This document shows positions 1 through 64,000 of a stretch of DNA of 64,000 bases, in pieces; within the stretch, counting starts at the first letter, position 1, and each line of letters opens with the position of its first letter. A model generated the notes under the pieces. The model had not been told where the DNA came from. It saw only the letters and a list, made by a program, of their open reading frames with translations, and ran no database searches. The DNA lies in the NCBI RefSeq assembly GCF_024580145.1, contig NZ_JANINI010000007.1:1-64000 (forward strand), given 5' to 3'. A program made the translations under genes and the position numbers. The DNA is from Methyloversatilis sp. XJ19-49 (lineage in GTDB: Bacteria; Pseudomonadota; Gammaproteobacteria; Burkholderiales; Rhodocyclaceae).

Positions 1-1997
1 GTCGCGCCCGCTTCGGCCACCAGCTTCGCGCCCCCGTCGACCCGCTCCACCGAGTCGGCGATCAGCCCCTTGATCTCCTTGGCCGCCTGCGCGCTCCTCT
101 GCGCAAGGTTCCTCACCTCGCTCGCGACCACCGCGAAGCCGCGACCCTGCTCGCCCGCACGTGCCGCTTCCACCGCCGCGTTCAGCGCCAGAATGTTCGT
201 CTGGAACGCGATCGAGTCGATCACTCCGATGATGTCCGCGATCTTCCTGCTCGAATCCTGGATGTCGCTCATCGTGCTCACCACACGCTTGACCGTCTCC
301 GCGCCGCGCATCACCGCCTCGTTGCTCTGACGTCCCAGCTCGTTCGCCTTCAGCGCACTTTCCGCGTTCTGCTTCACCGTCGCGTTCAGCTCTTCCATCG
401 AACTGGCCGTCTCCTCCAGCGAACTCGCCTGCTCTTCGGTGCGCGCGCTCAGATCGCTGTTGCCGGCCGATATCTCCCGCGCCGCCGTGTTGATCGCCTC
501 CGTCGAATCCTTGATCCGACCCACTACCTCGCGCAGCTTGTCCACCGTCGTATTCGTGTCTTCCTTCAGCCGACCGAACGTCCCCGCGTAATCGCGCTCG
601 ATCTTTTCGGTCAGCACTCCGCGCGAAATGGCGTTCAGCACGCGAGCGGTATCTTCGAGGCCGCCGGCCACGACCGCGACGAGTTCATTCATGCTGACGG
701 CCAGCGACTTGAAGAAGCCCTGCTTGCCCTGGACATCGATGCGGTGGGTGAAGTCGCCGCTGACGGCTGCCGCGATCATGTCTTCCACCTCGCGCTCGAC
801 GACCAGTTCCTGCGTGCGTTCGGTCCATTCCGCGACCAGCCCGATGCGCTGTCCGGCATCGTTCAGAATGGGCGTGGTGACGACGTCGAAGGTGCGCGAA
901 CCGATGACCAGTTCGCTGTGCTGCACAGTGCCGACTTGTTCGGACTTGCGGACGAATGCGGGGTTGTTGCACAACGAGGCGACATTGCTACCGATGATGC
1001 GGTCCACCGAAAACGACGGAACGCTCAGCCTGACGTCATTCTCGATCTCGCGCAGTGTCTTCATCATGGTGCGGTTGGCGTAGATCACGTTGCCGTCCGC
1101 ATCGGCGATGCGCACGTTGCGGCTCACAAAATCGAGTGCCGTACGCACGCGCAGGTTCTCGGCGGACACTGCATGATCACGATCGATACGCAGTTTCAGG
1201 TCTGCCCGCATCTTGTCGAGCGCCTTAAGCAGATGGCCGATCTCGTCCAGCGCGCCGGCGTCGATCGACCGGTCCAGCATGCCGCTCGAAATCGCGTCGG
1301 CATGGCGTCCGGCGTCACGCAAGCGCGAAGCGATGCTGCGCCCGAGCCGAATGCTCGGCACGCCGATCGCCAGTGCAACGACCATCACACCGAGGATCAC
1401 CCACAAGGCCTGATCGAGAATCAGTGCATCGACCTCATCCACATAGATGCCTGAGCCGACGATCCAGCCCCACGGCGCAAAAGCGCGGACATATGAAACC
1501 TTGGCCACCGGGTCCGTCGAACCGGGCCGCGGCCACATGTAATCGACGAAGCCGGCTCCATCGGCTTTGGCGACCGCCACCATCTCAAGAAACAGGGCTT
1601 TGCCGTTCGGGTCTTTCGATCCGCCCAGATCCTTGCCTTCAAGTTCCGGCTTGGTCGGATGCATTACCATGCGCGGACCGAAGTCATTGATCCAGAAATA
1701 ATCCTCGCCGTTGTAGCGCAGTGTGCGCAGCGTAGCGATGGCCTGCCGACGCGCCTCGTCCTGCGTGAGCTCGCCGGACACGGCGCGCTTTTCGAAGGAT
1801 TCGATCACACCCCATGCGGACTCGACCGCAAAACGCGCGGCACTCTTGCGGTCATCCAGCATGTTGTCGCGCATCGCGAACAGCAGCACCGCGGCCAGCG
1901 CGACGAAAGCCGCAAGCGACACGGTAACCATCATCATGAGCCGGCGCTGCACGGTCAGGTTGCCGGAGCCAGACGAGACAGTAAATGTCTTTGACAT
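1..1997 (-). CDS. Methyl-accepting chemotaxis protein (C-terminus outside window)
   Basis: Transmembrane chemoreceptor feeding CheA through CheW. About 665 residues are visible. TM1 is at 21-42. A periplasmic Cache-type sensor at about 45-190 contains YFWIND and GIYVDEVD, typical of single-Cache (sCache_2) receptors. TM2 is at 193-213 and a HAMP region follows. A PAS-like segment at about 280-395 contains [15 protein letters not shown]. The coiled-coil signalling domain includes the hairpin region around [20 protein letters not shown]. The start ATG at 1997 lies 9 bp after cheW, so the two are probably co-transcribed. The frame is open to base 1, so the extreme C-terminus, where a CheR-binding pentapeptide would be, cannot be seen. 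The ligand is unknown. Confidence 0.95.
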
Positions 1998-2006
1998 GTT
2001 TTGTAT

Positions 2007-2516
2007 TCAGTGCAGGGGGTTTTCGACAAGCGCCATGTCGGACGAAAGCATCAGCCTTTCGATATCGACCACGATGAGCATGCGGTCATCGATCGAGCCG
2101 AGTGACTGGATGTAGCGGGTATCGAGGCTGGAGGCGAACTCGGGCGGCTCGCACAGTTGCGCAGGATCGATCGACAGTACGTCGGACACGGCATCGACCA
2201 CGATGCCGACGACCCGCCCCCCGACATTCAGGATGATCGTGACGGTAAAGGGTGTGTACTCGACGACACCGACACCGAACTTGATCCTCAGATCGACGAT
2301 CGGAACAATGATGCCGCGCAGATTGATGACACCCTTGATGAAAGGCGGGGAGTGGGCAATGCCCGTCACCGCATCGTAGCCGCGGATCTCCTGCACCTTG
2401 AGAATGTCGATGGCGTATTCTTCACCACCGAGCGTGAAGGTCAGGAACTCCTGGGCGTAGCCGCCATCGACGGTACCGCTTTGTTTCGGGTGCGCTGATC
2501 GCGCCAGTTGGGTCAT
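2007..2516 (-). CDS. cheW: Chemotaxis coupling protein CheW
   Basis: Adaptor joining chemoreceptors to the CheA kinase at the cytoplasmic face of receptor arrays. The 169-residue protein is a single CheW domain, with [20 protein letters not shown] at the start and [16 protein letters not shown] in the middle. I chose the ATG at 2516 because GGAG sits 6 nt upstream. A GTG at 2540 in frame would add 8 residues but lacks a Shine-Dalgarno. It is separated from cheA by 212 bp, unusually wide for this cluster, and that gap holds a candidate sigma-28 promoter. The receptor gene follows after 9 bp. Confidence 0.96.
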
Positions 2517-2547
2517 TGCATGCTCCGCAGCGTCTATCACTTTGGCT

Positions 2548-2575
2548 ATATCGGCCGGAACCTCGCCTGCCTTGA
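2548..2575 (-). promoter_or_regulatory. Candidate sigma-28 (FliA-type) promoter for cheW
   Basis: On the minus strand TCAA (2572-2575) is followed after 16 nt by GCCGATAT (2548-2555), one base from the enterobacterial FliA -10 consensus GCCGATAA. The -35 side is weaker: TCAAGGCA, with spacing one base longer than at motA. The element is 31 nt upstream of the chosen cheW ATG and sits in the only large gap of the che cluster. Confidence 0.45.
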
Positions 2576-2728
2576 GGACTTGCAGCGCCCGAAAGCAAAC
2601 TTATTTGCAAACTAACGATCTGCATCAGACGCCGATGCGACGGGACTGCTCCGCACCGGAGGCAGCCGGACAGCAAGGGACGGGGCCGCGATCGGCGACG
2701 CCGGAAACGGAGACTGTGCAACGACTGC

Positions 2729-4954
2729 CTACGCAGCCACCGCCATGCCGACGCGGGCCGTTTCGACCAGCGCCTGCACGTCAAGGATCAGGCCGACGTG
2801 CCCGTCGCCCATGATGGTTGCACCGGAGATGCCCACCACCTTGCGGTAATTGGCTTCCAGGCTCTTGATGACGACCTGGTGCTGTCCGACCAGGGCGTCG
2901 ACGAACAATGCGATCTTGTCGCCGTCGGATTCCAGCACCACGAGGATGCCGCGCTCCAGATCGGTCGTGCCGCCGGCCAGGCCGAAGGCATCGCGCAGCG
3001 TCAGGATGTTCAGGAATTCATTGCGCACCTGCACCAGGCGGGGCACGCCCCCGATGCTCTTGATCATGTCGGCAGCCGGCTGCAGCGACTCGACCACGTA
3101 GTTCAGAGGAATGATGTAGGTTTCATCGCCGACCGCGACCGACATACCATCGAGGATGGCGAGCGTCAGCGGCAGTCTTACCGTCATGCGCGTACCGACG
3201 CCGGTCATCGAATCAATTTCGACGCGCCCACCCATCGCCGAGATATTGCGCTTGACGACATCCATGCCGACACCGCGCCCCGACACTTCGGTCACCTGAT
3301 CGGCGGTCGAGAAGCCCGGTTCGAAGATCAGTGCCCACACGTCCTGATCGGTCATCGAATCACTCACCGCCAGCCCGCGCTCGCGCGCTTTGGACAGGAT
3401 TCGGTCACGACTGAGGCCGGCGCCGTCGTCACCGACTTCGATGACAATATTGCCGCCCTGATGGGAGGCCTTCAGCGTGATCGTGCCTTCTTCCGGCTTG
3501 CCGCGCGCAACCCGTACCTCGGGCGTCTCGACACCATGGTCGAGACTGTTTCGCACGAGATGGGTCAGTGGGTCAGCGATGCGTTCGATCAGTCCCTTGT
3601 CGAGCTCGGTCGATTCACCCGCCAGCACGAGCCTGACCTTCTTGCCCAGCTTCTGCGACAGGTCGCGCACGACGCGCGGAAAGCGCGAGAACACGGTGGA
3701 CATCGGCAGCATGCGGATCGACATCACCGACTCCTGCAGGTCGCGCGTGTTGCGTTCGAGTTGCTGCACGCCGCTCATCAGGCGTTCGAACTCGACCGGG
3801 TCGAGTTTCGACGCAGCCGACATCAGCATGGCCTGCGTGATCACCAGTTCGCCGACCAGATTGATGATCTGGTCGACCTTGTCCACGCCGACGCGTATCG
3901 ACGTCTCGGCTGCGGCGGCAGGCTTAACACTGCGCGGCGCAACGGCCTTGGGGGAGTCGCTCGATACCTCGACTGGTGCAATGACCGCGGACTCCGCCAA
4001 CGTTGCGGCGACCGGCGACACGATCGACAATCCGGCAGCGGCGTCCGGCGTGTCCATGGCAGCCTGCGCGGCAGGCGGCGAATCGAAGAAGCCGTAGGAG
4101 GGATCGCCTGCCTCGTCGTTGTCGGCTGTCGGTGCAACGGGATCGGCGTCGAATAATCCGTAACTGTCATCGACCGCGTTTGCCGCGGCTGGCGCAGCCT
4201 CGTCGAACAGACCCCACGCGGCATCACCATCGACCGATGATTCGGGCAAGGCGTCGAACAGGCCATACGCATCGTCGGCATCGGTGGCCGGTACGGTCAT
4301 CGCGAAGCTGTCGGATACGGCGACGAACTCGACCAGCTCGCGCAATGCCTCAGCGTCGACGCGCCCTTCGAATACGCCGTGCCAGCGCCCGTCCGCGCCC
4401 AGGGAAAGGTCGAGCAGGCGGCCACCAAGTGCGCCTGCCTCGCGAGCAAGGTTCTCGATCACGCCAGCCACGTCGGCCCGGTCGGAAGAGAGCAGAAAGC
4501 TGAAGCGGAAATTCGATTCTTCGGGCGGCGGCGTTGCCGCATCGGGTGCGTCTGCCGGCTCAACTGCATCGGAATACAAGGTCTTCAGCGCAGCGCACAC
4601 CTGCGCCACCCGCTGCAGATCGGCTTCGCCGATGCCACGGTGTGCCGCCACCAGATCGCGCAGCAGATCGCCGGCTTCAAGAGACGCATTGACCATGTCG
4701 GGCGTCATGACGACTTCGTGCTTGCGCACGCGATCGAGCAGGGTTTCGAGCTCGTGGGTGACCTGCGCGAGGTCGTGGAAGCCGAAGGTGCCGGCGCTGC
4801 CCTTGATCGAGTGGGCGGCACGGAAGATCGCATTCATCTCCTCGTCATCGATGCTGCCGAGATCGATGTCCAGCAGCATCTGTTCCATGTTCGACAGGTG
4901 CTCGGCGGCCTCTTCGAAGAACACCTGGTAGAACTGGCTCAGGTCCATGGTCAT
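2729..4954 (-). CDS. cheA: Chemotaxis histidine kinase CheA
   Basis: Cytoplasmic kinase that phosphorylates CheY in response to receptor arrays. 741 residues. An Hpt domain (1-110) carries the phospho-accepting His48 in AAHSIKGSAG. A linker at about 145-345 follows. Dimerisation is at about 350-410. The ATPase domain has the N box HLVRNSLDHG (465-474), G1 DDGAGL (509-514) and G2 GRGVGM (559-564). A CheW-like regulatory domain is at 600-735. The ATG at 4954 is preceded by GGGAGA. The linker holds four copies of a YGLFD-like motif near residues 230, 247, 265 and 287. These sit in Asp/Ala/Pro-rich sequence where CheY-binding P2 domains usually lie. cheY is 43 bp upstream. Confidence 0.98.
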   Translation of the reverse strand: MTMDLSQFYQVFFEEAAEHLSNMEQMLLDIDLGSIDDEEMNAIFRAAHSIKGSAGTFGFHDLAQVTHELETLLDRVRKHEVVMTPDMVNASLEAGDLLRDLVAAHRGIGEADLQRVAQVCAALKTLYSDAVEPADAPDAATPPPEESNFRFSFLLSSDRADVAGVIENLAREAGALGGRLLDLSLGADGRWHGVFEGRVDAEALRELVEFVAVSDSFAMTVPATDADDAYGLFDALPESSVDGDAAWGLFDEAAPAAANAVDDSYGLFDADPVAPTADNDEAGDPSYGFFDSPPAAQAAMDTPDAAAGLSIVSPVAATLAESAVIAPVEVSSDSPKAVAPRSVKPAAAAETSIRVGVDKVDQIINLVGELVITQAMLMSAASKLDPVEFERLMSGVQQLERNTRDLQESVMSIRMLPMSTVFSRFPRVVRDLSQKLGKKVRLVLAGESTELDKGLIERIADPLTHLVRNSLDHGVETPEVRVARGKPEEGTITLKASHQGGNIVIEVGDDGAGLSRDRILSKARERGLAVSDSMTDQDVWALIFEPGFSTADQVTEVSGRGVGMDVVKRNISAMGGRVEIDSMTGVGTRMTVRLPLTLAILDGMSVAVGDETYIIPLNYVVESLQPAADMIKSIGGVPRLVQVRNEFLNILTLRDAFGLAGGTTDLERGILVVLESDGDKIALFVDALVGQHQVVIKSLEANYRKVVGISGATIMGDGHVGLILDVQALVETARVGMAVAA

Positions 4955-4997
4955 GAACGGTCTCCCGATTGCGGATATCGACGCACGTCGCGTGCGC

Positions 4998-5363
4998 TCA
5001 GCCGATCACTTTCTTCACCACCTCGACCAGCTTCTGCGGGTCGAAGGGCTTGACCAGCCAGCCGGTCGCGCCGGCGGCACGACCCTGTGCCTTCATCGCA
5101 TCGGACGATTCGGTGGTCAGCATCAGGATCGGCGTCGCCTTGTACTGCGCCAGGCTGCGCAGATTGCGGATCAGCGTCAGTCCGTCCATGCGCGGCATGT
5201 TCTGGTCGGTCAGCACGAGGTTGACCGATTTCGACTTTGCCTTGTCCAGGCCGTCCTGTCCGTCCACCGCCTCGATCACGTCGTAGCCGGAGCTTTTCAG
5301 GGTGAACGCCACCATCTGGCGGATCGACGCCGAATCGTCAATTGCGAGCACAGTCTTTGCCAT
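4998..5363 (-). CDS. cheY: Chemotaxis response regulator CheY
   Basis: Single-domain receiver that binds the flagellar switch when phosphorylated by CheA. 121 residues. The acidic pair is Asp9/Asp10, the phosphoacceptor is Asp53 in LTDQNMP, the switch Thr is Thr83 and the conserved Lys is Lys105 in VKPF. There is no output domain. It lies between an MCP-like gene (12 bp gap) and cheA (43 bp gap) and is expected to be co-transcribed with both. No cheZ-like gene is visible between these genes, so any CheY phosphatase must lie elsewhere. Confidence 0.96.
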   Translation of the reverse strand: MAKTVLAIDDSASIRQMVAFTLKSSGYDVIEAVDGQDGLDKAKSKSVNLVLTDQNMPRMDGLTLIRNLRSLAQYKATPILMLTTESSDAMKAQGRAAGATGWLVKPFDPQKLVEVVKKVIG

Positions 5364-5375
5364 TACCTATCTCCT

Positions 5376-6566
5376 TCAGAACAGTTCAATTTCGCCTTCC
5401 CGGAAGGCTTGCTGCGCCACCGGGTTCTTGCTGTCGGCAGCTCGAAGCTGTTCCAGCACCTCATCAACCCGTTGGGCATGACTCTCTGTCGCACGCCCCT
5501 GCGCCGCAGCCTCACTCAACTCGGATGCCGCCTTCATGACCTCGTCGACATTGCCGATGCGCAACTGAACGTGTCCGATCAGCTGCGACGTCATGTCCTG
5601 GAACTGCAGGGATGTCACCGCAGTCGCCACGGCGCTATCGACACGTTCAACCGATTCACCCAGCGTTTCGATCGAGCGCTGACGTCGCTGGTGCAGCGTT
5701 TCCAGCCCGCGCACCACGCTTTCGACACGCTGCTTCGAATCGAGCGCAAACGTCATGTCCTGCCCGGCCAGAGCGGCCAGCGCGTGCTCCGTCAATTTCA
5801 CGTTGGCCTGTACGCGATCGACCAGCGTGACGATTTGCTGGCTGAATTCACTGGTCCGCGACGACAGCGTGCGCACCTCGTCGGCGACCACTGCAAAGCC
5901 TCGCCCGGCCTCGCCTGCCCGCGCAGCTTCGATGGCGGCATTCAGGGCCAGCAGATTGGTCTGTTTGGAAATGCCGCCTATTTCGCCGAGCAGCGAACGC
6001 ACACTTTCGGTTTCGCGCGCAATGCCTTCGGTCAGTTCGACCAGTTCCATGCCCAGCTTGCTGTTCTGCACGACACTGTCGACGACGCGCTGCATCGTGC
6101 CCGACGTTTCCTCGACAAAGCTTTCGAAATCGAACTGCCCATCGCCATCGCCGCTGGTCAGTGCGAGCGCGGTTGTGCGTTGACCGGTGGTTTCCGCCTG
6201 CATGCTTTGAAAGCTGTCAGTCAGGCCATTGATCGCTTCGTGCAGAAGGGTCTGAACCCGGGACAACTCCTCGGCCATATGGTCGCACTGCGACCTGACC
6301 TGAAGCGCACTGCCGGACAGCACGGCGTGGCCCGAATCAGCGTCATGCATGCGCGCGGCCTGAGGCGTGTCGGCAGACGAGGGTTTCACCCGGCTACGCA
6401 GCAAGACGATGGACGTGATCGTCCAGATTGTCGCCACGAACAGCCCCAGCGAAAGCACCGGCGCAAGCGCATCGGGTCGAAGTACGACAGCCGGCACCGC
6501 ACCGAGAACCGTGAGGCTCCATGCGGCGACAAGTGGTATCGAAATGCGGGTCATGGCTTCGAGCAT
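5376..6566 (-). CDS. Methyl-accepting chemotaxis-like protein with minimal sensor region
   Basis: 396-residue receptor-like protein. Two hydrophobic helices lie within the first ~60 residues with no periplasmic domain between them. A coiled-coil region follows, carrying the signalling tip [16 protein letters not shown], and then a C-terminal helix region with [10 protein letters not shown]. It therefore probably senses a membrane or cytoplasmic signal. A strong sigma-28 promoter lies just upstream, so it can be expressed independently of motAB as well as in the operon. The start is uncertain: ATG 6566 and ATG 6554 both lack a clear Shine-Dalgarno. Its place immediately before cheY suggests a role tied to the core Che pathway. 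Confidence 0.88.
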
Positions 6567-6594
6567 TCGGATTCAGGGTAGGAAGTTGAACGGA

Positions 6595-6621
6595 GTAACG
6601 GCGGACGCGATGAAAACTTGA
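6595..6621 (-). promoter_or_regulatory. Sigma-28 (FliA-type) promoter for the MCP-like gene
   Basis: Minus-strand TCAAGTTT (6614-6621), 11 nt, then GCCGTTAC (6595-6602). Both boxes and the spacing are identical to the element upstream of motA. The -10 ends 28 nt before the ATG at 6566. The FliA consensus from enterobacteria is TAAAGTTT-N11-GCCGATAA. Confidence 0.82.
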
Positions 6622-6650
6622 CCCATTCCTTCTTCACGAATCGATGCGGA

Positions 6651-7592
6651 TCAGGGAGCTGCCGGCTCCGCTTCGCCACCGACGAGATTTTCAACGTCGA
6701 CCGACCTTCCATCGGCGAGGAACAGCTCTTCGGTCTGCTTGTTGAGCACGATGATGCTGATGCGACGGTTGATCGGGTTGTATGGGTCCTCCTTGTCGAA
6801 TGACACGATGGAGCCCATGCCGACCACGCGCAGTACCTTGTCCGGATCCATGCCGCCGGCGATCAGCTCCCGCCGCGAGGCGTTGGCGCGGTTGGCCGAC
6901 AGTTCCCAGTTCGAGAAGCCGCCGATGCCGCCGGCGAATGGCGTCGCGTCGGTGTGACCGGACAGGAAGATTCGATTCTCCACCTGGTTCAGGATCAGCC
7001 CGATTTCGCGCAGAATGACGGAGGTATAGGGTTGCAGGCGTTCGCTTGCCGAAGCGAACATCGGCCGGTTCTGTTCATCGACGATCTGGATGCGCAGGCC
7101 TTCCGAGGTCACATCGAGCACCAGTTGATTACGGAACGGCCGCAGGTCTGGATTGGCTTCGACGCGCGCTTCGATCTGGTTCTTCAGTTCGATCAGCTTG
7201 GCGCGTTCGATGCCTTCCGCCCTGGCTTTTGCGTCGTTCTCGGAATCCTTGCTGGCGGTGAGATTGAACGAACGCTTCTTTGCCTCGACCGTGCCGTACT
7301 TGACCTGGCCGGTCTGCCGCGTGAGGTCGCGACCGCCGCCCTGGATGATGCTGGAACTGTCACCCGAGCCCGACCCACCCTGCTGGGCGACCTTGAGCGG
7401 ATTCTCGAAGTATTCGGCGATGCCTTCGAGGTCGCCCTGCGCTGTCGAACCGAGCAGCCACATGAGAAGGAAGAAGGCCATCATCGCCGTCACGAAGTCG
7501 GCGTAGGCGATCTTCCACGCGCCGCCGTGCGCGCCGCCGCCGCCTTTCTTGATCTTCTTGACGATGATGGGCTGCTGGGTATCGTCGGACAT
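6651..7592 (-). CDS. motB: Flagellar stator protein MotB
   Basis: Proton-channel stator subunit anchoring MotA to peptidoglycan. 313 residues. There is a basic N-terminus, then a single TM (about 28-48) with the proton-binding Asp32 in YADFVTAMMAFF. A plug/linker region follows. The OmpA-type peptidoglycan-binding domain at about 150-290 includes SGHTDATPF and NWELSANRANASRREL. motA lies upstream with a 79 bp gap. Length and residue layout match standard MotB. Confidence 0.97.
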   Translation of the reverse strand: MSDDTQQPIIVKKIKKGGGGAHGGAWKIAYADFVTAMMAFFLLMWLLGSTAQGDLEGIAEYFENPLKVAQQGGSGSGDSSSIIQGGGRDLTRQTGQVKYGTVEAKKRSFNLTASKDSENDAKARAEGIERAKLIELKNQIEARVEANPDLRPFRNQLVLDVTSEGLRIQIVDEQNRPMFASASERLQPYTSVILREIGLILNQVENRIFLSGHTDATPFAGGIGGFSNWELSANRANASRRELIAGGMDPDKVLRVVGMGSIVSFDKEDPYNPINRRISIIVLNKQTEELFLADGRSVDVENLVGGEAEPAAP

Positions 7593-7671
7593 GGTTCAGT
7601 AATCCGGAACGGGTTTCAGGGCGGCGTTGCGCAGTCGTGACAGGGGAGACGCAAGCGGAACGGGGTCGGGC

Positions 7672-8529
7672 CTATTTGCCCTTGCGGTTCTTCACTTCGT
7701 CTTCCAGTTCCTTGAAGCTCGGGCGGTCCGGCGAATAGAGCACCTTGCGGCCGAACTCGATCGCCACCTGCGGCGCATAACCGTTCATGCTGGCGAGCAG
7801 AACCACCTTCATGCACTGATAGATCTTGCCGCCCTCTTCCATCTTCTGTTCGAGCTGCGCGGCGATCGGCGCAACGAAGCCGTAGGAAAGCAGAATGCCG
7901 AGGAAGGTACCGACCAGTGCGCCGCCGATCATCTTGCCGAGCACCGCCGGCGGCTGGCCGACGGAACCCATCACGTTCACCACGCCCATCACCGCGACGA
8001 CGATGCCGAAGGCCGGTACGCTGTCGGCGACCTTGGAGACGCAGTGCACGGCCACGTGCTGCTCCGAGTGGTGGGTATCGATCTCGGCATCCATCAGGCT
8101 TTCGATCTCGAATGCATTCAGGTTGCCGCCCACCATCATGCGCAGGTAGTCGGTCAGGAAATCGACCGCATGGTGATCGGCGAGGAATTTGGGGTACTTC
8201 GAAAAGATCGGGCTGGCTTCGGGGTTCTCGACATCGGCCTCGATGGACATCAGGCCTTCCTTGCGCACCTTGGCAAGGATTTCGTACAGCATCGCCAGCA
8301 CGTCCACATAGAAGGCCTTGTTGTACGACGATCCCTTGAACACCGACGGCAGGGCCCCCAGCGTGGCCTTGATTGCCGGCATGCCGTTGCCCGCCACGAA
8401 GCCGCCGATCATCAGACCGAAAATGGCCACGTATTCGGCCGGCACCCACAGTGCGGCCAGACTGCCATGAAGGGCGTACGTGCCGATCGAGGCGGCAAGA
8501 ACGATGACGTAGCCAATGATCAGAAACAT
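7672..8529 (-). CDS. motA: Flagellar stator protein MotA
   Basis: Inner-membrane proton-channel subunit that generates torque against FliG. 285 residues with four hydrophobic segments. The cytoplasmic loop carries the charged torque residues in the KVRKEGLMSIEADVENP region, and PAFGIVVAVMGVVNVMG precedes TM3. I chose the ATG at 8529, preceded by AGGGAAAG. The frame is open further upstream, but that extension is not MotA-like. A sigma-28 promoter lies 58 nt upstream, and the flhDC terminator lies beyond it. motA is therefore the first gene of a class 3 operon running into motB and the che genes. Confidence 0.97.
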   Translation of the reverse strand: MFLIIGYVIVLAASIGTYALHGSLAALWVPAEYVAIFGLMIGGFVAGNGMPAIKATLGALPSVFKGSSYNKAFYVDVLAMLYEILAKVRKEGLMSIEADVENPEASPIFSKYPKFLADHHAVDFLTDYLRMMVGGNLNAFEIESLMDAEIDTHHSEQHVAVHCVSKVADSVPAFGIVVAVMGVVNVMGSVGQPPAVLGKMIGGALVGTFLGILLSYGFVAPIAAQLEQKMEEGGKIYQCMKVVLLASMNGYAPQVAIEFGRKVLYSPDRPSFKELEDEVKNRKGK

Positions 8530-8586
8530 GGACTTTCCCTGTGTATGACGGATGTTCGGGGCATCAGGTACCCGGTGCCTGTTGGT

Positions 8587-8613
8587 GTAACGGCACCGCA
8601 TTGCGAAACTTGA
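8587..8613 (-). promoter_or_regulatory. Sigma-28 (FliA-type) promoter for motA
   Basis: Minus-strand TCAAGTTT (8606-8613), an 11-nt spacer, and GCCGTTAC (8587-8594). It lies between the flhDC terminator and motA. Enterobacterial motA is a classic FliA target, which makes this the best-supported of the sigma-28 sites here. Confidence 0.85.
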
Positions 8614-8669
8614 TTGTGATTCCCCGACCACCGGCAACCACCGGAAACCCGCACCTGTGGCGACTGCAC

Positions 8670-8703
8670 AAAAAAAAGCCGCCACGGGTTGCCCCGCGGC
8701 GGC
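8670..8703 (-). terminator. Rho-independent terminator after flhDC
   Basis: On the minus strand an 11-bp GC-rich stem (one G-U pair) with a 4-nt loop is followed by eight T residues. A second small hairpin with a 6-bp stem and GAAA loop lies just upstream of it (8709-8724). It separates the flhDC transcript from motA. Confidence 0.9.
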
Positions 8704-8755
8704 GAGCCCCTTGCTTTCGCAAGGAGGAGGTCAGACAGGAGAGTAGAACGGGTTG

Positions 8756-9295
8756 TCAGGCGGCGATCAGGGCCTCGCGCGCGCGCCGCGTCTTGCCGGC
8801 GCGTGCCGGGATGTGGCACAAGCCGCAGACGTAGCTTGATTTCGGATCGTAGGCGTGCGCCACGAAATGACCGCCGCAGCAGGTGCAGGGCGTGCGCTGA
8901 AGCAGCTTGGCGTCGAAGAAGCGCACCAGTGTCCAGGCGCGGGTCAGGCTCAGCACCTCTTCCATGTCGTGCGTCTGCACATGTTCCTGATACAGGCGGA
9001 ACGCCTTCACGATGCAGTCGAGCTGCGATCGCTCGGTGTTCTGCTTGAAGAAGGAGAAGAAGGACATGAACAGCGAGGCGTGAATGTTCGGTTGCCAGGT
9101 CATGAACCAGTCGGTCGAGAAGGGCAGCATGCCCTTGGGCGGCGAAACACCCTTCACTTCCTTGTACAGCTTGAGCAGACGCTCGCGCGACAGGTGGGTT
9201 TCGGCCTCCAGCAACTGCAGGCGTGCGCCGAGCTTGATCAGGTCTGCCGCCAGGGCAATTTCACGACCTTCCGAAACGATGCTTTTGTTCTTCAT
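8756..9295 (-). CDS. flhC: Flagellar transcriptional activator FlhC
   Basis: Partner of FlhD in the heterohexameric master activator of flagellar class 2 genes. 179 residues. The four zinc-binding cysteines are Cys137, Cys140, Cys157 and Cys160 (CTCCGG and VCGLC), at the same positions as in E. coli FlhC. flhD ends 18 bp upstream and a Rho-independent terminator follows, so flhDC form their own transcript. Betaproteobacteria are split between FlhDC and FleQ-type control; this organism uses FlhDC. Confidence 0.96.
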   Translation of the reverse strand: MKNKSIVSEGREIALAADLIKLGARLQLLEAETHLSRERLLKLYKEVKGVSPPKGMLPFSTDWFMTWQPNIHASLFMSFFSFFKQNTERSQLDCIVKAFRLYQEHVQTHDMEEVLSLTRAWTLVRFFDAKLLQRTPCTCCGGHFVAHAYDPKSSYVCGLCHIPARAGKTRRAREALIAA

Positions 9296-9313
9296 GACCT
9301 TGAACCCCTTGAA

Positions 9314-9634
9314 TCAGGAAACTGCTTCGACCGGCTGGGCGCAGGCCAGAATCGTGGCATGCAGATGGGAGGTCGCTGCATCGCGACCGTGGCTCGACAG
9401 CAGGCCCAGCAGGACGCGATCGTCGAAGCGCAGGCGGCACAGCATCATGTTGGCGCTGGCCATCTTCAGGACCTGGGCCGGCGACAGCGACTCGATCATG
9501 TCGGCCACTTCTTCGCTGACACCGAGGCGGAACATGGCTGCGTCGCGATCTTCGCGGATCATCTGTTGAGCGAGCATGAGGTAGGCAAGATTCAGTTCCC
9601 TGATCTCGTTGAGCAAACCGGTTGTCTTCATCAT
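9314..9634 (-). CDS. flhD: Flagellar transcriptional regulator FlhD
   Basis: Top-level flagellar regulator acting with FlhC. 106 residues, helical. It has the family signature LNLAYLMLAQQMIREDR near the N-terminus and the conserved Cys in MMLCRLRFDD. Two adjacent ATG codons (9634 and 9631) follow AAGGGA; the second has the better spacing. The 201-bp upstream region carries a 19-bp palindrome and is where environmental control of motility is expected. Confidence 0.95.
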   Translation of the reverse strand: MMKTTGLLNEIRELNLAYLMLAQQMIREDRDAAMFRLGVSEEVADMIESLSPAQVLKMASANMMLCRLRFDDRVLLGLLSSHGRDAATSHLHATILACAQPVEAVS

Positions 9635-9756
9635 GCATTCCCTTCAGTCGGCAGGCACCGTGTGTTTCAGCGCATGGGATGCATTCTGCCCAGCAGGGGG
9701 CCATTGCCCAATCAGGACAAGACGTAAGTTTATGTACGTGAAGACGAGCGGAATCC

Positions 9757-9775
9757 TGTAGGAAGTTTTCCTACA
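9757..9775. promoter_or_regulatory. 19-bp palindrome upstream of flhD, candidate operator
   Basis: TGTAGGAA-GTT-TTCCTACA, arms of 8 bp with no mismatch, centred about 132 bp upstream of the flhD start. The symmetry resembles sites bound by LuxR/FixJ-type response regulators. The binding protein is unknown. Confidence 0.4.
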
Positions 9776-9835
9776 TCGAGGGACCGGGGTCGGGTTGTCG
9801 CGCCGGCCGACGGGCGCGCTGAGCAGGAAATCCGG

Positions 9836-11590
9836 CTAGATCAAGAGGGTTCCATCCATGATCCGCTTGCTGAGCAGGTCGGCTTCCACCGGCCGCGAGA
9901 AGAAATAGCCCTGAAACCGGTCGCACTGCTCGCGCCGCAGGAAACCCAGTTGTTCGGGTGTTTCAACGCCCTCCGCCACCGTCGTGAGACGCAGGCTGCG
10001 CGCCAATGAGATGATGACGCGGATGATGGCGGCATCGTCTTCATCATCGTTGATGTCGCGCACGAAGGACTTGTCGATCTTGACGATGTCAATCGGAAAG
10101 CGCTTCAGGTATGACAGCGACGAATAGCCGGTACCGAAGTCGTCCATCGAAATGCGCACGCCCATGTTCTTGAGCGCCTTGAGCATGCCGATGGTGGTTT
10201 CCGCGTCCTTCATGAGTACCGATTCGGTGATTTCGAGCACCAGCTTCTCGGCCGGGAACCCGGTGTCTTCCAGCGTCGTGCGCACCGTTTCCAGCAGACG
10301 CGGCTGGGCGAACTGGACAGCCGACACATTGACCGACATCGACAGGTCCTGCATGCCCTGTTCATGCCACTTCCTGCCCTGCAGGCAGGCTTCGCGCATG
10401 ACCCAGGCACCGATTTCTACGATCAGACCCGATTCATCGGCCAGCGGAATGAAGCGGTCCGGAGGAATGATGCCGCGCTGTGGGTGACGCCAGCGCAGCA
10501 GGGCCTCGACGCCGGACGTACGGCCGGTTACGCCATTGAGTATCGGCTGGTAATTCAGGAACAGCTCGCCGCGCTGCACGGAGTGGCGCAGATGCGTCTC
10601 GAGCACCAGCTTCTCGGCCGAACTTGCGCTCATTTCGTGGGCGTAGAAGCTCAGGCCATTGCCGCCGGCACGCTTGGCGCTCGACATCGCCGCCTCGGCA
10701 TTCATGATCAGCGACTGCGCCTCGCTGCCGTCCTCGGGTGTCATCGCCACGCCAAGCGATGCGGTCAGGAACAATTCCAGTCCGTCCTTGATGACCGGTG
10801 AAGCGAACGCTTCCAGCAGCCGGTGCGCGAAGACGCGCGCGTCGTCGCGCGTGGTGCAGGACGGCGCAAATACGCAGAAGCGGTCACCACTCAGACGCGC
10901 GATCATCGCGCCCTGGCCCGCACGCTCGATCAGGCGCGACACGACTTCACGCAAGACGACATTGCCGGCGTCATATCCGAAGCTGGTGTTGATGCGAAGG
11001 AAGCGGTCGATGTCGATCACCATCAGCGTCGCATGACGCGCTTCGGTGCTGCGACGCGCGGTATCGAGCCAGTCGTCGATCTGGGCGCGCAGCAAGGTCT
11101 GGTTAGGCAGCGCCGAAAGCGTGTCGAAGAAGGCCAGCGCATGAATGCGTGCATCGGCCGTCTGCACTGCCCGGCGCGTTTCGACGCCGCGCAGCTCACG
11201 TTCGATGACCGGCACCAGACGCGCGATATTGCCCTTCTGGACGTAGTCGGCGACGCCGTTGCGCATGGCCGAAAACGCCATGTGGTCGGAAATCTTTCCG
11301 GAGTAGATGATGAACGGAATGTCGCGACCGCTGCGCCGCAGGACTTCCAGCGCGGACGCGGAATCGAAGCCCGGCATCGCATGATCGGAAATCACCAGAT
11401 CCCACTCGCGCTCCTCGAGGGCGCGTGCGAGCTCGTGCGCACTGTCCACGCGCTCGGAATAGGTTTCGAGACCGCGTGCGCTCAGTTGCGCATTCAGCAG
11501 GAAGACGTCGTCTTCATTGTCCTCGACCATCAACACCTTGATGGTTCTGAACCCTCCCATCCTGTCCGAGTGGCGATCCATCAACTTCAT
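9836..11590 (-). CDS. REC-GGDEF-EAL protein, probable c-di-GMP phosphodiesterase
   Basis: 584 residues. A receiver domain (15-135) has Asp69 in ISDHAMP. A degenerate GGDEF domain (150-315) has SGDRF at 234-238 in place of GGDEF, so cyclase activity is unlikely. The EAL domain (325-575) has an intact EALLRW (362-367) and DDFGTGYSS (483-491). The likely product is pGpG from c-di-GMP, controlled by phosphorylation. The degenerate GGDEF may bind GTP as a regulatory site. A sigma-28-type promoter is upstream, so it should be made with late flagellar genes, consistent with lowering c-di-GMP in swimming cells. The gene lies alone between flhDC and the HDOD-GGDEF gene. Confidence 0.93.
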   Translation of the reverse strand: MKLMDRHSDRMGGFRTIKVLMVEDNEDDVFLLNAQLSARGLETYSERVDSAHELARALEEREWDLVISDHAMPGFDSASALEVLRRSGRDIPFIIYSGKISDHMAFSAMRNGVADYVQKGNIARLVPVIERELRGVETRRAVQTADARIHALAFFDTLSALPNQTLLRAQIDDWLDTARRSTEARHATLMVIDIDRFLRINTSFGYDAGNVVLREVVSRLIERAGQGAMIARLSGDRFCVFAPSCTTRDDARVFAHRLLEAFASPVIKDGLELFLTASLGVAMTPEDGSEAQSLIMNAEAAMSSAKRAGGNGLSFYAHEMSASSAEKLVLETHLRHSVQRGELFLNYQPILNGVTGRTSGVEALLRWRHPQRGIIPPDRFIPLADESGLIVEIGAWVMREACLQGRKWHEQGMQDLSMSVNVSAVQFAQPRLLETVRTTLEDTGFPAEKLVLEITESVLMKDAETTIGMLKALKNMGVRISMDDFGTGYSSLSYLKRFPIDIVKIDKSFVRDINDDEDDAAIIRVIISLARSLRLTTVAEGVETPEQLGFLRREQCDRFQGYFFSRPVEADLLSKRIMDGTLLI

Positions 11591-11621
11591 TCCAGGTCGT
11601 GTGCACGATCAACGAACCTTA

Positions 11622-11648
11622 ACGACGGCAGGAAAGGAGGGAACTTGA
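11622..11648 (-). promoter_or_regulatory. Candidate sigma-28 promoter for the EAL phosphodiesterase gene
   Basis: Minus-strand TCAAGTTC (11641-11648), 11 nt, then GCCGTCGT (11622-11629). The -35 box differs from that of motA at one base and the -10 keeps GCCGT. The -10 ends 31 nt before the ATG. Confidence 0.6.
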
Positions 11649-11706
11649 GTACCTCGAAACGCGCGGACGGTAAAAATGCCGCTTTTGCCCGGAAATCAGA
11701 CTCCAC

Positions 11707-13635
11707 TCAACCAGCTGCGCGCACCCGTCCGCGACCGGTGCTTTTGGCGCCAATGAGCGCCTGGTCAGCCAGCGCGAGCAGCGCGTCGGCGTCCGGCATC
11801 GGCGAAAGTCGTTCGGCCACGCCGATACTGATCGAGCTTTTCAGGCGCAGCTGGCCGGCCTGCAGCGGCACGGCCGCCACCCCGGCGCAGACACGCTGGG
11901 CGCACGCCATGGCCTGTTCCAGCGTGGTATCCGGGCAGATGATCAGAAATTCATCGCCGCCAGTGCGGCACACCACGTCCTGCGCGCGCATGCATTCGCG
12001 GATGGCACGTGCCGTCTGTTCCAGCACCTGATCGGCCACGTCGTGCCCATAGGTTTCGTTGATCTGCCGGAAGTAGTCGACGTCGATCAGCATGCACGAC
12101 AGCGGTCGTTCGCTGCGCAGCGCGATCGCCCATTCCTGACCGATGCGCGCCATCGCGTAGCGCCGGTTCGGGAATCCGGTCAGCGCGTCGGTCAGCGCGA
12201 CCTCCTGCAGGCGCCGGTTGCTGACGCCCAGTTCGGCCGCGTAGCGGCGGATTTCCTCACGCTCGGCCTCCAGATCCTTCTGCAGCCGGATCAGCCGCTG
12301 GCCCGCACGCAGCCGGGCTTCGAGTACGCGCGGCTTGAGCGGCTTCACCATGTAGTCGTCGACACCCGCTTCGAAGGCCTCGACCAGGCGTTCCTCGTCT
12401 TCGTGACTGGTCAGCACGATGATGTAGATATTGCGGCCCATGCGGGTCTGACGCAGCGTGCGCGTCAGCTCCAGGCCGTTCATCTCCGGCATCACCCAGT
12501 CGACCACCATGATCTGGGGCTGGAATTCGAGCGCGCGTTCCATGCCCACCACGCCGTTCTCGGCACACGTGACCTGATAGCCACCGCGCAGCAGCAGTGC
12601 CTGCAGCGTCATGCGGGTGGCGGCATCGTCATCGACCACCAGTGCACGCAGCGCGCCGGGGTCAGGTGCGTCGTTCGCGGCCTCCACCTCGATCGACGCG
12701 GGCGCCGGAATGGCCGGTTCGGGCAGTGCGACGTCGTTCAGGTTGGGCAATGCATAGGCATCGACCGGCAGTATCTGCGACCAGTCCTTCCATTCGCGCG
12801 CGACCTCATCGCACAGGGTGCTGACCTGATCGGGCAGCCACGACATGCGCGCCGCCAGCGCGCGGGCGATGCCCATGTGCAGCGTGCGCTCCGCCTCGTC
12901 GCACAGGCAGGCGGCCTCGACTGCGCGCGCCAGGCCGAGGGCCAGCGTCAGGCTGTATTCGCGCGATTCGGGCTCGCCCTGCACCGACAACGCCGATTCA
13001 TGACCGAGCACCGCAGCGACGAAAAAGCGCGGCATGCCCCAGTCGGCAAGCATGGCGGCGCTCAATTCGACGTGGGTCATCGCGAACGCCTGCCGCTCGA
13101 CATCGAGCAGCATTTCCGGCTCGCCGCCACGCACCTCGTCGAGTACGCGCGAATACTGCGCCGGAAACACGCTGGCCAGGCCGAGGGCGCCGATGCCTGA
13201 CAGCAGACCGACGCTGAAGCTCTCTTCCAGTCCGGCCGAGCGCATCACGGTCATGATCTTCTGCGTGGCGATGGCGCGGATGACCGATCCGGTCCAGAAG
13301 CGCGAATACGGAAAACTTCGGCACAAGCCCTTGCCGTTGCTGGAAATCAGCGAAAAGCCCAGGGCCAGATTGCGTACCGCCGCCATGCCGAGCACGGACA
13401 GCGCGTCGCGCAGCGCCACGATGGGGCGCATGCCGGGCGCCAGCGTGCCATTGGCCGCACACACAAGGCGGCCGACCAGCGCCGGATCGCCCTGTACGAG
13501 GCGAGCCAGCTCGGCCAGCGAGGCGTCACCCCGTTGCGTCATACGCGCAATCGCCAGCGCAATGCCGCGCGGAGAAGGCAATTCGCCGGCCGCCTTGATT
13601 TCCTCGAACCGGCTTGTATCAATCAGGTCATTCAT
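11707..13635 (-). CDS. HDOD-REC-GGDEF protein, probable diguanylate cyclase
   Basis: 642 residues. The N-terminal HDOD domain (about 15-215) is a catalytically silent relative of HD hydrolases. A receiver at 328-445 has the acidic triplet DDD (335-337), Asp379 and Lys431. A helical linker precedes the GGDEF domain (475-640), which has an intact GGDEF at 559-563. An RxxD inhibitory site (RAQD, 550-553) lies five residues before GGDEF. It should therefore be an active, feedback-inhibited cyclase controlled by phosphorylation and by whatever the HDOD domain senses. A sigma-28-like promoter lies upstream. It is next to the EAL gene with the opposite activity. Confidence 0.93.
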   Translation of the reverse strand: MNDLIDTSRFEEIKAAGELPSPRGIALAIARMTQRGDASLAELARLVQGDPALVGRLVCAANGTLAPGMRPIVALRDALSVLGMAAVRNLALGFSLISSNGKGLCRSFPYSRFWTGSVIRAIATQKIMTVMRSAGLEESFSVGLLSGIGALGLASVFPAQYSRVLDEVRGGEPEMLLDVERQAFAMTHVELSAAMLADWGMPRFFVAAVLGHESALSVQGEPESREYSLTLALGLARAVEAACLCDEAERTLHMGIARALAARMSWLPDQVSTLCDEVAREWKDWSQILPVDAYALPNLNDVALPEPAIPAPASIEVEAANDAPDPGALRALVVDDDAATRMTLQALLLRGGYQVTCAENGVVGMERALEFQPQIMVVDWVMPEMNGLELTRTLRQTRMGRNIYIIVLTSHEDEERLVEAFEAGVDDYMVKPLKPRVLEARLRAGQRLIRLQKDLEAEREEIRRYAAELGVSNRRLQEVALTDALTGFPNRRYAMARIGQEWAIALRSERPLSCMLIDVDYFRQINETYGHDVADQVLEQTARAIRECMRAQDVVCRTGGDEFLIICPDTTLEQAMACAQRVCAGVAAVPLQAGQLRLKSSISIGVAERLSPMPDADALLALADQALIGAKSTGRGRVRAAG

Positions 13636-13704
13636 CTTTTTGCCATCGTCCAGGCCCGAACGGCGCGCCGTGCGTCCGTTGCAGAATATGCCTCATGGCA
13701 TCAG

Positions 13705-13732
13705 CTTACGGCGCGGGAGACACGGTTCTTGA
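13705..13732 (-). promoter_or_regulatory. Candidate sigma-28 promoter for the HDOD-GGDEF gene
   Basis: Minus-strand TCAAGAAC (13725-13732), 12 nt, then GCCGTAAG (13705-13712). The TCAA to GCCG distance is 16 nt, one more than at motA, the same as at the cheW and HDOD-GAF elements. It lies about 70 nt upstream of the ATG. Confidence 0.5.
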
Positions 13733-13801
13733 GGGCAAGTGCGCAGGCGACAGGCGGGGCGCTACACTCCGGACTCCTCATTCCGAACAGCCGGTGAACC
13801 C

Positions 13802-14344
13802 ATGAAATTCTGCGCTGACTGCGGCAGCAAGGTTGAACAGCGCGTGCCGGCGGGCGACAACCGGCTGCGCCACGTCTGCCCGGCGTGCGGCACCATCCAC
13901 TACCAGAATCCGCGCATGGTGGTGGGCACACTGCCCGTCTGGGAGGGGCAGGTGCTTCTGTGCAGGCGCGCCATCGAGCCGCGCCTGGGTTACTGGACGC
14001 TGCCCGCCGGATTTCTCGAAAACGGCGAAAGCGCAGCCGACGGTGCATTGCGCGAAACGCTTGAGGAGGCCTGCGCGCGGGTCGCATTGATTGCGCCCTA
14101 CACAATGGTCAGCGTGCCGCAGATCGACCAGATGCACATCCTGTTCCGGGCCGAACTGATCGACACCGATTTTTCGCCCGGCAGCGAATCGCTCGACGTC
14201 CGGCTGTTCGACGAGGCGGACATTCCATGGAACGAACTGGCCTTTCGCAGCGTGTCACTGACCCTGCGCACCTTTTTCGACGAGCGGCGCAAGGGCGGTT
14301 TCGGCGTGCACCACTTCAGTCTGGACGTACCGGGCCGAAGCTGA
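13802..14344 (+). CDS. NUDIX hydrolase with N-terminal zinc ribbon
   Basis: 180 residues. An N-terminal zinc-ribbon has CADCGSK and CPACGTIHYQNPR. The Nudix domain has a canonical box GX5EX7REX2EE (GFLENGESAADGALRETLEE, near residues 75-94), expected to bind Mg and cleave a nucleoside diphosphate-X substrate. The zinc ribbon recalls NADH pyrophosphatase NudC, but the protein is shorter. The actual substrate is unknown. I placed the start at the ATG in MKFCADCG because the open frame upstream lacks family sequence. Its 3' end overlaps the convergent histidine kinase gene by 29 bp. Confidence 0.9.
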   Translation: MKFCADCGSKVEQRVPAGDNRLRHVCPACGTIHYQNPRMVVGTLPVWEGQVLLCRRAIEPRLGYWTLPAGFLENGESAADGALRETLEEACARVALIAPYTMVSVPQIDQMHILFRAELIDTDFSPGSESLDVRLFDEADIPWNELAFRSVSLTLRTFFDERRKGGFGVHHFSLDVPGRS

Positions 14345-16814
14345 AGCTGAAGGTTGCGCCCTGGCCGACCACGCCCTCGGCCGACACATGGCCGCCATGC
14401 AGACGGATCACCCGCTGCACGATCGCCAGACCGATGCCGCTGCCGTCGAATTCACGATTGTTGTGCAGGCGCTGGAAAGGCGCGAAAAGTCGACCTACAT
14501 AGGCCATATCGAAGCCGACACCGTTGTCGCGCACGTAGTACGCCGCCTGGCCCTGCAGCTCTGTTTGCCCGATCTCGATGCGCGGCTGCGCCTGCAGCCG
14601 GGTGAATTTCCACGCGTTGCGCAGCAGGTTCTCGAACACGACGCGGGCCAGTCCGGAATCGGTGTCGGCCCACAGACCTTCCGGAATGACCCAGTGGACG
14701 TAGCGATCGGGTGCTTCGGCGGTCAGTTCGCGCACCACGTCGCGCGCGATGTCGGACAGATTGGTCAGTGAGCGGTGCACCTCGGCACGCGACACACGCG
14801 ACAGTTCCAGCAGGTCATCGATCAGTTCGCCCATGCGCTGGCTGTTGCGGCGGATGCGCGACAGATACTCGCGCCCCTGTTCGTCAAGCAGATCGCCGTA
14901 ATCCTCCACCAGCAGGCGCGAGAAGCCGTCGAGCGCGCGCAGAGGCGCCCTCAGGTCGTGCGACACCGAATAGCTGAACGCCTCCAGTTCGCGGATCGCC
15001 GCTTCAAGCGCTGCAGTGCGCGCGCCGACACGTCGCTCCAGCTCGTCGTTGAGTGACTGCACACCCTGTACATGCTCGGCCTGGATGCGCTCGGCGTCGC
15101 GTTGTGCGGTCATGTCGCGCCGCACCGAGACGATTCCGTTGAACTGGCCGTCATCGTCGGTCAGCGGAATGACGCTGACTTCGAACACCCGTTCCTCGCC
15201 GTCCGGCATGACGAGGCGCTGCTCTTCCCGGTGTGGCTTGCAGGACAGCGCCACCGCTTCGGCGATCTTGTGGTCCTGCTTCAGCACGTCGGCCATCGAC
15301 GGCAGGTGCGCGGCCAGTTCCTCGCTGGTGGCGCCCAGCCAGGCCATCTTCTTCAGCCAGCGCGTATCGAGCAGCGAGCGGTTGGCCAGCCGCCAGCGCA
15401 GGTGCTTGTCCTGCAGCACGATCAGTTCCGGCAGCGCATCGACCAGCGCACGCAGTCTGAATTCCTCCTCGCGCAATGCTTCGCGTGCCTGCATCTCGGC
15501 CGTGATGTCCCGACTGACGCCGCGGTAGCCCGAAAAGACGCCCAGCGCGTCGAATACCGGCTCGCCGGATGAGGCCAGATAGCGCCAGCGCGAACCATCG
15601 CGGCGACGCGACAGGAAGTCACGGAAGGCGTCGTGGCGCTCCAGCGTCTGGCGCAGCAGGCCCCATGGCAGGGTGAGCGCCTCTTCGCCGACAATCTCCC
15701 AGGGTGCGCAACCGTCCAGCTCGGCATCGCCAAAATGCACGCCCGTCAATTGGTCGGGCAGGCGGTGGTAGCGCAGATCTGCGTCGAGTTCCCAGTGCCA
15801 GTCGGCCGACAGCAGCGTCAGCGCGCGAAAGTGCGATTCGCGTTCGCGCAGGGCGCGTCGAGCGGCCTGCTTTTCGAACATCGCGGCGCCGATGAACAGC
15901 GCGGTCGCGGCCGTCAGCGTGATCAGCCCGTGCAACACGAGAATCTGCACGCCCATCGCGTGTTCGTTCAGCAGCGAGGTACCCCGTGCGGTACCGGCCA
16001 GCGCGGTCAGCGATGCGATCAGGAACACCGTCCAGCCGACACGGGGCGGAAAGCGCAACGCGATCCAGATGACCAGCGGCAGCGAGGCATACAGCTGAAG
16101 GATCGGTTCCGCGAGCAGGGTGATGCCGAAGAAGGTTGCCGCCAGCATGCCAAGCAGCGTCAGGATGACCAGCACCTGTTCAATCAGCCGACGCGGCGAC
16201 TGCACCGGCGAGCGATCGGTTGTCCAGGCCAGAAGCGGCAGCATGGACACGACGACGCCCAGCGCGTCGCCGAGCCAGATCGACGCACCAGTATCAAGCC
16301 AGCGGGCCGCGGGCAGATCATGCGCCAGCGCCATGCCTAGGGTAGTGGCTGCGGCACTGATGATGGCCACCGCATAGGCCACAGCCAGCAGCTTGAAGGC
16401 ACCGTCGGTGCGTTCCAGCAGATGCGCCGGTTCGCTGATCAGATGCCGCAGCATGCGCGCCCCCGCCCAGGGCGCGAGTAGCTGTCCGGCCGCGTGCAGC
16501 AGGGCCATCGGTACGGGCAGTTGCGCCAGCGCGGTTCCGGCGATGACACCGATCAGGACGCCTGGCAGCGCACGGTTGCCGAAGTGCAGCAGGACGAACA
16601 GCGCGAGGCCGATCGGCGCCCACATCGGCGTGATGCCCGATGTGTCGCGCAACTGCAGGTTGGCCGCCACGAGCACGCAGTAACCGATTGCGATCAGGGC
16701 ATTCAGCGGAAACGGGCCGAGCAGCGGCTGCAGCGAACCGGGCGGCACGACTTCGGCCGCTGGCGTGCTCGCCTGCGTATCCTGTTCGTGCATTGCGTCA
16801 ACCGGCCGGTTCAT
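14316..16814 (-). CDS. MASE1-PAS-PAS sensor histidine kinase
   Basis: About 832 residues. A MASE1-type membrane sensor of eight or so hydrophobic helices fills residues 35-315. PAS domains follow at about 320-445 and 450-575. A coiled coil leads to HisKA with the phospho-accepting His in SVSHDLRAPLRA (about residue 619). The HATPase has the N box FENLLRNAWKFTR, G1 RDNGVGFD and G2 GSGIGLAIVQRV. There is no receiver domain and no response-regulator gene alongside, so it is an orphan kinase whose partner is elsewhere. The start is uncertain: ATG 16814, a GTG at 16823 and an ATG at 16793 are possible. The 3' end overlaps the Nudix gene. Confidence 0.92.
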   Translation of the reverse strand: MNRPVDAMHEQDTQASTPAAEVVPPGSLQPLLGPFPLNALIAIGYCVLVAANLQLRDTSGITPMWAPIGLALFVLLHFGNRALPGVLIGVIAGTALAQLPVPMALLHAAGQLLAPWAGARMLRHLISEPAHLLERTDGAFKLLAVAYAVAIISAAATTLGMALAHDLPAARWLDTGASIWLGDALGVVVSMLPLLAWTTDRSPVQSPRRLIEQVLVILTLLGMLAATFFGITLLAEPILQLYASLPLVIWIALRFPPRVGWTVFLIASLTALAGTARGTSLLNEHAMGVQILVLHGLITLTAATALFIGAAMFEKQAARRALRERESHFRALTLLSADWHWELDADLRYHRLPDQLTGVHFGDAELDGCAPWEIVGEEALTLPWGLLRQTLERHDAFRDFLSRRRDGSRWRYLASSGEPVFDALGVFSGYRGVSRDITAEMQAREALREEEFRLRALVDALPELIVLQDKHLRWRLANRSLLDTRWLKKMAWLGATSEELAAHLPSMADVLKQDHKIAEAVALSCKPHREEQRLVMPDGEERVFEVSVIPLTDDDGQFNGIVSVRRDMTAQRDAERIQAEHVQGVQSLNDELERRVGARTAALEAAIRELEAFSYSVSHDLRAPLRALDGFSRLLVEDYGDLLDEQGREYLSRIRRNSQRMGELIDDLLELSRVSRAEVHRSLTNLSDIARDVVRELTAEAPDRYVHWVIPEGLWADTDSGLARVVFENLLRNAWKFTRLQAQPRIEIGQTELQGQAAYYVRDNGVGFDMAYVGRLFAPFQRLHNNREFDGSGIGLAIVQRVIRLHGGHVSAEGVVGQGATFSFSFGPVRPD

Positions 16815-16900
16815 GTGATGCACACACCCGCTTGACTATCGCAACAACTGTTTCTAGGTTTCAACGACCGCAGCACAAACTGTCCCTGTGGAGCATGAAA

Positions 16901-17599
16901 ATGGAAAGACGCCACTTCATCGCGACCTGCGGCGCTGCGTGCGGCATGCTAGGGCTGAACCAGCCTGCGCATGCCCGCATCGTGCGAAGCTTTCCTCGCA
17001 GCATACTGACCGACAGTGACGGGCAACCGCTGCGTGCAGGCTCGCTTGAGCCGGGCGTCAATTATGTTTTCCAGTGGCCCTACCCGGCCACGCCGTGCTT
17101 CCTGCTCGATCTCGGTCAAAAGGTTGCGGGCCGGAAAGACATCCGCACTGCGGATGGCCGCCGCTATGACTGGCCGGGCGGCGTCGGCCGGCGCCAATCG
17201 GTTGTCGCCTACTCGGCCATATGCTCGCACAAGCTCACCCATCCCACACGCGACATCAGTTTCATCGCCTATCGCGCTGACGCGACGCCGCACAATGCTC
17301 GCACCCGGGTCATCCACTGCTGTTCCGAGCACAGCCAGTTCGATCCGGCTGCCGGCGCGCAGGTGCTCGAAGGCCCTGCCCCGCAACCGCTGGCCGCGAT
17401 TGTATTGGAGTACTCCGCCGAGCGCGACGAACTGGCTGCGGTCGCCACCCTGGGCGCCGACGTATTCGATCGCTTCTTCAGCACTTTCGGCTTCCGGCTT
17501 GCACTGGAACACGGTGGCGACCGCGCCATGCAGCCGGTCGGCGACCGCACGCGCGTAGTTCCGATGGCGGAGTTCTGTCGCCAGCAGGTGCGCTGCTGA
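16901..17599 (+). CDS. Exported Rieske [2Fe-2S] protein
   Basis: 232 residues. A short N-terminus with twin arginines (RRHFIA) and a hydrophobic stretch ending in AHA suggests Tat export as a folded iron-sulfur protein. Rieske ligands appear as CSH (AICSHKLTHP) and CSEH (HCCSEHSQFDP), followed by the glycine/proline-rich strand GPAPQPLAAIVLE. I preferred the ATG at 16901 because GGAG lies 7 nt upstream; an ATG at 16895 is too close to it. The redox partner is unknown; no cytochrome b or oxygenase subunit is adjacent. The gene is divergent from the histidine kinase and convergent with the TonB-like gene. Confidence 0.82.
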   Translation: MERRHFIATCGAACGMLGLNQPAHARIVRSFPRSILTDSDGQPLRAGSLEPGVNYVFQWPYPATPCFLLDLGQKVAGRKDIRTADGRRYDWPGGVGRRQSVVAYSAICSHKLTHPTRDISFIAYRADATPHNARTRVIHCCSEHSQFDPAAGAQVLEGPAPQPLAAIVLEYSAERDELAAVATLGADVFDRFFSTFGFRLALEHGGDRAMQPVGDRTRVVPMAEFCRQQVRC

Positions 17600-17615
17600 A
17601 CAATCGTCCAGCGCT

Positions 17616-18245
17616 TCAGCCGGGTGTGCTCGATCGTTCATCCTGTGCGGGGTCGTCCGGTTCGCCGTCAAGTTCCAGTTCCACCGCGAAGCCGTGCGGC
17701 GGCAGCTCAACCGACATGATGGCGGTACTCGCCGCTGTCCTGAACGCAGCCAGCACCCGTGCATCCACCGCGTCGTGTCCGCTGCCGCGCACGAGCGAGA
17801 CCGCGACGACACGACGCGCATGCAGACGCAGCGCGATGGACATGCGCACCCCCGTTGCCTGCAGCAGCGCGCTGTCGCGGGCAACGGAGCGCGCAATCGC
17901 ATAGCGAAAGGCACGCAGCGAGGATTCCGCAACGACGGGTGACAGCGCGGCGCGGTCCGGCCCGGGTGGTGCTGAGCGGCCGGCAGGGGCGGACAAGGGT
18001 GGCGGACGATCGATCGACAGACGGGATTCCGGAGCGACCGACAGGTCTTGCGCAACGGTGACCGTCGCCGCTGCGGGCGCCGCCCGAACGAGCCGCAGTG
18101 CGCCGACCAGAGGAGCCGGTCTGTCGGGTATCGAACGCGGCAGTGGAAGCGGCCAGATCAGCAGTCCGTGCAGTACCAGCGAAAGCCCCGATGCGGCCAG
18201 CAGCTTCGATGATGGAACACGCCGGCGACGCGGTTGCAAATTCAT
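17616..18245 (-). CDS. Small TonB-like membrane-anchored protein
   Basis: 209 residues. A basic N-terminus is followed by one TM with the TonB-like pattern SLVLHGLLIW (Ser and His on one helix face). A Pro/Ala-rich linker at about 65-110 leads to a C-terminal domain at 115-195 with the pattern RVVAVSLVRGSGHDAVDARVL, resembling TonB C-terminal folds. No ExbB/ExbD or receptor gene is nearby. It may be a TonB-family energy transducer or a structural relative; the family call rests on topology more than on strong motifs. Convergent with the Rieske gene (16 bp gap). Confidence 0.65.
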   Translation of the reverse strand: MNLQPRRRRVPSSKLLAASGLSLVLHGLLIWPLPLPRSIPDRPAPLVGALRLVRAAPAAATVTVAQDLSVAPESRLSIDRPPPLSAPAGRSAPPGPDRAALSPVVAESSLRAFRYAIARSVARDSALLQATGVRMSIALRLHARRVVAVSLVRGSGHDAVDARVLAAFRTAASTAIMSVELPPHGFAVELELDGEPDDPAQDERSSTPG

Positions 18246-18362
18246 CTTCCTTTGCTAGAGTACGTGCGCGCTGCGAGCGGAAGGCCGTTAAACTCATCCG
18301 GCAAACGATCGCCCGCGCGCAAGTCTGCGTTTCCGCGTTTCCTGCCTGTCAAGCTGGACACC

Positions 18363-19010
18363 ATGGAGGTTGCCAAGGCCGTGTTCCCGTCGATGGAAGA
18401 GCACCCACTGCTGAGCTTAGCGCGGGAACACCGCCGGCCGGCACATCCGTGGATACTGACGCTGGATGCCAACGGCGTGCCGCATCGCTGGGTGAGCTGG
18501 CAGCACGCCGTGTTCTATCATTCGAAGGATCTGGTGGCCTGGGTCGCCGGCAGCCACGAATTCGAAATCCGCGGCGGCATCAACCGGATGACCGGCGAAC
18601 AATCCTTCATCCGCACCAACAGCATCATCGCGATCAAGGGTCGCAGCCATGCGCACAAGCTGCAGATGGCCGTGCCGCCGCTGAACAATCGCGAGCTTTT
18701 CCACCGCGATCGCTCGATCTGTGCATACTGCGGCGGCGATTTTTCGGCCCAGAAGCTCACGCGCGACCACATCCTGCCGGTGTCGCAGGGCGGCCGGGAC
18801 CTGTGGATGAATGTGGTCACCTGCTGCCGTCCGTGCAATCAGCGCAAGAGCGGTCGCACGCCCGAACAGGCGCACATGCAGTTGCTCTATGCGCCCTATG
18901 TGCCCAACAAGGCCGAGTACCTGATCCTGAGCAACCGCAACATTCTGGTCGACCAGATGGATTTCCTCTCCCAGCACGTGAATGCCAACAGTCGCTGGAA
19001 GGCGGCCTAG
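18363..19010 (+). CDS. HNH endonuclease family protein
   Basis: 215 residues. The C-terminal half holds a zinc-finger HNH module: CAYCGG, then TRDHILPVSQGG, then NVVTCCRPCNQRKSG, giving two CxxC pairs around the DH and N catalytic residues. The N-terminal ~110 residues (PWILTLDANGVPHRWVSWQH) form a separate unclassified domain. I used the ATG opening MEVAKAVF; the frame stays open upstream to 18234 but that part has unlike composition. It is not flanked by phage or intron sequences, so it looks like a chromosomal HNH protein of unknown cellular role. Confidence 0.85.
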   Translation: MEVAKAVFPSMEEHPLLSLAREHRRPAHPWILTLDANGVPHRWVSWQHAVFYHSKDLVAWVAGSHEFEIRGGINRMTGEQSFIRTNSIIAIKGRSHAHKLQMAVPPLNNRELFHRDRSICAYCGGDFSAQKLTRDHILPVSQGGRDLWMNVVTCCRPCNQRKSGRTPEQAHMQLLYAPYVPNKAEYLILSNRNILVDQMDFLSQHVNANSRWKAA

Positions 19011-19078
19011 GGTCTGTACACATCTCATCCGTGCGTCACGCGTGCAGCCAGCGCGTCTCAGGGCGAGGTGAACAGCCC

Positions 19079-21223
19079 TCAGACCTGCTCGGCGGCCGGC
19101 GCACGTCGGCGCGTCTGGCGCGGCAGCAGCAACTGGAATACCGTGCCCTGACCGATCGCGCTCTTGCATGACAGCGAGCCACCGAGCGCCCGGATCTGCG
19201 CCAGCGCATGTGCCAGCGTCGGGCGCGCCTGACCTTCGCCGGCAGTCGAAGCGAACAGCGCGGCCACCCGTGCAGCGTCCATGCCGCGGCCGAAATCGCG
19301 GATGCGGATTTCCGCGTGCAGCACACCGTTCCAGTTAACCCCGTCCGCACTGCTGACGGCGATGCGCCCGCCGCTGCCGATCTGCTCGGCACTGACCGTG
19401 AGCAGCGCGGCCACGATGTCACGCATCGCCGACAGCGGCAGGTGCAGCGGCGGCAGCGCCGAATCAAGGTGAAGTTCGCTCGTGATCGAACGCGCGCGGA
19501 ACGTCCGCTCGTCGGTCTCGGCCATGATCTGTTCGATCAGCTGGTTGATGTCGGTCCATTGCGCCGCCGCGGTGATGTCCGGCGGGCGGCTTTCGAACTG
19601 GTGCAGTACAGTGTCGATGCGGATCACCTGATCGTTGAACACCGAAAGCTCCGATTCCAGCATCGAATCGGCGCCCATCTTCAGGCGCATCGACTTCACC
19701 TGGTGCTTCAGCAGACCGAGCGGCGTGTTCAGGTCGGCGCGCAACTGCCGCGAGTGCGCGGCGTACTGCTCGACCATGCTGCTGCGCAGTTCGCCCAGAT
19801 TGCGTGCCTGTACGCGCTGCGTACGCAGCGCGCGCGCGGTCGCGCCGGCCAGTGCGTCGAGTCCGGCAGCGCGCCTGCGCAGGCCTGAAAGCGCCGAAAC
19901 AGGCATGCGATGCAGTGCCAGAGCTTCCACCCGGCCGTCGCCGAGCAGCGGCAGCATCAGGCACGCTTCGCCGCGTGCCGGGCGCAGCAGCCGCTGGACG
20001 CTGATCGGCAGGCGCGCCGCCTGCCGGGCATCCTCGCAGTACCAGGGCTGCCCGCGCAGCAATTCCTGACCGATGTCGCCCAGCCCCGAATGCGCCAGGT
20101 CGAGCTGAATGCGACCCGGTTCGCCGGCTTCGTCGAGCACGGCGAACCGGGTTTCGCCGTGCGCCGGCAGCAGCATCTGCGGCATCGGCAGATCGAGCAG
20201 CAGGGAGCCAGCGAGCCGGTAGGCACGCAGCAGGTCGTTGTCAGCTGTGGGTTCCAGCACCTGCGCGAGCAGACCGCTGCGGGCGAGATCGAGCAGCACC
20301 GACTGTTGCGGATCAGTACCGTTCGCAGGGTTGAACGAGGCGTCGGGCGAAACCTCGAAGAACGGGCGATAGGGCGCGCCGGCGATCATCGGCGCCATCG
20401 GGTCGAGCAGTTGCAGCGCATCCAGACGGGACTGCGTGCGTCGGCAGGCGGTCTGCCAGGCGTCGTTGAGCTGGTCCATCGGCAGCCCGGTCAGCGCATG
20501 CGCCAGCGCGGCGTGCTGCATCGCGTCGCCGCTGCCGCCGCCCGACAGTTCTTCGGCCGCGCGCGCGACGCGCAGCAATTCGGGCGCATCGTGGAACAGC
20601 GCCGCGTCGGCGTGATGGAAGCGCAAGGCGTCGGCCAGTTCGCCGGCCCACGCCGCCGGCAGCAGATCGGCGGCGAGTTCGGCGTGCGACACACCCAGTT
20701 CGGCGGTCTCGAGGCCTGACAGCGCGGACTCGTCATGACCTTGCGCCAGCAGGTTCAGGTACGGCGGGTTGTTCGACAGCAGCGGCATCGCCACATCGAG
20801 CAGCAGACCTGCAATGTAGGCCTCGTCGGGGTCACTGCTGCCACCGCGCAGCGAAAGTTCGCGCGCGGTTTCGGCGCTCAGCAGCGAATGTGACCAGTAG
20901 CGACGGAATCCGTCCGGCACACCGCCGAGGCGGGACGACCACTCGTGGGTGTCGAGCAAGGCCGCGCGTATCAGGGCTTGCCCGCCTGCATCGATCACCG
21001 CATCGATGCGACGCGCTGCGCTCAGGCCATTCGGGTGTTCCAGCGCTTCCGATGCACGCAGCACGCGCAGCACGAGCACCGGATCGGCACTCAGCAATGC
21101 CGACAGCGGCTGCGCCTCGCCCTGCGGCGAGCGCAAGCCGAGCGCCGTTCCGGCAATCACCGGAACGGAGGGCGCGCCAGACAGCACGGCACATTCGATC
21201 GCGCTTGCAGCGTTGGCTGACAT
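19079..21223 (-). CDS. HDOD protein with degenerate histidine-kinase module
   Basis: About 714 residues. HDOD domain (about 1-230), a GAF-like middle region, a helical segment and an HATPase-like C-terminus. In related HDOD kinases the H box reads like HEVNNPL. Here the aligned segment is ADLNTPLGLLKHQ, with Ala at the His position. The N box is also eroded (ALLTVSAEQIGSGG), although G1 keeps DFGRGM. I infer a pseudokinase or ATP-binding scaffold. The ATG at 21223 is preferred; an upstream ATG at 21355 would add 44 residues of poorly coding sequence. A GCCGATAA sits upstream but lacks a -35 partner. Confidence 0.82.
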   Translation of the reverse strand: MSANAASAIECAVLSGAPSVPVIAGTALGLRSPQGEAQPLSALLSADPVLVLRVLRASEALEHPNGLSAARRIDAVIDAGGQALIRAALLDTHEWSSRLGGVPDGFRRYWSHSLLSAETARELSLRGGSSDPDEAYIAGLLLDVAMPLLSNNPPYLNLLAQGHDESALSGLETAELGVSHAELAADLLPAAWAGELADALRFHHADAALFHDAPELLRVARAAEELSGGGSGDAMQHAALAHALTGLPMDQLNDAWQTACRRTQSRLDALQLLDPMAPMIAGAPYRPFFEVSPDASFNPANGTDPQQSVLLDLARSGLLAQVLEPTADNDLLRAYRLAGSLLLDLPMPQMLLPAHGETRFAVLDEAGEPGRIQLDLAHSGLGDIGQELLRGQPWYCEDARQAARLPISVQRLLRPARGEACLMLPLLGDGRVEALALHRMPVSALSGLRRRAAGLDALAGATARALRTQRVQARNLGELRSSMVEQYAAHSRQLRADLNTPLGLLKHQVKSMRLKMGADSMLESELSVFNDQVIRIDTVLHQFESRPPDITAAAQWTDINQLIEQIMAETDERTFRARSITSELHLDSALPPLHLPLSAMRDIVAALLTVSAEQIGSGGRIAVSSADGVNWNGVLHAEIRIRDFGRGMDAARVAALFASTAGEGQARPTLAHALAQIRALGGSLSCKSAIGQGTVFQLLLPRQTRRRAPAAEQV

Positions 21224-21550
21224 GCTGTGCAGGAAACGGGATACGTCGGGGTGACCCCCGGCGCTGACCTTTTTTGATTGTTTATCGGCCGTTCTGACGG
21301 ACGGAACCCGGTTGGATAATACCGCAGTGTTTTGCCACAGAACCCGCGCCAACACTGGGAATCATCACATCCCGACCGTTCATTGCAGGTCAGTGTCACC
21401 CGTTTCGGCCGCAATCTGAATCCCGGCCTTGAAAATGCCGGAAAGCCGCGAATCTTACAAATCGTTACTGCGGTCTCGCAGCGGGTTTACAGCAGCAGCC
21501 GACACTGGCTTCGCTGCCGGAGCATTCCGGCAAATCAGAGGAGTCAGATC

Positions 21551-22162
21551 ATGAAACACCCGAACGCTGTCACGGCCCACCCCCTGCAGGCTGCAACATC
21601 CCGCGGCCGCTGGCTGGCTGCGCTCACTGCGGCCGGCGCACTGGCCGCGATGGTTGCCGCCGTTCCGCAGGCTTCCGCCGACGCGGGTGATCAGCGCGCA
21701 CCGCACGCCATGAAGACCACAGCGCATCACGGCCACGGTCAGATGGAAAAGCGCATGGCGGACCGTGTCGAACGCGTCTTCAGCAAGGTCGGCGCGACCG
21801 ACGAGCAGAAGGCACGTGCCCGCGAAATTGTCCAGGCCTCGTCAGAACAGATGAAGGCGCTGCGCCCTGCCGATGGCAGCGGTCCGAAGGATATGCTGGC
21901 GCTGTTGTCGGCCGAATCGATTGACCGCGACCGGATCGAACAGCTGCGTGCGGCCCGCCATGCGCAGATGGACGAACGTTCGAAGCTGATGACGCGCACG
22001 CTGGCCGATCTGGCCGAAGTGCTGACGCCTGAACAGCGCAAAGAGGCGGCGAAATCACTGGCCCGTCTGGGTGGCGGTCACCCGAACCATGGCAGGCACC
22101 ACGGCAGGCATCATGGCGAGGGCGACGGCCCGCGCGGCGCCGACGGCGCAGTGCGCAGCTGA
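21551..22162 (+). CDS. Spy/CpxP-family periplasmic protein, histidine-rich
   Basis: 203 residues. Signal peptide about 1-43 (cleavage near ASA-DAGD). The helical core includes an LTxxQ-type motif, LTPEQRKEA, typical of Spy/CpxP chaperones. Both ends of the mature protein are histidine-rich (HHGHGQ; a C-terminal run with repeated NHGRHHGRHHGEG), suggesting Zn, Cu or Ni binding as in the ZraP/CnrX branch. The start has AGGAG 8 nt upstream. Upstream lie 300 bp with no gene on this strand. No cpx-type two-component gene adjoins. Confidence 0.82.
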   Translation: MKHPNAVTAHPLQAATSRGRWLAALTAAGALAAMVAAVPQASADAGDQRAPHAMKTTAHHGHGQMEKRMADRVERVFSKVGATDEQKARAREIVQASSEQMKALRPADGSGPKDMLALLSAESIDRDRIEQLRAARHAQMDERSKLMTRTLADLAEVLTPEQRKEAAKSLARLGGGHPNHGRHHGRHHGEGDGPRGADGAVRS

Positions 22163-22169
22163 TGACCGG

Positions 22170-22195
22170 ACTGCCGTGGTTCAGACCACGGCAGT
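22170..22195. terminator. Bidirectional hairpin between the Spy-like gene and trpC
   Basis: Perfect 11-bp stem (ACTGCCGTGGT with its complement) and a TCAG loop, covering the trpC stop codon and the 3' side of the Spy-like gene. No T-run follows on either strand, so it may stabilise mRNA ends as much as terminate. Confidence 0.6.
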
Positions 22196-23023
22196 TCCGA
22201 ACAGGCGGGCCAGTTCGGCCCCGGGATCGGTGGCGCGCATGAAGGCTTCGCCGACCAGAAAGGCATGCACGTCGCGGGCCCGCATGGTCGCGACGTGTTC
22301 TGCCGTCAGGATGCCGCTTTCGGTTATCACGATGCGCCCGGCCGGAATGCGGTCGAGCTGGGACAGAGTGAAATCGAGCGACACCTCGAAGGTACGCAGG
22401 CTGCGGTTGTTGATGCCCATCAACGGCGTATCGAGCTGCAGCGCCAGATCAAGTTCGCCCGCATCGTGACTTTCGACGAGCACCGCCATGCCCAGCTCTC
22501 CGGCCAGGGTTTCGAGTGCGCGCATGTCGGCCACCGCTTTCGCCTGCTGCGCGCCATCCGCCTCGCCGGACGACGGCAGGAAGGCGGCCACTATCAGCAG
22601 GATGCAGTCGGCACCCATCGCGCGCGCCTCGACCACCTGCCAGGGATCGATGATGAAATCCTTGCGCAGTACCGGCAGCCGGCAGGCAGCACGCGCCTCG
22701 ACCAGAAACTCGGGTGCGCCCTGGAAATACTGCCGGTCGGTCAGCACCGACAGGCAGGCGGCGCCGCCCGCCTCGTACGAGCGCGCGATCTCGGCCGGCC
22801 GGAAGTCGGCGCGCAGCACACCCTTCGACGGACTGGCCTTCTTCACCTCGGCAATCACTGCGGACTGCCGGCGCGCCACGCGATCGCCCAGTGCAGCGAC
22901 GAAGTTGCGCACCGGCGGCTGGGCCTCGGCCCGGGTGCACAGAGCGTCCAGCGTCTGCACGGCGCGGCCGGCGGCAATTTCTTCCCGCTTGGTGGCGAGG
23001 ATCTTCTGCAGGATGTCGGACAT
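22181..23023 (-). CDS. trpC: Indole-3-glycerol phosphate synthase
   Basis: Fourth chemical step specific to tryptophan synthesis: closes CdRP to indole-3-glycerol phosphate, cytoplasmic. 280 residues, TIM barrel. Signature [14 protein letters not shown] near the N-terminus (catalytic Lys), [11 protein letters not shown] in the middle and VITESGI near the C-terminus. Stand-alone enzyme, not fused to trpF. ATG 23023 chosen over an in-frame ATG at 23038. Last gene of the rpe-gph-trpEGDC run; a REP-type palindrome fills the 125 bp between trpD and trpC. Confidence 0.96.
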
Positions 23024-23057
23024 TTCTTCTGACCCCATTCAATGTTTCGGACCCGTA

Positions 23058-23138
23058 GGCGCCTGCCCTGCAGGCGATCGGGAGTCACATGACGGTGTCG
23101 CGGTGATCGACAGCTCGATCGCCTGCGGGGCAGGCGCC
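23058..23138. repeat. REP-type inverted doublet inside the trp operon
   Basis: Two 23-nt arms (23058-23080 and 23116-23138) are reverse complements with one mismatch and a 35-nt spacer. Each unit reads outward from GTAGG or GTGGG into CGCCTGCCC-xGCAGGCGATCG. The GTRG head and the internal palindrome resemble RAYT-mobilised REP sequences. It occupies the trpD-trpC gap. Confidence 0.75.
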
Positions 23139-23148
23139 CACGAGAACA

Positions 23149-24176
23149 TCAGGTGGCGAACGAGCGCGTCAGCTCGACCAGCGCATCGACACGCGCCCGC
23201 GCGGCGCCGGATTCGACCGCCTCACGGGCACGGTTCACACCGTCGCGCAGGCTGTCCGCCACGCCCGCCACATAGAGGCTGGCACCGGCGTTGAGCAGCA
23301 CGATGTCGCGCGCCGGGGCGAAGCGGCCCTCCAGCGCGGCCAGCAGCATGTCGCGCGAGGCCTGCACATCGGCCACGCGCAGCGTGTCGAGTGCATGCAC
23401 AGGCAGACCGACGTCCGACGGATGCACCGTGTATTCGCGCACCTCGCCGTCGCGCAGCTCGCCGACGAAGGTGTCGCCGCTGATCGAAAGCTCATCCAGC
23501 CCGTCGCGGCCATGCACCACCAGCACATTGCGCGAGCCCAGTTCCTTGAGCACCCGCGCCAGGATGCCGACCAGGTCGGCGTGGAACACACCCATCACCT
23601 GATTGGCCGCACCGGCCGGATTCGTCAGCGGACCCAGGATATTGAACATCGTGCGCACGCCCAGTTCCCGGCGCACCGGTGCGGCGTGCTTCATCGCGCT
23701 GTGGTGGTTGGGGGCGAACATGAAGCCCACGCCAGCCTGTTCGATGCATGTCGCAACCTGCGCCGGCGTGAGGTTCAGCGTCATGCCGAGCGCTTCCAGT
23801 ACGTCGGCCGACCCGCTCTGCGACGAACTGGCCCGCCCGCCATGCTTGGCCACGCGCGCGCCGGCGGCGGCGGCAACGAACATCGCTGCGGTGGAAATAT
23901 TGAAGGTGTGCGCGCCGTCGCCACCGGTGCCGCAGGTGTCGACCAGGGTCTGGCTGTTGTCCACCGGCACCTTCATCGACAGCTCACGCATCACGAGTGC
24001 CGCAGCGGCAATTTCGCCCACGGTTTCCTTCTTCACCCGCAAACCGATCAGGATGGCGGCGATCAGGGTCGGCGACACTTCGCCGGTCATGATCTGGCGC
24101 ATCAGCGCGGTCATTTCGTCGCGGAATATCTCGCGATGCTCGATCACGCGCTCGAGCGCCTGTTTCGGCGTGAAGC

Positions 24177-24180
<4 letters not shown>
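23149..24180 (-). CDS. trpD: Anthranilate phosphoribosyltransferase
   Basis: Joins anthranilate and PRPP in tryptophan synthesis. 343 residues. Glycine-rich PRPP loop [17 protein letters not shown], then [18 protein letters not shown], both diagnostic. Stand-alone TrpD, not fused to the amidotransferase. The start ATG overlaps the trpG stop as ATGA (24177-24180), indicating translational coupling. Confidence 0.97.
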
Positions 24181-24755
<575 letters not shown>

Positions 24756-24756
24756 G

Positions 24757-26247
24757 TCAGTTCCCCCGCCCGTCCGGGCCCGGCACCAGCCCCGCTTCCG
24801 CCAGTTCGGCCGCGCGCAGCACGGCGCGCGCCTTGTTCAGCGTTTCCTGCCATTCGCCTTCCGGCGTCGAATCCATCACCACGCCGCCGCCGGCCTGGGC
24901 ATGCAGCATGCCGTCCTTGATGACCGCGGTGCGCAGCGCGATGGCCACGTCCATGCCGCCGTTGAAGCCGAGGTAGCCGACCGCGCCGGCATAGATGCCG
25001 CGCTTGACCGGCTCCAGCTCGTCGATGATTTCCATCGCCCTCACCTTGGGCGCGCCGCTGACCGTGCCGGCCGGGAAGGTGGCGCGCAGCACGTCCATCG
25101 CGGTCAGCCCCGGCTTGAGCACGCCTTCGACATTGCTGACGATGTGCATCACGTGCGAATACTTCTCGACCACCATGCGGTCGGTCACCTCCACCGAACC
25201 GATGGCGGCGACCCGGCCGAGGTCGTTGCGGCCCAGATCGACCAGCATGATGTGCTCGGCGCGTTCCTTCTCGTCCGACAGCAGGTCTTCGGCCAGCGCG
25301 CGGTCTTCGTCCGGCGTGGCACCGCGCTTGCGGGTGCCGGCGATCGGCCGCACGGTCACCTTGTCGCCTTCGAGACGGGCGAGGATTTCCGGGCTGGCGC
25401 CGACGATGTGCGTGTCGCCGAGATTGAAGAAATACATGTAGGGCGACGGGTTCAGCGCGCGCAGCGCGCGATAGACCGCCATCGGCGTCGTTGCCAGCGG
25501 CTTGCTCATGCGCTGCGACGGCACGACCTGCATGATGTCGCCGTCGAAAATGTAGCGCTTGGCGGTGTCGACCGCCGCGCAGTAGGCGTCGTGGCCGAAG
25601 CCGGACACCGCGTCCACCGACACGCCGCGCGGCGTGTCCGGTTCGCGCAGCGGCGACTTCAGCCGCGCCGACAGCGCTTCGAGCCGCAGATGCGCGTTCA
25701 TCAGCGCGTCCGGCTGCGCCGGGTCGGCATAGACGATGAAGGTGAGCCGGCCCGACAGGTTGTCGAACACCGCGAGCTCGTCGGACAGCAGCAGATGGAT
25801 GTCCGGCACGCCCAGCGGATCGACCTTGTTCCAGCCGGCCTCGAGCCGGTGCTCGACATAGCGCACCACGTCGTAGCCGAAGTAGCCGACCAGCCCGCCC
25901 GAAAAGCGCGGCAGACCCGGCAGGTCGGGCACCCGGTAGCGGCCGATGAAGTCCTGCACGAACGCAAGCGGGTCGGCCGATTCGCAGTGCTCGATCTCGA
26001 CCTCGTCGCGCAGCACGCGGATGTCGTTGCGACGCACGACGATGCGCGTCTGCGCCGGCAGGCCGAGTATCGAATAACGCCCCCAGCGCTCGCCACCCTG
26101 CACCGATTCGAGCAGATAGGAATACGGCGCGTCGGCCAGCTTGAGATAGGCAGACAGCGGCGTGTCGAGGTCGGCCAGCGCCTGGCGCGCGACCGGAATG
26201 CGGTTGTAGCCGGCGCGTACGAGCGCCTCGAATTGATCGTGATTCAT
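24757..26247 (-). CDS. trpE: Anthranilate synthase component I
   Basis: Converts chorismate to anthranilate with ammonia from TrpG. 496 residues. The N-terminal feedback site has the LLES motif ([18 protein letters not shown]), implying tryptophan inhibition. The C-terminal catalytic core has [31 protein letters not shown] and [12 protein letters not shown]. It is separated from gph by 167 bp, enough for its own promoter. Confidence 0.97.
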
Positions 26248-26414
26248 GGACAGACCGGAGTGCAGGATTTGAACGGGCGCCGCGGTGTCACCGCGCGCGC
26301 CGGACCGGAAGCGGACTCAGGCGGCTCGCCACAGGTACCCGTGCAGGGGCGCGGGCGCGCAGCTGCGGGCGGGTCTCTCCTTGGAAGTCGGGCTATCCAT
26401 TTTTGTCGGTACGC

Positions 26415-27137
26415 TCAGGGTTGATCGACCCGATGGCCGGTCGACAGCATGACCCGATCGAGCAGGTCAGGGAGCGACGATAGTAGCCCATCGCAATCTT
26501 TTGCGTCCAGCACGCGCCCTTCGCTGTAGCCCCAGGACACACCGAATACTGCGACGCCGGCCGCGCGGGCGCATTCGATGTCGTTGTACGAGTCGCCGAC
26601 ATGCAACAGCGCGCCGGGTGCGCAGCCCAGTTGCGCGGCCGCATGCAACAGCGGCGCCGGATCGGGTTTCTTCTGCGGCAGCGTGTCGCCGCTGACCACG
26701 CAGTCGAAGTACGGGCTCATCTTCATCAGTTCGAGCAGCGGTTCGGTGAAGTCGGCCGCCTTGTTGGTGACACAGGCGAGCCGGAAACCGGCGACCTGCA
26801 AGGCGGCCAGCGTGTCGTGCGCGCCCGGGTAGGCGACCGACCGCTCGCCGTTGCGCGCGCGATAGCAACGCTTGAAATGCTCGATCGCCTGCGCCAGCAG
26901 CGCGGCGTCCTGCGCGCGCTCGCCCAGGCAACGCTCGACCAGATCCGGAATGCCGCGGCCGACGAACACGCGTACTTCATCTTCACGCCGGGGTGGCAGG
27001 CCGAGTTCGAGCGCCATGTCGCGCGCGGCGGCGGCGAGATCGGGCACGGTGTCGAGCAGCGTGCCATCGAGGTCGAAGCTGATGGCGGCAACCGCGAGCC
27101 GCGGGCTCATGCCGCGACTGTCTGGCGTCGCGGTCAT
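26415..27137 (-). CDS. gph: Phosphoglycolate phosphatase
   Basis: HAD-family phosphatase removing 2-phosphoglycolate. 240 residues. Motif [16 protein letters not shown] with the nucleophile Asp, a cap domain, motif II CVTNKA, and motif [17 protein letters not shown] and [14 protein letters not shown]. Start overlaps the rpe stop as ATGA. The rpe-gph-trpE order is the common betaproteobacterial arrangement. Confidence 0.94.
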
Positions 27138-27862
27138 GCCGCGACGGTGGCGAGCTGGGCGCGCAGCGCGCCGATCACGCTGTCGTAGCGGTTCGGGTCG
27201 GTGTCGAGCCCGGCGCCGAACACGGCCGAGCCGGCGACGAAGGTGTCGGCGCCGGCGCGCGCGATGTCGGCGATGTTGTCCACCTTCACGCCGCCGTCGA
27301 TCTCCAGCCGGATGCGCCGGCCGGTGCGCGCTTCGTACTCGTCGAGCTTCGCGCGTGCGGCGCGCAGCTTGTTCAGCGTTTCCGGAATGAAGCTCTGGCC
27401 ACCGAAGCCCGGGTTCACCGACATCAGCAGCACGAGGTCGAGCCGGTCCATCACGTGGTCGAGGTGATGCAGCGGCGTGGCCGGGTTGAACACCAGACCA
27501 GCCCGGCAACCGTGATCGCGGATCAGCGCCAGAGAACGGTCGATGTGCTCCGACGCTTCCGGATGGAAGGTGATCACGTTGGCGCCGGCCTTCGCGAAGT
27601 CCGGAATGATGCGGTCGACCGGCTTCACCATCAGATGCACGTCGATCACCGCGTCGGTATGCGGGCGCAGCGCCTGGCACACCAGCGGACCGATGGTCAG
27701 GTTGGGCACGTAGTGATTGTCCATCACGTCGAAGTGAATCCAGTCGGCGCCGGAATCGATGACGTTGCGCACTTCCTGCCCGAGCATGGCGAAATCGGCC
27801 GACAGCAGGCTGGGCGCGATCAGGAAATCGGCGGCGGATGAAGAACGTGCGGACAAGTGGCT
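27134..27862 (-). CDS. rpe: Ribulose-phosphate 3-epimerase
   Basis: Interconverts ribulose 5-phosphate and xylulose 5-phosphate. 242 residues, TIM barrel. Metal-site motifs [30 protein letters not shown] and LEIDGGV are all intact. I chose a GTG start at 27862 because GGAG lies 7 nt upstream; an ATG at 27925 would add a non-homologous tail. First gene of the rpe-gph-trp run and divergent from apaG. Confidence 0.95.
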
Positions 27863-27998
27863 CACGGGCGTGCTCCGGATGGCGGGAGTGCAATTGTATC
27901 GGCTCCCGTGCCCTGCCCTGCTCATTGGCCCGCGCTTCGACTGTGTGTCACGGCGGCTGCCGCTTGCCGCTCCGGTTTACTTCGGTTAAAAAGCTGCC

Positions 27999-28382
27999 AT
28001 GGCCGAAGCTAAAAAACATGAAATCACGGTGTCGGTGCAGACACGCTACGTCGAAGAGCAGTCCGACCCCGACGAGTCGCGCTTCGTCTTCGCCTACACG
28101 GTGACGATCACCAATACGGGATCCGTGCCGGCTCAGCTGATCAGCCGTCACTGGGTCATCCGTGACGCGGCCGATTCCGAGCAGGAAGTGCGCGGCCTCG
28201 GCGTCGTCGGCCAGCAACCGCTGCTCAAGCCGGACGAAAAGTTCGAATACACCAGTGGCTGTGCGCTGACCACACCGGTCGGCACCATGGGCGGCACCTA
28301 CCAGATGGTGGCCGAAGACGGCACGCAGTTCGAAGCCGTCATCCCCGAATTCACGCTGGCCATGCCGCGCGTGCTGCACTGA
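27999..28382 (+). CDS. apaG: ApaG protein
   Basis: 127-residue single-domain immunoglobulin-like fold protein of the ApaG family, usually linked to Co/Mg homeostasis or diadenosine tetraphosphate metabolism in enterobacteria; biochemical function is unsettled. Signatures FVFAYTVTITNTG, RHWVIRDA and TPVGTMGGTYQM. A possible promoter (TTGCCG 27964-27969, TTAAAA 27986-27991) lies immediately upstream but is close to the ATG. Confidence 0.95.
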   Translation: MAEAKKHEITVSVQTRYVEEQSDPDESRFVFAYTVTITNTGSVPAQLISRHWVIRDAADSEQEVRGLGVVGQQPLLKPDEKFEYTSGCALTTPVGTMGGTYQMVAEDGTQFEAVIPEFTLAMPRVLH

Positions 28383-28398
28383 AGCCCGGGTCGGCGCG

Positions 28399-28989
28399 GT
28401 GTCACTCGACGCGTCATATACCCGTCTCGCCCCGTTGTACGACGCGGTCGTCGACCTCGCCTCGCGTGGTGCGCGGCGCGCCAGCCTCGACGCCCTGCCG
28501 CGGTCGCCATCCGACATCCTGCTGTGCGGCATCGGCACCGGCCTCGACCTGCCCTGCCTGCCGCCCGACCACCGCTACACCGGCCTCGACTTCAACAGCG
28601 CCATGCTTGCGCGCAGCCTGCCGCGTGCCGAAGGGCTCGATTACCGGCCGGTGCGTGGCGATGCGATGCGTCTGCCGTTCCGCGACGCGAGCTTCGACTG
28701 CGTCGTGCTGCACCTCATCGTCGCCGTCGTGCCCGATGGCGCCGCCTGCCTGCGCGAAGCCGCCCGCGTGCTGAAACCGGGCGGCGCGGCCTTGCTGCTC
28801 GACAAATTCCTGCCTGCCGGGCGACCGGCGCCATTGCGCCGCCTGCTGTCACCCATCGCCGGCCGCATCGCCACCCGGCTCGACCTGGTCCTCGAAGACG
28901 CGCTGAAAGATCTGCCCTTCGGCGTGGTCAGCAACGAGCCCGCCGCGTTCGGCGGCTGGTTCAGGCGCGTGCGCCTGCTGCGCGTCTAG
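28399..28989 (+). CDS. Class I SAM-dependent methyltransferase
   Basis: 196 residues starting at GTG 28399, 16 bp after apaG. Rossmann motif I LLCGIGTGLDLPCL, motif II TGLDFNSAMLARSL, then DAMRLPFRDASFDCVVLH, the usual layout of small-molecule methyltransferases of the Methyltransf_11 type. A hydrophobic C-terminal part (LRRLLSPIAGRIATRLDLVLEDAL) recalls membrane-lipid methyltransferases, but the substrate cannot be named. Probably co-transcribed with apaG. Confidence 0.85.
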   Translation: MSLDASYTRLAPLYDAVVDLASRGARRASLDALPRSPSDILLCGIGTGLDLPCLPPDHRYTGLDFNSAMLARSLPRAEGLDYRPVRGDAMRLPFRDASFDCVVLHLIVAVVPDGAACLREAARVLKPGGAALLLDKFLPAGRPAPLRRLLSPIAGRIATRLDLVLEDALKDLPFGVVSNEPAAFGGWFRRVRLLRV

Positions 28990-29018
28990 GGTGCGACCCC
29001 CGGGAGCGGCGCGGATTT

Positions 29019-29100
29019 GTGGGAGCGGCGGCCTCGCCGCGATTGATGCCGCGATGATCGTTGATCAACGCGCCGATCGCGGCGAGGCCGCCGCTCCCAC
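29019..29100. repeat. REPIN-like palindrome, family A, copy 1
   Basis: Two 25-nt arms, GTGGGAGCGG then CGGCCTCGCCGCGAT and the exact reverse complement, with a 32-nt spacer. It lies between two convergent genes. The 82-bp unit recurs at 33408-33489 with a single base change in the spacer and at 29993-30073 with a different spacer. Confidence 0.85.
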
Positions 29101-29145
29101 AGCGCCGCTGCTCTCACAGGCCGCCGCTCCTGCAGCGTAGCCCGT

Positions 29146-29724
29146 TCAGCGGGCGGCGCGACCAAGGCCGCGCATCTGCGCATGCCGGCGGGCACGACTG
29201 GCGTGATCCATGCTGTCCACGCTGCCGATCAGCGTCGTACGCACCGGCCGGATGCCTGCGAAATTCAGTGCATTGCGTTCGAAGCTCTTCACGCCGTGCG
29301 CAAGATAGATCCAGCGGAAGACGGCAGCCGGCATGCCCATGGTCACGACGAGCCGGGCCGAACGACCTTTCAGCAGCGGCGTGAACGGATTGAGCCCGCT
29401 ACCTTCGCCAACCGCGAAACCCGGCTGGAGGAACTGTTCGAAAAAGGCCTTGAGCAACGCCGGCAGCGTACCCAGCCAGAGCGGGAAGAACACCGCGACA
29501 TGCTGCGCCGCGGCCACTGCCGCCTGCGCCCGCGCGACATCGCCGTCAGCAGCGGTGGACCAGGACGCCTTGTCGCGCAGCAGCGGAAAGTCGAGCCGGG
29601 TCACGTCGAACACCTCGACTTCATGCCCGGCCTCCCGGGCACCTTCGATGTAGCTGTCGGCAAGTGCGCGCAGCAGACCCGCACGCGTTTCGGGATGTCC
29701 CTGGATGACAACGATGCGGCCCAT
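29146..29724 (-). CDS. Flavodoxin-fold NAD(P)H:quinone oxidoreductase-like protein
   Basis: 192 residues. N-terminal FMN loop RIVVIQGHPETRAGL, then FPLWLGTLPALLKAFFEQ and TMGMPAAVFRW, characteristic of the MdaB/KefF/WrbA-like flavodoxin_2 family that reduces quinones with two electrons. I used the ATG in MGRIVVIQ at 29724; the frame upstream is not family-like. No potassium-efflux gene adjoins, so a KefF role is unsupported. Confidence 0.87.
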   Translation of the reverse strand: MGRIVVIQGHPETRAGLLRALADSYIEGAREAGHEVEVFDVTRLDFPLLRDKASWSTAADGDVARAQAAVAAAQHVAVFFPLWLGTLPALLKAFFEQFLQPGFAVGEGSGLNPFTPLLKGRSARLVVTMGMPAAVFRWIYLAHGVKSFERNALNFAGIRPVRTTLIGSVDSMDHASRARRHAQMRGLGRAAR

Positions 29725-30128
29725 GTGCGGAGTCCCTCGATATTGATACGCCCATCCTGATCGAAGGCAGGGGATGTTGGGCATCGCTGCGCTCACCCCA
29801 ACCTACTGAAATGCTGGTGCGTCCATCCTGATCAAAGTCCGGGGCACGCACCTTGAGCGGGATCATCCGCCAGTGCATTTCGGGGGCGTTATTGCCGGTG
29901 CAACCGAGCGCACGGCGCGCCCCGTCATGGCGGCGCCGTGCGATGCCGCGGCTGCGTGGGCGCTGTGGCTCTGGCTGTGGGAGCGACGGCCTGTGGGAGC
30001 GGCGGCCTCGCCGCGATACGCACTTCGCACAGCGACCATCGCGGCACAATCGCGGCGAGGCCGCCGCTCCCACAGAGGCCGCACAGGGCGCCGCTCCACA
30101 GGCCACCGCTCCCGCAGGCCGCCGCGCC
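29725..30128. other. Gene-free 404-bp interval rich in REP-type fragments
   Basis: Between the flavodoxin-like gene and the DUF1294 gene. It carries one complete REPIN-like palindrome (29993-30073) and several partial GTGGGAGCG-type fragments on both sides (from about 29969 and up to about 30120). No convincing coding frame was seen. It probably also holds the promoter of the flavodoxin-like gene. Confidence 0.7.
29993..30073. repeat. REPIN-like palindrome, family A, copy 2
   Basis: The same two 25-nt arms as copy 1 (29993-30017 and 30049-30073), exact reverse complements, but with an unrelated 31-nt spacer. Shared arms with a divergent spacer are what independently moving REP doublets show. 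Confidence 0.82.
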
Positions 30129-30764
30129 TTACCCCAGCCAGTGCGCGACGAGCGGCCGGCCGAGCGGGCTGGTGACGAACAGGAAAATCAGTACGTTCAG
30201 CGCCACGGTGACCCAGAAGCCGCGCCGGAACGACGCCTTGACCGACTTGTGGCGCAGGAACTGCTGCGCCAGCAGGCCGCCGGGCCAGCCGCCGACCAGT
30301 GCCAGCAGATGCAGCCGGGCTTCCGGCACGCGCATGCCGTCGCGGGCAGCCTGCGCCTTGTCGACCGCATACAGCCCGAAGGTGACGACGCTCAAACCGA
30401 GATAGAGCAGAAACCAGCCGGCCGGCACCTGCCACAGCCAGGCCGCGACCAGCATGACGATGAGAAAGGCCGGAATGATGAACAGCGTGGCGCCGCCCCA
30501 CTGCGCCGGATGATCGTCGCGAACCTGACCGCGGGCGCGCGCGGTCTTCAGCGGCACGCCGTCGAGCAGCACCTGCCTGGCACAGCGCCGCCCCGCGCGG
30601 TCGGTCCCGACGGCAAAGCTGACGCGGTCGCCCGCCGACGGTCTGCGACCTTCGGCATTCACTTCGCTGATGTGGGCGAACAGTTCATCGCCGCCGTCGT
30701 CCGGCACGATGAAGCCGAAACCCTTGTCATCCTTCCATGTCCTGATGCGGCCTGTGCTGCGCAT
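30129..30764 (-). CDS. Cold-shock domain fused to DUF1294 membrane domain
   Basis: 211 residues. Residues 1-70 are a cold-shock/OB domain with the RNP1-like GFGFIVPDDG and LFAHIS. Residues 95-211 are a DUF1294 membrane domain of about four helices with YAVDKAQAARDGMRVPE. The start has AGGGAG 6 nt upstream. This fusion is widespread in proteobacteria, but its role is unknown; a membrane-tethered nucleic-acid binder is the simplest reading. Downstream lies the REP-rich interval. Confidence 0.9.
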   Translation of the reverse strand: MRSTGRIRTWKDDKGFGFIVPDDGGDELFAHISEVNAEGRRPSAGDRVSFAVGTDRAGRRCARQVLLDGVPLKTARARGQVRDDHPAQWGGATLFIIPAFLIVMLVAAWLWQVPAGWFLLYLGLSVVTFGLYAVDKAQAARDGMRVPEARLHLLALVGGWPGGLLAQQFLRHKSVKASFRRGFWVTVALNVLIFLFVTSPLGRPLVAHWLG

Positions 30765-30804
30765 GTCGTCTCCCTGAAACACGGGGGCGGAAGATAGCAC
30801 CGCT

Positions 30805-31035
30805 TCAGCCGCGGCGCCCGGCCTGCGCGACGATGTGGTCGGGCCACTCGAAGGCGTCGCAGCGTGGGCAGTCGAGCAGTGTGCCGAGATGGGCCGCACG
30901 CCCTTCTTCCGTCACCACCCAGGGCCGGTTGGTGAAAGGCGGGTGGTGGCGCAGGTGCTGGCGATGCCCGCACGCCAGCCGGGCGACCCAGTCGCCTGCG
31001 TCGTCGATCAGGTAACCGGTGATCGGCTGCTTCAT
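30805..31035 (-). CDS. DUF3565 small protein
   Basis: 76 residues. Conserved Cys/His pattern ACGHRQHLRHHPP and LDCPRCD suggests a zinc site; WVARL and NRPWV are family landmarks of DUF3565. Function unknown. Its ATG overlaps the upstream gene stop (ATGA), so it is the last gene of a three-gene unit. Confidence 0.82.
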   Translation of the reverse strand: MKQPITGYLIDDAGDWVARLACGHRQHLRHHPPFTNRPWVVTEEGRAAHLGTLLDCPRCDAFEWPDHIVAQAGRRG

Positions 31036-31868
31036 CCGGCGACCGCCCCCCTGCGAGGACGCACCGCGGTGATCCACGGCTCGAAGCGGCGGCCCCACGC
31101 AACATCCATCTCGAAGGCCGCGCGCCCGCTGTCGAGCGCCGTCCGGTCGACGCCCTCCATCGCGCCGCGCAGCGCGTGCGGCACGCTGATGCGGGCGACC
31201 GACGGCTCGCCGATGTGGCCGCCGAAAGTGGTCTTCTGATCGATCACCGTCACCGACGGCGTCACCGTTGCGGCAACGATGGCATGCGTGCGCCGGTCCG
31301 GATAGCGCTGGCGCAGCGCCGCCGCGTCCAGCCCGGCGTCGACGGCGAACAGGCGCGACGCCTTGTCCTGTTCGTACTTCAGGGCCTCCTGCGCCGACGT
31401 CAGCGCGTCGGCATCCTGCTTGTCCGTGCTGCCGCGGGCGAGTGCACGGTCCAGCCGGGCTTGTGCGCGGGCCAGCGCGCGCTGCCAGGCCTCGCCGGCC
31501 AGTTCGAGCACGACGTACACCTCGCGGCTGGCGCGGTAGGCATCGCGCCCGTCCTTCAGGTCGAAGCCCAGTTCGCGCAGCTTGTCGGCATCCAGCCAGG
31601 CAGGACCACTGCCGTAACGCATGTCGAATCCGGAATCGGCGTCGTTGTCGTCGCGCATCGACGCGCGCCACAGCAGCGCCACGTCGATGCTGCCGCGCTC
31701 GCCATCCAGCCCGAAGGCATAGGGCAGGCTCAGTTCGCGTTGCGTCAGCGTGAGCGCGCTGGCGGGCGCGCCCGAACGGTTCCACGCCACGCCCGCCAGC
31801 ACGAAGGCATTCACCGCGACGATCAGCGCCACGCCACCCGCCAGCAGGATTTTCTGGACGCGCCTCAT
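31032..31868 (-). CDS. DUF4824 family membrane-anchored protein
   Basis: 278 residues. One N-terminal TM (about 8-28) followed by a periplasmic domain starting ALTLTQRELSLP, the family opening. It is coupled by ATGA overlaps to the DUF2157 gene upstream and the DUF3565 gene downstream. DUF2157 and DUF4824 genes commonly travel as a pair; no biochemical role is established. Confidence 0.82.
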   Translation of the reverse strand: MRRVQKILLAGGVALIVAVNAFVLAGVAWNRSGAPASALTLTQRELSLPYAFGLDGERGSIDVALLWRASMRDDNDADSGFDMRYGSGPAWLDADKLRELGFDLKDGRDAYRASREVYVVLELAGEAWQRALARAQARLDRALARGSTDKQDADALTSAQEALKYEQDKASRLFAVDAGLDAAALRQRYPDRRTHAIVAATVTPSVTVIDQKTTFGGHIGEPSVARISVPHALRGAMEGVDRTALDSGRAAFEMDVAWGRRFEPWITAVRPRRGAVAG

Positions 31869-32950
31869 TGCCCGCCCTCCGCCGGCACGACCGCGCGCAG
31901 CCGCTTCAGCACCAGGATGACCAGCAGCGCCACCAGCCCGAGCACGAGGAAGAACAGGAACTTCGGCATCACCGCCCACCACCAGTCGAACAGCTTGGTG
32001 TACAGGAAGATGACGAAGAACACGACCGCGGTATTCATCACCTCCGGCCAGCCACGGCGCGCGCCGAGCCAGGTCAGCAGGCCGCCGGCGACGAAGCCGC
32101 CCAGCTGATAGATCCCTTCGACCACATCGGCCTCGAACGGCAGATAGCTCGCGCGGCCCCAGTTCGACAGCACCAGCATGGGCAGGAACAGCGCGAGCAG
32201 CGCGACCAGCCGCCAGGTGGCGTCGAAGCCCGGATGTCGCCGGTGGTCGACGAAGAACGGTACGCAGAACATGGCCAGCGCCGCCGGAAAGAAGTGTTCC
32301 GGCCGCTCGCCCACGCTGAGCCAGTACATGCCCGACCAACTGCCGACGCGCGCGGCGATGAAGCCGGTGATGCAGACCAGCCCGGCCACCAGCAAGAGGC
32401 GCAGTTCGCACGTATAGGCGAGCAGCAGCGCAAAAGCCGCCCACGGCAGCAGCGCCTTGTCCGACGGGGTGATGTTGAAGCTCGAACCGAGCAGGCCCAG
32501 GTTCAGCACGAAGCAGGCGAAGGCCACCAGCGCCGCCAGCTTGGTGAAGTAGCCGGAGGCGTCGCGCCCGTGCAGCCAGGCGGTCAGCCCCAGCGTGCCG
32601 AGTGCGGCGCCGGCCAGCACCATGACCTGCACCGTTTCGGGAAACAGCGGCCAGTACTGGCGGAACAGGAAGAACACGCTGGCCGCCAGCGCCAGCGCGC
32701 CGAGGAAGGAGGCGATGCGCAGGCCGAGCGTGAGCTGGCGCGCGCGCTGCGTGGTGTCGACGTCAGGCCGCGCGGCGAGGCGCGTCAGCAGCACATCGTG
32801 GTGCGCCCGGATCGCCGCTGCATCGGCCGCGGCCAGCCCGTCGGCCGCGAGTCGCGCCTGTTCGCGACGGAAGGCGCGAATGTCGTCGGCGCGTTGCTGC
32901 GCGTCGGCGCGTGACAGGCTGTCGTCCATCGCATCGTTTCCGGATGTCAT
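31865..32950 (-). CDS. DUF2157 multi-pass membrane protein
   Basis: 361 residues. An N-terminal cytoplasmic helix region is followed by about ten hydrophobic segments from residue ~75 to the C-terminus. It matches DUF2157 in size and layout. The ATG at 32950 is a choice; ATG 32929 is also possible and neither has a clear Shine-Dalgarno. It heads a tight unit with DUF4824 and DUF3565. Confidence 0.83.
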   Translation of the reverse strand: MTSGNDAMDDSLSRADAQQRADDIRAFRREQARLAADGLAAADAAAIRAHHDVLLTRLAARPDVDTTQRARQLTLGLRIASFLGALALAASVFFLFRQYWPLFPETVQVMVLAGAALGTLGLTAWLHGRDASGYFTKLAALVAFACFVLNLGLLGSSFNITPSDKALLPWAAFALLLAYTCELRLLLVAGLVCITGFIAARVGSWSGMYWLSVGERPEHFFPAALAMFCVPFFVDHRRHPGFDATWRLVALLALFLPMLVLSNWGRASYLPFEADVVEGIYQLGGFVAGGLLTWLGARRGWPEVMNTAVVFFVIFLYTKLFDWWWAVMPKFLFFLVLGLVALLVILVLKRLRAVVPAEGGQ

Positions 32951-33024
32951 CGCCGCATCATGCCACGGCCGCACCGGGCTGCCGACGGCCAGCACAGCGC
33001 GGGCCGGTCAGGCACAATCGGGCG

Positions 33025-33231
33025 ATGGATCACCCCCCCGTCCCGCTGTTGCGCGGCAGCCTGCGCGCACTCAAGATCATCCTGCTGACCTTCACCGGCA
33101 TCGGACGCACGCGCATGATCAACCGCACCACCGAAGGACTCGGCCCGCAGCACTTCCTGCTCGGCGGCCTGTTTGCCGCCATCGCGGTGAATGTCGTGCT
33201 GATCGCGCTGGTGATGTGGGCAACGAGCTGA
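33025..33231 (+). CDS. Small DUF2970-like membrane protein
   Basis: 68 residues. An amphipathic N-terminal stretch SLRALKIILLTFTGIG and one C-terminal TM (about 42-65) agree with DUF2970, a family of small betaproteobacterial membrane proteins. Divergent from the DUF2157 gene. Coding is plausible from composition and the family match, but the gene is short. Confidence 0.7.
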   Translation: MDHPPVPLLRGSLRALKIILLTFTGIGRTRMINRTTEGLGPQHFLLGGLFAAIAVNVVLIALVMWATS

Positions 33232-33282
33232 ATCGCCCGGCAGCGCCGACTCACAGCACAAGAGTGTGGGCCAGAGCCCGCG

Positions 33283-33412
33283 TTTGAGCTGTGGTTTTGA
33301 GCTGTGGTTTTGAGCTGTGGTTTTGAGCTGTGGTTTTGAGCTGTGGTTTTGAGCTGTGGTTTTGAGCTGTGGGCTTGAGCTGTGGGCTTGAGCTGTGGGC
33401 TTGAGCTGTGGG
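33283..33412. repeat. 13-bp tandem repeat, ten copies
   Basis: Ten back-to-back 13-mers: six TTTGAGCTGTGGT, one hybrid TTTGAGCTGTGGG, then three CTTGAGCTGTGGG. The last copy runs directly into the GTGGGAGCGG head of the adjacent REPIN-like element. The units are almost identical, so the array is young or actively homogenised. It lies between convergent genes. Confidence 0.92.
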
Positions 33413-33489
33413 AGCGGCGGCCTCGCCGCGATTGATGCCGCGATGATCGTTGATAAACGCGCCGATCGCGGCGAGGCCGCCGCTCCCAC
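33408..33489. repeat. REPIN-like palindrome, family A, copy 3
   Basis: Identical over 82 bp to the element at 29019-29100 apart from one spacer base (TGATAAACG instead of TGATCAACG). Arms 33408-33432 and 33465-33489. It lies 38 bp from the stop of the convergent methyltransferase gene. Confidence 0.85.
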
Positions 33490-33527
33490 AAGACCGCCGC
33501 TCCCGCAGTTCCGCTCCCGCACTACCC

Positions 33528-34667
33528 TCAGACGCCCTCTTTCGCGCCGAGCCGCCACAGGCGGGTCACTTCATGGGAGCGCGCCGCATGAAGCGGGTCG
33601 GACTCGTCACTCGCCTTGGGGTGGCGCGGGCGGGCGTCGAGGTGGCCAAGCACCTTCAGACCCGCGTCGTCGATCCAGCCCTGCAGTTCGTCGGCGGTGC
33701 GCAGGCCAAGGTGTTCGGCCAGGTCCGACAGGATGAGCCAGCCTTCGCCGTCCGGCCCCAGATGTTCCGCCAGCCCCGACAGGAAGCCGCGCAGCATGCG
33801 GCTGTCCGGGTCGTACACCGCGTGTTCCAGCGGTGAGGCCGGGCGCGCCGGCAGCCAGGGCGGGTTGCACACGATGAGCGGCGCGCGGCCGTCGGGGAAC
33901 AGGTCGGCGGCGCGCACGTCGATCTGCGCGCCCAGCCCGAGGCGGGCGACGTTGTCGCGCGCGCAGGCCAGCGCGCGCTCGTCCTGATCGGTCGCAACCA
34001 CCTTCGCCACGCCGCGCTTGGCCAGCAGTGCAGCCAGCACGCCGGTACCGGTGCCGATGTCGAAAGCGCGCGACGCCTTCTTCAGCACCGCAGGCAGCGG
34101 CGCCTTCGCAATCAGATCGACATATTCGCCGCGCACCGGCGAAAACACGCCGTAGTGCGGATGGATGCGCGCTTCGAGCGCCGGCACCTCGACGCCGTTG
34201 CGCCGCCACTCGTAGGCACTGATCACGCCCAGCAGCTCGCGCAGCGAGCACACATAGCCTTCGCGCGCCTCGCCGTGCGCCTGCGTGCAGGCCTCGACCA
34301 CATCGGGCGCGCGGCGCAGCGGAATGACGTGACCGGCGTCGAACGGAATCAGCAGCATGCCCAGCGTGCGGGCGCGCTGCGACTGTGCGAGCCGGTGCTG
34401 GTTGAATGCGTCGCGCATCGTGGCCGCCGGCTTGCGCGGCTTGCGGTCCACCCGCCGCACCAGCGCCTGCAGCAGTTGCCGCGCGTTCTGGAAATCGCTG
34501 CGCCACAACAGCGCCGTGCCCTCGCTCGCAAGGCGGAAGGCGCTGTCGGCGCTCAGAGTGTCGTCGGCCACCACCACGCGCTTCGGTGGCGGCAGGCCAG
34601 CTTCGGATTGCCAGCGGGCGCTGCGTTCAATCTCACCTTCGTGCCATTGCAGAACTGCTTCGCTCAC
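33528..34667 (-). CDS. Class I methyltransferase of the RsmC/PrmC-like type
   Basis: 379 residues. The C-terminal half has a SAM motif FDIGTGTGVLAALLAKRG, acidic motif VVATDQDERAL and the N-methyltransferase motif IVCNPPWLP (NPPW), typical of enzymes methylating an amide or base nitrogen (RsmC, PrmC, TrmN6 relatives). The N-terminal ~170 residues are a separate domain of unknown fold. The substrate may be rRNA, tRNA or protein. A REP element and a tandem array lie downstream. Confidence 0.85.
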   Translation of the reverse strand: MSEAVLQWHEGEIERSARWQSEAGLPPPKRVVVADDTLSADSAFRLASEGTALLWRSDFQNARQLLQALVRRVDRKPRKPAATMRDAFNQHRLAQSQRARTLGMLLIPFDAGHVIPLRRAPDVVEACTQAHGEAREGYVCSLRELLGVISAYEWRRNGVEVPALEARIHPHYGVFSPVRGEYVDLIAKAPLPAVLKKASRAFDIGTGTGVLAALLAKRGVAKVVATDQDERALACARDNVARLGLGAQIDVRAADLFPDGRAPLIVCNPPWLPARPASPLEHAVYDPDSRMLRGFLSGLAEHLGPDGEGWLILSDLAEHLGLRTADELQGWIDDAGLKVLGHLDARPRHPKASDESDPLHAARSHEVTRLWRLGAKEGV

Positions 34668-34717
34668 TGACCATCCCGTCCGCGCTAAGGCCGCTGTCGC
34701 GGCAAGAGCGCAGCACG

Positions 34718-35270
34718 CTACACGATTCGTGCGCGAGCGGCGAATGCAGATTCAGCGACGGCAACGCGCCGACGCGCCACAGCGCCGAGCAGACCCAGGC
34801 CGGCCAGCATCAGGGCCCGGCTTTCGGGCTCGGGCACTGCGGCGGCGAGGGTGTGGCAGATGTTCATGGGATGGCTCCCGGATCGGTGCTCAAAGATTGC
34901 CCCTGGCCCACGGGCCGGTGATGGCCACAGTGATGCCGGGTGTCTGCACGGTCGCGAACAGCACACGGCCGGTCGGGTCGCAGCAGGCGCCGCAGAATTC
35001 GAAGCCGCGATAGTCGCCGGCGGAGGCAATCTTGCCTGCGCTCACAGTCTGGTCGGCGGACAGCGTCAAGTTTTTCTTGCAGAAGATGTAGGCCTCGCCG
35101 GCCGGGTTCAGGCCGAGCAGGCGGTTGCCGCTGCCGCAGGCGTCGGTCACATCGCCGCCGCCCTCGCACAGCAGCACACCGCCGCGCGTGCTGACGGTGA
35201 CGTTGTCCGGATTGTTGCCGGCGGTCTGGTTGCCACTGACGAAGGTGGCGCGTCGCGCACACCGCCGCCA
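34718..35270 (-). pseudogene. Decayed PhoX-like PEP-CTERM gene
   Basis: One frame (about 35265 down to 34890) encodes NNPDNVTVSTRGG, LLCEGGGD, LLGLNPAGEAY and VQTPGITVAITGPW, which match the C-terminal part of PhoX/DUF839 alkaline phosphatases. It ends at a stop. A different frame immediately downstream (to 34718) encodes AAAVPEPESRALMLAGLGLL followed by GAVARRR, a PEP-CTERM tail, and then runs on for 15 residues past the basic end. There is no upstream catalytic region. I read this as a 5'-truncated, frameshifted remnant of an exported phosphatase. Confidence 0.68.
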
Positions 35271-35366
35271 CCAAGGTTGTCGACTTTTCTTACAGCAACT
35301 CTAATTTACAGTCGATAACATTCTCAACCATATGAATAAAAACAGTTTTCATTGTTTTTCTTGCAT

Positions 35367-35382
35367 GGGCTCCAAATTTGCT
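35367..35382 (+). promoter_or_regulatory. Candidate sigma-54 promoter for the first PEP-CTERM gene
   Basis: GGCTCCAAATTTGCT contains GG (35368-35369), exactly 10 nt, then GC (35380-35381), with TT before GC as in the TGGCAC-N5-TTGC consensus. The -24 side matches only in part. A start about 12 nt downstream would leave a ~28-nt leader. PEP-CTERM genes in some betaproteobacteria are under PrsK/PrsR-RpoN control. Confidence 0.35.
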
Positions 35383-35420
35383 TTCGTGCTCCGGGCCAAA
35401 CGATTCCAGAGGAACCCATC

Positions 35421-36134
35421 ATGAAACACGCTTTGCTGCTCATGGCCTTGCTGGCCGGCACCGCCGGTTCGGCCCAGGCCGAAAACTACGACTTCCGGAC
35501 GTTTGTCGAGTCGAGCTGGGATTACGTCACCCCCCAGGCGCCCGGCGCCCTCTGGGCCGCCCATTACGGCGACCAGGATGGCTCCTTGCTGCCGCCGATG
35601 TCTGCCGCGACGTACGGTTACCCCTGCGGTACGTGTACGCAAACCGGCCAGCTGGTGAATATCGGCGATGCCGCATTTGGCGGGGCGGCCGGCCTGCCGA
35701 CTTTCGACGGCGTGTTCCTGCATCCCGGGCCTTCGGATGCCAGCAGCGTCGCCATCGTGTTCACCGCACCCGAAGACATCACGCTGAACGGCGTGACCGT
35801 GCACGCGGAAATGGTGATCAACGGCCTGAGCAGCAACGGCGTCGATGTAACGGTCAGTCATACCCGCAGTGGCGTGACGACCTCGGTCGGCAGCTTCGTG
35901 GTCAGTGGCGCCGATTACACGCCGCAGGCTTTCAGCTTCGGGTCTGCACCGCTGCAGTTCCTGTCCGGCGACCGCATCACCGTGGATGTCGGCCCGAACG
36001 GCAGCTATCTCTACGACCATCTGAACATCAACGTGGTGACCATGGCCGCTGCCGTGCCCGAACCCGAAACCTGGGCGCTGATGCTGTCCGGCCTTGCCCT
36101 CGTGGGCTTCGGCAGCCGTCGAAACAAGGTCTGA
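35421..36134 (+). CDS. PEP-CTERM sorting domain protein of unknown function
   Basis: 237 residues. Signal peptide 1-20 (cleavage after AQA). A beta-rich mature domain with one Cys pair (YPCGTCTQTG) follows. The C-terminal tail is AAVPEPETWALMLSGLALVG then a basic end (SRRNK), the exosortase signal. After processing it would be released to or anchored at the surface or extracellular polymer. The ATG has AGAGGA 8 nt upstream. No enzymatic motif was recognised. It is separated from the main PEP-CTERM run by argJ on the opposite strand. Confidence 0.88.
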   Translation: MKHALLLMALLAGTAGSAQAENYDFRTFVESSWDYVTPQAPGALWAAHYGDQDGSLLPPMSAATYGYPCGTCTQTGQLVNIGDAAFGGAAGLPTFDGVFLHPGPSDASSVAIVFTAPEDITLNGVTVHAEMVINGLSSNGVDVTVSHTRSGVTTSVGSFVVSGADYTPQAFSFGSAPLQFLSGDRITVDVGPNGSYLYDHLNINVVTMAAAVPEPETWALMLSGLALVGFGSRRNKV

Positions 36135-36141
36135 GACACCA

Positions 36142-36165
36142 CCGGCGGCCGTTGTCGGCCGCCGG
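36142..36165 (+). terminator. Hairpin after the first PEP-CTERM gene
   Basis: Perfect 10-bp stem CCGGCGGCCG with a TTGT loop, starting 8 bp after the stop codon. No long T-run follows (CTTCC). Confidence 0.55.
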
Positions 36166-36211
36166 CTTCCGATGGGCCGGCATCCCCCGCCCCGCGGGGC
36201 GTCACTTTGGA

Positions 36212-37453
36212 TCAGCTGCGGTAGTCCGCGTTGATCTTCACGTAGTCGTAGCTGAAGTCGCAGGTCCAGCAGGTGGCGCGGGCGCTGCCGCGGCCGAGGG
36301 TCACGCGCAGCGCGATTTCCGACGGGGCCATGGCGGCGGCGCCCTGCTCTTCGCGGTAGGCGGGGTTGCGGCCGCCGTCTTTCGCGACCAGAAAGTCGCC
36401 GATCCACAGGCTCACCTTCGAAGTGTCGAGGTCTTCCAGCGACGGATGGTTCTGCGCGGCGTTGCCGACGGCGGCGAGGATGCGGCCGAGATTGGGGTCG
36501 GATGCGAAGAAGGCGGTCTTGACCAGCGGCGAGTGGGCGATGGCGTAGCCGACCGCCTTGCATTCGGCGACGTCACGGCCGCCTTCGATGTCGATGGTGA
36601 TGAATTTGGTCGCGCCTTCACCGTCGCGCACGATGGCCTGGGCCAGTTCGGCGGCGAGCGAGGTCACGGCATCGGCAAGCGCGGCGCCGGCTTCGCTGTC
36701 GAGCGCAGTGATTTCGGCGTTACCGGCGGTGCCGGACGCGATCAGCATGAAGGAATCATTGGTCGAGGTGTCGCCGTCGACCGTGATGCAGTTGAACGAG
36801 CGGTCGGCGGCGTGCTTCACCATGGCTTCGAGCGCGGCCTGCGACACGGCGGCGTCGGTCGCCATGAAACCCAGCATGGTGGCCATATTGGGTTTGATCA
36901 TGCCGGCGCCCTTGCTTATGCCGCTCAGCGTGACGGTGCGGCCGTCGATCTGCACGGTGCGCGACGCCACCTTGGCGACCGTGTCGGTGGTCATGATGGC
37001 GTGTGCGGCGGCGTGCCAGTTGCCTTCGTCGAGATCGGCCATGCAGGCAGGCAGGCCGCGTTCGATGCGGTCGACCGGCAGCGGCTCCATGATGACGCCG
37101 GTGGAAAACGGCAGCACCTGCTCCGGTGCCAGGCCGAGCACGCGCGCCACGGCGATGCAGGTGGCGTGCGCGGCGACCATGCCGGGCTCGCCGGTGCCGG
37201 CGTTGGCGATGCCGGTGTTGATGACCAGCGCCCGGATGTCGCTGCGCGACAGGTGGTCGCGGCACACCTGCACCGGCGCGGCACAGAAGCGGTTCACCGT
37301 GAAGACGCCGGCCACGCGGGCGCCCGGCACCAGCGAAATCAGACACAGGTCGCGCCGGTTGGCCTTGCGGATGCCGGCCTCGGCGATGCCGAGGCGTACG
37401 CCAGCGACCGGCAGGATGGATTCGGCGGGCGGCGTCTGGTAATTCACGGGCAT
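36212..37453 (-). CDS. argJ: Bifunctional glutamate N-acetyltransferase / amino-acid acetyltransferase ArgJ
   Basis: Recycles the acetyl group between N-acetylornithine and glutamate in arginine synthesis. 413 residues. The self-cleavage site is in [15 protein letters not shown] (the Thr of the AT pair is the nucleophile of the beta chain). Oxyanion-region [10 protein letters not shown] and C-terminal [19 protein letters not shown] are conserved. The ATG at 37453 is chosen from family length. A TATAAA (37485-37490) upstream may be its -10. It sits alone on the minus strand between two PEP-CTERM genes. Confidence 0.95.
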
Positions 37454-37787
37454 GGGCGGGTCTCGCAGGGGGTAAAACCGCGAGTTTATATGCAGGCTGG
37501 CGCCGATCGCCGGATTGATGTCGCGCACCTCTTACTGCACGCCCGTCACAGGAATTCACCTTCCTTGTAACCAGCGCGAAATCACGCCTCTGCAGGGATT
37601 GTCCGGAAACGGCCCCGCTCCCGCTTTCGGCGGGCCGGCTGCCTGTTGCGAAGCCACGCTGCATGCGGCTGGCGACGCACCATGATCCGAACGGACCAGT
37701 TCACCTTCACGGCACTGCAAAGCGCCCTCCCCAGCCTTCTGCGTGATCCCGGCATCGGCCGGACCGACCACACAGGGGAGATGAACC
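37454..37787. other. 334-bp divergent intergenic region between argJ and a phytase-like gene
   Basis: It should hold promoters for both genes. Visible items: TATAAA for argJ (37485-37490, minus) and a small CCCGC/GCGGG hairpin near 37618-37632. The plus-strand ATG has GGGGAG 7 nt upstream. I found no convincing sigma-54, sigma-28 or Pho box. Confidence 0.5.
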
Positions 37788-39137
37788 ATGAACGCTGATT
37801 TCGCACGTCTGAGCCTCGCGCTCGCGCTGACCGCGGCCTTTGCCGCACCGGCCGCGCACGCCGCCCAAAACACGCTGGCCGGCTGGGCCGTGATGCCGGC
37901 AAACACCTTCTCCGACGGCCCGACCTCGGGCCAGTTTGCCGGCGCCGGCGCCGGTGGCAACCCGCTGCCGCTGATCGACCTGCAGCCGGTGCAGGGCTTC
38001 TCCGGCGTGCTGGCCGGTGCCAACGGCAGTTTCCGCGTGATCTCCGACAACGGCTTCGGCGCGCAGGGCAATTCGGGTGACACCTTGCTGCGCAGCTATG
38101 CAGTTAATGTCGACTTCCGCACCGCGCAGGGTGGCACTGGCAGCGTGTCTGCTGCCGACTGGAACACCGGTGCCTCGCTGCCGGCGTTTTCCGCTACCAG
38201 CCGCATCACGCTGAGCGACCCGAAGAACCTGCTGAGCATCAAGGTTCAGGCCGACTACACGCACTACTACAACAACGCCGCCAACCCGCTCGTGGACGCG
38301 TCGATCAAGTCCGGGCGCCTGCTCACCGGCGCCGACCTGGACATCGAATCGGTGCGTCAGGACAAGAACGGCAACCTGTGGTTCGGCGACGAATTCGGCC
38401 CCTACCTCGTGAAGACCGATGCCAGCGGCGTGGTGCAGCGTCGCGAAATCGCACTGCCCGGCGTGTTCGCGCCGCAGAACGAGGCAGTGCTGAACGGCTC
38501 GGCGACGAGCAACCTCGGCGGCTCCGGCGGTTTCGAAGGCATGGCCATCAACGCCAGCGGCGACAGGCTCTACACGCTGCTCGAAAAGACGGTTGCCGGC
38601 GACCCCGCCAGAAGCCTGCGCATCAATGAGTTCAGCATTGACAGCGAAAGCTACACCGGCCTCGACTACCTGTACCAACTCGAGGCCGAAGGCACGGCCA
38701 TCGGTGACATGACCGCCATCGATGACCACCGCTTCCTGGTGATCGAGCGCAACGGCGGCACCGCCACCCGCGGCACGCCGTTCAAGAAGATCTTCATCGC
38801 CGACACCACCGGTGTTGCCGACGGCGGCCTCGTCACCAAGACCGAACTGGTCGACCTGATGAATATCGCCGACCCGGACGACCTGAACGGCGACGGCCTC
38901 ACCACCTTCACTTTCCCTTACGTGACCATCGAGGACGTGCTCATTCTCGACGCCAACACGCTACTGGTGATCAACGACAACAACTACCCGGGCACGGGCG
39001 GTCGCGACCTCGGCTCCGACCACACCGAGTTCCTGAAGATCAGCCTCGCCAACCCGGTACCGGAGCCCGAAACTTACGCAATGCTGCTGGCCGGTCTCGG
39101 CCTGATCGGCGCAGCCGCCCGCCGTCGTACGCGCTGA
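37788..39137 (+). CDS. Exported phytase-like esterase with PEP-CTERM tail
   Basis: 449 residues. Signal peptide 1-25 (ending AHA). The mature part is the beta-propeller-like phytase-like/esterase domain (PF13449 type) with SDNGFG, GADLDIESVRQDKNGNLWFGDEFGPY, GGFEGMAI, FLVIERNG and a Ca-binding-like loop DPDDLNGDGLTTFTFP. C-terminal PVPEPETYAMLLAGLGLIG then a basic end. It is predicted to hydrolyse phosphoesters outside the cell; the substrate is unproven. Homologous in plan to the genes at 39471 and 42030. Confidence 0.88.
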   Translation: MNADFARLSLALALTAAFAAPAAHAAQNTLAGWAVMPANTFSDGPTSGQFAGAGAGGNPLPLIDLQPVQGFSGVLAGANGSFRVISDNGFGAQGNSGDTLLRSYAVNVDFRTAQGGTGSVSAADWNTGASLPAFSATSRITLSDPKNLLSIKVQADYTHYYNNAANPLVDASIKSGRLLTGADLDIESVRQDKNGNLWFGDEFGPYLVKTDASGVVQRREIALPGVFAPQNEAVLNGSATSNLGGSGGFEGMAINASGDRLYTLLEKTVAGDPARSLRINEFSIDSESYTGLDYLYQLEAEGTAIGDMTAIDDHRFLVIERNGGTATRGTPFKKIFIADTTGVADGGLVTKTELVDLMNIADPDDLNGDGLTTFTFPYVTIEDVLILDANTLLVINDNNYPGTGGRDLGSDHTEFLKISLANPVPEPETYAMLLAGLGLIGAAARRRTR

Positions 39138-39470
39138 GTGTCGCCCGGTCCGCGGTGCAATCCGCTCGCCGACTGACGCGGCCCCTTCCGAGGGACCGCG
39201 TTCGCCGATAAATGAATGAAGACATCGTCGACGGCGAAGCCCGAACGCTCCGCCATTTCAGCGCTGCACAACGCGACACAGGCAGATTTGAATGGTCCGC
39301 ACATCAAATTGGAATGGCTGAAAACACCTCTTTCAGGCGGAGGGCTCGATAGTCCATTCGGCGCAGCCACCCTTCACGTGCTTGTCACTGCCTCGGCCTA
39401 GCCTGCGCAACATCAAATCCTGTGGGGTTCGGACCTTCGTCCGTCGCCCGCAAAAATTCAGGGAGATCAC
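39138..39470. other. 333-bp intergenic region before the PEP-CTERM operon
   Basis: Starts with a hairpin (39176-39199) after the upstream gene. It then contains AT-richer sequence with two near-repeats around GAATGG (39288-39335). The next gene has AGGGAG 7 nt before its ATG. A 61-codon open frame (39216-39401) has no signal peptide or recognisable motif and is not called. Likely promoter of the five-gene run that follows. Confidence 0.45.
39176..39199 (+). terminator. Hairpin after the first phytase-like gene
   Basis: 10-bp stem (CGCGGCCCCT with its complement, one mismatch) and a TCCG loop, 38 bp after the stop codon; no T-run. Confidence 0.45.
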
Positions 39471-40727
39471 ATGAAATGCTCATATGACCGTCGTCCGCTC
39501 GCGCTTGCCTTTGCTTTGGCTCTGGCGAGCTTCGGCGCGCAGGCGGCAGCACCTTTCGAGTTTTCCTACATCGGTCAGCAGATCGTGCCGACCGGCACGC
39601 AGTTCGCGGGCACCACGGTAGGCGGCCTGTCGTCGATCGATTACGTGGCCGGCAGCGGCCGCTATATTGCGATCAGCGACGACCGCTCCGGTTTCAATCC
39701 CGCGCGCTTCTACGAGGTGTCGCTAGATCTGAATGCCTTCGCGCGCTCGGCCACGCCTGGCATGGCCGGCGTGGGTTTCACCGGCGTGACCACGCTGCTC
39801 GACACCTCCGGCGCGGCCTTCGCCACCAATCAGGTCGATCCGGAAGGCATGCGCTACGACGCGACGCGCAACCAGTTGTACTGGAGCAATGAAGGTCAGC
39901 GCTCGGGCGCCGGCTTCCAGAACCCCACCGTGCGCAGCGCCAGCCTTGATGGCACCTACGGTCGTGACTTCGCAGTGCCGGCACGCTACAACCCGGTAGG
40001 CAGCAACAGCGGGCTCGCCGCCGGGGACAGCGGGGTCTACAACAATCTCGCGTTTGAAAACCTCGCGATCTCGACCGACGGCAACACGCTTTACGCCGCC
40101 ACCGAAAACGCCCTCGCGCAGGACAGCCTGCCGGCGACCGCAGCCAACGGCTCGCGCAGCCGCATCCTGTCGTTCGACATCGAAAGCGGCGCCGCCGGTG
40201 CGGAATACATCTACGACGTCAGCCCGGTGGTGTTCGCGCCGAACCCGGCAAACGGTTTCGCGACCAATGGACTGACCGACTTCATCGCTGTCGGCGACCG
40301 CCAGTTCATCACCATCGAGCGCTCGTTCTCGCTCGGCACGCCGGCGAACGGCATTCCGGCAACCGGCAACACGATCCGGCTGTTCTACGCCGACGCGCGC
40401 AACGCGACCGACGTGTCGTCCTTCGATTCGATCGCCGGGCAGACGATCACCGCCGTCAGCAAGACGCTGCTGCTCGACCTGTCGGACCTGAAGAATGACG
40501 ACGGCTCGACGCTGTCGCTCGACAACATCGAAGGCCTCACCTTCGGACCGGCGTTCGATGGCAAGCAGACGCTGATCCTTGCGTCGGACAACAACTTCGG
40601 CGCCACGCAATTCACTCAGTTCATCGCGCTGGAAGTCACCGCCGTGCCCGAACCCGAAACGTACGCGATGCTGCTGGCCGGCCTCGCGCTGACCGGATTC
40701 ATGGCACGCCGCCGCAAGGCGGGCTGA
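39471..40727 (+). CDS. Exported phytase-like esterase with PEP-CTERM tail
   Basis: 418 residues. Signal peptide 1-25 (ending QAA). The phytase-like domain includes GGLSSIDYVAGSGRYIAISD, VDPEGMRYD, FENLAISTDGNTLYAATEN, RQFITIERSFS and LDNIEGLTFGP, with closing SDNNF. C-terminal AVPEPETYAMLLAGLALTG and basic RRRKAG. First gene of a probable operon: the next four genes follow with gaps of 66, 18, 27 and 45 bp. It is closest in motif order to the gene at 42030, suggesting duplication. Confidence 0.88.
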   Translation: MKCSYDRRPLALAFALALASFGAQAAAPFEFSYIGQQIVPTGTQFAGTTVGGLSSIDYVAGSGRYIAISDDRSGFNPARFYEVSLDLNAFARSATPGMAGVGFTGVTTLLDTSGAAFATNQVDPEGMRYDATRNQLYWSNEGQRSGAGFQNPTVRSASLDGTYGRDFAVPARYNPVGSNSGLAAGDSGVYNNLAFENLAISTDGNTLYAATENALAQDSLPATAANGSRSRILSFDIESGAAGAEYIYDVSPVVFAPNPANGFATNGLTDFIAVGDRQFITIERSFSLGTPANGIPATGNTIRLFYADARNATDVSSFDSIAGQTITAVSKTLLLDLSDLKNDDGSTLSLDNIEGLTFGPAFDGKQTLILASDNNFGATQFTQFIALEVTAVPEPETYAMLLAGLALTGFMARRRKAG

Positions 40728-40732
40728 GCCCC

Positions 40733-40758
40733 GGGGCGCGCTGCACCCGGCGCGCCCC
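40733..40758 (+). terminator. Intercistronic hairpin in the PEP-CTERM operon
   Basis: 8-bp stem GGGGCGCG/CGCGCCCC with a 10-nt loop between the phytase-like gene and the glycerophosphodiesterase gene. With no T-run it may be an mRNA stabiliser or partial terminator rather than an operon end. Confidence 0.4.
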
Positions 40759-40793
40759 TCAGGAAGACCGCTGCATCCCCCGGAGAGACACTC

Positions 40794-42011
40794 ATGAAAA
40801 ATCTGGTCACGCTTCGTCCCGCCCTGCTGTGCGTCGCACTGCTGTCCGCGTTCAACGCACCGGCGGCCTTCGCCTGGAACACCCTCGATGGCGCCGCCCC
40901 CATCGTCATCGGCCACCGTGGCGCATCCGGCTACCTGCCGGAGCACACACTGGCTTCGTACGCACTCGCCATCGAGCAGGGCGCGCACTTCATCGAACCT
41001 GATCTGGTGCTGACGAAGGACGGCCACCTGATCGCCCGCCACGAGCCGATACTCGACGGCACGACAAATGTGTCCAGCGTGTTCGACGTCAGCCGCAAGT
41101 CCACGCGACTGCTCGACGGCGTATCCACGACCGCCTATTTCGCCGACACCTTCACGCTGGCCGAAATCAAGACGCTGCGCGCCATCCAGCCGCGCGCCGA
41201 CCGTGACCAGAGCTTCAACGGCCTGTACGAAATCCCGACGCTGGACGAAGTGATCACGCTGGCGCAGTCGAAGGGCGTGGGCATCTATCCGGAACTGAAG
41301 CACTCGGTCTACATGAATGCGCAGGCCGCGAACAACGGCTTTGCTGCGCATTACTTCGAGGACAAGCTGGTCAGCACGCTGCATGCGGCCTACGGCAACA
41401 CGTCCGCCGCGCCGGTATTCATCCAGTCCTTCGAAGTGTCGAACCTGCAGTATCTGAATGGCAAGACCGACATCCGTCTGGTGCAGTTGATGGATGCCTG
41501 GGACGTGAATGCCGACGGCAGCATGGACCTTACGGTGCCGCCGTATGACCGCCCGTTCGATTTCGCCGAAGCGGGTGATCCGCGCACCTTCGGCGACCTG
41601 CTGACCGCAGCTGGCCTCGACTTCATCGCCGGCTACGCCGACGGCATCGGTCCGTGGAAGCCCTATCTGCTGAAGACGGTGGCCGATGGCGTCGAGCGCA
41701 CCGGCGACGGCGTGATCGACGCGCGCGACCGGCTGGTCGAGGGCAGCACCGGCATCGTCGAAGCCGCCCACGAACGCGGTCTGCTGGTGCACACCTGGAC
41801 TTTCCGCGACGACTCGATCGGCTACCAGCTCGGCTATGGCACGCCGGAAGAGGAATACGCCGCGTTCTACGCCCTCGGCGTGGATGGCGTGTTTTCGGAT
41901 CACCCGGACACCGCACTGGCTGCACTGGCCGCCGTGCCCGAGCCCGAAACCTGGGCAATGCTGCTTGCCGGTCTCGGCCTGATCGGCGCAGCTGCCCGCC
42001 GTCGCGCCTGA
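40794..42011 (+). CDS. Exported glycerophosphodiester phosphodiesterase with PEP-CTERM tail
   Basis: 405 residues. Signal peptide 1-27 (ending AFA). GDPD TIM-barrel of the periplasmic GlpQ type: GHRGASGYLPEHT (His41, Arg42, Glu50), FIEPDLVLTKDGHLIARHEP (Glu68, Asp70, His83), so the catalytic and metal residues are intact. C-terminal AVPEPETWAMLLAGLGLIG plus a basic end. GlpQ normally frees glycerol 3-phosphate from deacylated phospholipids; here the enzyme would act at the surface. GGAG lies 8 nt before the ATG. Operon context with other phosphoesterases. Confidence 0.93.
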   Translation: MKNLVTLRPALLCVALLSAFNAPAAFAWNTLDGAAPIVIGHRGASGYLPEHTLASYALAIEQGAHFIEPDLVLTKDGHLIARHEPILDGTTNVSSVFDVSRKSTRLLDGVSTTAYFADTFTLAEIKTLRAIQPRADRDQSFNGLYEIPTLDEVITLAQSKGVGIYPELKHSVYMNAQAANNGFAAHYFEDKLVSTLHAAYGNTSAAPVFIQSFEVSNLQYLNGKTDIRLVQLMDAWDVNADGSMDLTVPPYDRPFDFAEAGDPRTFGDLLTAAGLDFIAGYADGIGPWKPYLLKTVADGVERTGDGVIDARDRLVEGSTGIVEAAHERGLLVHTWTFRDDSIGYQLGYGTPEEEYAAFYALGVDGVFSDHPDTALAALAAVPEPETWAMLLAGLGLIGAAARRRA

Positions 42012-42029
42012 GCAACCGGAGACAACGAA

Positions 42030-43205
42030 ATGAAAAAGACCTTGCTGGTGGCCCTGCTCGCCACCTTTGCCGGCCACGCGCCGGCGGCCGATTTCTCGCT
42101 GCGCGTCATCGGCGAGCAGCGCATCGCGACCGGCACGCTGTTCGAAGACGTCGAGTTCGGCGGCATTTCCGGGCTCGACCGCGCCGCCGACGGCCGCTAC
42201 TGGGCGATTTCGGATGACCGCGGCGGCGAGCGCGGCACGCCGCGCTTCTACAACCTGTCGCTCGATTACGACGCTGCCGGCTTCAACGGCGTCACCGTGA
42301 ACAGCCAGACCTTCATGCAGCGGCCGGACGGCTCGACCTTCCCGTCGAACGCGCGCACGGTCGATCCGGAAGGCATCCGCGTGGCGCCGAACGGCAATCT
42401 GTACTGGTCGTCGGAAGGCAACTGGAACAGCAACGCGGCCAGCCGCTACCAGCCCTTCGTGCGCGAAATGACGACCTCGGGCGTCTTCGTGCGCGAGTTC
42501 GCGACGCCGGCGATGTTCAACTACGTCGACAACGCCACCACCGGCGGTCGCAGCAACAAGCTGTTCGAGGCGCTGACGGTGGCGCCCGGCGGCACGATCT
42601 GGACCGCCAATGAAGACGCGCTGGTACAGGACGGCCCGCTCACATCGATCAGCAACGGCAGCGTGGTACGCGTGACCGCGCTTGATCCGGTCAGCGGCGT
42701 GGCCGGTGCGCAATATGTATACGCACTGCCGCCGATTCCGGTCGATGCCGTGCCCGGCGCGCCGTTCGGCCCGGACAACGGCCTGCCGGAACTGCTGGCA
42801 ATTTCCGACACGCAGTTCATCGCGGTGGAACGCGCATTCGCCTTCGGCGTGGGCAACACCATCCGTCTCACATTGGCCGAAATCATGCCGGACACGACCG
42901 ACGTCAGCAGCTTTGACAGTCTGGCCGGCGCGACCTACACGCCGATGCGCCGCGAGCTGCTGCTCGAAATGCCGATCACCTTCGAAGGCATCACGCTCGA
43001 CAACATCGAGGCGATCAGCTGGGGCCACACGCTGGCCAATGGCAACCGCACGCTGGTGCTGGCGGCCGACAACAACTTCAGCGGCACCCAGGTCACGCAG
43101 TTCATCGCGCTCGAAGTGTCAGCCGTGCCCGAACCCACCCGCATCGTGCAGTTTCTCGCCGGCCTCGGCCTGATGACGCTGACGCTGCGCATGCGCCGTC
43201 GTTGA
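42030..43205 (+). CDS. Exported phytase-like esterase with divergent PEP-CTERM tail
   Basis: 391 residues. Signal peptide 1-19 (ending APA). Phytase-like domain with GGISGLDRAADGRYWAISDD, VDPEGIRVAPNGNLYWSSEG, FEALTVAPGGTIWTANED, FIAVERAF, LDNIEAISWG and AADNNFSG. Its tail reads AVPEPTRIVQFLAGLGLMTL then RMRRR: PEP and the basic end are kept, but the residues after PEP differ from all neighbours. GGAG 8 nt upstream of the ATG and an 18 bp gap to the preceding stop. Confidence 0.88.
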   Translation: MKKTLLVALLATFAGHAPAADFSLRVIGEQRIATGTLFEDVEFGGISGLDRAADGRYWAISDDRGGERGTPRFYNLSLDYDAAGFNGVTVNSQTFMQRPDGSTFPSNARTVDPEGIRVAPNGNLYWSSEGNWNSNAASRYQPFVREMTTSGVFVREFATPAMFNYVDNATTGGRSNKLFEALTVAPGGTIWTANEDALVQDGPLTSISNGSVVRVTALDPVSGVAGAQYVYALPPIPVDAVPGAPFGPDNGLPELLAISDTQFIAVERAFAFGVGNTIRLTLAEIMPDTTDVSSFDSLAGATYTPMRRELLLEMPITFEGITLDNIEAISWGHTLANGNRTLVLAADNNFSGTQVTQFIALEVSAVPEPTRIVQFLAGLGLMTLTLRMRRR

Positions 43206-43232
43206 GACGCCACCCATAAAGGAGTTTACGAC

Positions 43233-44627
43233 ATGAAATACGCCCTCACCCCGATCGCCCTTGCACTGCTGGCCACGGCCGGCGCCGCGCAGGCGGAAAC
43301 CGTCCGTTTCGCAACCTTCAACGCGTCGCTGAACCGCGACGCCGCCGGCCAGCTGCTGTCCGATCTCGCCAACCCGGGCGCAGTCGGCGTCACAGCCAGC
43401 GTCGCCAACCGCATCCAGCAGGCGCGCAACGTGGCCGAAATTGCACAGCGCGTTCAGGCTGACGTACTGCTTGTGAACGAATTCGACTTCGACCTCAATG
43501 GCATGCCAACTGCCAGCAGCGTGCCGATGGGCCTCGGTTATTCGAGCGAAGGCGCACGCCTGTTCCAGCAGAACTTCCTGTCGGTCGGTCAGGGCAATGC
43601 GGTGCGCGGCGCAACCAGCGGCATCGATTACGCATACCGCTACACGCCCAACACCAATACCGGGCTGGCGTCCGGCTTCGACCTGAACAACAACGGCGTG
43701 GTCAGCGGCGGCGACGATGCATTCGGCTTCGGCAACTACGGCGGCCAGTTCGGCTTCACGATCTACTCGAAGTACGAAATCGTCGGCGTGCGCAGCTTCC
43801 AGAACTTCCTGTGGAAGGACATGCCGGGCAATCTGCTGACCAATGACCCGACTGCCAACAAACTCGCCGATTTCTACTCGCCGGCCGAGATCGACGCGCT
43901 GCGCCTGTCGTCGAAGAACCATGTCGACGTGACGGTGCGCATCAACGGTCAGGACGTGCATTTCCTGACCGCCCATCCGACGCCGCCGACCTTCGACGGC
44001 GCGGAAGACCGCAACGGCAAGCGCAACCACGACGAAATCCGATTCTGGTCCGACTACGTCAATGGCGCCGGCTACATCTACGACGATCAGGGCGGCACAG
44101 GCGGCCTGGCTGCGGGCGCGAAATTCGTCATCGCCGGCGACTACAACGCCGACCCGTTCGACGGCGACAGCTATCAGGGTGCTATCAACCAGCTGCTGGG
44201 CGACCCGCTGGTGAATACCACGCTGACCCCGGCGTCGGCCGGCGGCACCGCCGCGGCGACCTACCCGAGCAACAACGGCACGGCCAACCAGTCGCACGCC
44301 GGCGACCCGCAGTACGACACCGCCGACTTCAGCGATTCGGCACCGGGCAATCTGCGCGTCGATTACGTGCTGCCCTCGGCCAACCTCGAAATGACCGATG
44401 CCGGCATCTTCTGGCCGGTCGATCCGGACACGTCGGTGCCGAACACCACCGGCGACCTGTTCGATCTGGTCGGCACCTTCCGCGACCCCAATCTGTACGC
44501 CAATCTGGCCAGTTCGGACCACAAGGCGGTGTGGGTCGATGTGACGGTCGTGCCGGAGCCCGAAACCTACGCAATGCTGCTGGCCGGTCTGGGTCTGATC
44601 GGCGCCGCCGCCCGCCGTCGTCGCTGA
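43233..44627 (+). CDS. Exported endonuclease/exonuclease/phosphatase-family protein with PEP-CTERM tail
   Basis: 464 residues. Signal peptide 1-21 (ending AQA). EEP-fold catalytic residues are all visible: FATFNAS (Asn), DVLLVNEFDF (Glu), FLTAHPTPP (His), IAGDYNADPFDGDSY (Asp/Asn) and SSDHKAVWVDV (Asp-His). A loop FDLNNNGVVSGGDDAFG resembles an EF-hand/dockerin calcium site. C-terminal VVPEPETYAMLLAGLGLIG and RRRR. It may cleave extracellular DNA or phospholipid head groups; the family does not settle which. AAGGAG lies 8 nt upstream of the ATG. Confidence 0.9.
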   Translation: MKYALTPIALALLATAGAAQAETVRFATFNASLNRDAAGQLLSDLANPGAVGVTASVANRIQQARNVAEIAQRVQADVLLVNEFDFDLNGMPTASSVPMGLGYSSEGARLFQQNFLSVGQGNAVRGATSGIDYAYRYTPNTNTGLASGFDLNNNGVVSGGDDAFGFGNYGGQFGFTIYSKYEIVGVRSFQNFLWKDMPGNLLTNDPTANKLADFYSPAEIDALRLSSKNHVDVTVRINGQDVHFLTAHPTPPTFDGAEDRNGKRNHDEIRFWSDYVNGAGYIYDDQGGTGGLAAGAKFVIAGDYNADPFDGDSYQGAINQLLGDPLVNTTLTPASAGGTAAATYPSNNGTANQSHAGDPQYDTADFSDSAPGNLRVDYVLPSANLEMTDAGIFWPVDPDTSVPNTTGDLFDLVGTFRDPNLYANLASSDHKAVWVDVTVVPEPETYAMLLAGLGLIGAAARRRR

Positions 44628-44672
44628 CACCCCATTACCCGGATTTCAATCCAGAACCAGAGAGGTCAGATC

Positions 44673-45389
44673 ATGAACATGCTCAAAACGCTCACCGCAG
44701 CCGTCCTGTCCGTCGCCGCCCTGTCCGCCCACGCGGCAGACGTGGAAGCCTTCCAGAACGCCACCGTGCAGCCGGGCGGCGTGCGTACCGGTGGCAGCGG
44801 CATCAACTTCTTCAACGTCGAAGGCGCAGACTTCGGCAGCTTCGCCTCCTACGGCGTGGTGCGCTTCGATATCGCCTCGCTGAAATCGCAGTTCGACGCG
44901 CAATACGGCGTCGATGGCTGGGTGGTGGACAGCATCAGCCTGTCGCTGACCCAGTCGAACGCCTCCTTCACCGCCAACGGCGCAGTCGACGTCCATTTCA
45001 CCGGCAACGATTCGATCAGCATCGTCTCGCCGAGCCCGCTGCAGTATCCGTTTGCCGGCGATTTCGCGGATGCGCAGCAGATCCTGAGCTACACCTTCAC
45101 CGAGATCGCCAGCGGCACACTCGAAACCTACAGCCTGTTCAACCGCAGCGCCTCGAACAACGCGGGCGCGCAGGCTCTGGCAGCGGACATCCTGTCCGAT
45201 TCGCGGGTGACGCTGGCGCTGGTCGAGGGCGACAGCGGCGTCGCCGCAACCTATGCCGGCTACAACAACAACACCTATGCCGGCCCCACGCTGAGCATCG
45301 AGGTGACTGCGGTACCGGAAGCCGACGGCTGGGCGATGCTGCTGGCCGGCCTGGGCCTGATTGCTGCGATGACGCGGCGCCGCATGTGA
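44673..45389 (+). CDS. PEP-CTERM-type protein with VPEADG tail
   Basis: 238 residues. Signal peptide 1-21 (ending AHA). Beta-rich mature domain beginning DVEAFQNATVQPGG with a FDIASLKSQFDAQYGVDGWVVD segment; this resembles carbohydrate-binding or DNRLRE-like structural domains but I cannot assign it. The tail AVPEADGWAMLLAGLGLIA then MTRRRM is the PEAD variant of the sorting signal. Last gene of the run; a strong hairpin follows. Confidence 0.85.
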   Translation: MNMLKTLTAAVLSVAALSAHAADVEAFQNATVQPGGVRTGGSGINFFNVEGADFGSFASYGVVRFDIASLKSQFDAQYGVDGWVVDSISLSLTQSNASFTANGAVDVHFTGNDSISIVSPSPLQYPFAGDFADAQQILSYTFTEIASGTLETYSLFNRSASNNAGAQALAADILSDSRVTLALVEGDSGVAATYAGYNNNTYAGPTLSIEVTAVPEADGWAMLLAGLGLIAAMTRRRM

Positions 45390-45397
45390 AGTGGCCG

Positions 45398-45416
45398 GAC
45401 CGGGCACCGCCCGGTC
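45398..45416. terminator. Bidirectional hairpin between PEP-CTERM operon and HDOD-GAF gene
   Basis: Perfect 8-bp stem GACCGGGC/GCCCGGTC with an ACC loop, 9 bp after the last PEP-CTERM stop and 10 bp from the convergent HDOD-GAF stop. Confidence 0.6.
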
Positions 45417-45425
45417 TGCCCGACC

Positions 45426-46886
45426 CTAGGCCTTGCGCGACGACGCTTCCAGCGCGATGCCGGCCAGCTGGGCGAAGGTCGCGAGGGCCTCCGTCGTGCC
45501 CGGACGCATCGCCGGGCGCACCGCAGCGCGATCGATGTACAGCAAGCCCACGACGTGACCGTGCGCGTTGATCGGCACCAGCACCTGGTGTCGCTGGCCC
45601 AACGCGGAGCGCAGGCGCGTGATGGACGGCAATCCCGGGGCGGGCACGTGTGACGCCTCGACGTCGATGACGCGTCCGTGATCGACCAGTTCGGTCAGCG
45701 CATCGCGCGCAGCGCCGGCGAGCAGGAAATTGAAGTGGCGCATCAGTTGCTGCGCGCCGCGGCCATGCGTGGCCCGGGCCGTCAGCTGCGAGCGGTTGGC
45801 GGTGACCAGTGCGAGCACGGCGCGGTCGGCGCCCAGCGAGCGGCCGGCGCCTTCGAGCGCCAGGTCGAGCACCGCGCCGGAAGCCGAGTGCGCGGCAATC
45901 AGCGCCACCATGCGGCGCGAAATGTCGAACTGCAGCGCCGGATCCGGGTCGGCCAGAATGTCCGGCGCCCCGGTTTCGTCTTCCTCGTCGGGACGCGCCG
46001 GCACCGGGATGCGCGCTGCGGCCTCTTCGCAACCGTAAAAGCCGGCCAGGCAGGCTGCTTCGCGCGCGTGCGCGGCGACCACCGGCGCAACGGCTGCCAC
46101 GTCCTGCCGCAACAGTTTCGCGTAGTCGCGCACGGCTTCACGCGCCTTTTCGCTTTGCCATCCGGCTTCGGCAGCACTGGCGAGCCGGTAGCTGGCGATC
46201 ACCAGCGCTTCGCGGCTGTCTGACCGCGCGGTGTCCACACAGGCGTTCGCCACCAGCCCGGGCAGCGTCCATTCGCGCGCCAGCAACTGGGTCAGCGAAC
46301 GCAGCCGGAAGCCAAGCACCTCGCTTTCGACCTTTTCCGGTACGGCAGCGGGCTTGCGCAGTGCGCGATCAAGCTGCTGACCCGCTTCCCCGGAGAAGCA
46401 CCAGAAGGCCAGTTCGCCGATGCGCGACAGCAGCGTCGCGATGAACACTTCTTCCGGCGAGGCGTCGCCGCGCACCGTGGCGGCATGCTTTGCATGGACG
46501 GCCGCATGAAAGCAGCGCGCCATTTCGGCGCTGACCCGGTCGCGTACGCCACCGGCCAGGAAAGCGTCGATCAGCGCGACAGAGATCGCGATGTTGCGCA
46601 CGGTGTCGAAGCCGAGCAGCACGATGGCGCGCGAAATGGTGTTGATACGGCTGCCTTCACCGTGGAAGAACACGGAATTGGCCATGCGCAGCACGCGCGC
46701 GGTCATGCCGGCATCGCGCAGGATGATGCGGCCGAGTGCCGACGTCGGACTGGCGTCGTTCTCCGCGACCTCGCCGATGGCGGCCAGCGTCGCGCTGAAG
46801 ATGGGCATGTCCTGATTGCGCAGCTTGTCCACCCAGACCTCGAGTGGATCGGTGGCAACGGGTGTGGCGCTCATATGCGTGTCCAT
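45426..46886 (-). CDS. HDOD-GAF signalling protein
   Basis: 486 residues. HDOD domain in the first ~270 residues (IFSATLAAIGEVAEND, RVLRMANSVFF, ISRAIVLLGFDTVRNIAIS), then an acidic linker (DEEDETGAPD) and a GAF-like domain (about 340-480) ending LVPINAHGHVVGLLYIDRAAVRPAM. There is no enzymatic output domain, so it probably acts by protein contact or ligand binding. A sigma-28-like promoter lies just upstream, linking it to the motility cascade despite being 37 kb from flhDC. Start ATG 46886 or 46874. Confidence 0.87.
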   Translation of the reverse strand: MDTHMSATPVATDPLEVWVDKLRNQDMPIFSATLAAIGEVAENDASPTSALGRIILRDAGMTARVLRMANSVFFHGEGSRINTISRAIVLLGFDTVRNIAISVALIDAFLAGGVRDRVSAEMARCFHAAVHAKHAATVRGDASPEEVFIATLLSRIGELAFWCFSGEAGQQLDRALRKPAAVPEKVESEVLGFRLRSLTQLLAREWTLPGLVANACVDTARSDSREALVIASYRLASAAEAGWQSEKAREAVRDYAKLLRQDVAAVAPVVAAHAREAACLAGFYGCEEAAARIPVPARPDEEDETGAPDILADPDPALQFDISRRMVALIAAHSASGAVLDLALEGAGRSLGADRAVLALVTANRSQLTARATHGRGAQQLMRHFNFLLAGAARDALTELVDHGRVIDVEASHVPAPGLPSITRLRSALGQRHQVLVPINAHGHVVGLLYIDRAAVRPAMRPGTTEALATFAQLAGIALEASSRKA

Positions 46887-46912
46887 TGCGGAAAAGTAGG
46901 GAACTCTTCCGG

Positions 46913-46940
46913 CTAACGGCGCGCAGCTGTGCTTTCTTGA
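46913..46940 (-). promoter_or_regulatory. Candidate sigma-28 promoter for the HDOD-GAF gene
   Basis: Minus-strand TCAAGAAA (46933-46940), 12 nt, then GCCGTTAG (46913-46920). The -10 differs from the motA -10 in one base. The element ends 26 nt before the ATG at 46886. Confidence 0.6.
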
Positions 46941-46951
46941 GCGAAGCTGAA

Positions 46952-46975
46952 GCCCGGCGCAGATCGCAGCCGGGC
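46952..46975 (-). terminator. Hairpin after the universal stress protein gene
   Basis: 7-bp stem GCCCGGC/GCCGGGC with a 10-nt loop, 10 bp past the stop codon on the minus strand; only TT follows. Confidence 0.45.
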
Positions 46976-46984
46976 AGACAACAG

Positions 46985-47410
46985 TTACCGGACCAGCAGC
47001 ACCGGCCGTTTCGAGTGATGCAGCACACCGCTGGCAATCGAGCCGAGCGCGAAGCTGGCGAGTGCGCCGTGACCGCGCCGACCCATGACGATCATTTCGC
47101 AGTCGTGCTGTTCGGCATAGCGGGCGATGGTTTCCGCCGGCGGACCGACGTGCAGGTGCAGGATGGGTTCGACCTTGGCATTGCGCAGTGTTTCCAGCGC
47201 AATGCGGGTCGCGTCCTCGCCTTCTTCGCGGTAGTAGTCGTTCAGCGCTTCACGGCTCACATGTTGCTGCAACAGGCCGCTGGGCACTGGCGCATGAACG
47301 AACAGCAGGTGAATTTCGGGCACGCTGGTGAAATGGGCGGACAGGCGCAGCACTTCGGTGGTGGCGCGCACGCCGTGTTCGGAACCATCGACGGCAAGCA
47401 GGATACGCAT
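46985..47410 (-). CDS. Universal stress protein (UspA family)
   Basis: 141 residues, one Usp domain. N-terminal ILLAVDGSEHG and the ATP-binding pattern GRRGHGALASFALGSIASG (G-x2-G-x9-G-S), so it should bind ATP. It follows the SafE-like gene after 28 bp and may be co-transcribed with it, next to the Fnr/hemN region. A second Usp gene lies at 61902. Confidence 0.93.
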   Translation of the reverse strand: MRILLAVDGSEHGVRATTEVLRLSAHFTSVPEIHLLFVHAPVPSGLLQQHVSREALNDYYREEGEDATRIALETLRNAKVEPILHLHVGPPAETIARYAEQHDCEMIVMGRRGHGALASFALGSIASGVLHHSKRPVLLVR

Positions 47411-47438
47411 GATGAAATCAGTCTGGTTGCAGGGACAC

Positions 47439-48164
47439 TCAAGTATGGCAGATGAGCCCGTTCCACAGCCCGTCGCCGAGGGTGGACGCGCGCGCCAGCC
47501 CGACCAGACCGAAGCCCAGCACCATCAGGCCGGCCACCCGGCGCAGCGCCGGATTGCGGGTGAGTGCGCGCAGCCGGGTCAGCAGCATGCCGGCCAGCAG
47601 CAGGTTGGGCAGCGTGCCCAGCCCGAAAGCCAGCATGATCAGCGCGCCGCTGGCCGGCGAGCCGGACAGCAGGGCCAGCCCGAGCATGCTGTAGACCATG
47701 CCGCACGGCAGAAAACCCCACAGCAGGCCGACGCCCAGCGCCTGCGCTGGCGTGCGCGCCGGCAGGAAACGGCCGGCGACAGGCTGGATGCGCGCCCACA
47801 AAGGGCGGCCGAGCGCCTCGATGGGCGCGAGCACCCGTGTGTAGCCGGTGAGGTACAGACCGAGCGCGATCATCATCAGATTGGCCAGCACATACAGCAC
47901 CGTCTGCAGCGGCAGCGCGCTGCCGGCCAGCAGGCCGACGCCGCCGATGCCGCCGGCAACCGCCCCGGCAAACGCATAGCTCGTGATACGGCCGGTGCTG
48001 TAGGCAAGGTGCAGCGAGAAAGCAGGCAAATGCGCGCGCCAGCCGGGCTTGCGGACCTGCGGCACGCCGGCGGATATCGCCGACACGATGCCGCCGCACA
48101 TGCCTGCGCAGTGCACGCCACCGAGCAGGCCGACCAGAAATACCGCGGCAAGACCGAGACTCAT
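47439..48164 (-). CDS. SafE/TauE-like membrane protein (UreH-domain type)
   Basis: 241 residues with about six TM helices. GGVHCAGMCGGI at the N-terminus and GLLWGFLPCGMVYS in the middle are the paired motifs of the sulfite-exporter/UreH-domain family that is often encoded beside cbb3-oxidase assembly and fnr genes. The paired Cys/Met-rich loops suggest copper or thiol handling in oxidase maturation, but transport substrate is unproven. hemN is 152 bp upstream. Confidence 0.86.
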   Translation of the reverse strand: MSLGLAAVFLVGLLGGVHCAGMCGGIVSAISAGVPQVRKPGWRAHLPAFSLHLAYSTGRITSYAFAGAVAGGIGGVGLLAGSALPLQTVLYVLANLMMIALGLYLTGYTRVLAPIEALGRPLWARIQPVAGRFLPARTPAQALGVGLLWGFLPCGMVYSMLGLALLSGSPASGALIMLAFGLGTLPNLLLAGMLLTRLRALTRNPALRRVAGLMVLGFGLVGLARASTLGDGLWNGLICHT

Positions 48165-48316
48165 GGGTAATCAATCACTTTTGAACGGGGACTTGGCGCG
48201 ATCGTGCGCCGCGCGCCGCGCGCATGCAAGGCGCCGCAGCGCACGCATCCGCCGGGGCCAGGCTGCTCACCGCATGCGCAGGGCAGGCGCGGCCAGGAAT
48301 CAAGGGAACACAGACG

Positions 48317-49702
48317 CTAGACGACCTTCGAGTAGCGGACTGTTTCCGAATCGAGGCGCAGATAACGGTCGAACACCATGCAGACGGCGCGCACCAGCAG
48401 GCGTCCGCGCGGCGTAATGCCGATCCAGTCCGGCTCGATGGTCAGCAGGCCGGCATCGGCCAGCTCCTGCAGTTCAGCCAGCTCCGGGGCGAAATACTTC
48501 TTGAAATCGATTGCGTAACTGCTTTCTATCGCTTCGATCGACAATTCGAAGTGGCACATCAGGGCGCCGATCACGGCGCTGCGCACACTGTCGTCGGCCG
48601 TCATGTCCAGACCGCGCATGACCGGCAGTTCACCGTCGTCAATCGATTTGGCCCAGCTTTCAAGCGTGCGGTGGTTCTGCGCGAAGCTTGCGCCGACGCG
48701 GGAAATGGCCGACACGCCGAGCCCGATCAGGTCACAGCCGGCATGCGTCGAATAGCCCTGGAAATTGCGCTGCAGCCGGCCGTGGCGTTGCGCCTGCGCG
48801 AGTTCGTCGTCGGGGCGGGCGAAGTGGTCCATGCCGACATGCACATAGCCGGCTTCGTGCAGGCGGTCGATCGCCAGCTTCAGCAGTTGCGGGCGCACGC
48901 TGACGTCCGGCAGCATGCTTTCGTCGATGCGCCGCTGCGGCATGAATTGCTTCGGCAGGTGGGCATAGTGATAGATGGCGACGCGATCCGGCGCCAGCCG
49001 TATCAGGGTGGCCAATGTGGCGTCGAAACTGTCGAGCGTCTGCCCCGGCAGACCGTAGATCAGGTCGACGCCGGATGACACGAAACCATTGGCGCGCGCC
49101 GCACGCAGCACGACTTCGGTCTCTTCCACGCTCTGCACGCGGTTCACCGCGCGCTGCACAACGGGGTCGAAGTCCTGTACGCCGATGCTGATCCGGTTGA
49201 AGCCGAGCGAACCCAGATGCGCGATGCGGGCGGCACTGACGCCGCGCGGATCCATTTCGATCGAGCACTGCGCCGAGTCGGCGATGCGGAAGTGGCTGCG
49301 CAGACCTTCGAACAGCCGGGTCATCTGCGCGTCGTTCAGGAAGGTGGGTGTGCCGCCGCCCAGGTGGAGCTGCGCCACCTCGCGACTGCCCCTGACCAGA
49401 GCTGCCTTCATCGCCAGTTCACGCAGCAGCATATCGACGTAGCTGTCGGCACGCGCGTGGTCCTTGGTGATGATCTTGTTGCAGGCGCAGTAGTAGCAGA
49501 TCGTGTCGCAGAACGGGATGTGGATGTAGATCGACAGCGGCCCGGCCGCTGCATTGCGCGCCTCGAGCCGCGCCCCGTGCGCCCGGGCGTCGTGCGAAAA
49601 GTTGAAGCGATCGGCCGTCGGATAAGAGGTGTAGCGCGGGCCGGGCACATCAAAACGCCGCATCAGTTGCGGGTCGAACACGAGTTCTTTTGCGACATTC
49701 AT
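48317..49702 (-). CDS. hemN: Oxygen-independent coproporphyrinogen III oxidase
   Basis: Radical SAM enzyme making protoporphyrinogen IX without oxygen. 461 residues. Cluster ligands Cys65, Cys69 and Cys72 in PFCDTICYYCAC with the extra Cys74; HLGGGTPTFL and EMDPRGVS are conserved. C-terminal HemN domain present, which supports true HemN over HemW. Divergent from fnr with an FNR box in the 73-bp gap, so it is probably induced under low oxygen. Confidence 0.95.
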   Translation of the reverse strand: MNVAKELVFDPQLMRRFDVPGPRYTSYPTADRFNFSHDARAHGARLEARNAAAGPLSIYIHIPFCDTICYYCACNKIITKDHARADSYVDMLLRELAMKAALVRGSREVAQLHLGGGTPTFLNDAQMTRLFEGLRSHFRIADSAQCSIEMDPRGVSAARIAHLGSLGFNRISIGVQDFDPVVQRAVNRVQSVEETEVVLRAARANGFVSSGVDLIYGLPGQTLDSFDATLATLIRLAPDRVAIYHYAHLPKQFMPQRRIDESMLPDVSVRPQLLKLAIDRLHEAGYVHVGMDHFARPDDELAQAQRHGRLQRNFQGYSTHAGCDLIGLGVSAISRVGASFAQNHRTLESWAKSIDDGELPVMRGLDMTADDSVRSAVIGALMCHFELSIEAIESSYAIDFKKYFAPELAELQELADAGLLTIEPDWIGITPRGRLLVRAVCMVFDRYLRLDSETVRYSKVV

Positions 49703-49759
49703 GATTTATTGGCACACTTTGCGGTGCGTCCATCATGCAAGCGCGCCCCCCACCGCGCA

Positions 49760-49773
49760 TTGATCAACGTCAA
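49760..49773. promoter_or_regulatory. FNR box between hemN and fnr
   Basis: TTGATCAACGTCAA matches the consensus TTGAT-N4-ATCAA in nine of ten positions. The centre is 64 bp from the hemN ATG, which would fit a box at about -41.5 of a hemN promoter with a short leader. The right edge is 2 nt from the fnr ATG, a position expected to repress fnr. Confidence 0.75.
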
Positions 49774-49775
49774 TA

Positions 49776-50510
49776 ATGAGCAGCGTCCCGATACCCATCA
49801 CGTCACACGGTCTTCAAGTGGCCTGTTCGGCTTGCAATCTGCGCGAGCTGTGCATGCCGGTCGGCCTGTCGGAACAGGAAATCGAACGTGTCGACGAACT
49901 GGTCGGCACGCGCCGCAAGGTGGCGCGCGGCATGCCTCTCTACCTGTCCGGCGAGCCCTTCCAGTCGCTGTTCGCCATCCGCACCGGTTTTTTCAAGACC
50001 GAAGTCGTGTCGGAAGACGGCCGCGAGCAGGTAACCGGCTTCCAGATGGCGGGCGAGCTGATGGGACTGGACGGCATCGGCACCGGTCAGCACAACTGCG
50101 ACGCCCGTGCGCTGGAAGACAGCGAGGTGTGCGTCATCCCGTTCAACCGTCTGTCGGAACTGTCGCGCGAAATCGACACCTTGCAGCATCACTTCCACAA
50201 GGTGATGAGCCGCGAAATCGTGCGCGACCAGAGCGTGATGATGCTGCTCGGCACGATGCGCGCCGAAGAACGCCTGGCCGCCTTCCTGGTGAATCTGTCG
50301 CAGCGTTTTGTGTCGCGCGGCTATTCGGCGACCGAATTCAACCTGCGCATGACGCGCGAGGAAATCGGCTCCTACCTCGGCCTCAAGCTCGAAACCGTCA
50401 GCCGCGGCCTGTCGCGCCTGCAGGACGAAGGGCTGCTGTCGGTCAGCAACAAGAACATCCGCATCCACAAGCTTGACGACCTGAAGAAGGCGATGAGCCC
50501 GCGGTGTTGA
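49776..50510 (+). CDS. fnr: Oxygen-sensing transcriptional regulator FNR
   Basis: CRP/FNR-family regulator active when its [4Fe-4S] cluster is intact. 244 residues. Ligands Cys17, Cys20, Cys26 (CSACNLRELC) and Cys108 (HNCDARAL). The sensor domain is followed by a C-terminal HTH with TREEIGSYLGLKLETVSRGLSRL, whose E--SR recognition pattern is FNR-like. No Shine-Dalgarno precedes the ATG; an FNR box occupies that space. It is followed by a heptamer repeat and inverted repeat. Confidence 0.95.
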   Translation: MSSVPIPITSHGLQVACSACNLRELCMPVGLSEQEIERVDELVGTRRKVARGMPLYLSGEPFQSLFAIRTGFFKTEVVSEDGREQVTGFQMAGELMGLDGIGTGQHNCDARALEDSEVCVIPFNRLSELSREIDTLQHHFHKVMSREIVRDQSVMMLLGTMRAEERLAAFLVNLSQRFVSRGYSATEFNLRMTREEIGSYLGLKLETVSRGLSRLQDEGLLSVSNKNIRIHKLDDLKKAMSPRC

Positions 50511-50600
50511 GGTTCAAGGTTCAAGGTTCAAGGTTCAAGGTTCAAGGTTCGGAGTGCAACGCTCTTCGGGGTTTCCTTGCACCTTTTACCTTGAACCTCA
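50508..50600. repeat. Heptamer tandem repeat with inverted copy after fnr
   Basis: GGTTCAA repeated 5.7 times (50511-50550) starting at the fnr stop. An inverted copy ACCTTGAACCTCA (50588-50600) pairs perfectly over 13 bp with 50508-50520. An inner GTGCAA/TTGCAC pair (50554-50559, 50577-50582) can form a second stem. It may act as an fnr terminator, and the repeat number could vary by slippage. Confidence 0.85.
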
Positions 50601-50612
50601 TTCCATGCATTC

Positions 50613-50662
50613 CGGTGCTGGAGACCTTCACCCGCATGCGCGGGTGAAGGTCTCCAGCACCG
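50613..50662. repeat. 23-bp-arm perfect palindrome over the miaA stop codon
   Basis: Arms 50613-50635 and 50640-50662 are exact complements with a 4-nt ATGC centre. One arm encodes the last miaA codons and the stop lies in the other. On RNA this is an extremely stable hairpin; no T-run follows. Confidence 0.88.
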
Positions 50663-51569
50663 CATCCGCAGCGTCGGCGCGGCAGCAGTCGATGCGCTGA
50701 TCGATCTGCATCGAGCGCAGCCATGTGATCTGGCGCTTGGCGAGCTGACGGGTGGCGTAGATGCCGGTGTCGCGCATGTCGGCGGCGTCGATGTCGCCTT
50801 CGAGGTGGTTCCAGACCTGCCGGTAGCCGACGCAGCGCATCGACGGCAGGCCGGCGTCGAGCACGTACTTGTCGCGCAGCCTGCGCACTTCGTCCACCAG
50901 CCCCTGCTCCAGCATCGCGTCGAAGCGCGCCTCGATGCGCCGGTGCAGCCAGGCGCGATCCGAAGGTTCGAGTGACAGCACGGTCATCGGCGGCAGCGGC
51001 GCATCGACTTCACGCCGCGCGTAGCTTTCGGCCAGCGGCCGGCCGGTCAGCGTGACGATTTCCAGCGCGCGCTGGATGCGCTGCGCGTCGTTGGGCTTGA
51101 GACGGAAGGCGGCGTCCGGGTCGCGCGCGGCCAACTCGGCGTGCAGTGCCGGCCAGCCCTGTTGTGCGGCACGGCAATCGATATCAGCCCGCAGGGCGGC
51201 GTCGGCCTCCGGCAGGTCGGACAGGCCGTCACGCAGCGCCTTGATGTACAGCATGGTGCCACCGGCCAGCAGGGGAATGTTGCCGCGCGCCTGGATGGCG
51301 GCGATCAGCGTGCGTGCGTCGGCGGCAAAGCGCGCGGCCGAATACGCCTCCTGCGGCGACACGATGTCGATCAGATGGTGCGGGCACAGCGTCCGCTCTT
51401 CCGGCGTCGGCTTGGCGGTGCCGATATCCATGTCGCGGAACACCAGCGCCGAATCGACGCTGACCAGTTCGACCGGCAGTGCGCGCGCAATGCGGGCGAC
51501 CGCCGCGGTCTTGCCGCTGGCGGTCGGACCGAGCAGCACCAACACGGGTGCGGTGGGGGCGGCGGGCAC
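50628..51569 (-). CDS. miaA: tRNA dimethylallyltransferase
   Basis: Adds dimethylallyl to N6 of A37 in tRNAs reading UNN codons. 313 residues. P-loop [11 protein letters not shown], then [17 protein letters not shown] and [12 protein letters not shown]. The start is GTG 51569, two bases after the mutL stop; a longer frame upstream overlaps mutL. The C-terminal codons ETFTRACG lie in a perfect palindrome. The mutL-miaA order is widely conserved in proteobacteria. Confidence 0.95.
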
Positions 51570-51571
51570 GG

Positions 51572-53329
51572 TCAGCGGCCGCGCATGAACAGGCGGTCCA
51601 GCTCGCCCATGGTGAGCTGGACCCAGGTCGGGCGGCCGTGATTGCACTGGTCGGCGCGCTCGCAGGCTTCCATGTCGCGCAGCAGCGCGTTCATTTCCGG
51701 CAGCGCCAGCAGACGGTTGGCACGCACCGCGCCATGGCAGGCCATCGTCGCGAGCAGTTCATTGCGCCGGCGCTCGACCACCTGGCTGGCTGGCGCCTCG
51801 CGCAACTCTTCCAGCAGCGCGCGCAACAGCGCGGCGGTATCGGCGCGCGCCAGAAGCGCCGGTACGGCACGCACCATCAATTCGTTCGGCCCGGCCTGGC
51901 CGATATCGAAGCCGAGCTTTTCGAGCACGTCGGCGTACTCGAAGGCGGTCGCCACCTCGCGCGCACTCATCGACAGCATGGCCGGAATCAGCAGCCGCTG
52001 TACGGCCGGCGCGCCCTCGAGCACCTTCTTCAACTGTTCGTACAGGATGCGTTCGTGCGCCGCGTGCATATCCACCAGCACCAGGCCGGCGCTGTTCTGG
52101 GCCAGCACATACACGCCCTGCAACTGGGCGAGCGCAAAGCCGAGCGGTGGACCGGACTCGGTCGGCAGGTCCGCCAGGCCCGCAGCCACCGCATTCGGCG
52201 CGTGGGCCAGACCGTCGGATCGAACGAAATCGAAGTAGCGCGCCAGCGGTTGCTCGACGCCCCGACCCTGCTGCATCGGCCAGCCGGATTGCAACGGCGG
52301 CGATTGGAAGGCATCCGCACCGCCCGCATGTGCAGTGACCTGCTCGGCCATCTGCGTCGACAGCGCCAGTGCGCGCTCGACCGCGTGGAACACGAACTGG
52401 TGAATGCCGCGCGCCTCGCGAAAGCGCACTTCGGTCTTGGCCGGATGCACGTTCACATCGACCGCGCGCGGATCGAGTTCGATGAACACGACGTACGCCG
52501 GGTGGCGCGCACCGTGCAGCACGTCGGCGTAGGCCTCGCGCAGCGCGTGCGCGAGCAGGCGGTCGCGCACGAAACGGCCATTGACGAAGCAGTACTGGGC
52601 GTCGCGCCCGGCGCGCGAAAACGCCGGCTGGGCGACGAAGCCCGATATCCGGAGCGTGCCGGCATCGGCCTCGACCGGGCGCGCATGCTGCATGAACTCG
52701 TCGCCGAGCAGCGCACGCACGCGGCTTGCCATGTCGGCCACCGGCAGGCGCTGCGTGACGCGACCGTTGTGCTGCAGCTGGAAGGCGACCTGCGGCACCG
52801 ACAGCGCGATGCGCCGGAACACGTCGTCGCAGTGGCCGTACTCGGTCTGTTCGGTGCGCAGGAACTTGCGCCGGGCCGGAGTGTTGTAATAGAGGTCGGC
52901 GACGTCGACCACGGTGCCGGCATCGAGTGCGGCAGGTTCCGGCGCGCTGCCGGCATCGATCCGCCAGGCGTGCGGCGAACCGGTCTGCCGGCTGGTGATG
53001 ACCACCCGGGCCACACTGGCGATCGACGCCAGTGCCTCGCCGCGGAAACCCATGGTGGCCACCGCTTCGAGATCGTCGAGCGAGGCGATCTTGGAGGTGG
53101 CATGCCGGGCCAGCGCCAGCGGCAGGTCTTCCGGCGGCATGCCGCAGCCGTCGTCAGCCACCCGCAGGCGCTTCACCCCACCGGCTTCAAGCTGCACGCG
53201 GATGTCGCGGCTGCCGGCGTCGAGACTGTTTTCCAGCAATTCCTTCAGCACCGACGCGGGGCGCTCGACCACCTCGCCGGCGGCAATCTGGCTGATCAGG
53301 AGGTCGGGCAGCAGCTGGATCGAAGGCAT
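51572..53329 (-). CDS. mutL: DNA mismatch repair protein MutL (endonuclease type)
   Basis: 585 residues. GHKL ATPase at the N-terminus: [20 protein letters not shown] (catalytic Glu33), ADDGCGMP and [10 protein letters not shown]. The C-terminal dimerisation domain carries [12 protein letters not shown] (the DQHA-x2-E-x4-E metal motif) near residue 420 and QCNHGRPT near the end, the signs of a nicking MutL as in bacteria without MutH. Divergent from dedA by 89 bp and followed at once by miaA. Confidence 0.96.
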
Positions 53330-53418
53330 GCGCAGGCACAGAACAGGGGCGGGCGTCGATTTTACGGGCCGTCACAGGCATCCGCTATCATCCGGGCTCG
53401 AATTCAACGCGACGCACC

Positions 53419-54075
53419 ATGGAACTGCTCACCACCTTCATCGACATCATGCTGCACCTGGACAAGCATCTGGCCATGCTGGTCGCACAGTACGGTGCCT
53501 GGGTCTACGCCATCCTTTTCCTCATCGTGTTCTGTGAAACCGGTCTGGTGGTGACGCCCTTCCTGCCCGGCGATTCGCTGCTGTTCGTCGCCGGTGCGAT
53601 CGCTGCGGCCGGCGGCATGCACATCGGCCTGCTGATCGTGCTGCTGATCATCGCAGCCGTGCTGGGCGACGCGGTGAATTACGCGGTGGGCGCCTGGTGC
53701 GGCCCGCGGGTGTTCAAGTGGGAAAATTCGCGTTTCTTCAATCGCACGGCGTTCGATCGCACACATGCGTTCTACGAGAAGCACGGCGGCAAGACCATCA
53801 TCATCGCGCGCTTCATGCCGCTGATCCGCACCTTTGCGCCCTTCGTGGCCGGTGTGGCGCAGATGAGCTACCCGCGCTTCGCGATGTTCAACATCACGGG
53901 CGCCATCATCTGGGTGGTGTCGCTGGCGCTGGCCGGTTACTGGTTCGGCAATCTGCCCTGGGTGAAGGAAAACCTGACGCTGGTGATTCTGGCGATCATC
54001 GCGATATCGCTCGCACCCCTGGCAGTCGCATGGGTGCGCGCGAAGTTCGGGCCGGCTTCGGGAAATCCAGTCTGA
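53419..54075 (+). CDS. DedA family membrane protein
   Basis: 218 residues, five to six hydrophobic segments. Signatures FCETGLVVTPFLPGDSLLF, ARFMPLIRTFAPFVAGVAQM (conserved Arg pair) and GAIIWV. DedA proteins are undecaprenyl-phosphate or lipid flippase relatives needed for membrane homeostasis. Its last 80 bp overlap the convergent hypothetical gene. Confidence 0.93.
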   Translation: MELLTTFIDIMLHLDKHLAMLVAQYGAWVYAILFLIVFCETGLVVTPFLPGDSLLFVAGAIAAAGGMHIGLLIVLLIIAAVLGDAVNYAVGAWCGPRVFKWENSRFFNRTAFDRTHAFYEKHGGKTIIIARFMPLIRTFAPFVAGVAQMSYPRFAMFNITGAIIWVVSLALAGYWFGNLPWVKENLTLVILAIIAISLAPLAVAWVRAKFGPASGNPV

Positions 54076-54523
54076 TGCGCGGCCAGCAGGCTTCGAGCGC
54101 GAAACTGTAGCGTTCGGCGCCCGCCACGATGACCACCACACCGGCGCGTTGCACGTCGGCCAGCAGACGCTCGGCGCGCAGACTGGCCACTCCGCCGCCG
54201 ACCCGGCCGAACGCGCCCTCGGCGCCATCCCCCAGATGAAGATAGAGCAGAGCAGCCTGGCGGCGCGCCTGCTGCAGCGACGGTCGCCACTGTTCGGCGC
54301 TGATCGGCTCGTCGTTGGCCGCCTCGAGTTCAACGCGCATCAGCGGCTGGTCACGCAACCGGGCGAGCGCCATCGCCAGCGCATCGCACTGGACGTCGCG
54401 CCCGCCGCACAGCAGCACGCCGCCGTGGTCGGCCCGCATCAGGGTGCGCAGCAGCTGGCCGAAGCGACGGCTGCCTGCCTTGACGCCCGGAGCGCGCACA
54501 CGCTCGAGTTGTTCCATTTTCAT
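53996..54523 (-). CDS. Conserved-looking hypothetical protein with NTPase-like pattern
   Basis: 175 residues with host-like GC-rich third positions. A strand-helix pattern FGQLLRTLMRADHGGVLLCG, then RRQAALLYLHLGDGAEG and AGVVVIVAGAERYSF resembles a Rossmann or AAA-like fold without a Walker A lysine. I cannot name the family. The start may be ATG 54523 or 54517; neither has a Shine-Dalgarno. It overlaps dedA by 80 bp tail to tail and is divergent from the lipoprotein gene. Confidence 0.6.
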   Translation of the reverse strand: MKMEQLERVRAPGVKAGSRRFGQLLRTLMRADHGGVLLCGGRDVQCDALAMALARLRDQPLMRVELEAANDEPISAEQWRPSLQQARRQAALLYLHLGDGAEGAFGRVGGGVASLRAERLLADVQRAGVVVIVAGAERYSFALEACWPRIRLDFPKPARTSRAPMRLPGVRAISR

Positions 54524-54617
54524 GGTTGATGTACGGAGGTTCTGGGACTTGCTGGTCCGCACGCCGCGGGTGCGTCGCGCGCCCAAACCGGGCCCGGGTT
54601 GTCGTACGCTGTCGGTC

Positions 54618-55352
54618 ATGAGTGCTATGACAGCCTGTAAAACGATTGTGCGCGTGCTGTGTTGCGCCGCGATAGCCAACTGGATCACGGGCTGCGGCAG
54701 CACCGGCCAGAAACCCGCGCCAGCGGCTGATTCCATGCATCCTAAACAGATTGTTAAAAGTGATATCGACCGCGTACTCGAAGCGCATCACCGGGAAATA
54801 TTCGCCAGCCTGGAACGGCTGGCCGACAAGCTGTACCGCCGCAACCCGCGCGAGTGGCGGCGCGCCGGGCTGAACAGTCGGGAAGAAGCGCTGGCCAGAC
54901 TGTTCAATGCCGACCGCGGCTGGCAGCTGGCGGAGTTCGAAGGCAAGCGCGACATCGAAGTGATGCGGCTGGCCTTTTCGGCCGATTTCGCAGGCGACCG
55001 GGTGGCAGCGCTGATCGTCGGCATGGGCGGCATGATCCAGACAGCGTGGGCCGACCGGACCGAGCTGTTCATCATGGATGAACTCGATCCACAGGCGCTG
55101 TCGAACTGCGCACGCAATGTCGAGATTTCGGCGTGGAAGCTGGCGCAATCGCGCGACGCCGCAGGCGACTTGCTGCTGCTGTCGAACGAAATCGGGGCCG
55201 ATGGCGTGCGCAACCTCAGCTTCGAGCGAGAAATGGGCAAGATGATCGGCTGGCTCGACATGAGTTCGCAGATCGTGGCCGACAAGAACCGGCGCGTGGT
55301 CACGCGCATCCTGCAGTCGCTGGCGACCGCGGTGTTCCTGCCGGTCAGATAG
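54618..55352 (+). CDS. Predicted lipoprotein of unknown function
   Basis: 244 residues. Signal sequence with lipobox ITGC (Cys26), so it should be lipidated. The mature part is mostly helical and mixed, with REWRRAGLNSREEALARLF and a central GDRVAALIVGMGGMIQTAW. No domain recognised. The start is the ATG opening MSAMTACK; the frame is open upstream but unlike protein. It stands alone 59 bp before purN. Confidence 0.78.
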   Translation: MSAMTACKTIVRVLCCAAIANWITGCGSTGQKPAPAADSMHPKQIVKSDIDRVLEAHHREIFASLERLADKLYRRNPREWRRAGLNSREEALARLFNADRGWQLAEFEGKRDIEVMRLAFSADFAGDRVAALIVGMGGMIQTAWADRTELFIMDELDPQALSNCARNVEISAWKLAQSRDAAGDLLLLSNEIGADGVRNLSFEREMGKMIGWLDMSSQIVADKNRRVVTRILQSLATAVFLPVR

Positions 55353-55411
55353 GCAGGCGCCGCGTCGGGCGGTGATAATCCGCCCTTGAATCCTCCTACC
55401 GACAGCCCCGA

Positions 55412-56053
55412 ATGACATCCGTCGTCATCCTGATTTCCGGACGCGGCAGCAATATGCGCTCCATCGTCGACGCCGGCCTGCCGGCGGACATCCGCGCCGT
55501 GATCAGCAACCGGCCCGACGCCGCCGGCCTAGCGTACGCGCGCGACCGCAACATCGCGACCGAGGTGGTCGATCACACCGCCTATCCCGACCGCACCGCC
55601 TTCGACGCTGCGCTTGCCACCTGCATTGATCGCCATGCCCCGGATCTGGTCGTGCTCGCCGGCTTCATGCGCATCCTGACGCCCGGCTTCGTCGAGCACT
55701 ATCGCGGCCGCATGATCAACATCCACCCATCGCTGCTGCCGGCCTTCACCGGGCTGCACACGCACCGACGCGCCATCGAGGCGGGTTGCCGGGTGGCCGG
55801 CGTCACGGTGCATTTCGTGACCGGCGAACTCGACGGCGGACCGATCATCGCCCAGGCGGCGGTACCGGTGCTGGCGGGCGATACCGACACCACGCTGGCC
55901 GCACGCGTGCTGGTGCAGGAGCATGTGCTTTACCCGCAGGTGGTGCGCTGGTTCGTCGACGGCCGGCTCGCGCTGCACGAAGGCCGCGCCGTGCTGCGCG
56001 GCGACACCACGCCGGACAGCGCCACGCTGTGCGTTCCGAGCGCGGATGTCTGA
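55412..56053 (+). CDS. purN: Phosphoribosylglycinamide formyltransferase
   Basis: Third step of de novo purine synthesis, using 10-formyl-THF. 213 residues. Phosphate loop SGRGSNM, active-site NIHPSLLPAFTGLHTH (Asn, His) and GELDGGPII (catalytic Asp). It overlaps the DUF3108 gene by 8 bp and probably heads a run through the RsmB-family, PLD-like and MscS genes. Confidence 0.96.
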   Translation: MTSVVILISGRGSNMRSIVDAGLPADIRAVISNRPDAAGLAYARDRNIATEVVDHTAYPDRTAFDAALATCIDRHAPDLVVLAGFMRILTPGFVEHYRGRMINIHPSLLPAFTGLHTHRRAIEAGCRVAGVTVHFVTGELDGGPIIAQAAVPVLAGDTDTTLAARVLVQEHVLYPQVVRWFVDGRLALHEGRAVLRGDTTPDSATLCVPSADV

Positions 56054-57248
56054 ACCACTGAACCGATCCCGGCTGCTTTTCGCACTGGCCGTTTCGGTGC
56101 TGCTGCACCTTCTGCTGGCCGGCGGGCTGCGCAGCTTCGATCACGAGCGCCTGCCGGACGAGCGCCGCACGATACGCGCGGCGCTGCTTGCGCCGCCGGA
56201 CCCACCGTCACCGAAAACCGAGCCGACGCCCCCACCGGTCGCCGAAGCCACGCCTGTGCCGGTGCAGACGCCCAAGCGCCCGCCAAGGCCGCGCAGCCCG
56301 AAGCCGGAGCCGGTGGCGCTGCCCGAGCCTGAGCCCGAGCTGCCACCGCAGCCCACGCCGAGCGACGATCCGGTGACGGATGACGGCGAGAGCCAAGACG
56401 CCATCGGCGATCGAGAACTCCTGGACCGGGCGATCGCCGAAGGTGCAGTGCCCGATCGTGACGACACGGCCAGCCTGACACCGCAGCGTGCCCTGGTCAG
56501 CGAAGCAAGACTGGAGTTCGCGGTGTTCCGCGGCGAGCTCGAGATCGGGGAAACCCGCTATCACTGGGTGCACGATGGCAGCGACTACGAGATGGATCAG
56601 ATTACCGAGACGACCGGCCTGGCCGGCCTGCTCAAGCCACTGCGCGTCGAACAGCGCAGCACCGGCGAAGTGACGACCGACGGTCTGAAACCGCTGCGCT
56701 ATGTGTCGCGAGCGACGCAGGGCAGGGCGACCGAGGAAGAGGTGGTGTTCGACTGGGACGGCAATCGGGTTATGCTGCGCGCCGGCACCAAGCAGTCTGA
56801 GCATCCGCTGTCGGCCGGTGCGCAGGACATGTTGAGCCTGTGGCTGGAGATCATCTGGCGCGCGCAATACGGCGGCGACTTCGATTTCACGCTGGCGACC
56901 GGCAAGCGCTACACACCGCGCTGGTTCGTGGCCGACCCGGAACTGGGCAGCCTCGATACCGCTATCGGTCGCCAGCTGGTCAAGCGGCTGCAGGCGCGCG
57001 CGCAGCCAGGAGACAACCAGATCGAAGTCTGGCTGGCGCCGAATCTGCGCTGGCTGCCGGTACTGATCCGCTTCACCGATCGCAAGGGCGATGTGTACGA
57101 CCAGCGCGTGCGCCTGATCGAGTATGAAAACCTGAGCCTGCGCGCCGGCACTGCCGCCGCCGGAACGACTGCGCCCTTCGGCGACCCGGTCGATCCGCCA
57201 CCCCGATACGAGCCGGCGGAAGAACCCGCCAACCCCTACCTGCGATGA
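56046..57248 (+). CDS. DUF3108 protein with TonB-like N-terminal anchor
   Basis: 400 residues. TM at about 7-26 (LLFALAVSVLLHLLLAGGL, Ser/His helix face as in TonB). A Pro-rich linker follows at 45-110. The DUF3108 domain spans about 150-385 (FAVFRGELEIGETRYHWVHD, LLKPLRVEQRSTGEVT, VFDWDGNRVML). The periplasmic role is unknown. The start overlaps purN; the end overlaps the RsmB-like gene as ATGA, so expression is coupled. Confidence 0.87.
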   Translation: MSEPLNRSRLLFALAVSVLLHLLLAGGLRSFDHERLPDERRTIRAALLAPPDPPSPKTEPTPPPVAEATPVPVQTPKRPPRPRSPKPEPVALPEPEPELPPQPTPSDDPVTDDGESQDAIGDRELLDRAIAEGAVPDRDDTASLTPQRALVSEARLEFAVFRGELEIGETRYHWVHDGSDYEMDQITETTGLAGLLKPLRVEQRSTGEVTTDGLKPLRYVSRATQGRATEEEVVFDWDGNRVMLRAGTKQSEHPLSAGAQDMLSLWLEIIWRAQYGGDFDFTLATGKRYTPRWFVADPELGSLDTAIGRQLVKRLQARAQPGDNQIEVWLAPNLRWLPVLIRFTDRKGDVYDQRVRLIEYENLSLRAGTAAAGTTAPFGDPVDPPPRYEPAEEPANPYLR

Positions 57249-58546
57249 AACCGACCGAAAAACTGATAGACAGCACCGCCGACGTCCTTAGCCGGATGCT
57301 GCGTTTCGAACACACCGCCGACAGCGTGCTGTCGGCCCACTTCCGCGATCAGCGGGCGCTGCAGTCGCGCGAGCGCGCCTTCGTCGCCGAGCATGCCTAC
57401 CTGGTGCTGCGCCGTCTGCGCTGGCTGCGCGCCGTGGCGGGCGAGAACGCCGGTGCGCGCAAGCTGCTGATCACCGCGCTGGCGCGCATCGAAGGTCTCG
57501 GACACAAGTTTCTCGCACCGCTGATTTCGCGCAACGAGGCGCAATGGCTGGAAACGCTGGCGCCGACCGCCGACACCGAACTGTCGCTGGGGGAACGCAC
57601 CGACCTGCCCGACTGGGTGATCGAGCGCCTGCTGACGCAGATGGACGAAGCATCGCTGCTGTCGCTGGCGCGCGCGCTGAACACGCAGGCACCGCTCGAC
57701 CTGCGCGTCAACCTGATGAAAAGCGACATCGAAGCGGTCACCGCGACGCTCACCAACAACGGTCTGACCGTTACACCCGGGCGCTTTTCGCCGTGGGCGC
57801 TGCGTCTGGGCGAGCGTCCGTCGCTGACCAAGAATCCGCTGTACGAGAAGGGCATCATCGAGGTGCAGGACGAAGGCAGTCAGCTGCTGGCGCTGCTGCT
57901 CGCGCCCAAGCGCGGCGAAATGGTGGTCGATTTCTGCGCCGGCGCCGGTGGCAAGACGCTGGCGCTGGGCGCGATGATGCGTTCGACCGGGCGGCTGTAC
58001 GCCTTCGATGTGTCGGAAAAGCGGCTGATCAAGATGCGCCCGCGGGTCGCGCGCTCCGGTCTGTCGAACATCCATCCGGTATTGATTGACAGCGAGAACG
58101 ACATCAAGGTGAAGCGACTGGCCGGCAAGATCGACCGCGTACTGGTCGATGCGCCCTGCTCCGGTCTGGGCACGCTGCGCCGCAATCCGGACCTGAAGTG
58201 GCGCCAGACGCCGACTGCGGTCGAGGAACTGGTGGTCAAGCAGGGCGCCATTCTGGCCGGCGCGGCGCGGCTGGTGAAACCGGGCGGCCGTCTGGTCTAT
58301 GCGACCTGCAGCCTGCTCGACGCGGAAAACCGCTGCGTGATCGACACCTTCCTGGCCAGCCATCCGGACTTCGTGCGCCTGCCGGCAAACGAAATCCTCG
58401 CCGCCGGCCGGATCGATCTGGACACCGGCATCGATCTCGAACTGCGCCCCGACATCCATGGCACCGACGGCTTCTACGCCGCGGTGATGGAGCGGCGCGC
58501 TCCGAACAGCGCAGCCACCACCCCGGAGACGGTCGATGAAGCGTGA
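57245..58546 (+). CDS. RsmB/NOP-family rRNA cytosine-C5 methyltransferase
   Basis: 433 residues. SAM motif VVDFCAGAGGKTLALG, acidic DVSEKRL, catalytic motif VDAPCSGLGTLRRNPDLKW and second Cys motif YATCSLLDAENR: both cysteines of m5C methyltransferases are present. An N-terminal NusB-like helical region lies at 1-130. Which position it modifies cannot be told. ATGA overlap with the upstream gene, and an 11-bp overlap with the PLD-like gene. Confidence 0.92.
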   Translation: MKPTEKLIDSTADVLSRMLRFEHTADSVLSAHFRDQRALQSRERAFVAEHAYLVLRRLRWLRAVAGENAGARKLLITALARIEGLGHKFLAPLISRNEAQWLETLAPTADTELSLGERTDLPDWVIERLLTQMDEASLLSLARALNTQAPLDLRVNLMKSDIEAVTATLTNNGLTVTPGRFSPWALRLGERPSLTKNPLYEKGIIEVQDEGSQLLALLLAPKRGEMVVDFCAGAGGKTLALGAMMRSTGRLYAFDVSEKRLIKMRPRVARSGLSNIHPVLIDSENDIKVKRLAGKIDRVLVDAPCSGLGTLRRNPDLKWRQTPTAVEELVVKQGAILAGAARLVKPGGRLVYATCSLLDAENRCVIDTFLASHPDFVRLPANEILAAGRIDLDTGIDLELRPDIHGTDGFYAAVMERRAPNSAATTPETVDEA

Positions 58547-59141
58547 TCTGCGTGCGCCCCTCATGGCTGCCGCCCTGCTGATCGCTGGCCTGCTGGCAGG
58601 CGGTACGGTGCAGGCGGGCCCGGCGCTGCCGGCCGAAGGCAAGGTCGAAGTCGGTTTCGCGCCGTGGGACGACGTCGAGCGGCTGGTCATGGACCAGATC
58701 GACGGCGCGAAACAGGCGGTATATGTGCAGGCCTACATGCTGACCAGCCGGCACATCGCCAAGACACTGATCGCGGCGCACGAGCGCGGCATCAAGGTCG
58801 AAGTGATCGCTGACCGCGAAAAGGTGCTGAAGGACGAATACAGCGCACTGCCCCGGGTCGCCGGTCACGGCGTGCCACTGTGGCTGGATGGTGCCTACAG
58901 CGCGGCGCACAGCAAGGTGATGATCATCGACCCGGACGGCAAGGATCCGGTGGTGGTGACCGGCTCCTACAATTTCAGCGTGGCGGGCAAGTCGAAGAAT
59001 GCCGAGAACGTGCTGGTGCTGAGCGGCCAGCGTGCGCTCGCTGCTATATATATGCAGAACTGGAAGCGCCACCGCGCCCAGTCGGTCAGTTTTGCAGATG
59101 CGGTGCAGGAAACCCTGCGCGGTGAAGCAGTAACCCCCTGA
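58536..59141 (+). CDS. Exported phospholipase D-like nuclease (single HKD)
   Basis: 201 residues. Signal peptide 1-27 (ending VQA). One PLD motif HSKVMIID...GSYNFS...NAEN, as in Nuc-type endonucleases and related small PLDs that dimerise to form the active site. The N-terminal part AKQAVYVQAYMLTS is the usual first strand. A periplasmic nuclease or phospholipase is likely. Overlaps the RsmB-like gene by 11 bp. Confidence 0.9.
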   Translation: MKRDLRAPLMAAALLIAGLLAGGTVQAGPALPAEGKVEVGFAPWDDVERLVMDQIDGAKQAVYVQAYMLTSRHIAKTLIAAHERGIKVEVIADREKVLKDEYSALPRVAGHGVPLWLDGAYSAAHSKVMIIDPDGKDPVVVTGSYNFSVAGKSKNAENVLVLSGQRALAAIYMQNWKRHRAQSVSFADAVQETLRGEAVTP

Positions 59142-59146
59142 TCCAC

Positions 59147-60463
59147 ATGAACGACCTGTCTTTCGACGCATTGATGGCGGTGCTGGCGCTCGACAGCACG
59201 CGACTGGAGTTGGGCGTCATCTCGGCCTGCCTCGTACTGGCTGGTCTGTTTGCGCGTCACATGATCGGGCGCCAGCGTGCCGAAGTGCTGGCCAACGGCA
59301 ACGAAGTATTGAGCAACGCAGCACGGCTGGGCCGGGCCGGCCTGCAGCGGCTGATGTTCCCGCTTGCCGGCATTCTGCTGCTCGCGCTGGCGCGCGGCGC
59401 ATTCGCCCTGCTGCACCAGACGCCGGTACTGATGCATCTGGTGATCGCCATGCTGGTGGCGATGGGCGTCATCCGGCTCATCGTGTATGCGCTGCGCCAG
59501 GTGTTTGCGCCGGCCGGCTGGCTGAGCACCTTCGAGGTATTGATCGTGCTGGCGATCTGGACCGCCTGGGCGATGCACGCGCTGGACATCCTGCCCGAAG
59601 TGATCGACTGGCTGGACAGCCAGCAGATCACGCTGGGCAAGCAGAAGCTGACGATGTGGACGCTGCTGCAGGGCGGTGCCTGGGTGCTGATGACGCTGAT
59701 CGCGTCCGTCTGGCTGTCGGGATCGGTCGAGCGCAAGCTGATGCGGGCGCCGATAGACAGCAATCTGCGCATCGTGCTGGCGCGGGTGGCGAAGGTCGCG
59801 CTGGTGCTGCTTGGGCTGATCATCACGCTGCCGCTGGTCGGCATCGACCTGACCGCACTGTCGGTGTTCGGCGGTGCGCTTGGCGTGGGTCTGGGCTTTG
59901 GTCTGCAGAAGATCATGGCCAACTACGTGTCGGGCTTCATCCTGCTGCTCGACCGCTCGATCCGCATCGGCGACCTCATTTCGGTCGGCGCCGACCGGGG
60001 CCAGGTCACCCAGATCACCACGCGCTATACGGTTGTGCGCAGCCTGTCGGGGGTCGAATCCATCATCCCGAACGAACTTCTGATCAGTTCGGTGGTGCAG
60101 AACGAAGGCCTGTCGGACCGGCAGGTGCGCATCGGCATTGCGGTACAGGTCAGTTACAGCGACGACGTACCGGCCGCTCTGGCCATCCTGCAGGACGCCG
60201 CACTGACCCAGGAGCGGGTGTTGAAATCGCCCGCCCCGGCGGCCTTTCTCCACTCCTTCGGCGACTCGGGCATCAACCTCGAGCTGGGCATCTGGATCGC
60301 CGACCCGGAAGGGGGGGCGCTCGGACTGCGCTCGGCCATCCAGCTCGAAATACTCGAACGTTTCCGTGCCGCGGGTATTGAAATACCGTTCCCGCAACGC
60401 GAACTGAGGATCATGCGCGACCGGAACCCTTCGGCCCCGCCGGCCGATGTCACGAACACTTGA
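59147..60463 (+). CDS. Mechanosensitive ion channel (MscS family)
   Basis: 438 residues. Several N-terminal helices (about 20-225) precede the pore helix and beta domain: GGALGVGLGFGLQKIMANYV, then FILLLDRSIRIGDLISVG and IIPNELLISSVV. Larger than MscS itself but in the range of YbdG/YnaI-type channels. It releases solutes at high membrane tension. Five bp after the PLD-like gene. Confidence 0.93.
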   Translation: MNDLSFDALMAVLALDSTRLELGVISACLVLAGLFARHMIGRQRAEVLANGNEVLSNAARLGRAGLQRLMFPLAGILLLALARGAFALLHQTPVLMHLVIAMLVAMGVIRLIVYALRQVFAPAGWLSTFEVLIVLAIWTAWAMHALDILPEVIDWLDSQQITLGKQKLTMWTLLQGGAWVLMTLIASVWLSGSVERKLMRAPIDSNLRIVLARVAKVALVLLGLIITLPLVGIDLTALSVFGGALGVGLGFGLQKIMANYVSGFILLLDRSIRIGDLISVGADRGQVTQITTRYTVVRSLSGVESIIPNELLISSVVQNEGLSDRQVRIGIAVQVSYSDDVPAALAILQDAALTQERVLKSPAPAAFLHSFGDSGINLELGIWIADPEGGALGLRSAIQLEILERFRAAGIEIPFPQRELRIMRDRNPSAPPADVTNT

Positions 60464-60474
60464 CGCGGCGCAAA

Positions 60475-60502
60475 TTGACCGCGGGCCCGGCTCGCGTAGA
60501 AT
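60475..60502 (+). promoter_or_regulatory. Sigma-70 type promoter for the desaturase gene
   Basis: TTGACC (60475-60480), a 16-nt spacer and TAGAAT (60497-60502), 37 nt before the ATG. One mismatch in each hexamer makes it the clearest housekeeping-type promoter I saw. Confidence 0.72.
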
Positions 60503-60539
60503 CCGTAGCTTGACCTTCGCTTTACCGAGAAAGACCTGA

Positions 60540-61715
60540 ATGTTAAATGGCTTGATTGATCTGCCCTGGTGGGGTTACATCGTTGTCGCGTTCGCGTTTA
60601 CGCACCTTACGATCGCGGGCGTCACGATTTACCTGCATCGCCATCAGGCGCACCGCGCGCTCGAAATGCATCCGCTGCCCAGCCACATCTTCCGCTTCTG
60701 GCTGTGGATGACGACCGGCATGGTGACCAAGGAGTGGGCGGCCATCCACCGCAAGCACCACGCCAAGTGCGAAACGCCCGAAGATCCGCATAGCCCTGTG
60801 GTTCTGGGCATCAAGAAGGTGCTGACCGAAGGTGCCGAGCTGTACCGCCTCGAAGCGAAGAACAAGGAAACCATGGCGCGCTACGGCCAGGGTACACCGG
60901 ACGACTGGATCGAGCGCAACCTGTACAGCAAGCACTCCGGGCTGGGCATCCGCCTGATGCTGATCACCAACGTGATCCTGTTCGGCCCGCTCGGCCTGAC
61001 GATCTGGGCCGTGCAGATGGCGTGGATCCCGATCTGGGCGGCCGGCGTCGTGAACGGTCTCGGCCATTACTGGGGCTACCGCAATTACGACTGCAGCGAC
61101 GCGGCGACCAATATCTCCCCGTGGGGCATCCTGATCGGCGGTGAGGAGCTGCACAACAATCACCACGCCTTCGCCACATCAGCCAAGCTGTCGTCGAAGT
61201 GGTACGAGTTCGATATCGGCTGGATGTACATCCGCATCCTCGAAATCATGGGCCTTGCCAAGGCCAAGAAAACCATTCCGCAGCCGCGATTCCAGGCCCG
61301 CGACGTGGTGGACACCCAGACGCTCGAAGCGATCATCACGCATCGCTACGACGTGATGACCCGATACATGAAGTCGCTGCGTTCGATCTACGCCGAAGAA
61401 GTTGAAAAGCTGCGTACGTCGCATGTGGCACTTGCCGACGGCGACCGATATCAGCGCTTCAAGCGCTGGCTCAGCCGCGGTGAAAACGCGCAGCCGGCAA
61501 GCGACGACGCCGAAATGGCATCGGTTCTGGCACACAGCAGCCGACTGGAAACGGTGCACACGATGCGCCAGGAACTGATTGCACTGTGGGCGCGTTCCAC
61601 CGCGTCGAGCGAACAGCTGCTGAAGCAGTTGCAGGACTGGTGTGCTCGCGCAGAGTCCAGCGGCATCAAGCAGCTGCAGGACTTTTCGAGGCGCCTGAAG
61701 ACCTACGCGGTCTGA
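60540..61715 (+). CDS. Membrane fatty-acid (acyl-CoA type) desaturase
   Basis: 391 residues. Three histidine boxes HRHQAHR (33-39), HRKHHA (70-75) and HNNHHA (about 205) bind the di-iron centre; four TM helices. Fatty acid delta-9-type desaturase family. Residues ~270-391 are an extra charged helical tail beyond the usual core. Own promoter upstream and a good terminator downstream, so probably monocistronic. Likely aerobic control of membrane fluidity. Confidence 0.92.
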   Translation: MLNGLIDLPWWGYIVVAFAFTHLTIAGVTIYLHRHQAHRALEMHPLPSHIFRFWLWMTTGMVTKEWAAIHRKHHAKCETPEDPHSPVVLGIKKVLTEGAELYRLEAKNKETMARYGQGTPDDWIERNLYSKHSGLGIRLMLITNVILFGPLGLTIWAVQMAWIPIWAAGVVNGLGHYWGYRNYDCSDAATNISPWGILIGGEELHNNHHAFATSAKLSSKWYEFDIGWMYIRILEIMGLAKAKKTIPQPRFQARDVVDTQTLEAIITHRYDVMTRYMKSLRSIYAEEVEKLRTSHVALADGDRYQRFKRWLSRGENAQPASDDAEMASVLAHSSRLETVHTMRQELIALWARSTASSEQLLKQLQDWCARAESSGIKQLQDFSRRLKTYAV

Positions 61716-61734
61716 CGCACTTTCCGTGAGGGCG

Positions 61735-61774
61735 AAAGCCGGAGGTGCTTGATTGCACGTCCGGCTTTTTCTTT
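61735..61774 (+). terminator. Rho-independent terminator after the desaturase gene
   Basis: AAAGCCGGA and TCCGGCTTTT pair around an inner GTGC/GCAC stem, followed by TTTTTCTTT. Located 20 bp after the stop codon. Confidence 0.9.
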
Positions 61775-61901
61775 GTGGTACCGCGTTCCGGTACCCGATC
61801 AGCGCGTGCGACGGAACGCAATGGCCCGCAGAGGCCATGCGTTCGAACCGGCCGGATGCCATGGCGGCAGCCGGTCAATCAATACTGAGGAGTCATACAG
61901 G

Positions 61902-62354
61902 ATGTTTCGCCACATACTCGTGCCGGTCGATGGTTCAGACCTTTCAAAGGCTACGGTGACGCACGCCATCTGCTTTGCCAGAGATGTGTCGGGTCACGTC
62001 ACCTTCCTGTACGTGATGAAGGATTACCCCGTATCGCTGCTGCACAGCGAAGCGGACGAGGAAAGCATAGATCCGATCGCGCCGAACGACTTCACGGATG
62101 CGATGCGTACGCACGCCGACCGCATCCTGCAATCGGCGCGCGCCGAGGCGGAAGCTGCCGGTGTCTCGGTCGACAGCATTGCGGTGACGCAGGACGAGCC
62201 GCACAAGGCGATCATCGAGGTCGGTCTGTCGCGCAAGGCCGACGTGATCTTCATGGGGTCGCACAGCAGGCGCGGGCTGGCCAGCCTGCTGCTGGGCAGT
62301 GTCACGCAGAAGGTGCTGTCGAATTCGAAGATACCGGTGCTTGTCTACCGCTGA
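61902..62354 (+). CDS. Universal stress protein (UspA family)
   Basis: 150 residues. HILVPVDGSDLSKATV at the N-terminus and GSHSRRGLASLLLGSVTQKV, the ATP-binding loop G-x2-G-x9-G-S pattern. The ATG has AGGAG/CAGG upstream. It shares the family but not close sequence with the Usp gene at 46985; it lies beside cbb3 assembly genes, a common neighbourhood for low-oxygen Usp proteins. A GGTACCG inverted repeat is near 61777-61795. Confidence 0.93.
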   Translation: MFRHILVPVDGSDLSKATVTHAICFARDVSGHVTFLYVMKDYPVSLLHSEADEESIDPIAPNDFTDAMRTHADRILQSARAEAEAAGVSVDSIAVTQDEPHKAIIEVGLSRKADVIFMGSHSRRGLASLLLGSVTQKVLSNSKIPVLVYR

Positions 62355-62399
62355 GCGCAGCAGGGGCGGGCGGCGACGCCCGCCCCATACAGCACGCGA

Positions 62400-62684
62400 T
62401 CAGCGTGCCGGCAGCTTTTCCGCCAACCAGGCCGTCATCAGGCTGGATGCGCCGGTGACTGCCCAGAAGCCGAAGAAGCCGATTGAGTAGGTCGCAACCG
62501 GCGAAAAGCCGACCGGCTCGCCGAACAGGTAAAGCTCCTGCGGATTGATGACGCTGAAGAACATCAGTTCGGCGACTGCAGCGACCAGAAAAGAGGGCCA
62601 GGACACCAGCGCGAACAATCGCGCTGCCCCCCCGGGCGTACGGTGGGTGTCGTGCGGATCTTCGTCGTTGAACGCTTCAGCCAC
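62400..62684 (-). CDS. Small two-TM membrane protein after ccoH
   Basis: 94 residues, two hydrophobic helices (LFALVSWPSFLVAAVAELMF and YSIGFFGFWAVTGASSLM). GTG start at 62684, with GGAG 7 nt upstream, overlapping the ccoH stop by 8 bp. Small membrane proteins often close cbb3 assembly operons in betaproteobacteria. Function unknown; a part in oxidase assembly is inferred from position only. Confidence 0.78.
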   Translation of the reverse strand: MAEAFNDEDPHDTHRTPGGAARLFALVSWPSFLVAAVAELMFFSVINPQELYLFGEPVGFSPVATYSIGFFGFWAVTGASSLMTAWLAEKLPAR

Positions 62685-63192
62685 GGCTCTTCTCCGCGTC
62701 GAGCAGCAGCGAATCCTGACGCCGCCAGTCGCGCACATCGTCTTCGATCACCAGCTTCCAGTGGGTCGGCGCAAGATCCTGCACTACACCCGAGTAGAGA
62801 CCGCCAACGCCATCGAGCAAAAGTTCGCGATCGAGCTCGCTGCGCGTGGGGTGCGCGAGAAAGATCCGCAAGCGACCAGGCAGCTTCGCCGGATCGGTCA
62901 TCGACAAGCGGATGTCGAGCCGCATCGTTCCGTCACCGCCACCCTCGCCCTGCGGCAGCGCGGTGATCGCCACCTTGACGCCGAGTTCGTCGGCGCGCCG
63001 TTCGCGTTCCAGCGTGCGGTTGATCGTCAGGCCCTGTTTGTAATAGTCATCTGCGACCAGCGCGGTATTGCCGGTTGCCGCCAGCCAGGTCGTGATGACG
63101 CCGGCCACGATGACGGTGACCGGACCGAGCATCAGCAGCCAGGGCCAGCGGTGGCGATACCAGGGCAGCTGCAGTATCGAATTGTCTGACAT
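62677..63192 (-). CDS. ccoH: FixH/CcoH cbb3-oxidase assembly protein
   Basis: 171 residues. One N-terminal TM (about 17-40, PWLLMLGPVTVIVAGVIT), then the periplasmic FixH domain with DDYYKQGLTINRTLERE. It stabilises cytochrome cbb3 oxidase subunits during assembly. ATG 63192 has GAGG 5 nt upstream and starts two bases after the ccoG stop. Coupled to the small membrane protein downstream. Confidence 0.93.
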   Translation of the reverse strand: MSDNSILQLPWYRHRWPWLLMLGPVTVIVAGVITTWLAATGNTALVADDYYKQGLTINRTLERERRADELGVKVAITALPQGEGGGDGTMRLDIRLSMTDPAKLPGRLRIFLAHPTRSELDRELLLDGVGGLYSGVVQDLAPTHWKLVIEDDVRDWRRQDSLLLDAEKSRG

Positions 63193-63194
63193 GG

Positions 63195-64000
63195 TCACCT
63201 CGGTTGCAGGAAGGACGACTTTTCGTGCACCCGGACGTCGGGTGCATCGACCGCCTGCAGATTGAAATACACGGTATGCGAACCCGGTGCCAGCGACTCG
63301 GCATCGACCTGCACACGCAGGCCCACATCGCGCGATCCGGCCGCCTCGACTTCGATCTCGCGCAGTCCGGGGATGGTAGCGCCCGGCAGGCCTTCGACCT
63401 CGAGCACGAAGCGACGCGCCGATTCCGACGTGTTCATCACCCGCAACTGGTACACATTCTCGATCTTGCCGCCTTCGACTTCACGCGCCAGCGAGGCACG
63501 GTCGCGCATCACGTTCATCTTGACCGGTGTGCGGGTCAGCAGTGCCCACGCAAAGCCCGACACAATGAACAGCAGCAGGCTGGTATACAGGATGACGCGC
63601 GGCCGAAGGATGTGCGCAAGCACTTCCTTCCAGCCTTCATGCGCCGGCTTGCCCTCCAGCTGGGCGCGCTCGGTCGAGTAGGCGATGAGGCCGCGCGGGC
63701 GTCCGACCTTGTCCATCACCTGATCACAGGCGTCGATGCACAGCGCGCAGCCGATGCACTCGTACTGCAGGCCATTGCGAATGTCGATGCCGGTCGGACA
63801 GACCTGCACGCACCAGTCGCAGTCGACGCAGTCGCCGACCGGCTGGCCCTCCTTCGCCTTCTTCTTGTTGCCGCGCGGCTCGCCACGGTTCGCGTCATAG
63901 CTGACGATCAACGTGTCCGGGTCGAACATGACGCCCTGAAAGCGCGCGTACGGACACATGTACTTGCAGACCTGTTCGCGCATGTGACCGGCGAACAGGT
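63195..64000 (-). CDS. ccoG: Cytochrome c oxidase accessory protein CcoG (N-terminus outside window)
   Basis: Polyferredoxin-like cupric reductase needed for cbb3 oxidase copper insertion. 268 C-terminal residues visible: ligand-rich CKYMCPYARFQ, then ferredoxin clusters CVDCDWCVQVCP and CIGCALCIDACD, a TM (about 150-170 of the visible part) and a C-terminal immunoglobulin-like periplasmic domain (FixG_C). Frame open to base 64000. The cbb3 subunit genes would be expected upstream of it, beyond the window. Confidence 0.96.
   Translation of the reverse strand, partial: LFAGHMREQVCKYMCPYARFQGVMFDPDTLIVSYDANRGEPRGNKKKAKEGQPVGDCVDCDWCVQVCPTGIDIRNGLQYECIGCALCIDACDQVMDKVGRPRGLIAYSTERAQLEGKPAHEGWKEVLAHILRPRVILYTSLLLFIVSGFAWALLTRTPVKMNVMRDRASLAREVEGGKIENVYQLRVMNTSESARRFVLEVEGLPGATIPGLREIEVEAAGSRDVGLRVQVDAESLAPGSHTVYFNLQAVDAPDVRVHEKSSFLQPR

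Follow-up and report, generated by a model that had tools for sequence, protein, structure and literature searches.

The PEP-CTERM/exosortase sorting system was described by Haft in 2006 (PMC1569441). In that paper, the function of PEP-CTERM cargo is mostly unknown, enzyme homologues are rare, with fewer than 10% of the proteins matching any Pfam family, and more than 65% of the operons are single-gene; a sigma-54 type motif is described. PEP-CTERM systems are associated with exopolysaccharide and floc formation (PMC1569441; PMC9850573). A nutritional role has been published for ZepA, a PEP-CTERM zinc-acquisition exoprotein whose genes have palindromic motifs upstream (PMC10957091).

Secreted phosphoesterase sets for organic phosphorus are known from other systems. 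The phosphorus-starvation exoenzymes of Pseudomonas comprise PhoX, PhoD and GlpQ, and that study found no evidence of PhoBR control for Pseudomonas phytases (PMC5082522). In cyanobacteria, the families PF03372, PF13449 and PF03009 are deployed together as parts of a single large polypeptide, which in most cases has RTX or DUF4114 ends. Two such multidomain proteins of Nodularia, nsp6490 and nsp7010 (PMC3610870, PMC9846622), were induced by phosphorus limitation in RNA-seq data (PMC9846622).

The window analysed here is the whole 64,000-nucleotide stretch of Methyloversatilis sp. XJ19-49 DNA, and its gene cluster is, in 'dismembered' and exosortase-tagged form, the counterpart of the fused exoenzymes of cyanobacteria. 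Here the same families are encoded by separate PEP-CTERM-tailed genes, and PF02333 is absent from the window proteins. The sequence-only reading of this DNA had named it the best candidate for an undescribed system in the window; the arrangement is new, and the enzyme families are known ones. Leader, tail and exosortases are all as in the system of Haft, whereas a run of enzyme genes and a different palindrome set this locus apart from the PEP-CTERM sets described there. ZepA serves nutrient acquisition as a PEP-CTERM exoprotein, as the cluster proteins would, and its genes too have palindromes upstream, but its published description is of a single zinc-binding protein rather than an enzyme set. 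For the Pseudomonas exoenzymes phosphate control is shown in the source, whereas the window cluster is known from sequence. In a literature search with most subscription journals outside its scope, no paper was found that joined PEP-CTERM, phytase and exosortase, or Methyloversatilis and PEP-CTERM, or PEP-CTERM, alkaline phosphatase and phosphate limitation.

The argJ–HDOD locus and its sorting tails

Six successive forward-strand genes, PHY1 to STR, occupy positions 37788–45389. The features of the locus are:

34766..34861, − strand: tail remnant of a small PEP-CTERM gene, which in sister species comes after PhoX (75% over 32 aa against L142)
34893..35252, − strand: PhoX gene remnant, last 120 aa only (79–82.5% identity to the sister-species PhoX beside argJ)
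35421..36134, + strand: PEP-CTERM protein of unknown function, 237 aa, on the far side of argJ
36212..37528, − strand: argJ, conserved cluster boundary and synteny anchor (PF01960, 472.7 bits)
37788..39137, + strand: PHY1, 449 aa, phytase-like, leader plus PEP-CTERM tail (PF13449, 180.6 bits)
39471..40727, + strand: PHY2, 418 aa, leader plus PEP-CTERM tail (PF13449, 265.4 bits)
40794..42011, + strand: GlpQ-type glycerophosphodiester phosphodiesterase (GDPD) with PEP-CTERM tail, 405 aa (PF03009, 142.1 bits)
42030..43205, + strand: PHY3, 391 aa, PEP-CTERM tail degenerate (PF13449, 257.1 bits)
43233..44627, + strand: EEP-family enzyme, phosphodiesterase-like, 464 aa, PEP-CTERM tail present (PF03372, 72.9 bits)
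44673..45389, + strand: STR, small PEP-CTERM protein, 238 aa (the tail is its sole Pfam match)
45426..46886, − strand: HDOD-GAF gene, conserved cluster boundary and synteny anchor (PF08668, 117.4 bits)

Genes 2–6 (PHY2 to STR) are separated by only 18–66 bp, which makes a single operon plausible; the gap between PHY1 and PHY2 is 333 bp. At least one PF13449 gene lies at this locus in all 13 genus genomes, and the remaining content is variable. PHY1 heads the window's cluster and those of nine of the 12 sister loci, the EEP gene occurs in 10 of 13 genomes, and relatives of STR follow EEP at loci L074–L077, L144 and L148. A cluster of three phytase-like proteins, a GDPD and an EEP enzyme had been claimed, and all five are present in the window; across the genus the set is looser, with GDPD in 5/13 genomes. 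Two structural PEP-CTERM proteins had also been placed in the run. STR lies within it, but the second (35421–36134) falls outside, beyond argJ.

The tail model PF07589 (cut-off 20.7 bits) is exceeded by five of the six proteins: PHY1 (38.1 bits), PHY2 (33.1), GDPD (35.5), EEP (36.2) and STR (22.9). The C-terminus of PHY3, AVPEPTRIVQFLAGLGLMTLTLRMRRR, has no Pfam score, and shows by eye a PEP motif, a hydrophobic stretch and a basic end. Leaders (signal peptides) were recognised by eye only. Of the five enzymes said to carry both leader and tail, four have a PF07589 match, and the fifth, PHY3, has a degenerate tail seen by eye. The 4.10 Mb genome has 68 PEP-CTERM matches, so that ~0.13 would be expected per 7.6 kb against the five here (Poisson probability ~3e-7 for one such stretch), and two exosortase (PF09721) matches of 252.1 and 246 bits. 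Among the loci of 14 relatives, a regular expression found the tail in 44 of 45 cluster genes. Together with a cluster at locus L143, described below, this shows these families with PEP-CTERM tails elsewhere, so that the lack of such co-occurrence, which the sequence-only reading had named as refuting it, does not hold.

Candidate phosphoesterases and their relatives

Residues 29–376 of the GDPD align with the E. coli GlpQ structures 1t8q and 1ydy. The protein has His41, Glu68, Asp70, His83 and Glu167, which we take to be catalytic; at the position of His83, 33 aligned rows have His in 26, Gly in five and a gap in two. Against the NCBIfam equivalog PRK11143 it scores 148.7 bits, below the cut-off of 254. 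The GDPD relatives at loci L222–L233 lack the tail in 10 of 10 cases, and among these untailed neighbours from other genera GDPD adjoins PhoX at L233 and a PF13449 gene at L222.

The EEP protein combines its PF03372 match with an N/E/D/H set conserved over 85 aligned rows, whose single-residue roles are presumably those of the family, and with an EEP fold in its model. That model is similar to nucleases, TDP2 and sphingomyelinases, and a search against the sequences of solved structures gave no significant match. The GlyGly-CTERM/rhombosortase nucleases, such as Shewanella ExeM, are likewise secreted EEP-family enzymes with a C-terminal sorting tail, but they use that other sorting system and involve one enzyme only.

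All three PHY proteins exceed the PF13449 cut-off of 27.6 bits. Assignment to the true beta-propeller phytases (PF02333) was rejected, as PHY1–3 gave PF13449 matches only, at E-values up to 0.01. The beta-propeller model obtained here is a point of resemblance between the two families, and the scanned fusions combine PF02333 with PF13449. The AlphaFold2 model of PHY2 (mean pLDDT 89.9) retrieved mostly beta-propellers with Foldseek, none of them close (TM-score, normalised to query length, ≤0.36 among the best 50 of 738 matches), and PHY2 had no significant match to the sequences of solved structures. Asp123, Glu125, Glu141, Glu196, Glu212, Asp218, Glu283 and Asp373 are invariant in an alignment of 43 PF13449 sequences, and these acidic residues look like a metal site. 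No report of activity for any PF13449 protein was found in the portions of the literature searched.

EEP–PF13449 fusions occur in cyanobacteria and Reyranella, and 36 of 69 EEP open reading frames from 76 loci (L143–L218) also match phytase-like queries. The named multidomain fusions are from Mojavia (L180), Nostoc (L160, L175, L178), Crocosphaera (L170) and Coleofasciculus (L150). PF02333 is present in seven of seven hand-picked fusions, some of which also have a GDPD (L180), PhoD (L170) or SurE (L178) domain.

At four of the 12 sister loci argJ has PhoX as a neighbour, each time without a tail on PhoX. The C3 region of the same genome holds two PhoX genes, neither product having a PEP-CTERM match, alongside a PF13449-PEP gene that has a Pho-box-like repeat; the PhoX at C42 has its own PEP-CTERM tail. 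A differently built cluster, PhoX(PEP)-GDPD-EEP(PEP)-PhoD(PEP), lies at L143 in a Hydrogenophilales MAG, and is not unrelated, because its EEP protein is 77% identical to that of the window.

Upstream motifs and a putative regulon

A palindrome, TNRTCCNWWCGGNNNA, precedes PHY1, PHY2, three PhoX genes of the same genome and three further PEP-CTERM genes. The upstream elements in the window are:

37682..37698, + strand: candidate palindromic operator ATGATCCGAACGGACCA, 106 bp upstream of PHY1
39349..39365, + strand: candidate palindromic operator ATAGTCCATTCGGCGCA, 122 bp upstream of PHY2
39371..39388, + strand: weak Pho-box-like direct repeat CCTTCACGTGCTTGTCAC before PHY2, conserved in L070, L071 and L073

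The PHY, PhoX and PEP-CTERM genes preceded by the palindrome form a putative regulon. As PHY1 and PHY2 share this candidate operator with PhoX genes, they are probably co-expressed with them. Of its 25 sites in sister genomes, 12 lie beside PhoX, PHY1 or a PEP-CTERM frame. It also stands ahead of PEP-CTERM proteins without a phosphatase domain, and its 17 places in the genome do not include the C8 PhoX match, the C9 PhoX fragment or the C3 PF13449 gene.

No classical Pho box is proposed as the switch. The canonical pattern CTGTCATNNNNCTGTCAT, allowing up to three mismatches, has no match in the window against 3.8 expected, and 150 matches in the genome against 77 for the reversed pattern; among the matches listed, the best lies before the C3 phytase-like gene. 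The repeat CCTTCACGTGCTTGTCAC has two mismatches to a degenerate repeat, and 19 of 600 random 550-nt stretches were as good; weak repeats of this kind also precede PHY1 in L075, L076 and L220. Upstream of pstS (C44), no clear repeat was seen by eye and no close Pho box match was found. The sigma-54 motif of Haft, looked for by eye only, is not proposed either.

Probable phosphorus scavenging and its alternatives

The cluster likely encodes exported phosphoesterases, which would act beyond the inner membrane to release phosphorus from organic matter. The earlier proposal of phosphorus scavenging gains support from the PhoX neighbours and remnant, the fusions with phytase, GDPD, PhoD and SurE, and the phosphorus-limitation induction of the Nodularia proteins. 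Each enzyme would carry a leader and a PEP-CTERM tail when synthesised; exosortases of the genome would remove the tail and hand the protein over, probably for the cell surface or for exopolysaccharide. Glycerophosphodiesters would be the substrates of the GDPD; the EEP enzyme may cleave nucleic acids or further phosphodiesters, and the propellers of PF13449 may act on phosphomonoesters or on esters of the phytate type. PhoX would complete the set from other loci and, in sister species, from beside the cluster; as PhoX beside the cluster and at C3 is untailed, exosortases would not sort every member of the set. A tentative extension, possible rather than probable, is a surface-bound 'phosphosome' regulon of exosortase-tagged phosphoesterases, PhoX and an ExbB-ExbD-TonB-porin operon. 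In this regulon, an undescribed regulator binding the palindrome (half-site ATAGTCCG) would replace or supplement PhoB, and enzymes, matrix proteins and uptake would be deployed jointly on exopolysaccharide.

Catalysis may instead be confined to GDPD and EEP, with the PF13449 propellers as structural or binding proteins. The PHY2 model is a generic beta-propeller without a specific PDB match, and enzymatic activity of PF13449 is suggested only by the family name. This alternative is nonetheless unlikely, given the metal-site appearance of the eight invariant acidic residues, the fusion of PF13449 domains to true phytase and GDPD in relatives, and the naming of a Nodularia PF13449-type protein as an atypical alkaline phosphatase (PMC9846622).

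Less likely still, the enzymes would serve to remodel the matrix of the cell itself, or to obtain carbon and nitrogen from DNA and lipids outside the cell, with phosphorus release incidental. Phosphorus release is the better fit to the phytase, PhoD and SurE fusions, to the clusters with PhoX and PhoD and to the reported phosphorus-limitation induction of relatives, although the published association of PEP-CTERM systems with exopolysaccharide and flocs, the palindrome before proteins lacking phosphatase domains and the missing canonical Pho box would suit a matrix role. Gene content differs between species and PEP-CTERM genes are numerous in the genome, as they would be if unrelated genes had gathered at one insertion-tolerant locus; yet cyanobacteria and Reyranella join the same families within one polypeptide, and at L143 these families sit in a cluster with PhoX and PhoD, making such a gathering highly improbable.

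Since ZepA is already published, any claim to a first nutritional role for PEP-CTERM cargo is weakened. An enzymatically themed cargo would extend this ZepA-type role from zinc to organic phosphorus, where the phenotype could be measured, and an organic-phosphorus cargo set would connect phosphorus cycling with the biofilm matrix. The cyanobacterial fusions and the tagged separate genes would then be two ways of holding the same enzymes together.

Composition, conservation and sorting tails of the cluster

The cluster comprises six genes on the + strand at 37788–45389 (PHY1, PHY2, GDPD, PHY3, EEP and STR), and five of these belong to enzyme families (PF13449, phytase-like, three times; GDPD and EEP once each), which bears out the sequence-only reading. 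That reading had also assigned signal peptides and PEP-CTERM tails to the enzymes; a hydrophobic leader and a PEP-CTERM tail are indeed present in all six proteins, with a degenerate tail in PHY3. The window is C43:1–64000 of a genome that as a whole (4.10 Mb, 45 contigs) contains 68 PEP-CTERM matches and two exosortase matches.

At least one PF13449 gene lies between the conserved boundaries argJ and the HDOD gene in 13/13 Methyloversatilis genomes (the window and 12 sister loci). PHY3 is present in 11, EEP in 10 and GDPD in five of the 13 genomes; L070, L071 and L072 carry a second GDPD. The cluster is also carried by M. thermotolerans and M. discipulorum (L141, L142). Among 297 family genomes, EEP was detected at E up to 1e-20 in 12, two of them outside the genus.

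Tails were counted by regular expression in 14 loci (12 genus loci, L078 and L079), and were present in PHY1 (9/9), PHY2 (3/3), PHY3 (9/10), GDPD (8/8), EEP (11/11) and STR (4/4), and in 0/4 of the PhoX proteins adjoining argJ. All ten GDPD relatives from other genera (L222–L233) are untailed, so individual lineages have gained or lost the tail.

PhoX adjoins argJ in four of the 12 sister loci (L072, L075, L076, L220), some of the others possibly being too short to reach this spot. At the same spot, the window holds a PhoX remnant corresponding to the last 120 residues, and after it comes the tail part of a small PEP-CTERM gene. The remnant is 79–82.5% identical to sister PhoX beside argJ and 70% identical to C3 PhoX, and the simplest reading of these sequences is that a former PhoX gene has since decayed. 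A second region of this genome, at C3 (L046, + strand), holds two PhoX genes. Between them lie two further genes, one of which is on the opposite strand, and then a PF13449 gene with PEP-CTERM; the second PhoX gene is followed by one for a PEP-CTERM protein. Neither C3 PhoX protein has a PEP-CTERM match; a PhoX-family protein on C42 has such a tail (67.5 bits).

A Pho-box-like repeat, GTGTCACCAAGCTGTCAC, lies shortly upstream of the C3 PF13449 gene start, and sister locus L236 has three tandem half-sites. Pho boxes are listed for phoA and nucH in the available part of one report (PMC1906773). One of three genome sites that differ from the Pho box by only two mismatches, GTGTCATGCAACTGTCAC on C45 (L047, 3216–3233), begins 76 bp upstream of the gene for a PATR-repeat PEP-CTERM protein of 942 aa (3292–6120). 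Elsewhere in the window (~33030–33490), the reading frames repeat a SSKPQLKTTAQNH-like unit, a short tandem DNA repeat. Contigs C15 and C16 both give matches at a constant 1059-base offset, which suggests that a segment is duplicated or doubly assembled.

Enzyme residues, fusions and clusters in other lineages

Residues 29–376 of the window GDPD align with E. coli GlpQ (1t8q, 1ydy), with H41, E68, D70, H83 and E167 at matching places. In 33 aligned relatives, H41, E68 and D70 are retained wherever ungapped (26 rows), E167 is kept in 33/33, and H83 in 26/33 with G instead in five. EEP residues N30, E83, D196, H243, H248, D303, N305, D429 and H430 have a conservation of 1.00 (85 rows, some duplicates), and the EEP model (mean pLDDT 85.6) matches enzymes of the EEP fold. 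The PHY2 model (mean pLDDT 89.9) has propeller matches that are general in kind only; invariant acidic residues in PF13449 suggest a putative metal site.

The best 80 of at least 575 EEP relatives were taken, and ORF finding in 76 loci (L143–L218) gave 69 EEP ORFs, with none in seven loci; 36/69 also match phytase-like queries and 33/69 match EEP alone. EEP, PF13449 and the true phytase domain PF02333 occur together in all seven hand-chosen fusions scanned for domains (L180, L196, L160, L175, L178, L170, L150), six of which have RTX repeats or DUF4114; GDPD is added in L180, PhoD in L170 and SurE in L178. The L178 protein (Nostoc linckia, 10025–17143) spans 2372 aa, with EEP, PF13449, phytase, two SurE stretches and RTX repeats.

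In the portion of a Nodularia study available (PMC9846622), such genes are placed among those most strongly induced under P limitation. The first two value columns of its P-limitation table (taken here without units or column heads) give 4.63/5.45 for nsp6490, a GDPD with a phytase domain, and 5.53/3.82 for nsp7010, an atypical phosphatase labelled 'esterase-like activity of phytase family'. According to an excerpt of a further report, nsp6490 consists of two GlpQ domains and one phytase domain (PMC3610870).

A metagenome-assembled genome (Hydrogenophilales bacterium RIFOXYD1_FULL_62_11, L143) carries consecutive same-strand genes (6654–13264) for PhoX with PEP-CTERM, GDPD, EEP with PEP-CTERM and PhoD with PEP-CTERM; the GDPD has no tail, and its gene contains a run of N. 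The L143 and window EEP proteins are 77% identical and therefore share descent, although the L143 cluster is built differently. In Betaproteobacteria bacterium Ga0077523 (L147), EEP adjoins a PHY2-like protein, both tailed by regular expression. Untailed neighbours are GDPD followed by PhoX in L233, and PF13449 followed by GDPD in L222.

A palindrome upstream of PHY, PhoX and PEP-CTERM genes

Comparison of upstream regions yielded a shared palindrome, a candidate operator. The pattern ATNRTCCRNNCGGNNNA was built from four places (PHY1, PHY2 and two C3 PhoX genes) and then searched, and TNRTCCNWWCGGNNNA was reshaped to include a fifth place, on C1. In this genome, TNRTCCNWWCGGNNNA gives 21 strand matches at 17 places, and the reversed pattern six strand matches (a palindrome is counted on each strand). 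PEP-CTERM or PhoX genes follow nine of these 17 places.

Palindrome places before PHY/PhoX and PEP-CTERM genes
PHY1
PHY2
PhoX, twice at C3
PhoX-PEP at C42
PEP-CTERM gene at C12
PEP-CTERM gene at C23, two sites before one gene
SdiA-regulated-type PEP gene at C1, if its start is MFRK

The C12, C42 and C23 places are independent of pattern building and reshaping. One more place precedes an ExbB(DUF2341)-ExbD-TonB-Porin_5 operon at C23, and the other seven have no adjoining PEP-CTERM or PhoX gene within 3-kb loci. Site-to-gene distances are ~70–150 bp, with one of 244 bp. The C8 and C9 PF05787 rows (seven rows in the genome) have no palindrome place.

The palindrome pattern was matched in 13/13 genus genomes, with 202 strand matches in total versus 69 when the pattern is reversed. 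Of 25 sister sites taken as loci (L298–L322), 12 are at the 5′ end of a reading frame, for PhoX in eight cases, PHY1 in two and a PEP-CTERM protein in two; these frames run from stop to stop without fixed start codons. Match scores (out of 16) reached at least 12 for 10/10 PhoX genes in the loci scored and at least 11 for 10/14 PHY1/PHY2 heads (L075, L076, L077 and L220 fell below), against a background of 157/3000 random 250-nt stretches from the same loci reaching 11. That score was reached by 0/29 GDPD, PHY3 and EEP genes and by 0/3 C3-type PF13449 genes; the PHY1-like gene of L237, which lies at a different locus, scored 10. All these numbers exaggerate how many events they stand for, since the species are related and not independent. 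Upstream in L143, TATGCCAAACGGCTCA looks similar to the Methyloversatilis palindrome when inspected by eye, although the pattern finds no match at that place.

At C23:312000–328000 (L286, 5313–15795), a perfect palindrome, TAGTCCGATCGGACTA, precedes a gene in which ExbB is joined to DUF2341 and a lectin domain. Next come ExbD, TonB, Porin_5, a PEP-CTERM gene, an orphan protein of 514 aa and a transporter of the ShlB type. This operon is possibly the uptake arm of a putative palindrome regulon.

Precedents

Neither the enzyme families nor the sorting system are new; their combination was not found in the literature searched. As far as the available text of Haft 2006 goes (PMC1569441), few PEP-CTERM proteins are homologous to enzymes, and more DNA motifs are still to be found. 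ZepA, whose genes have upstream palindromes according to the accessible part of its description (PMC10957091), offers a precedent for a role of PEP-CTERM cargo in acquiring nutrients.
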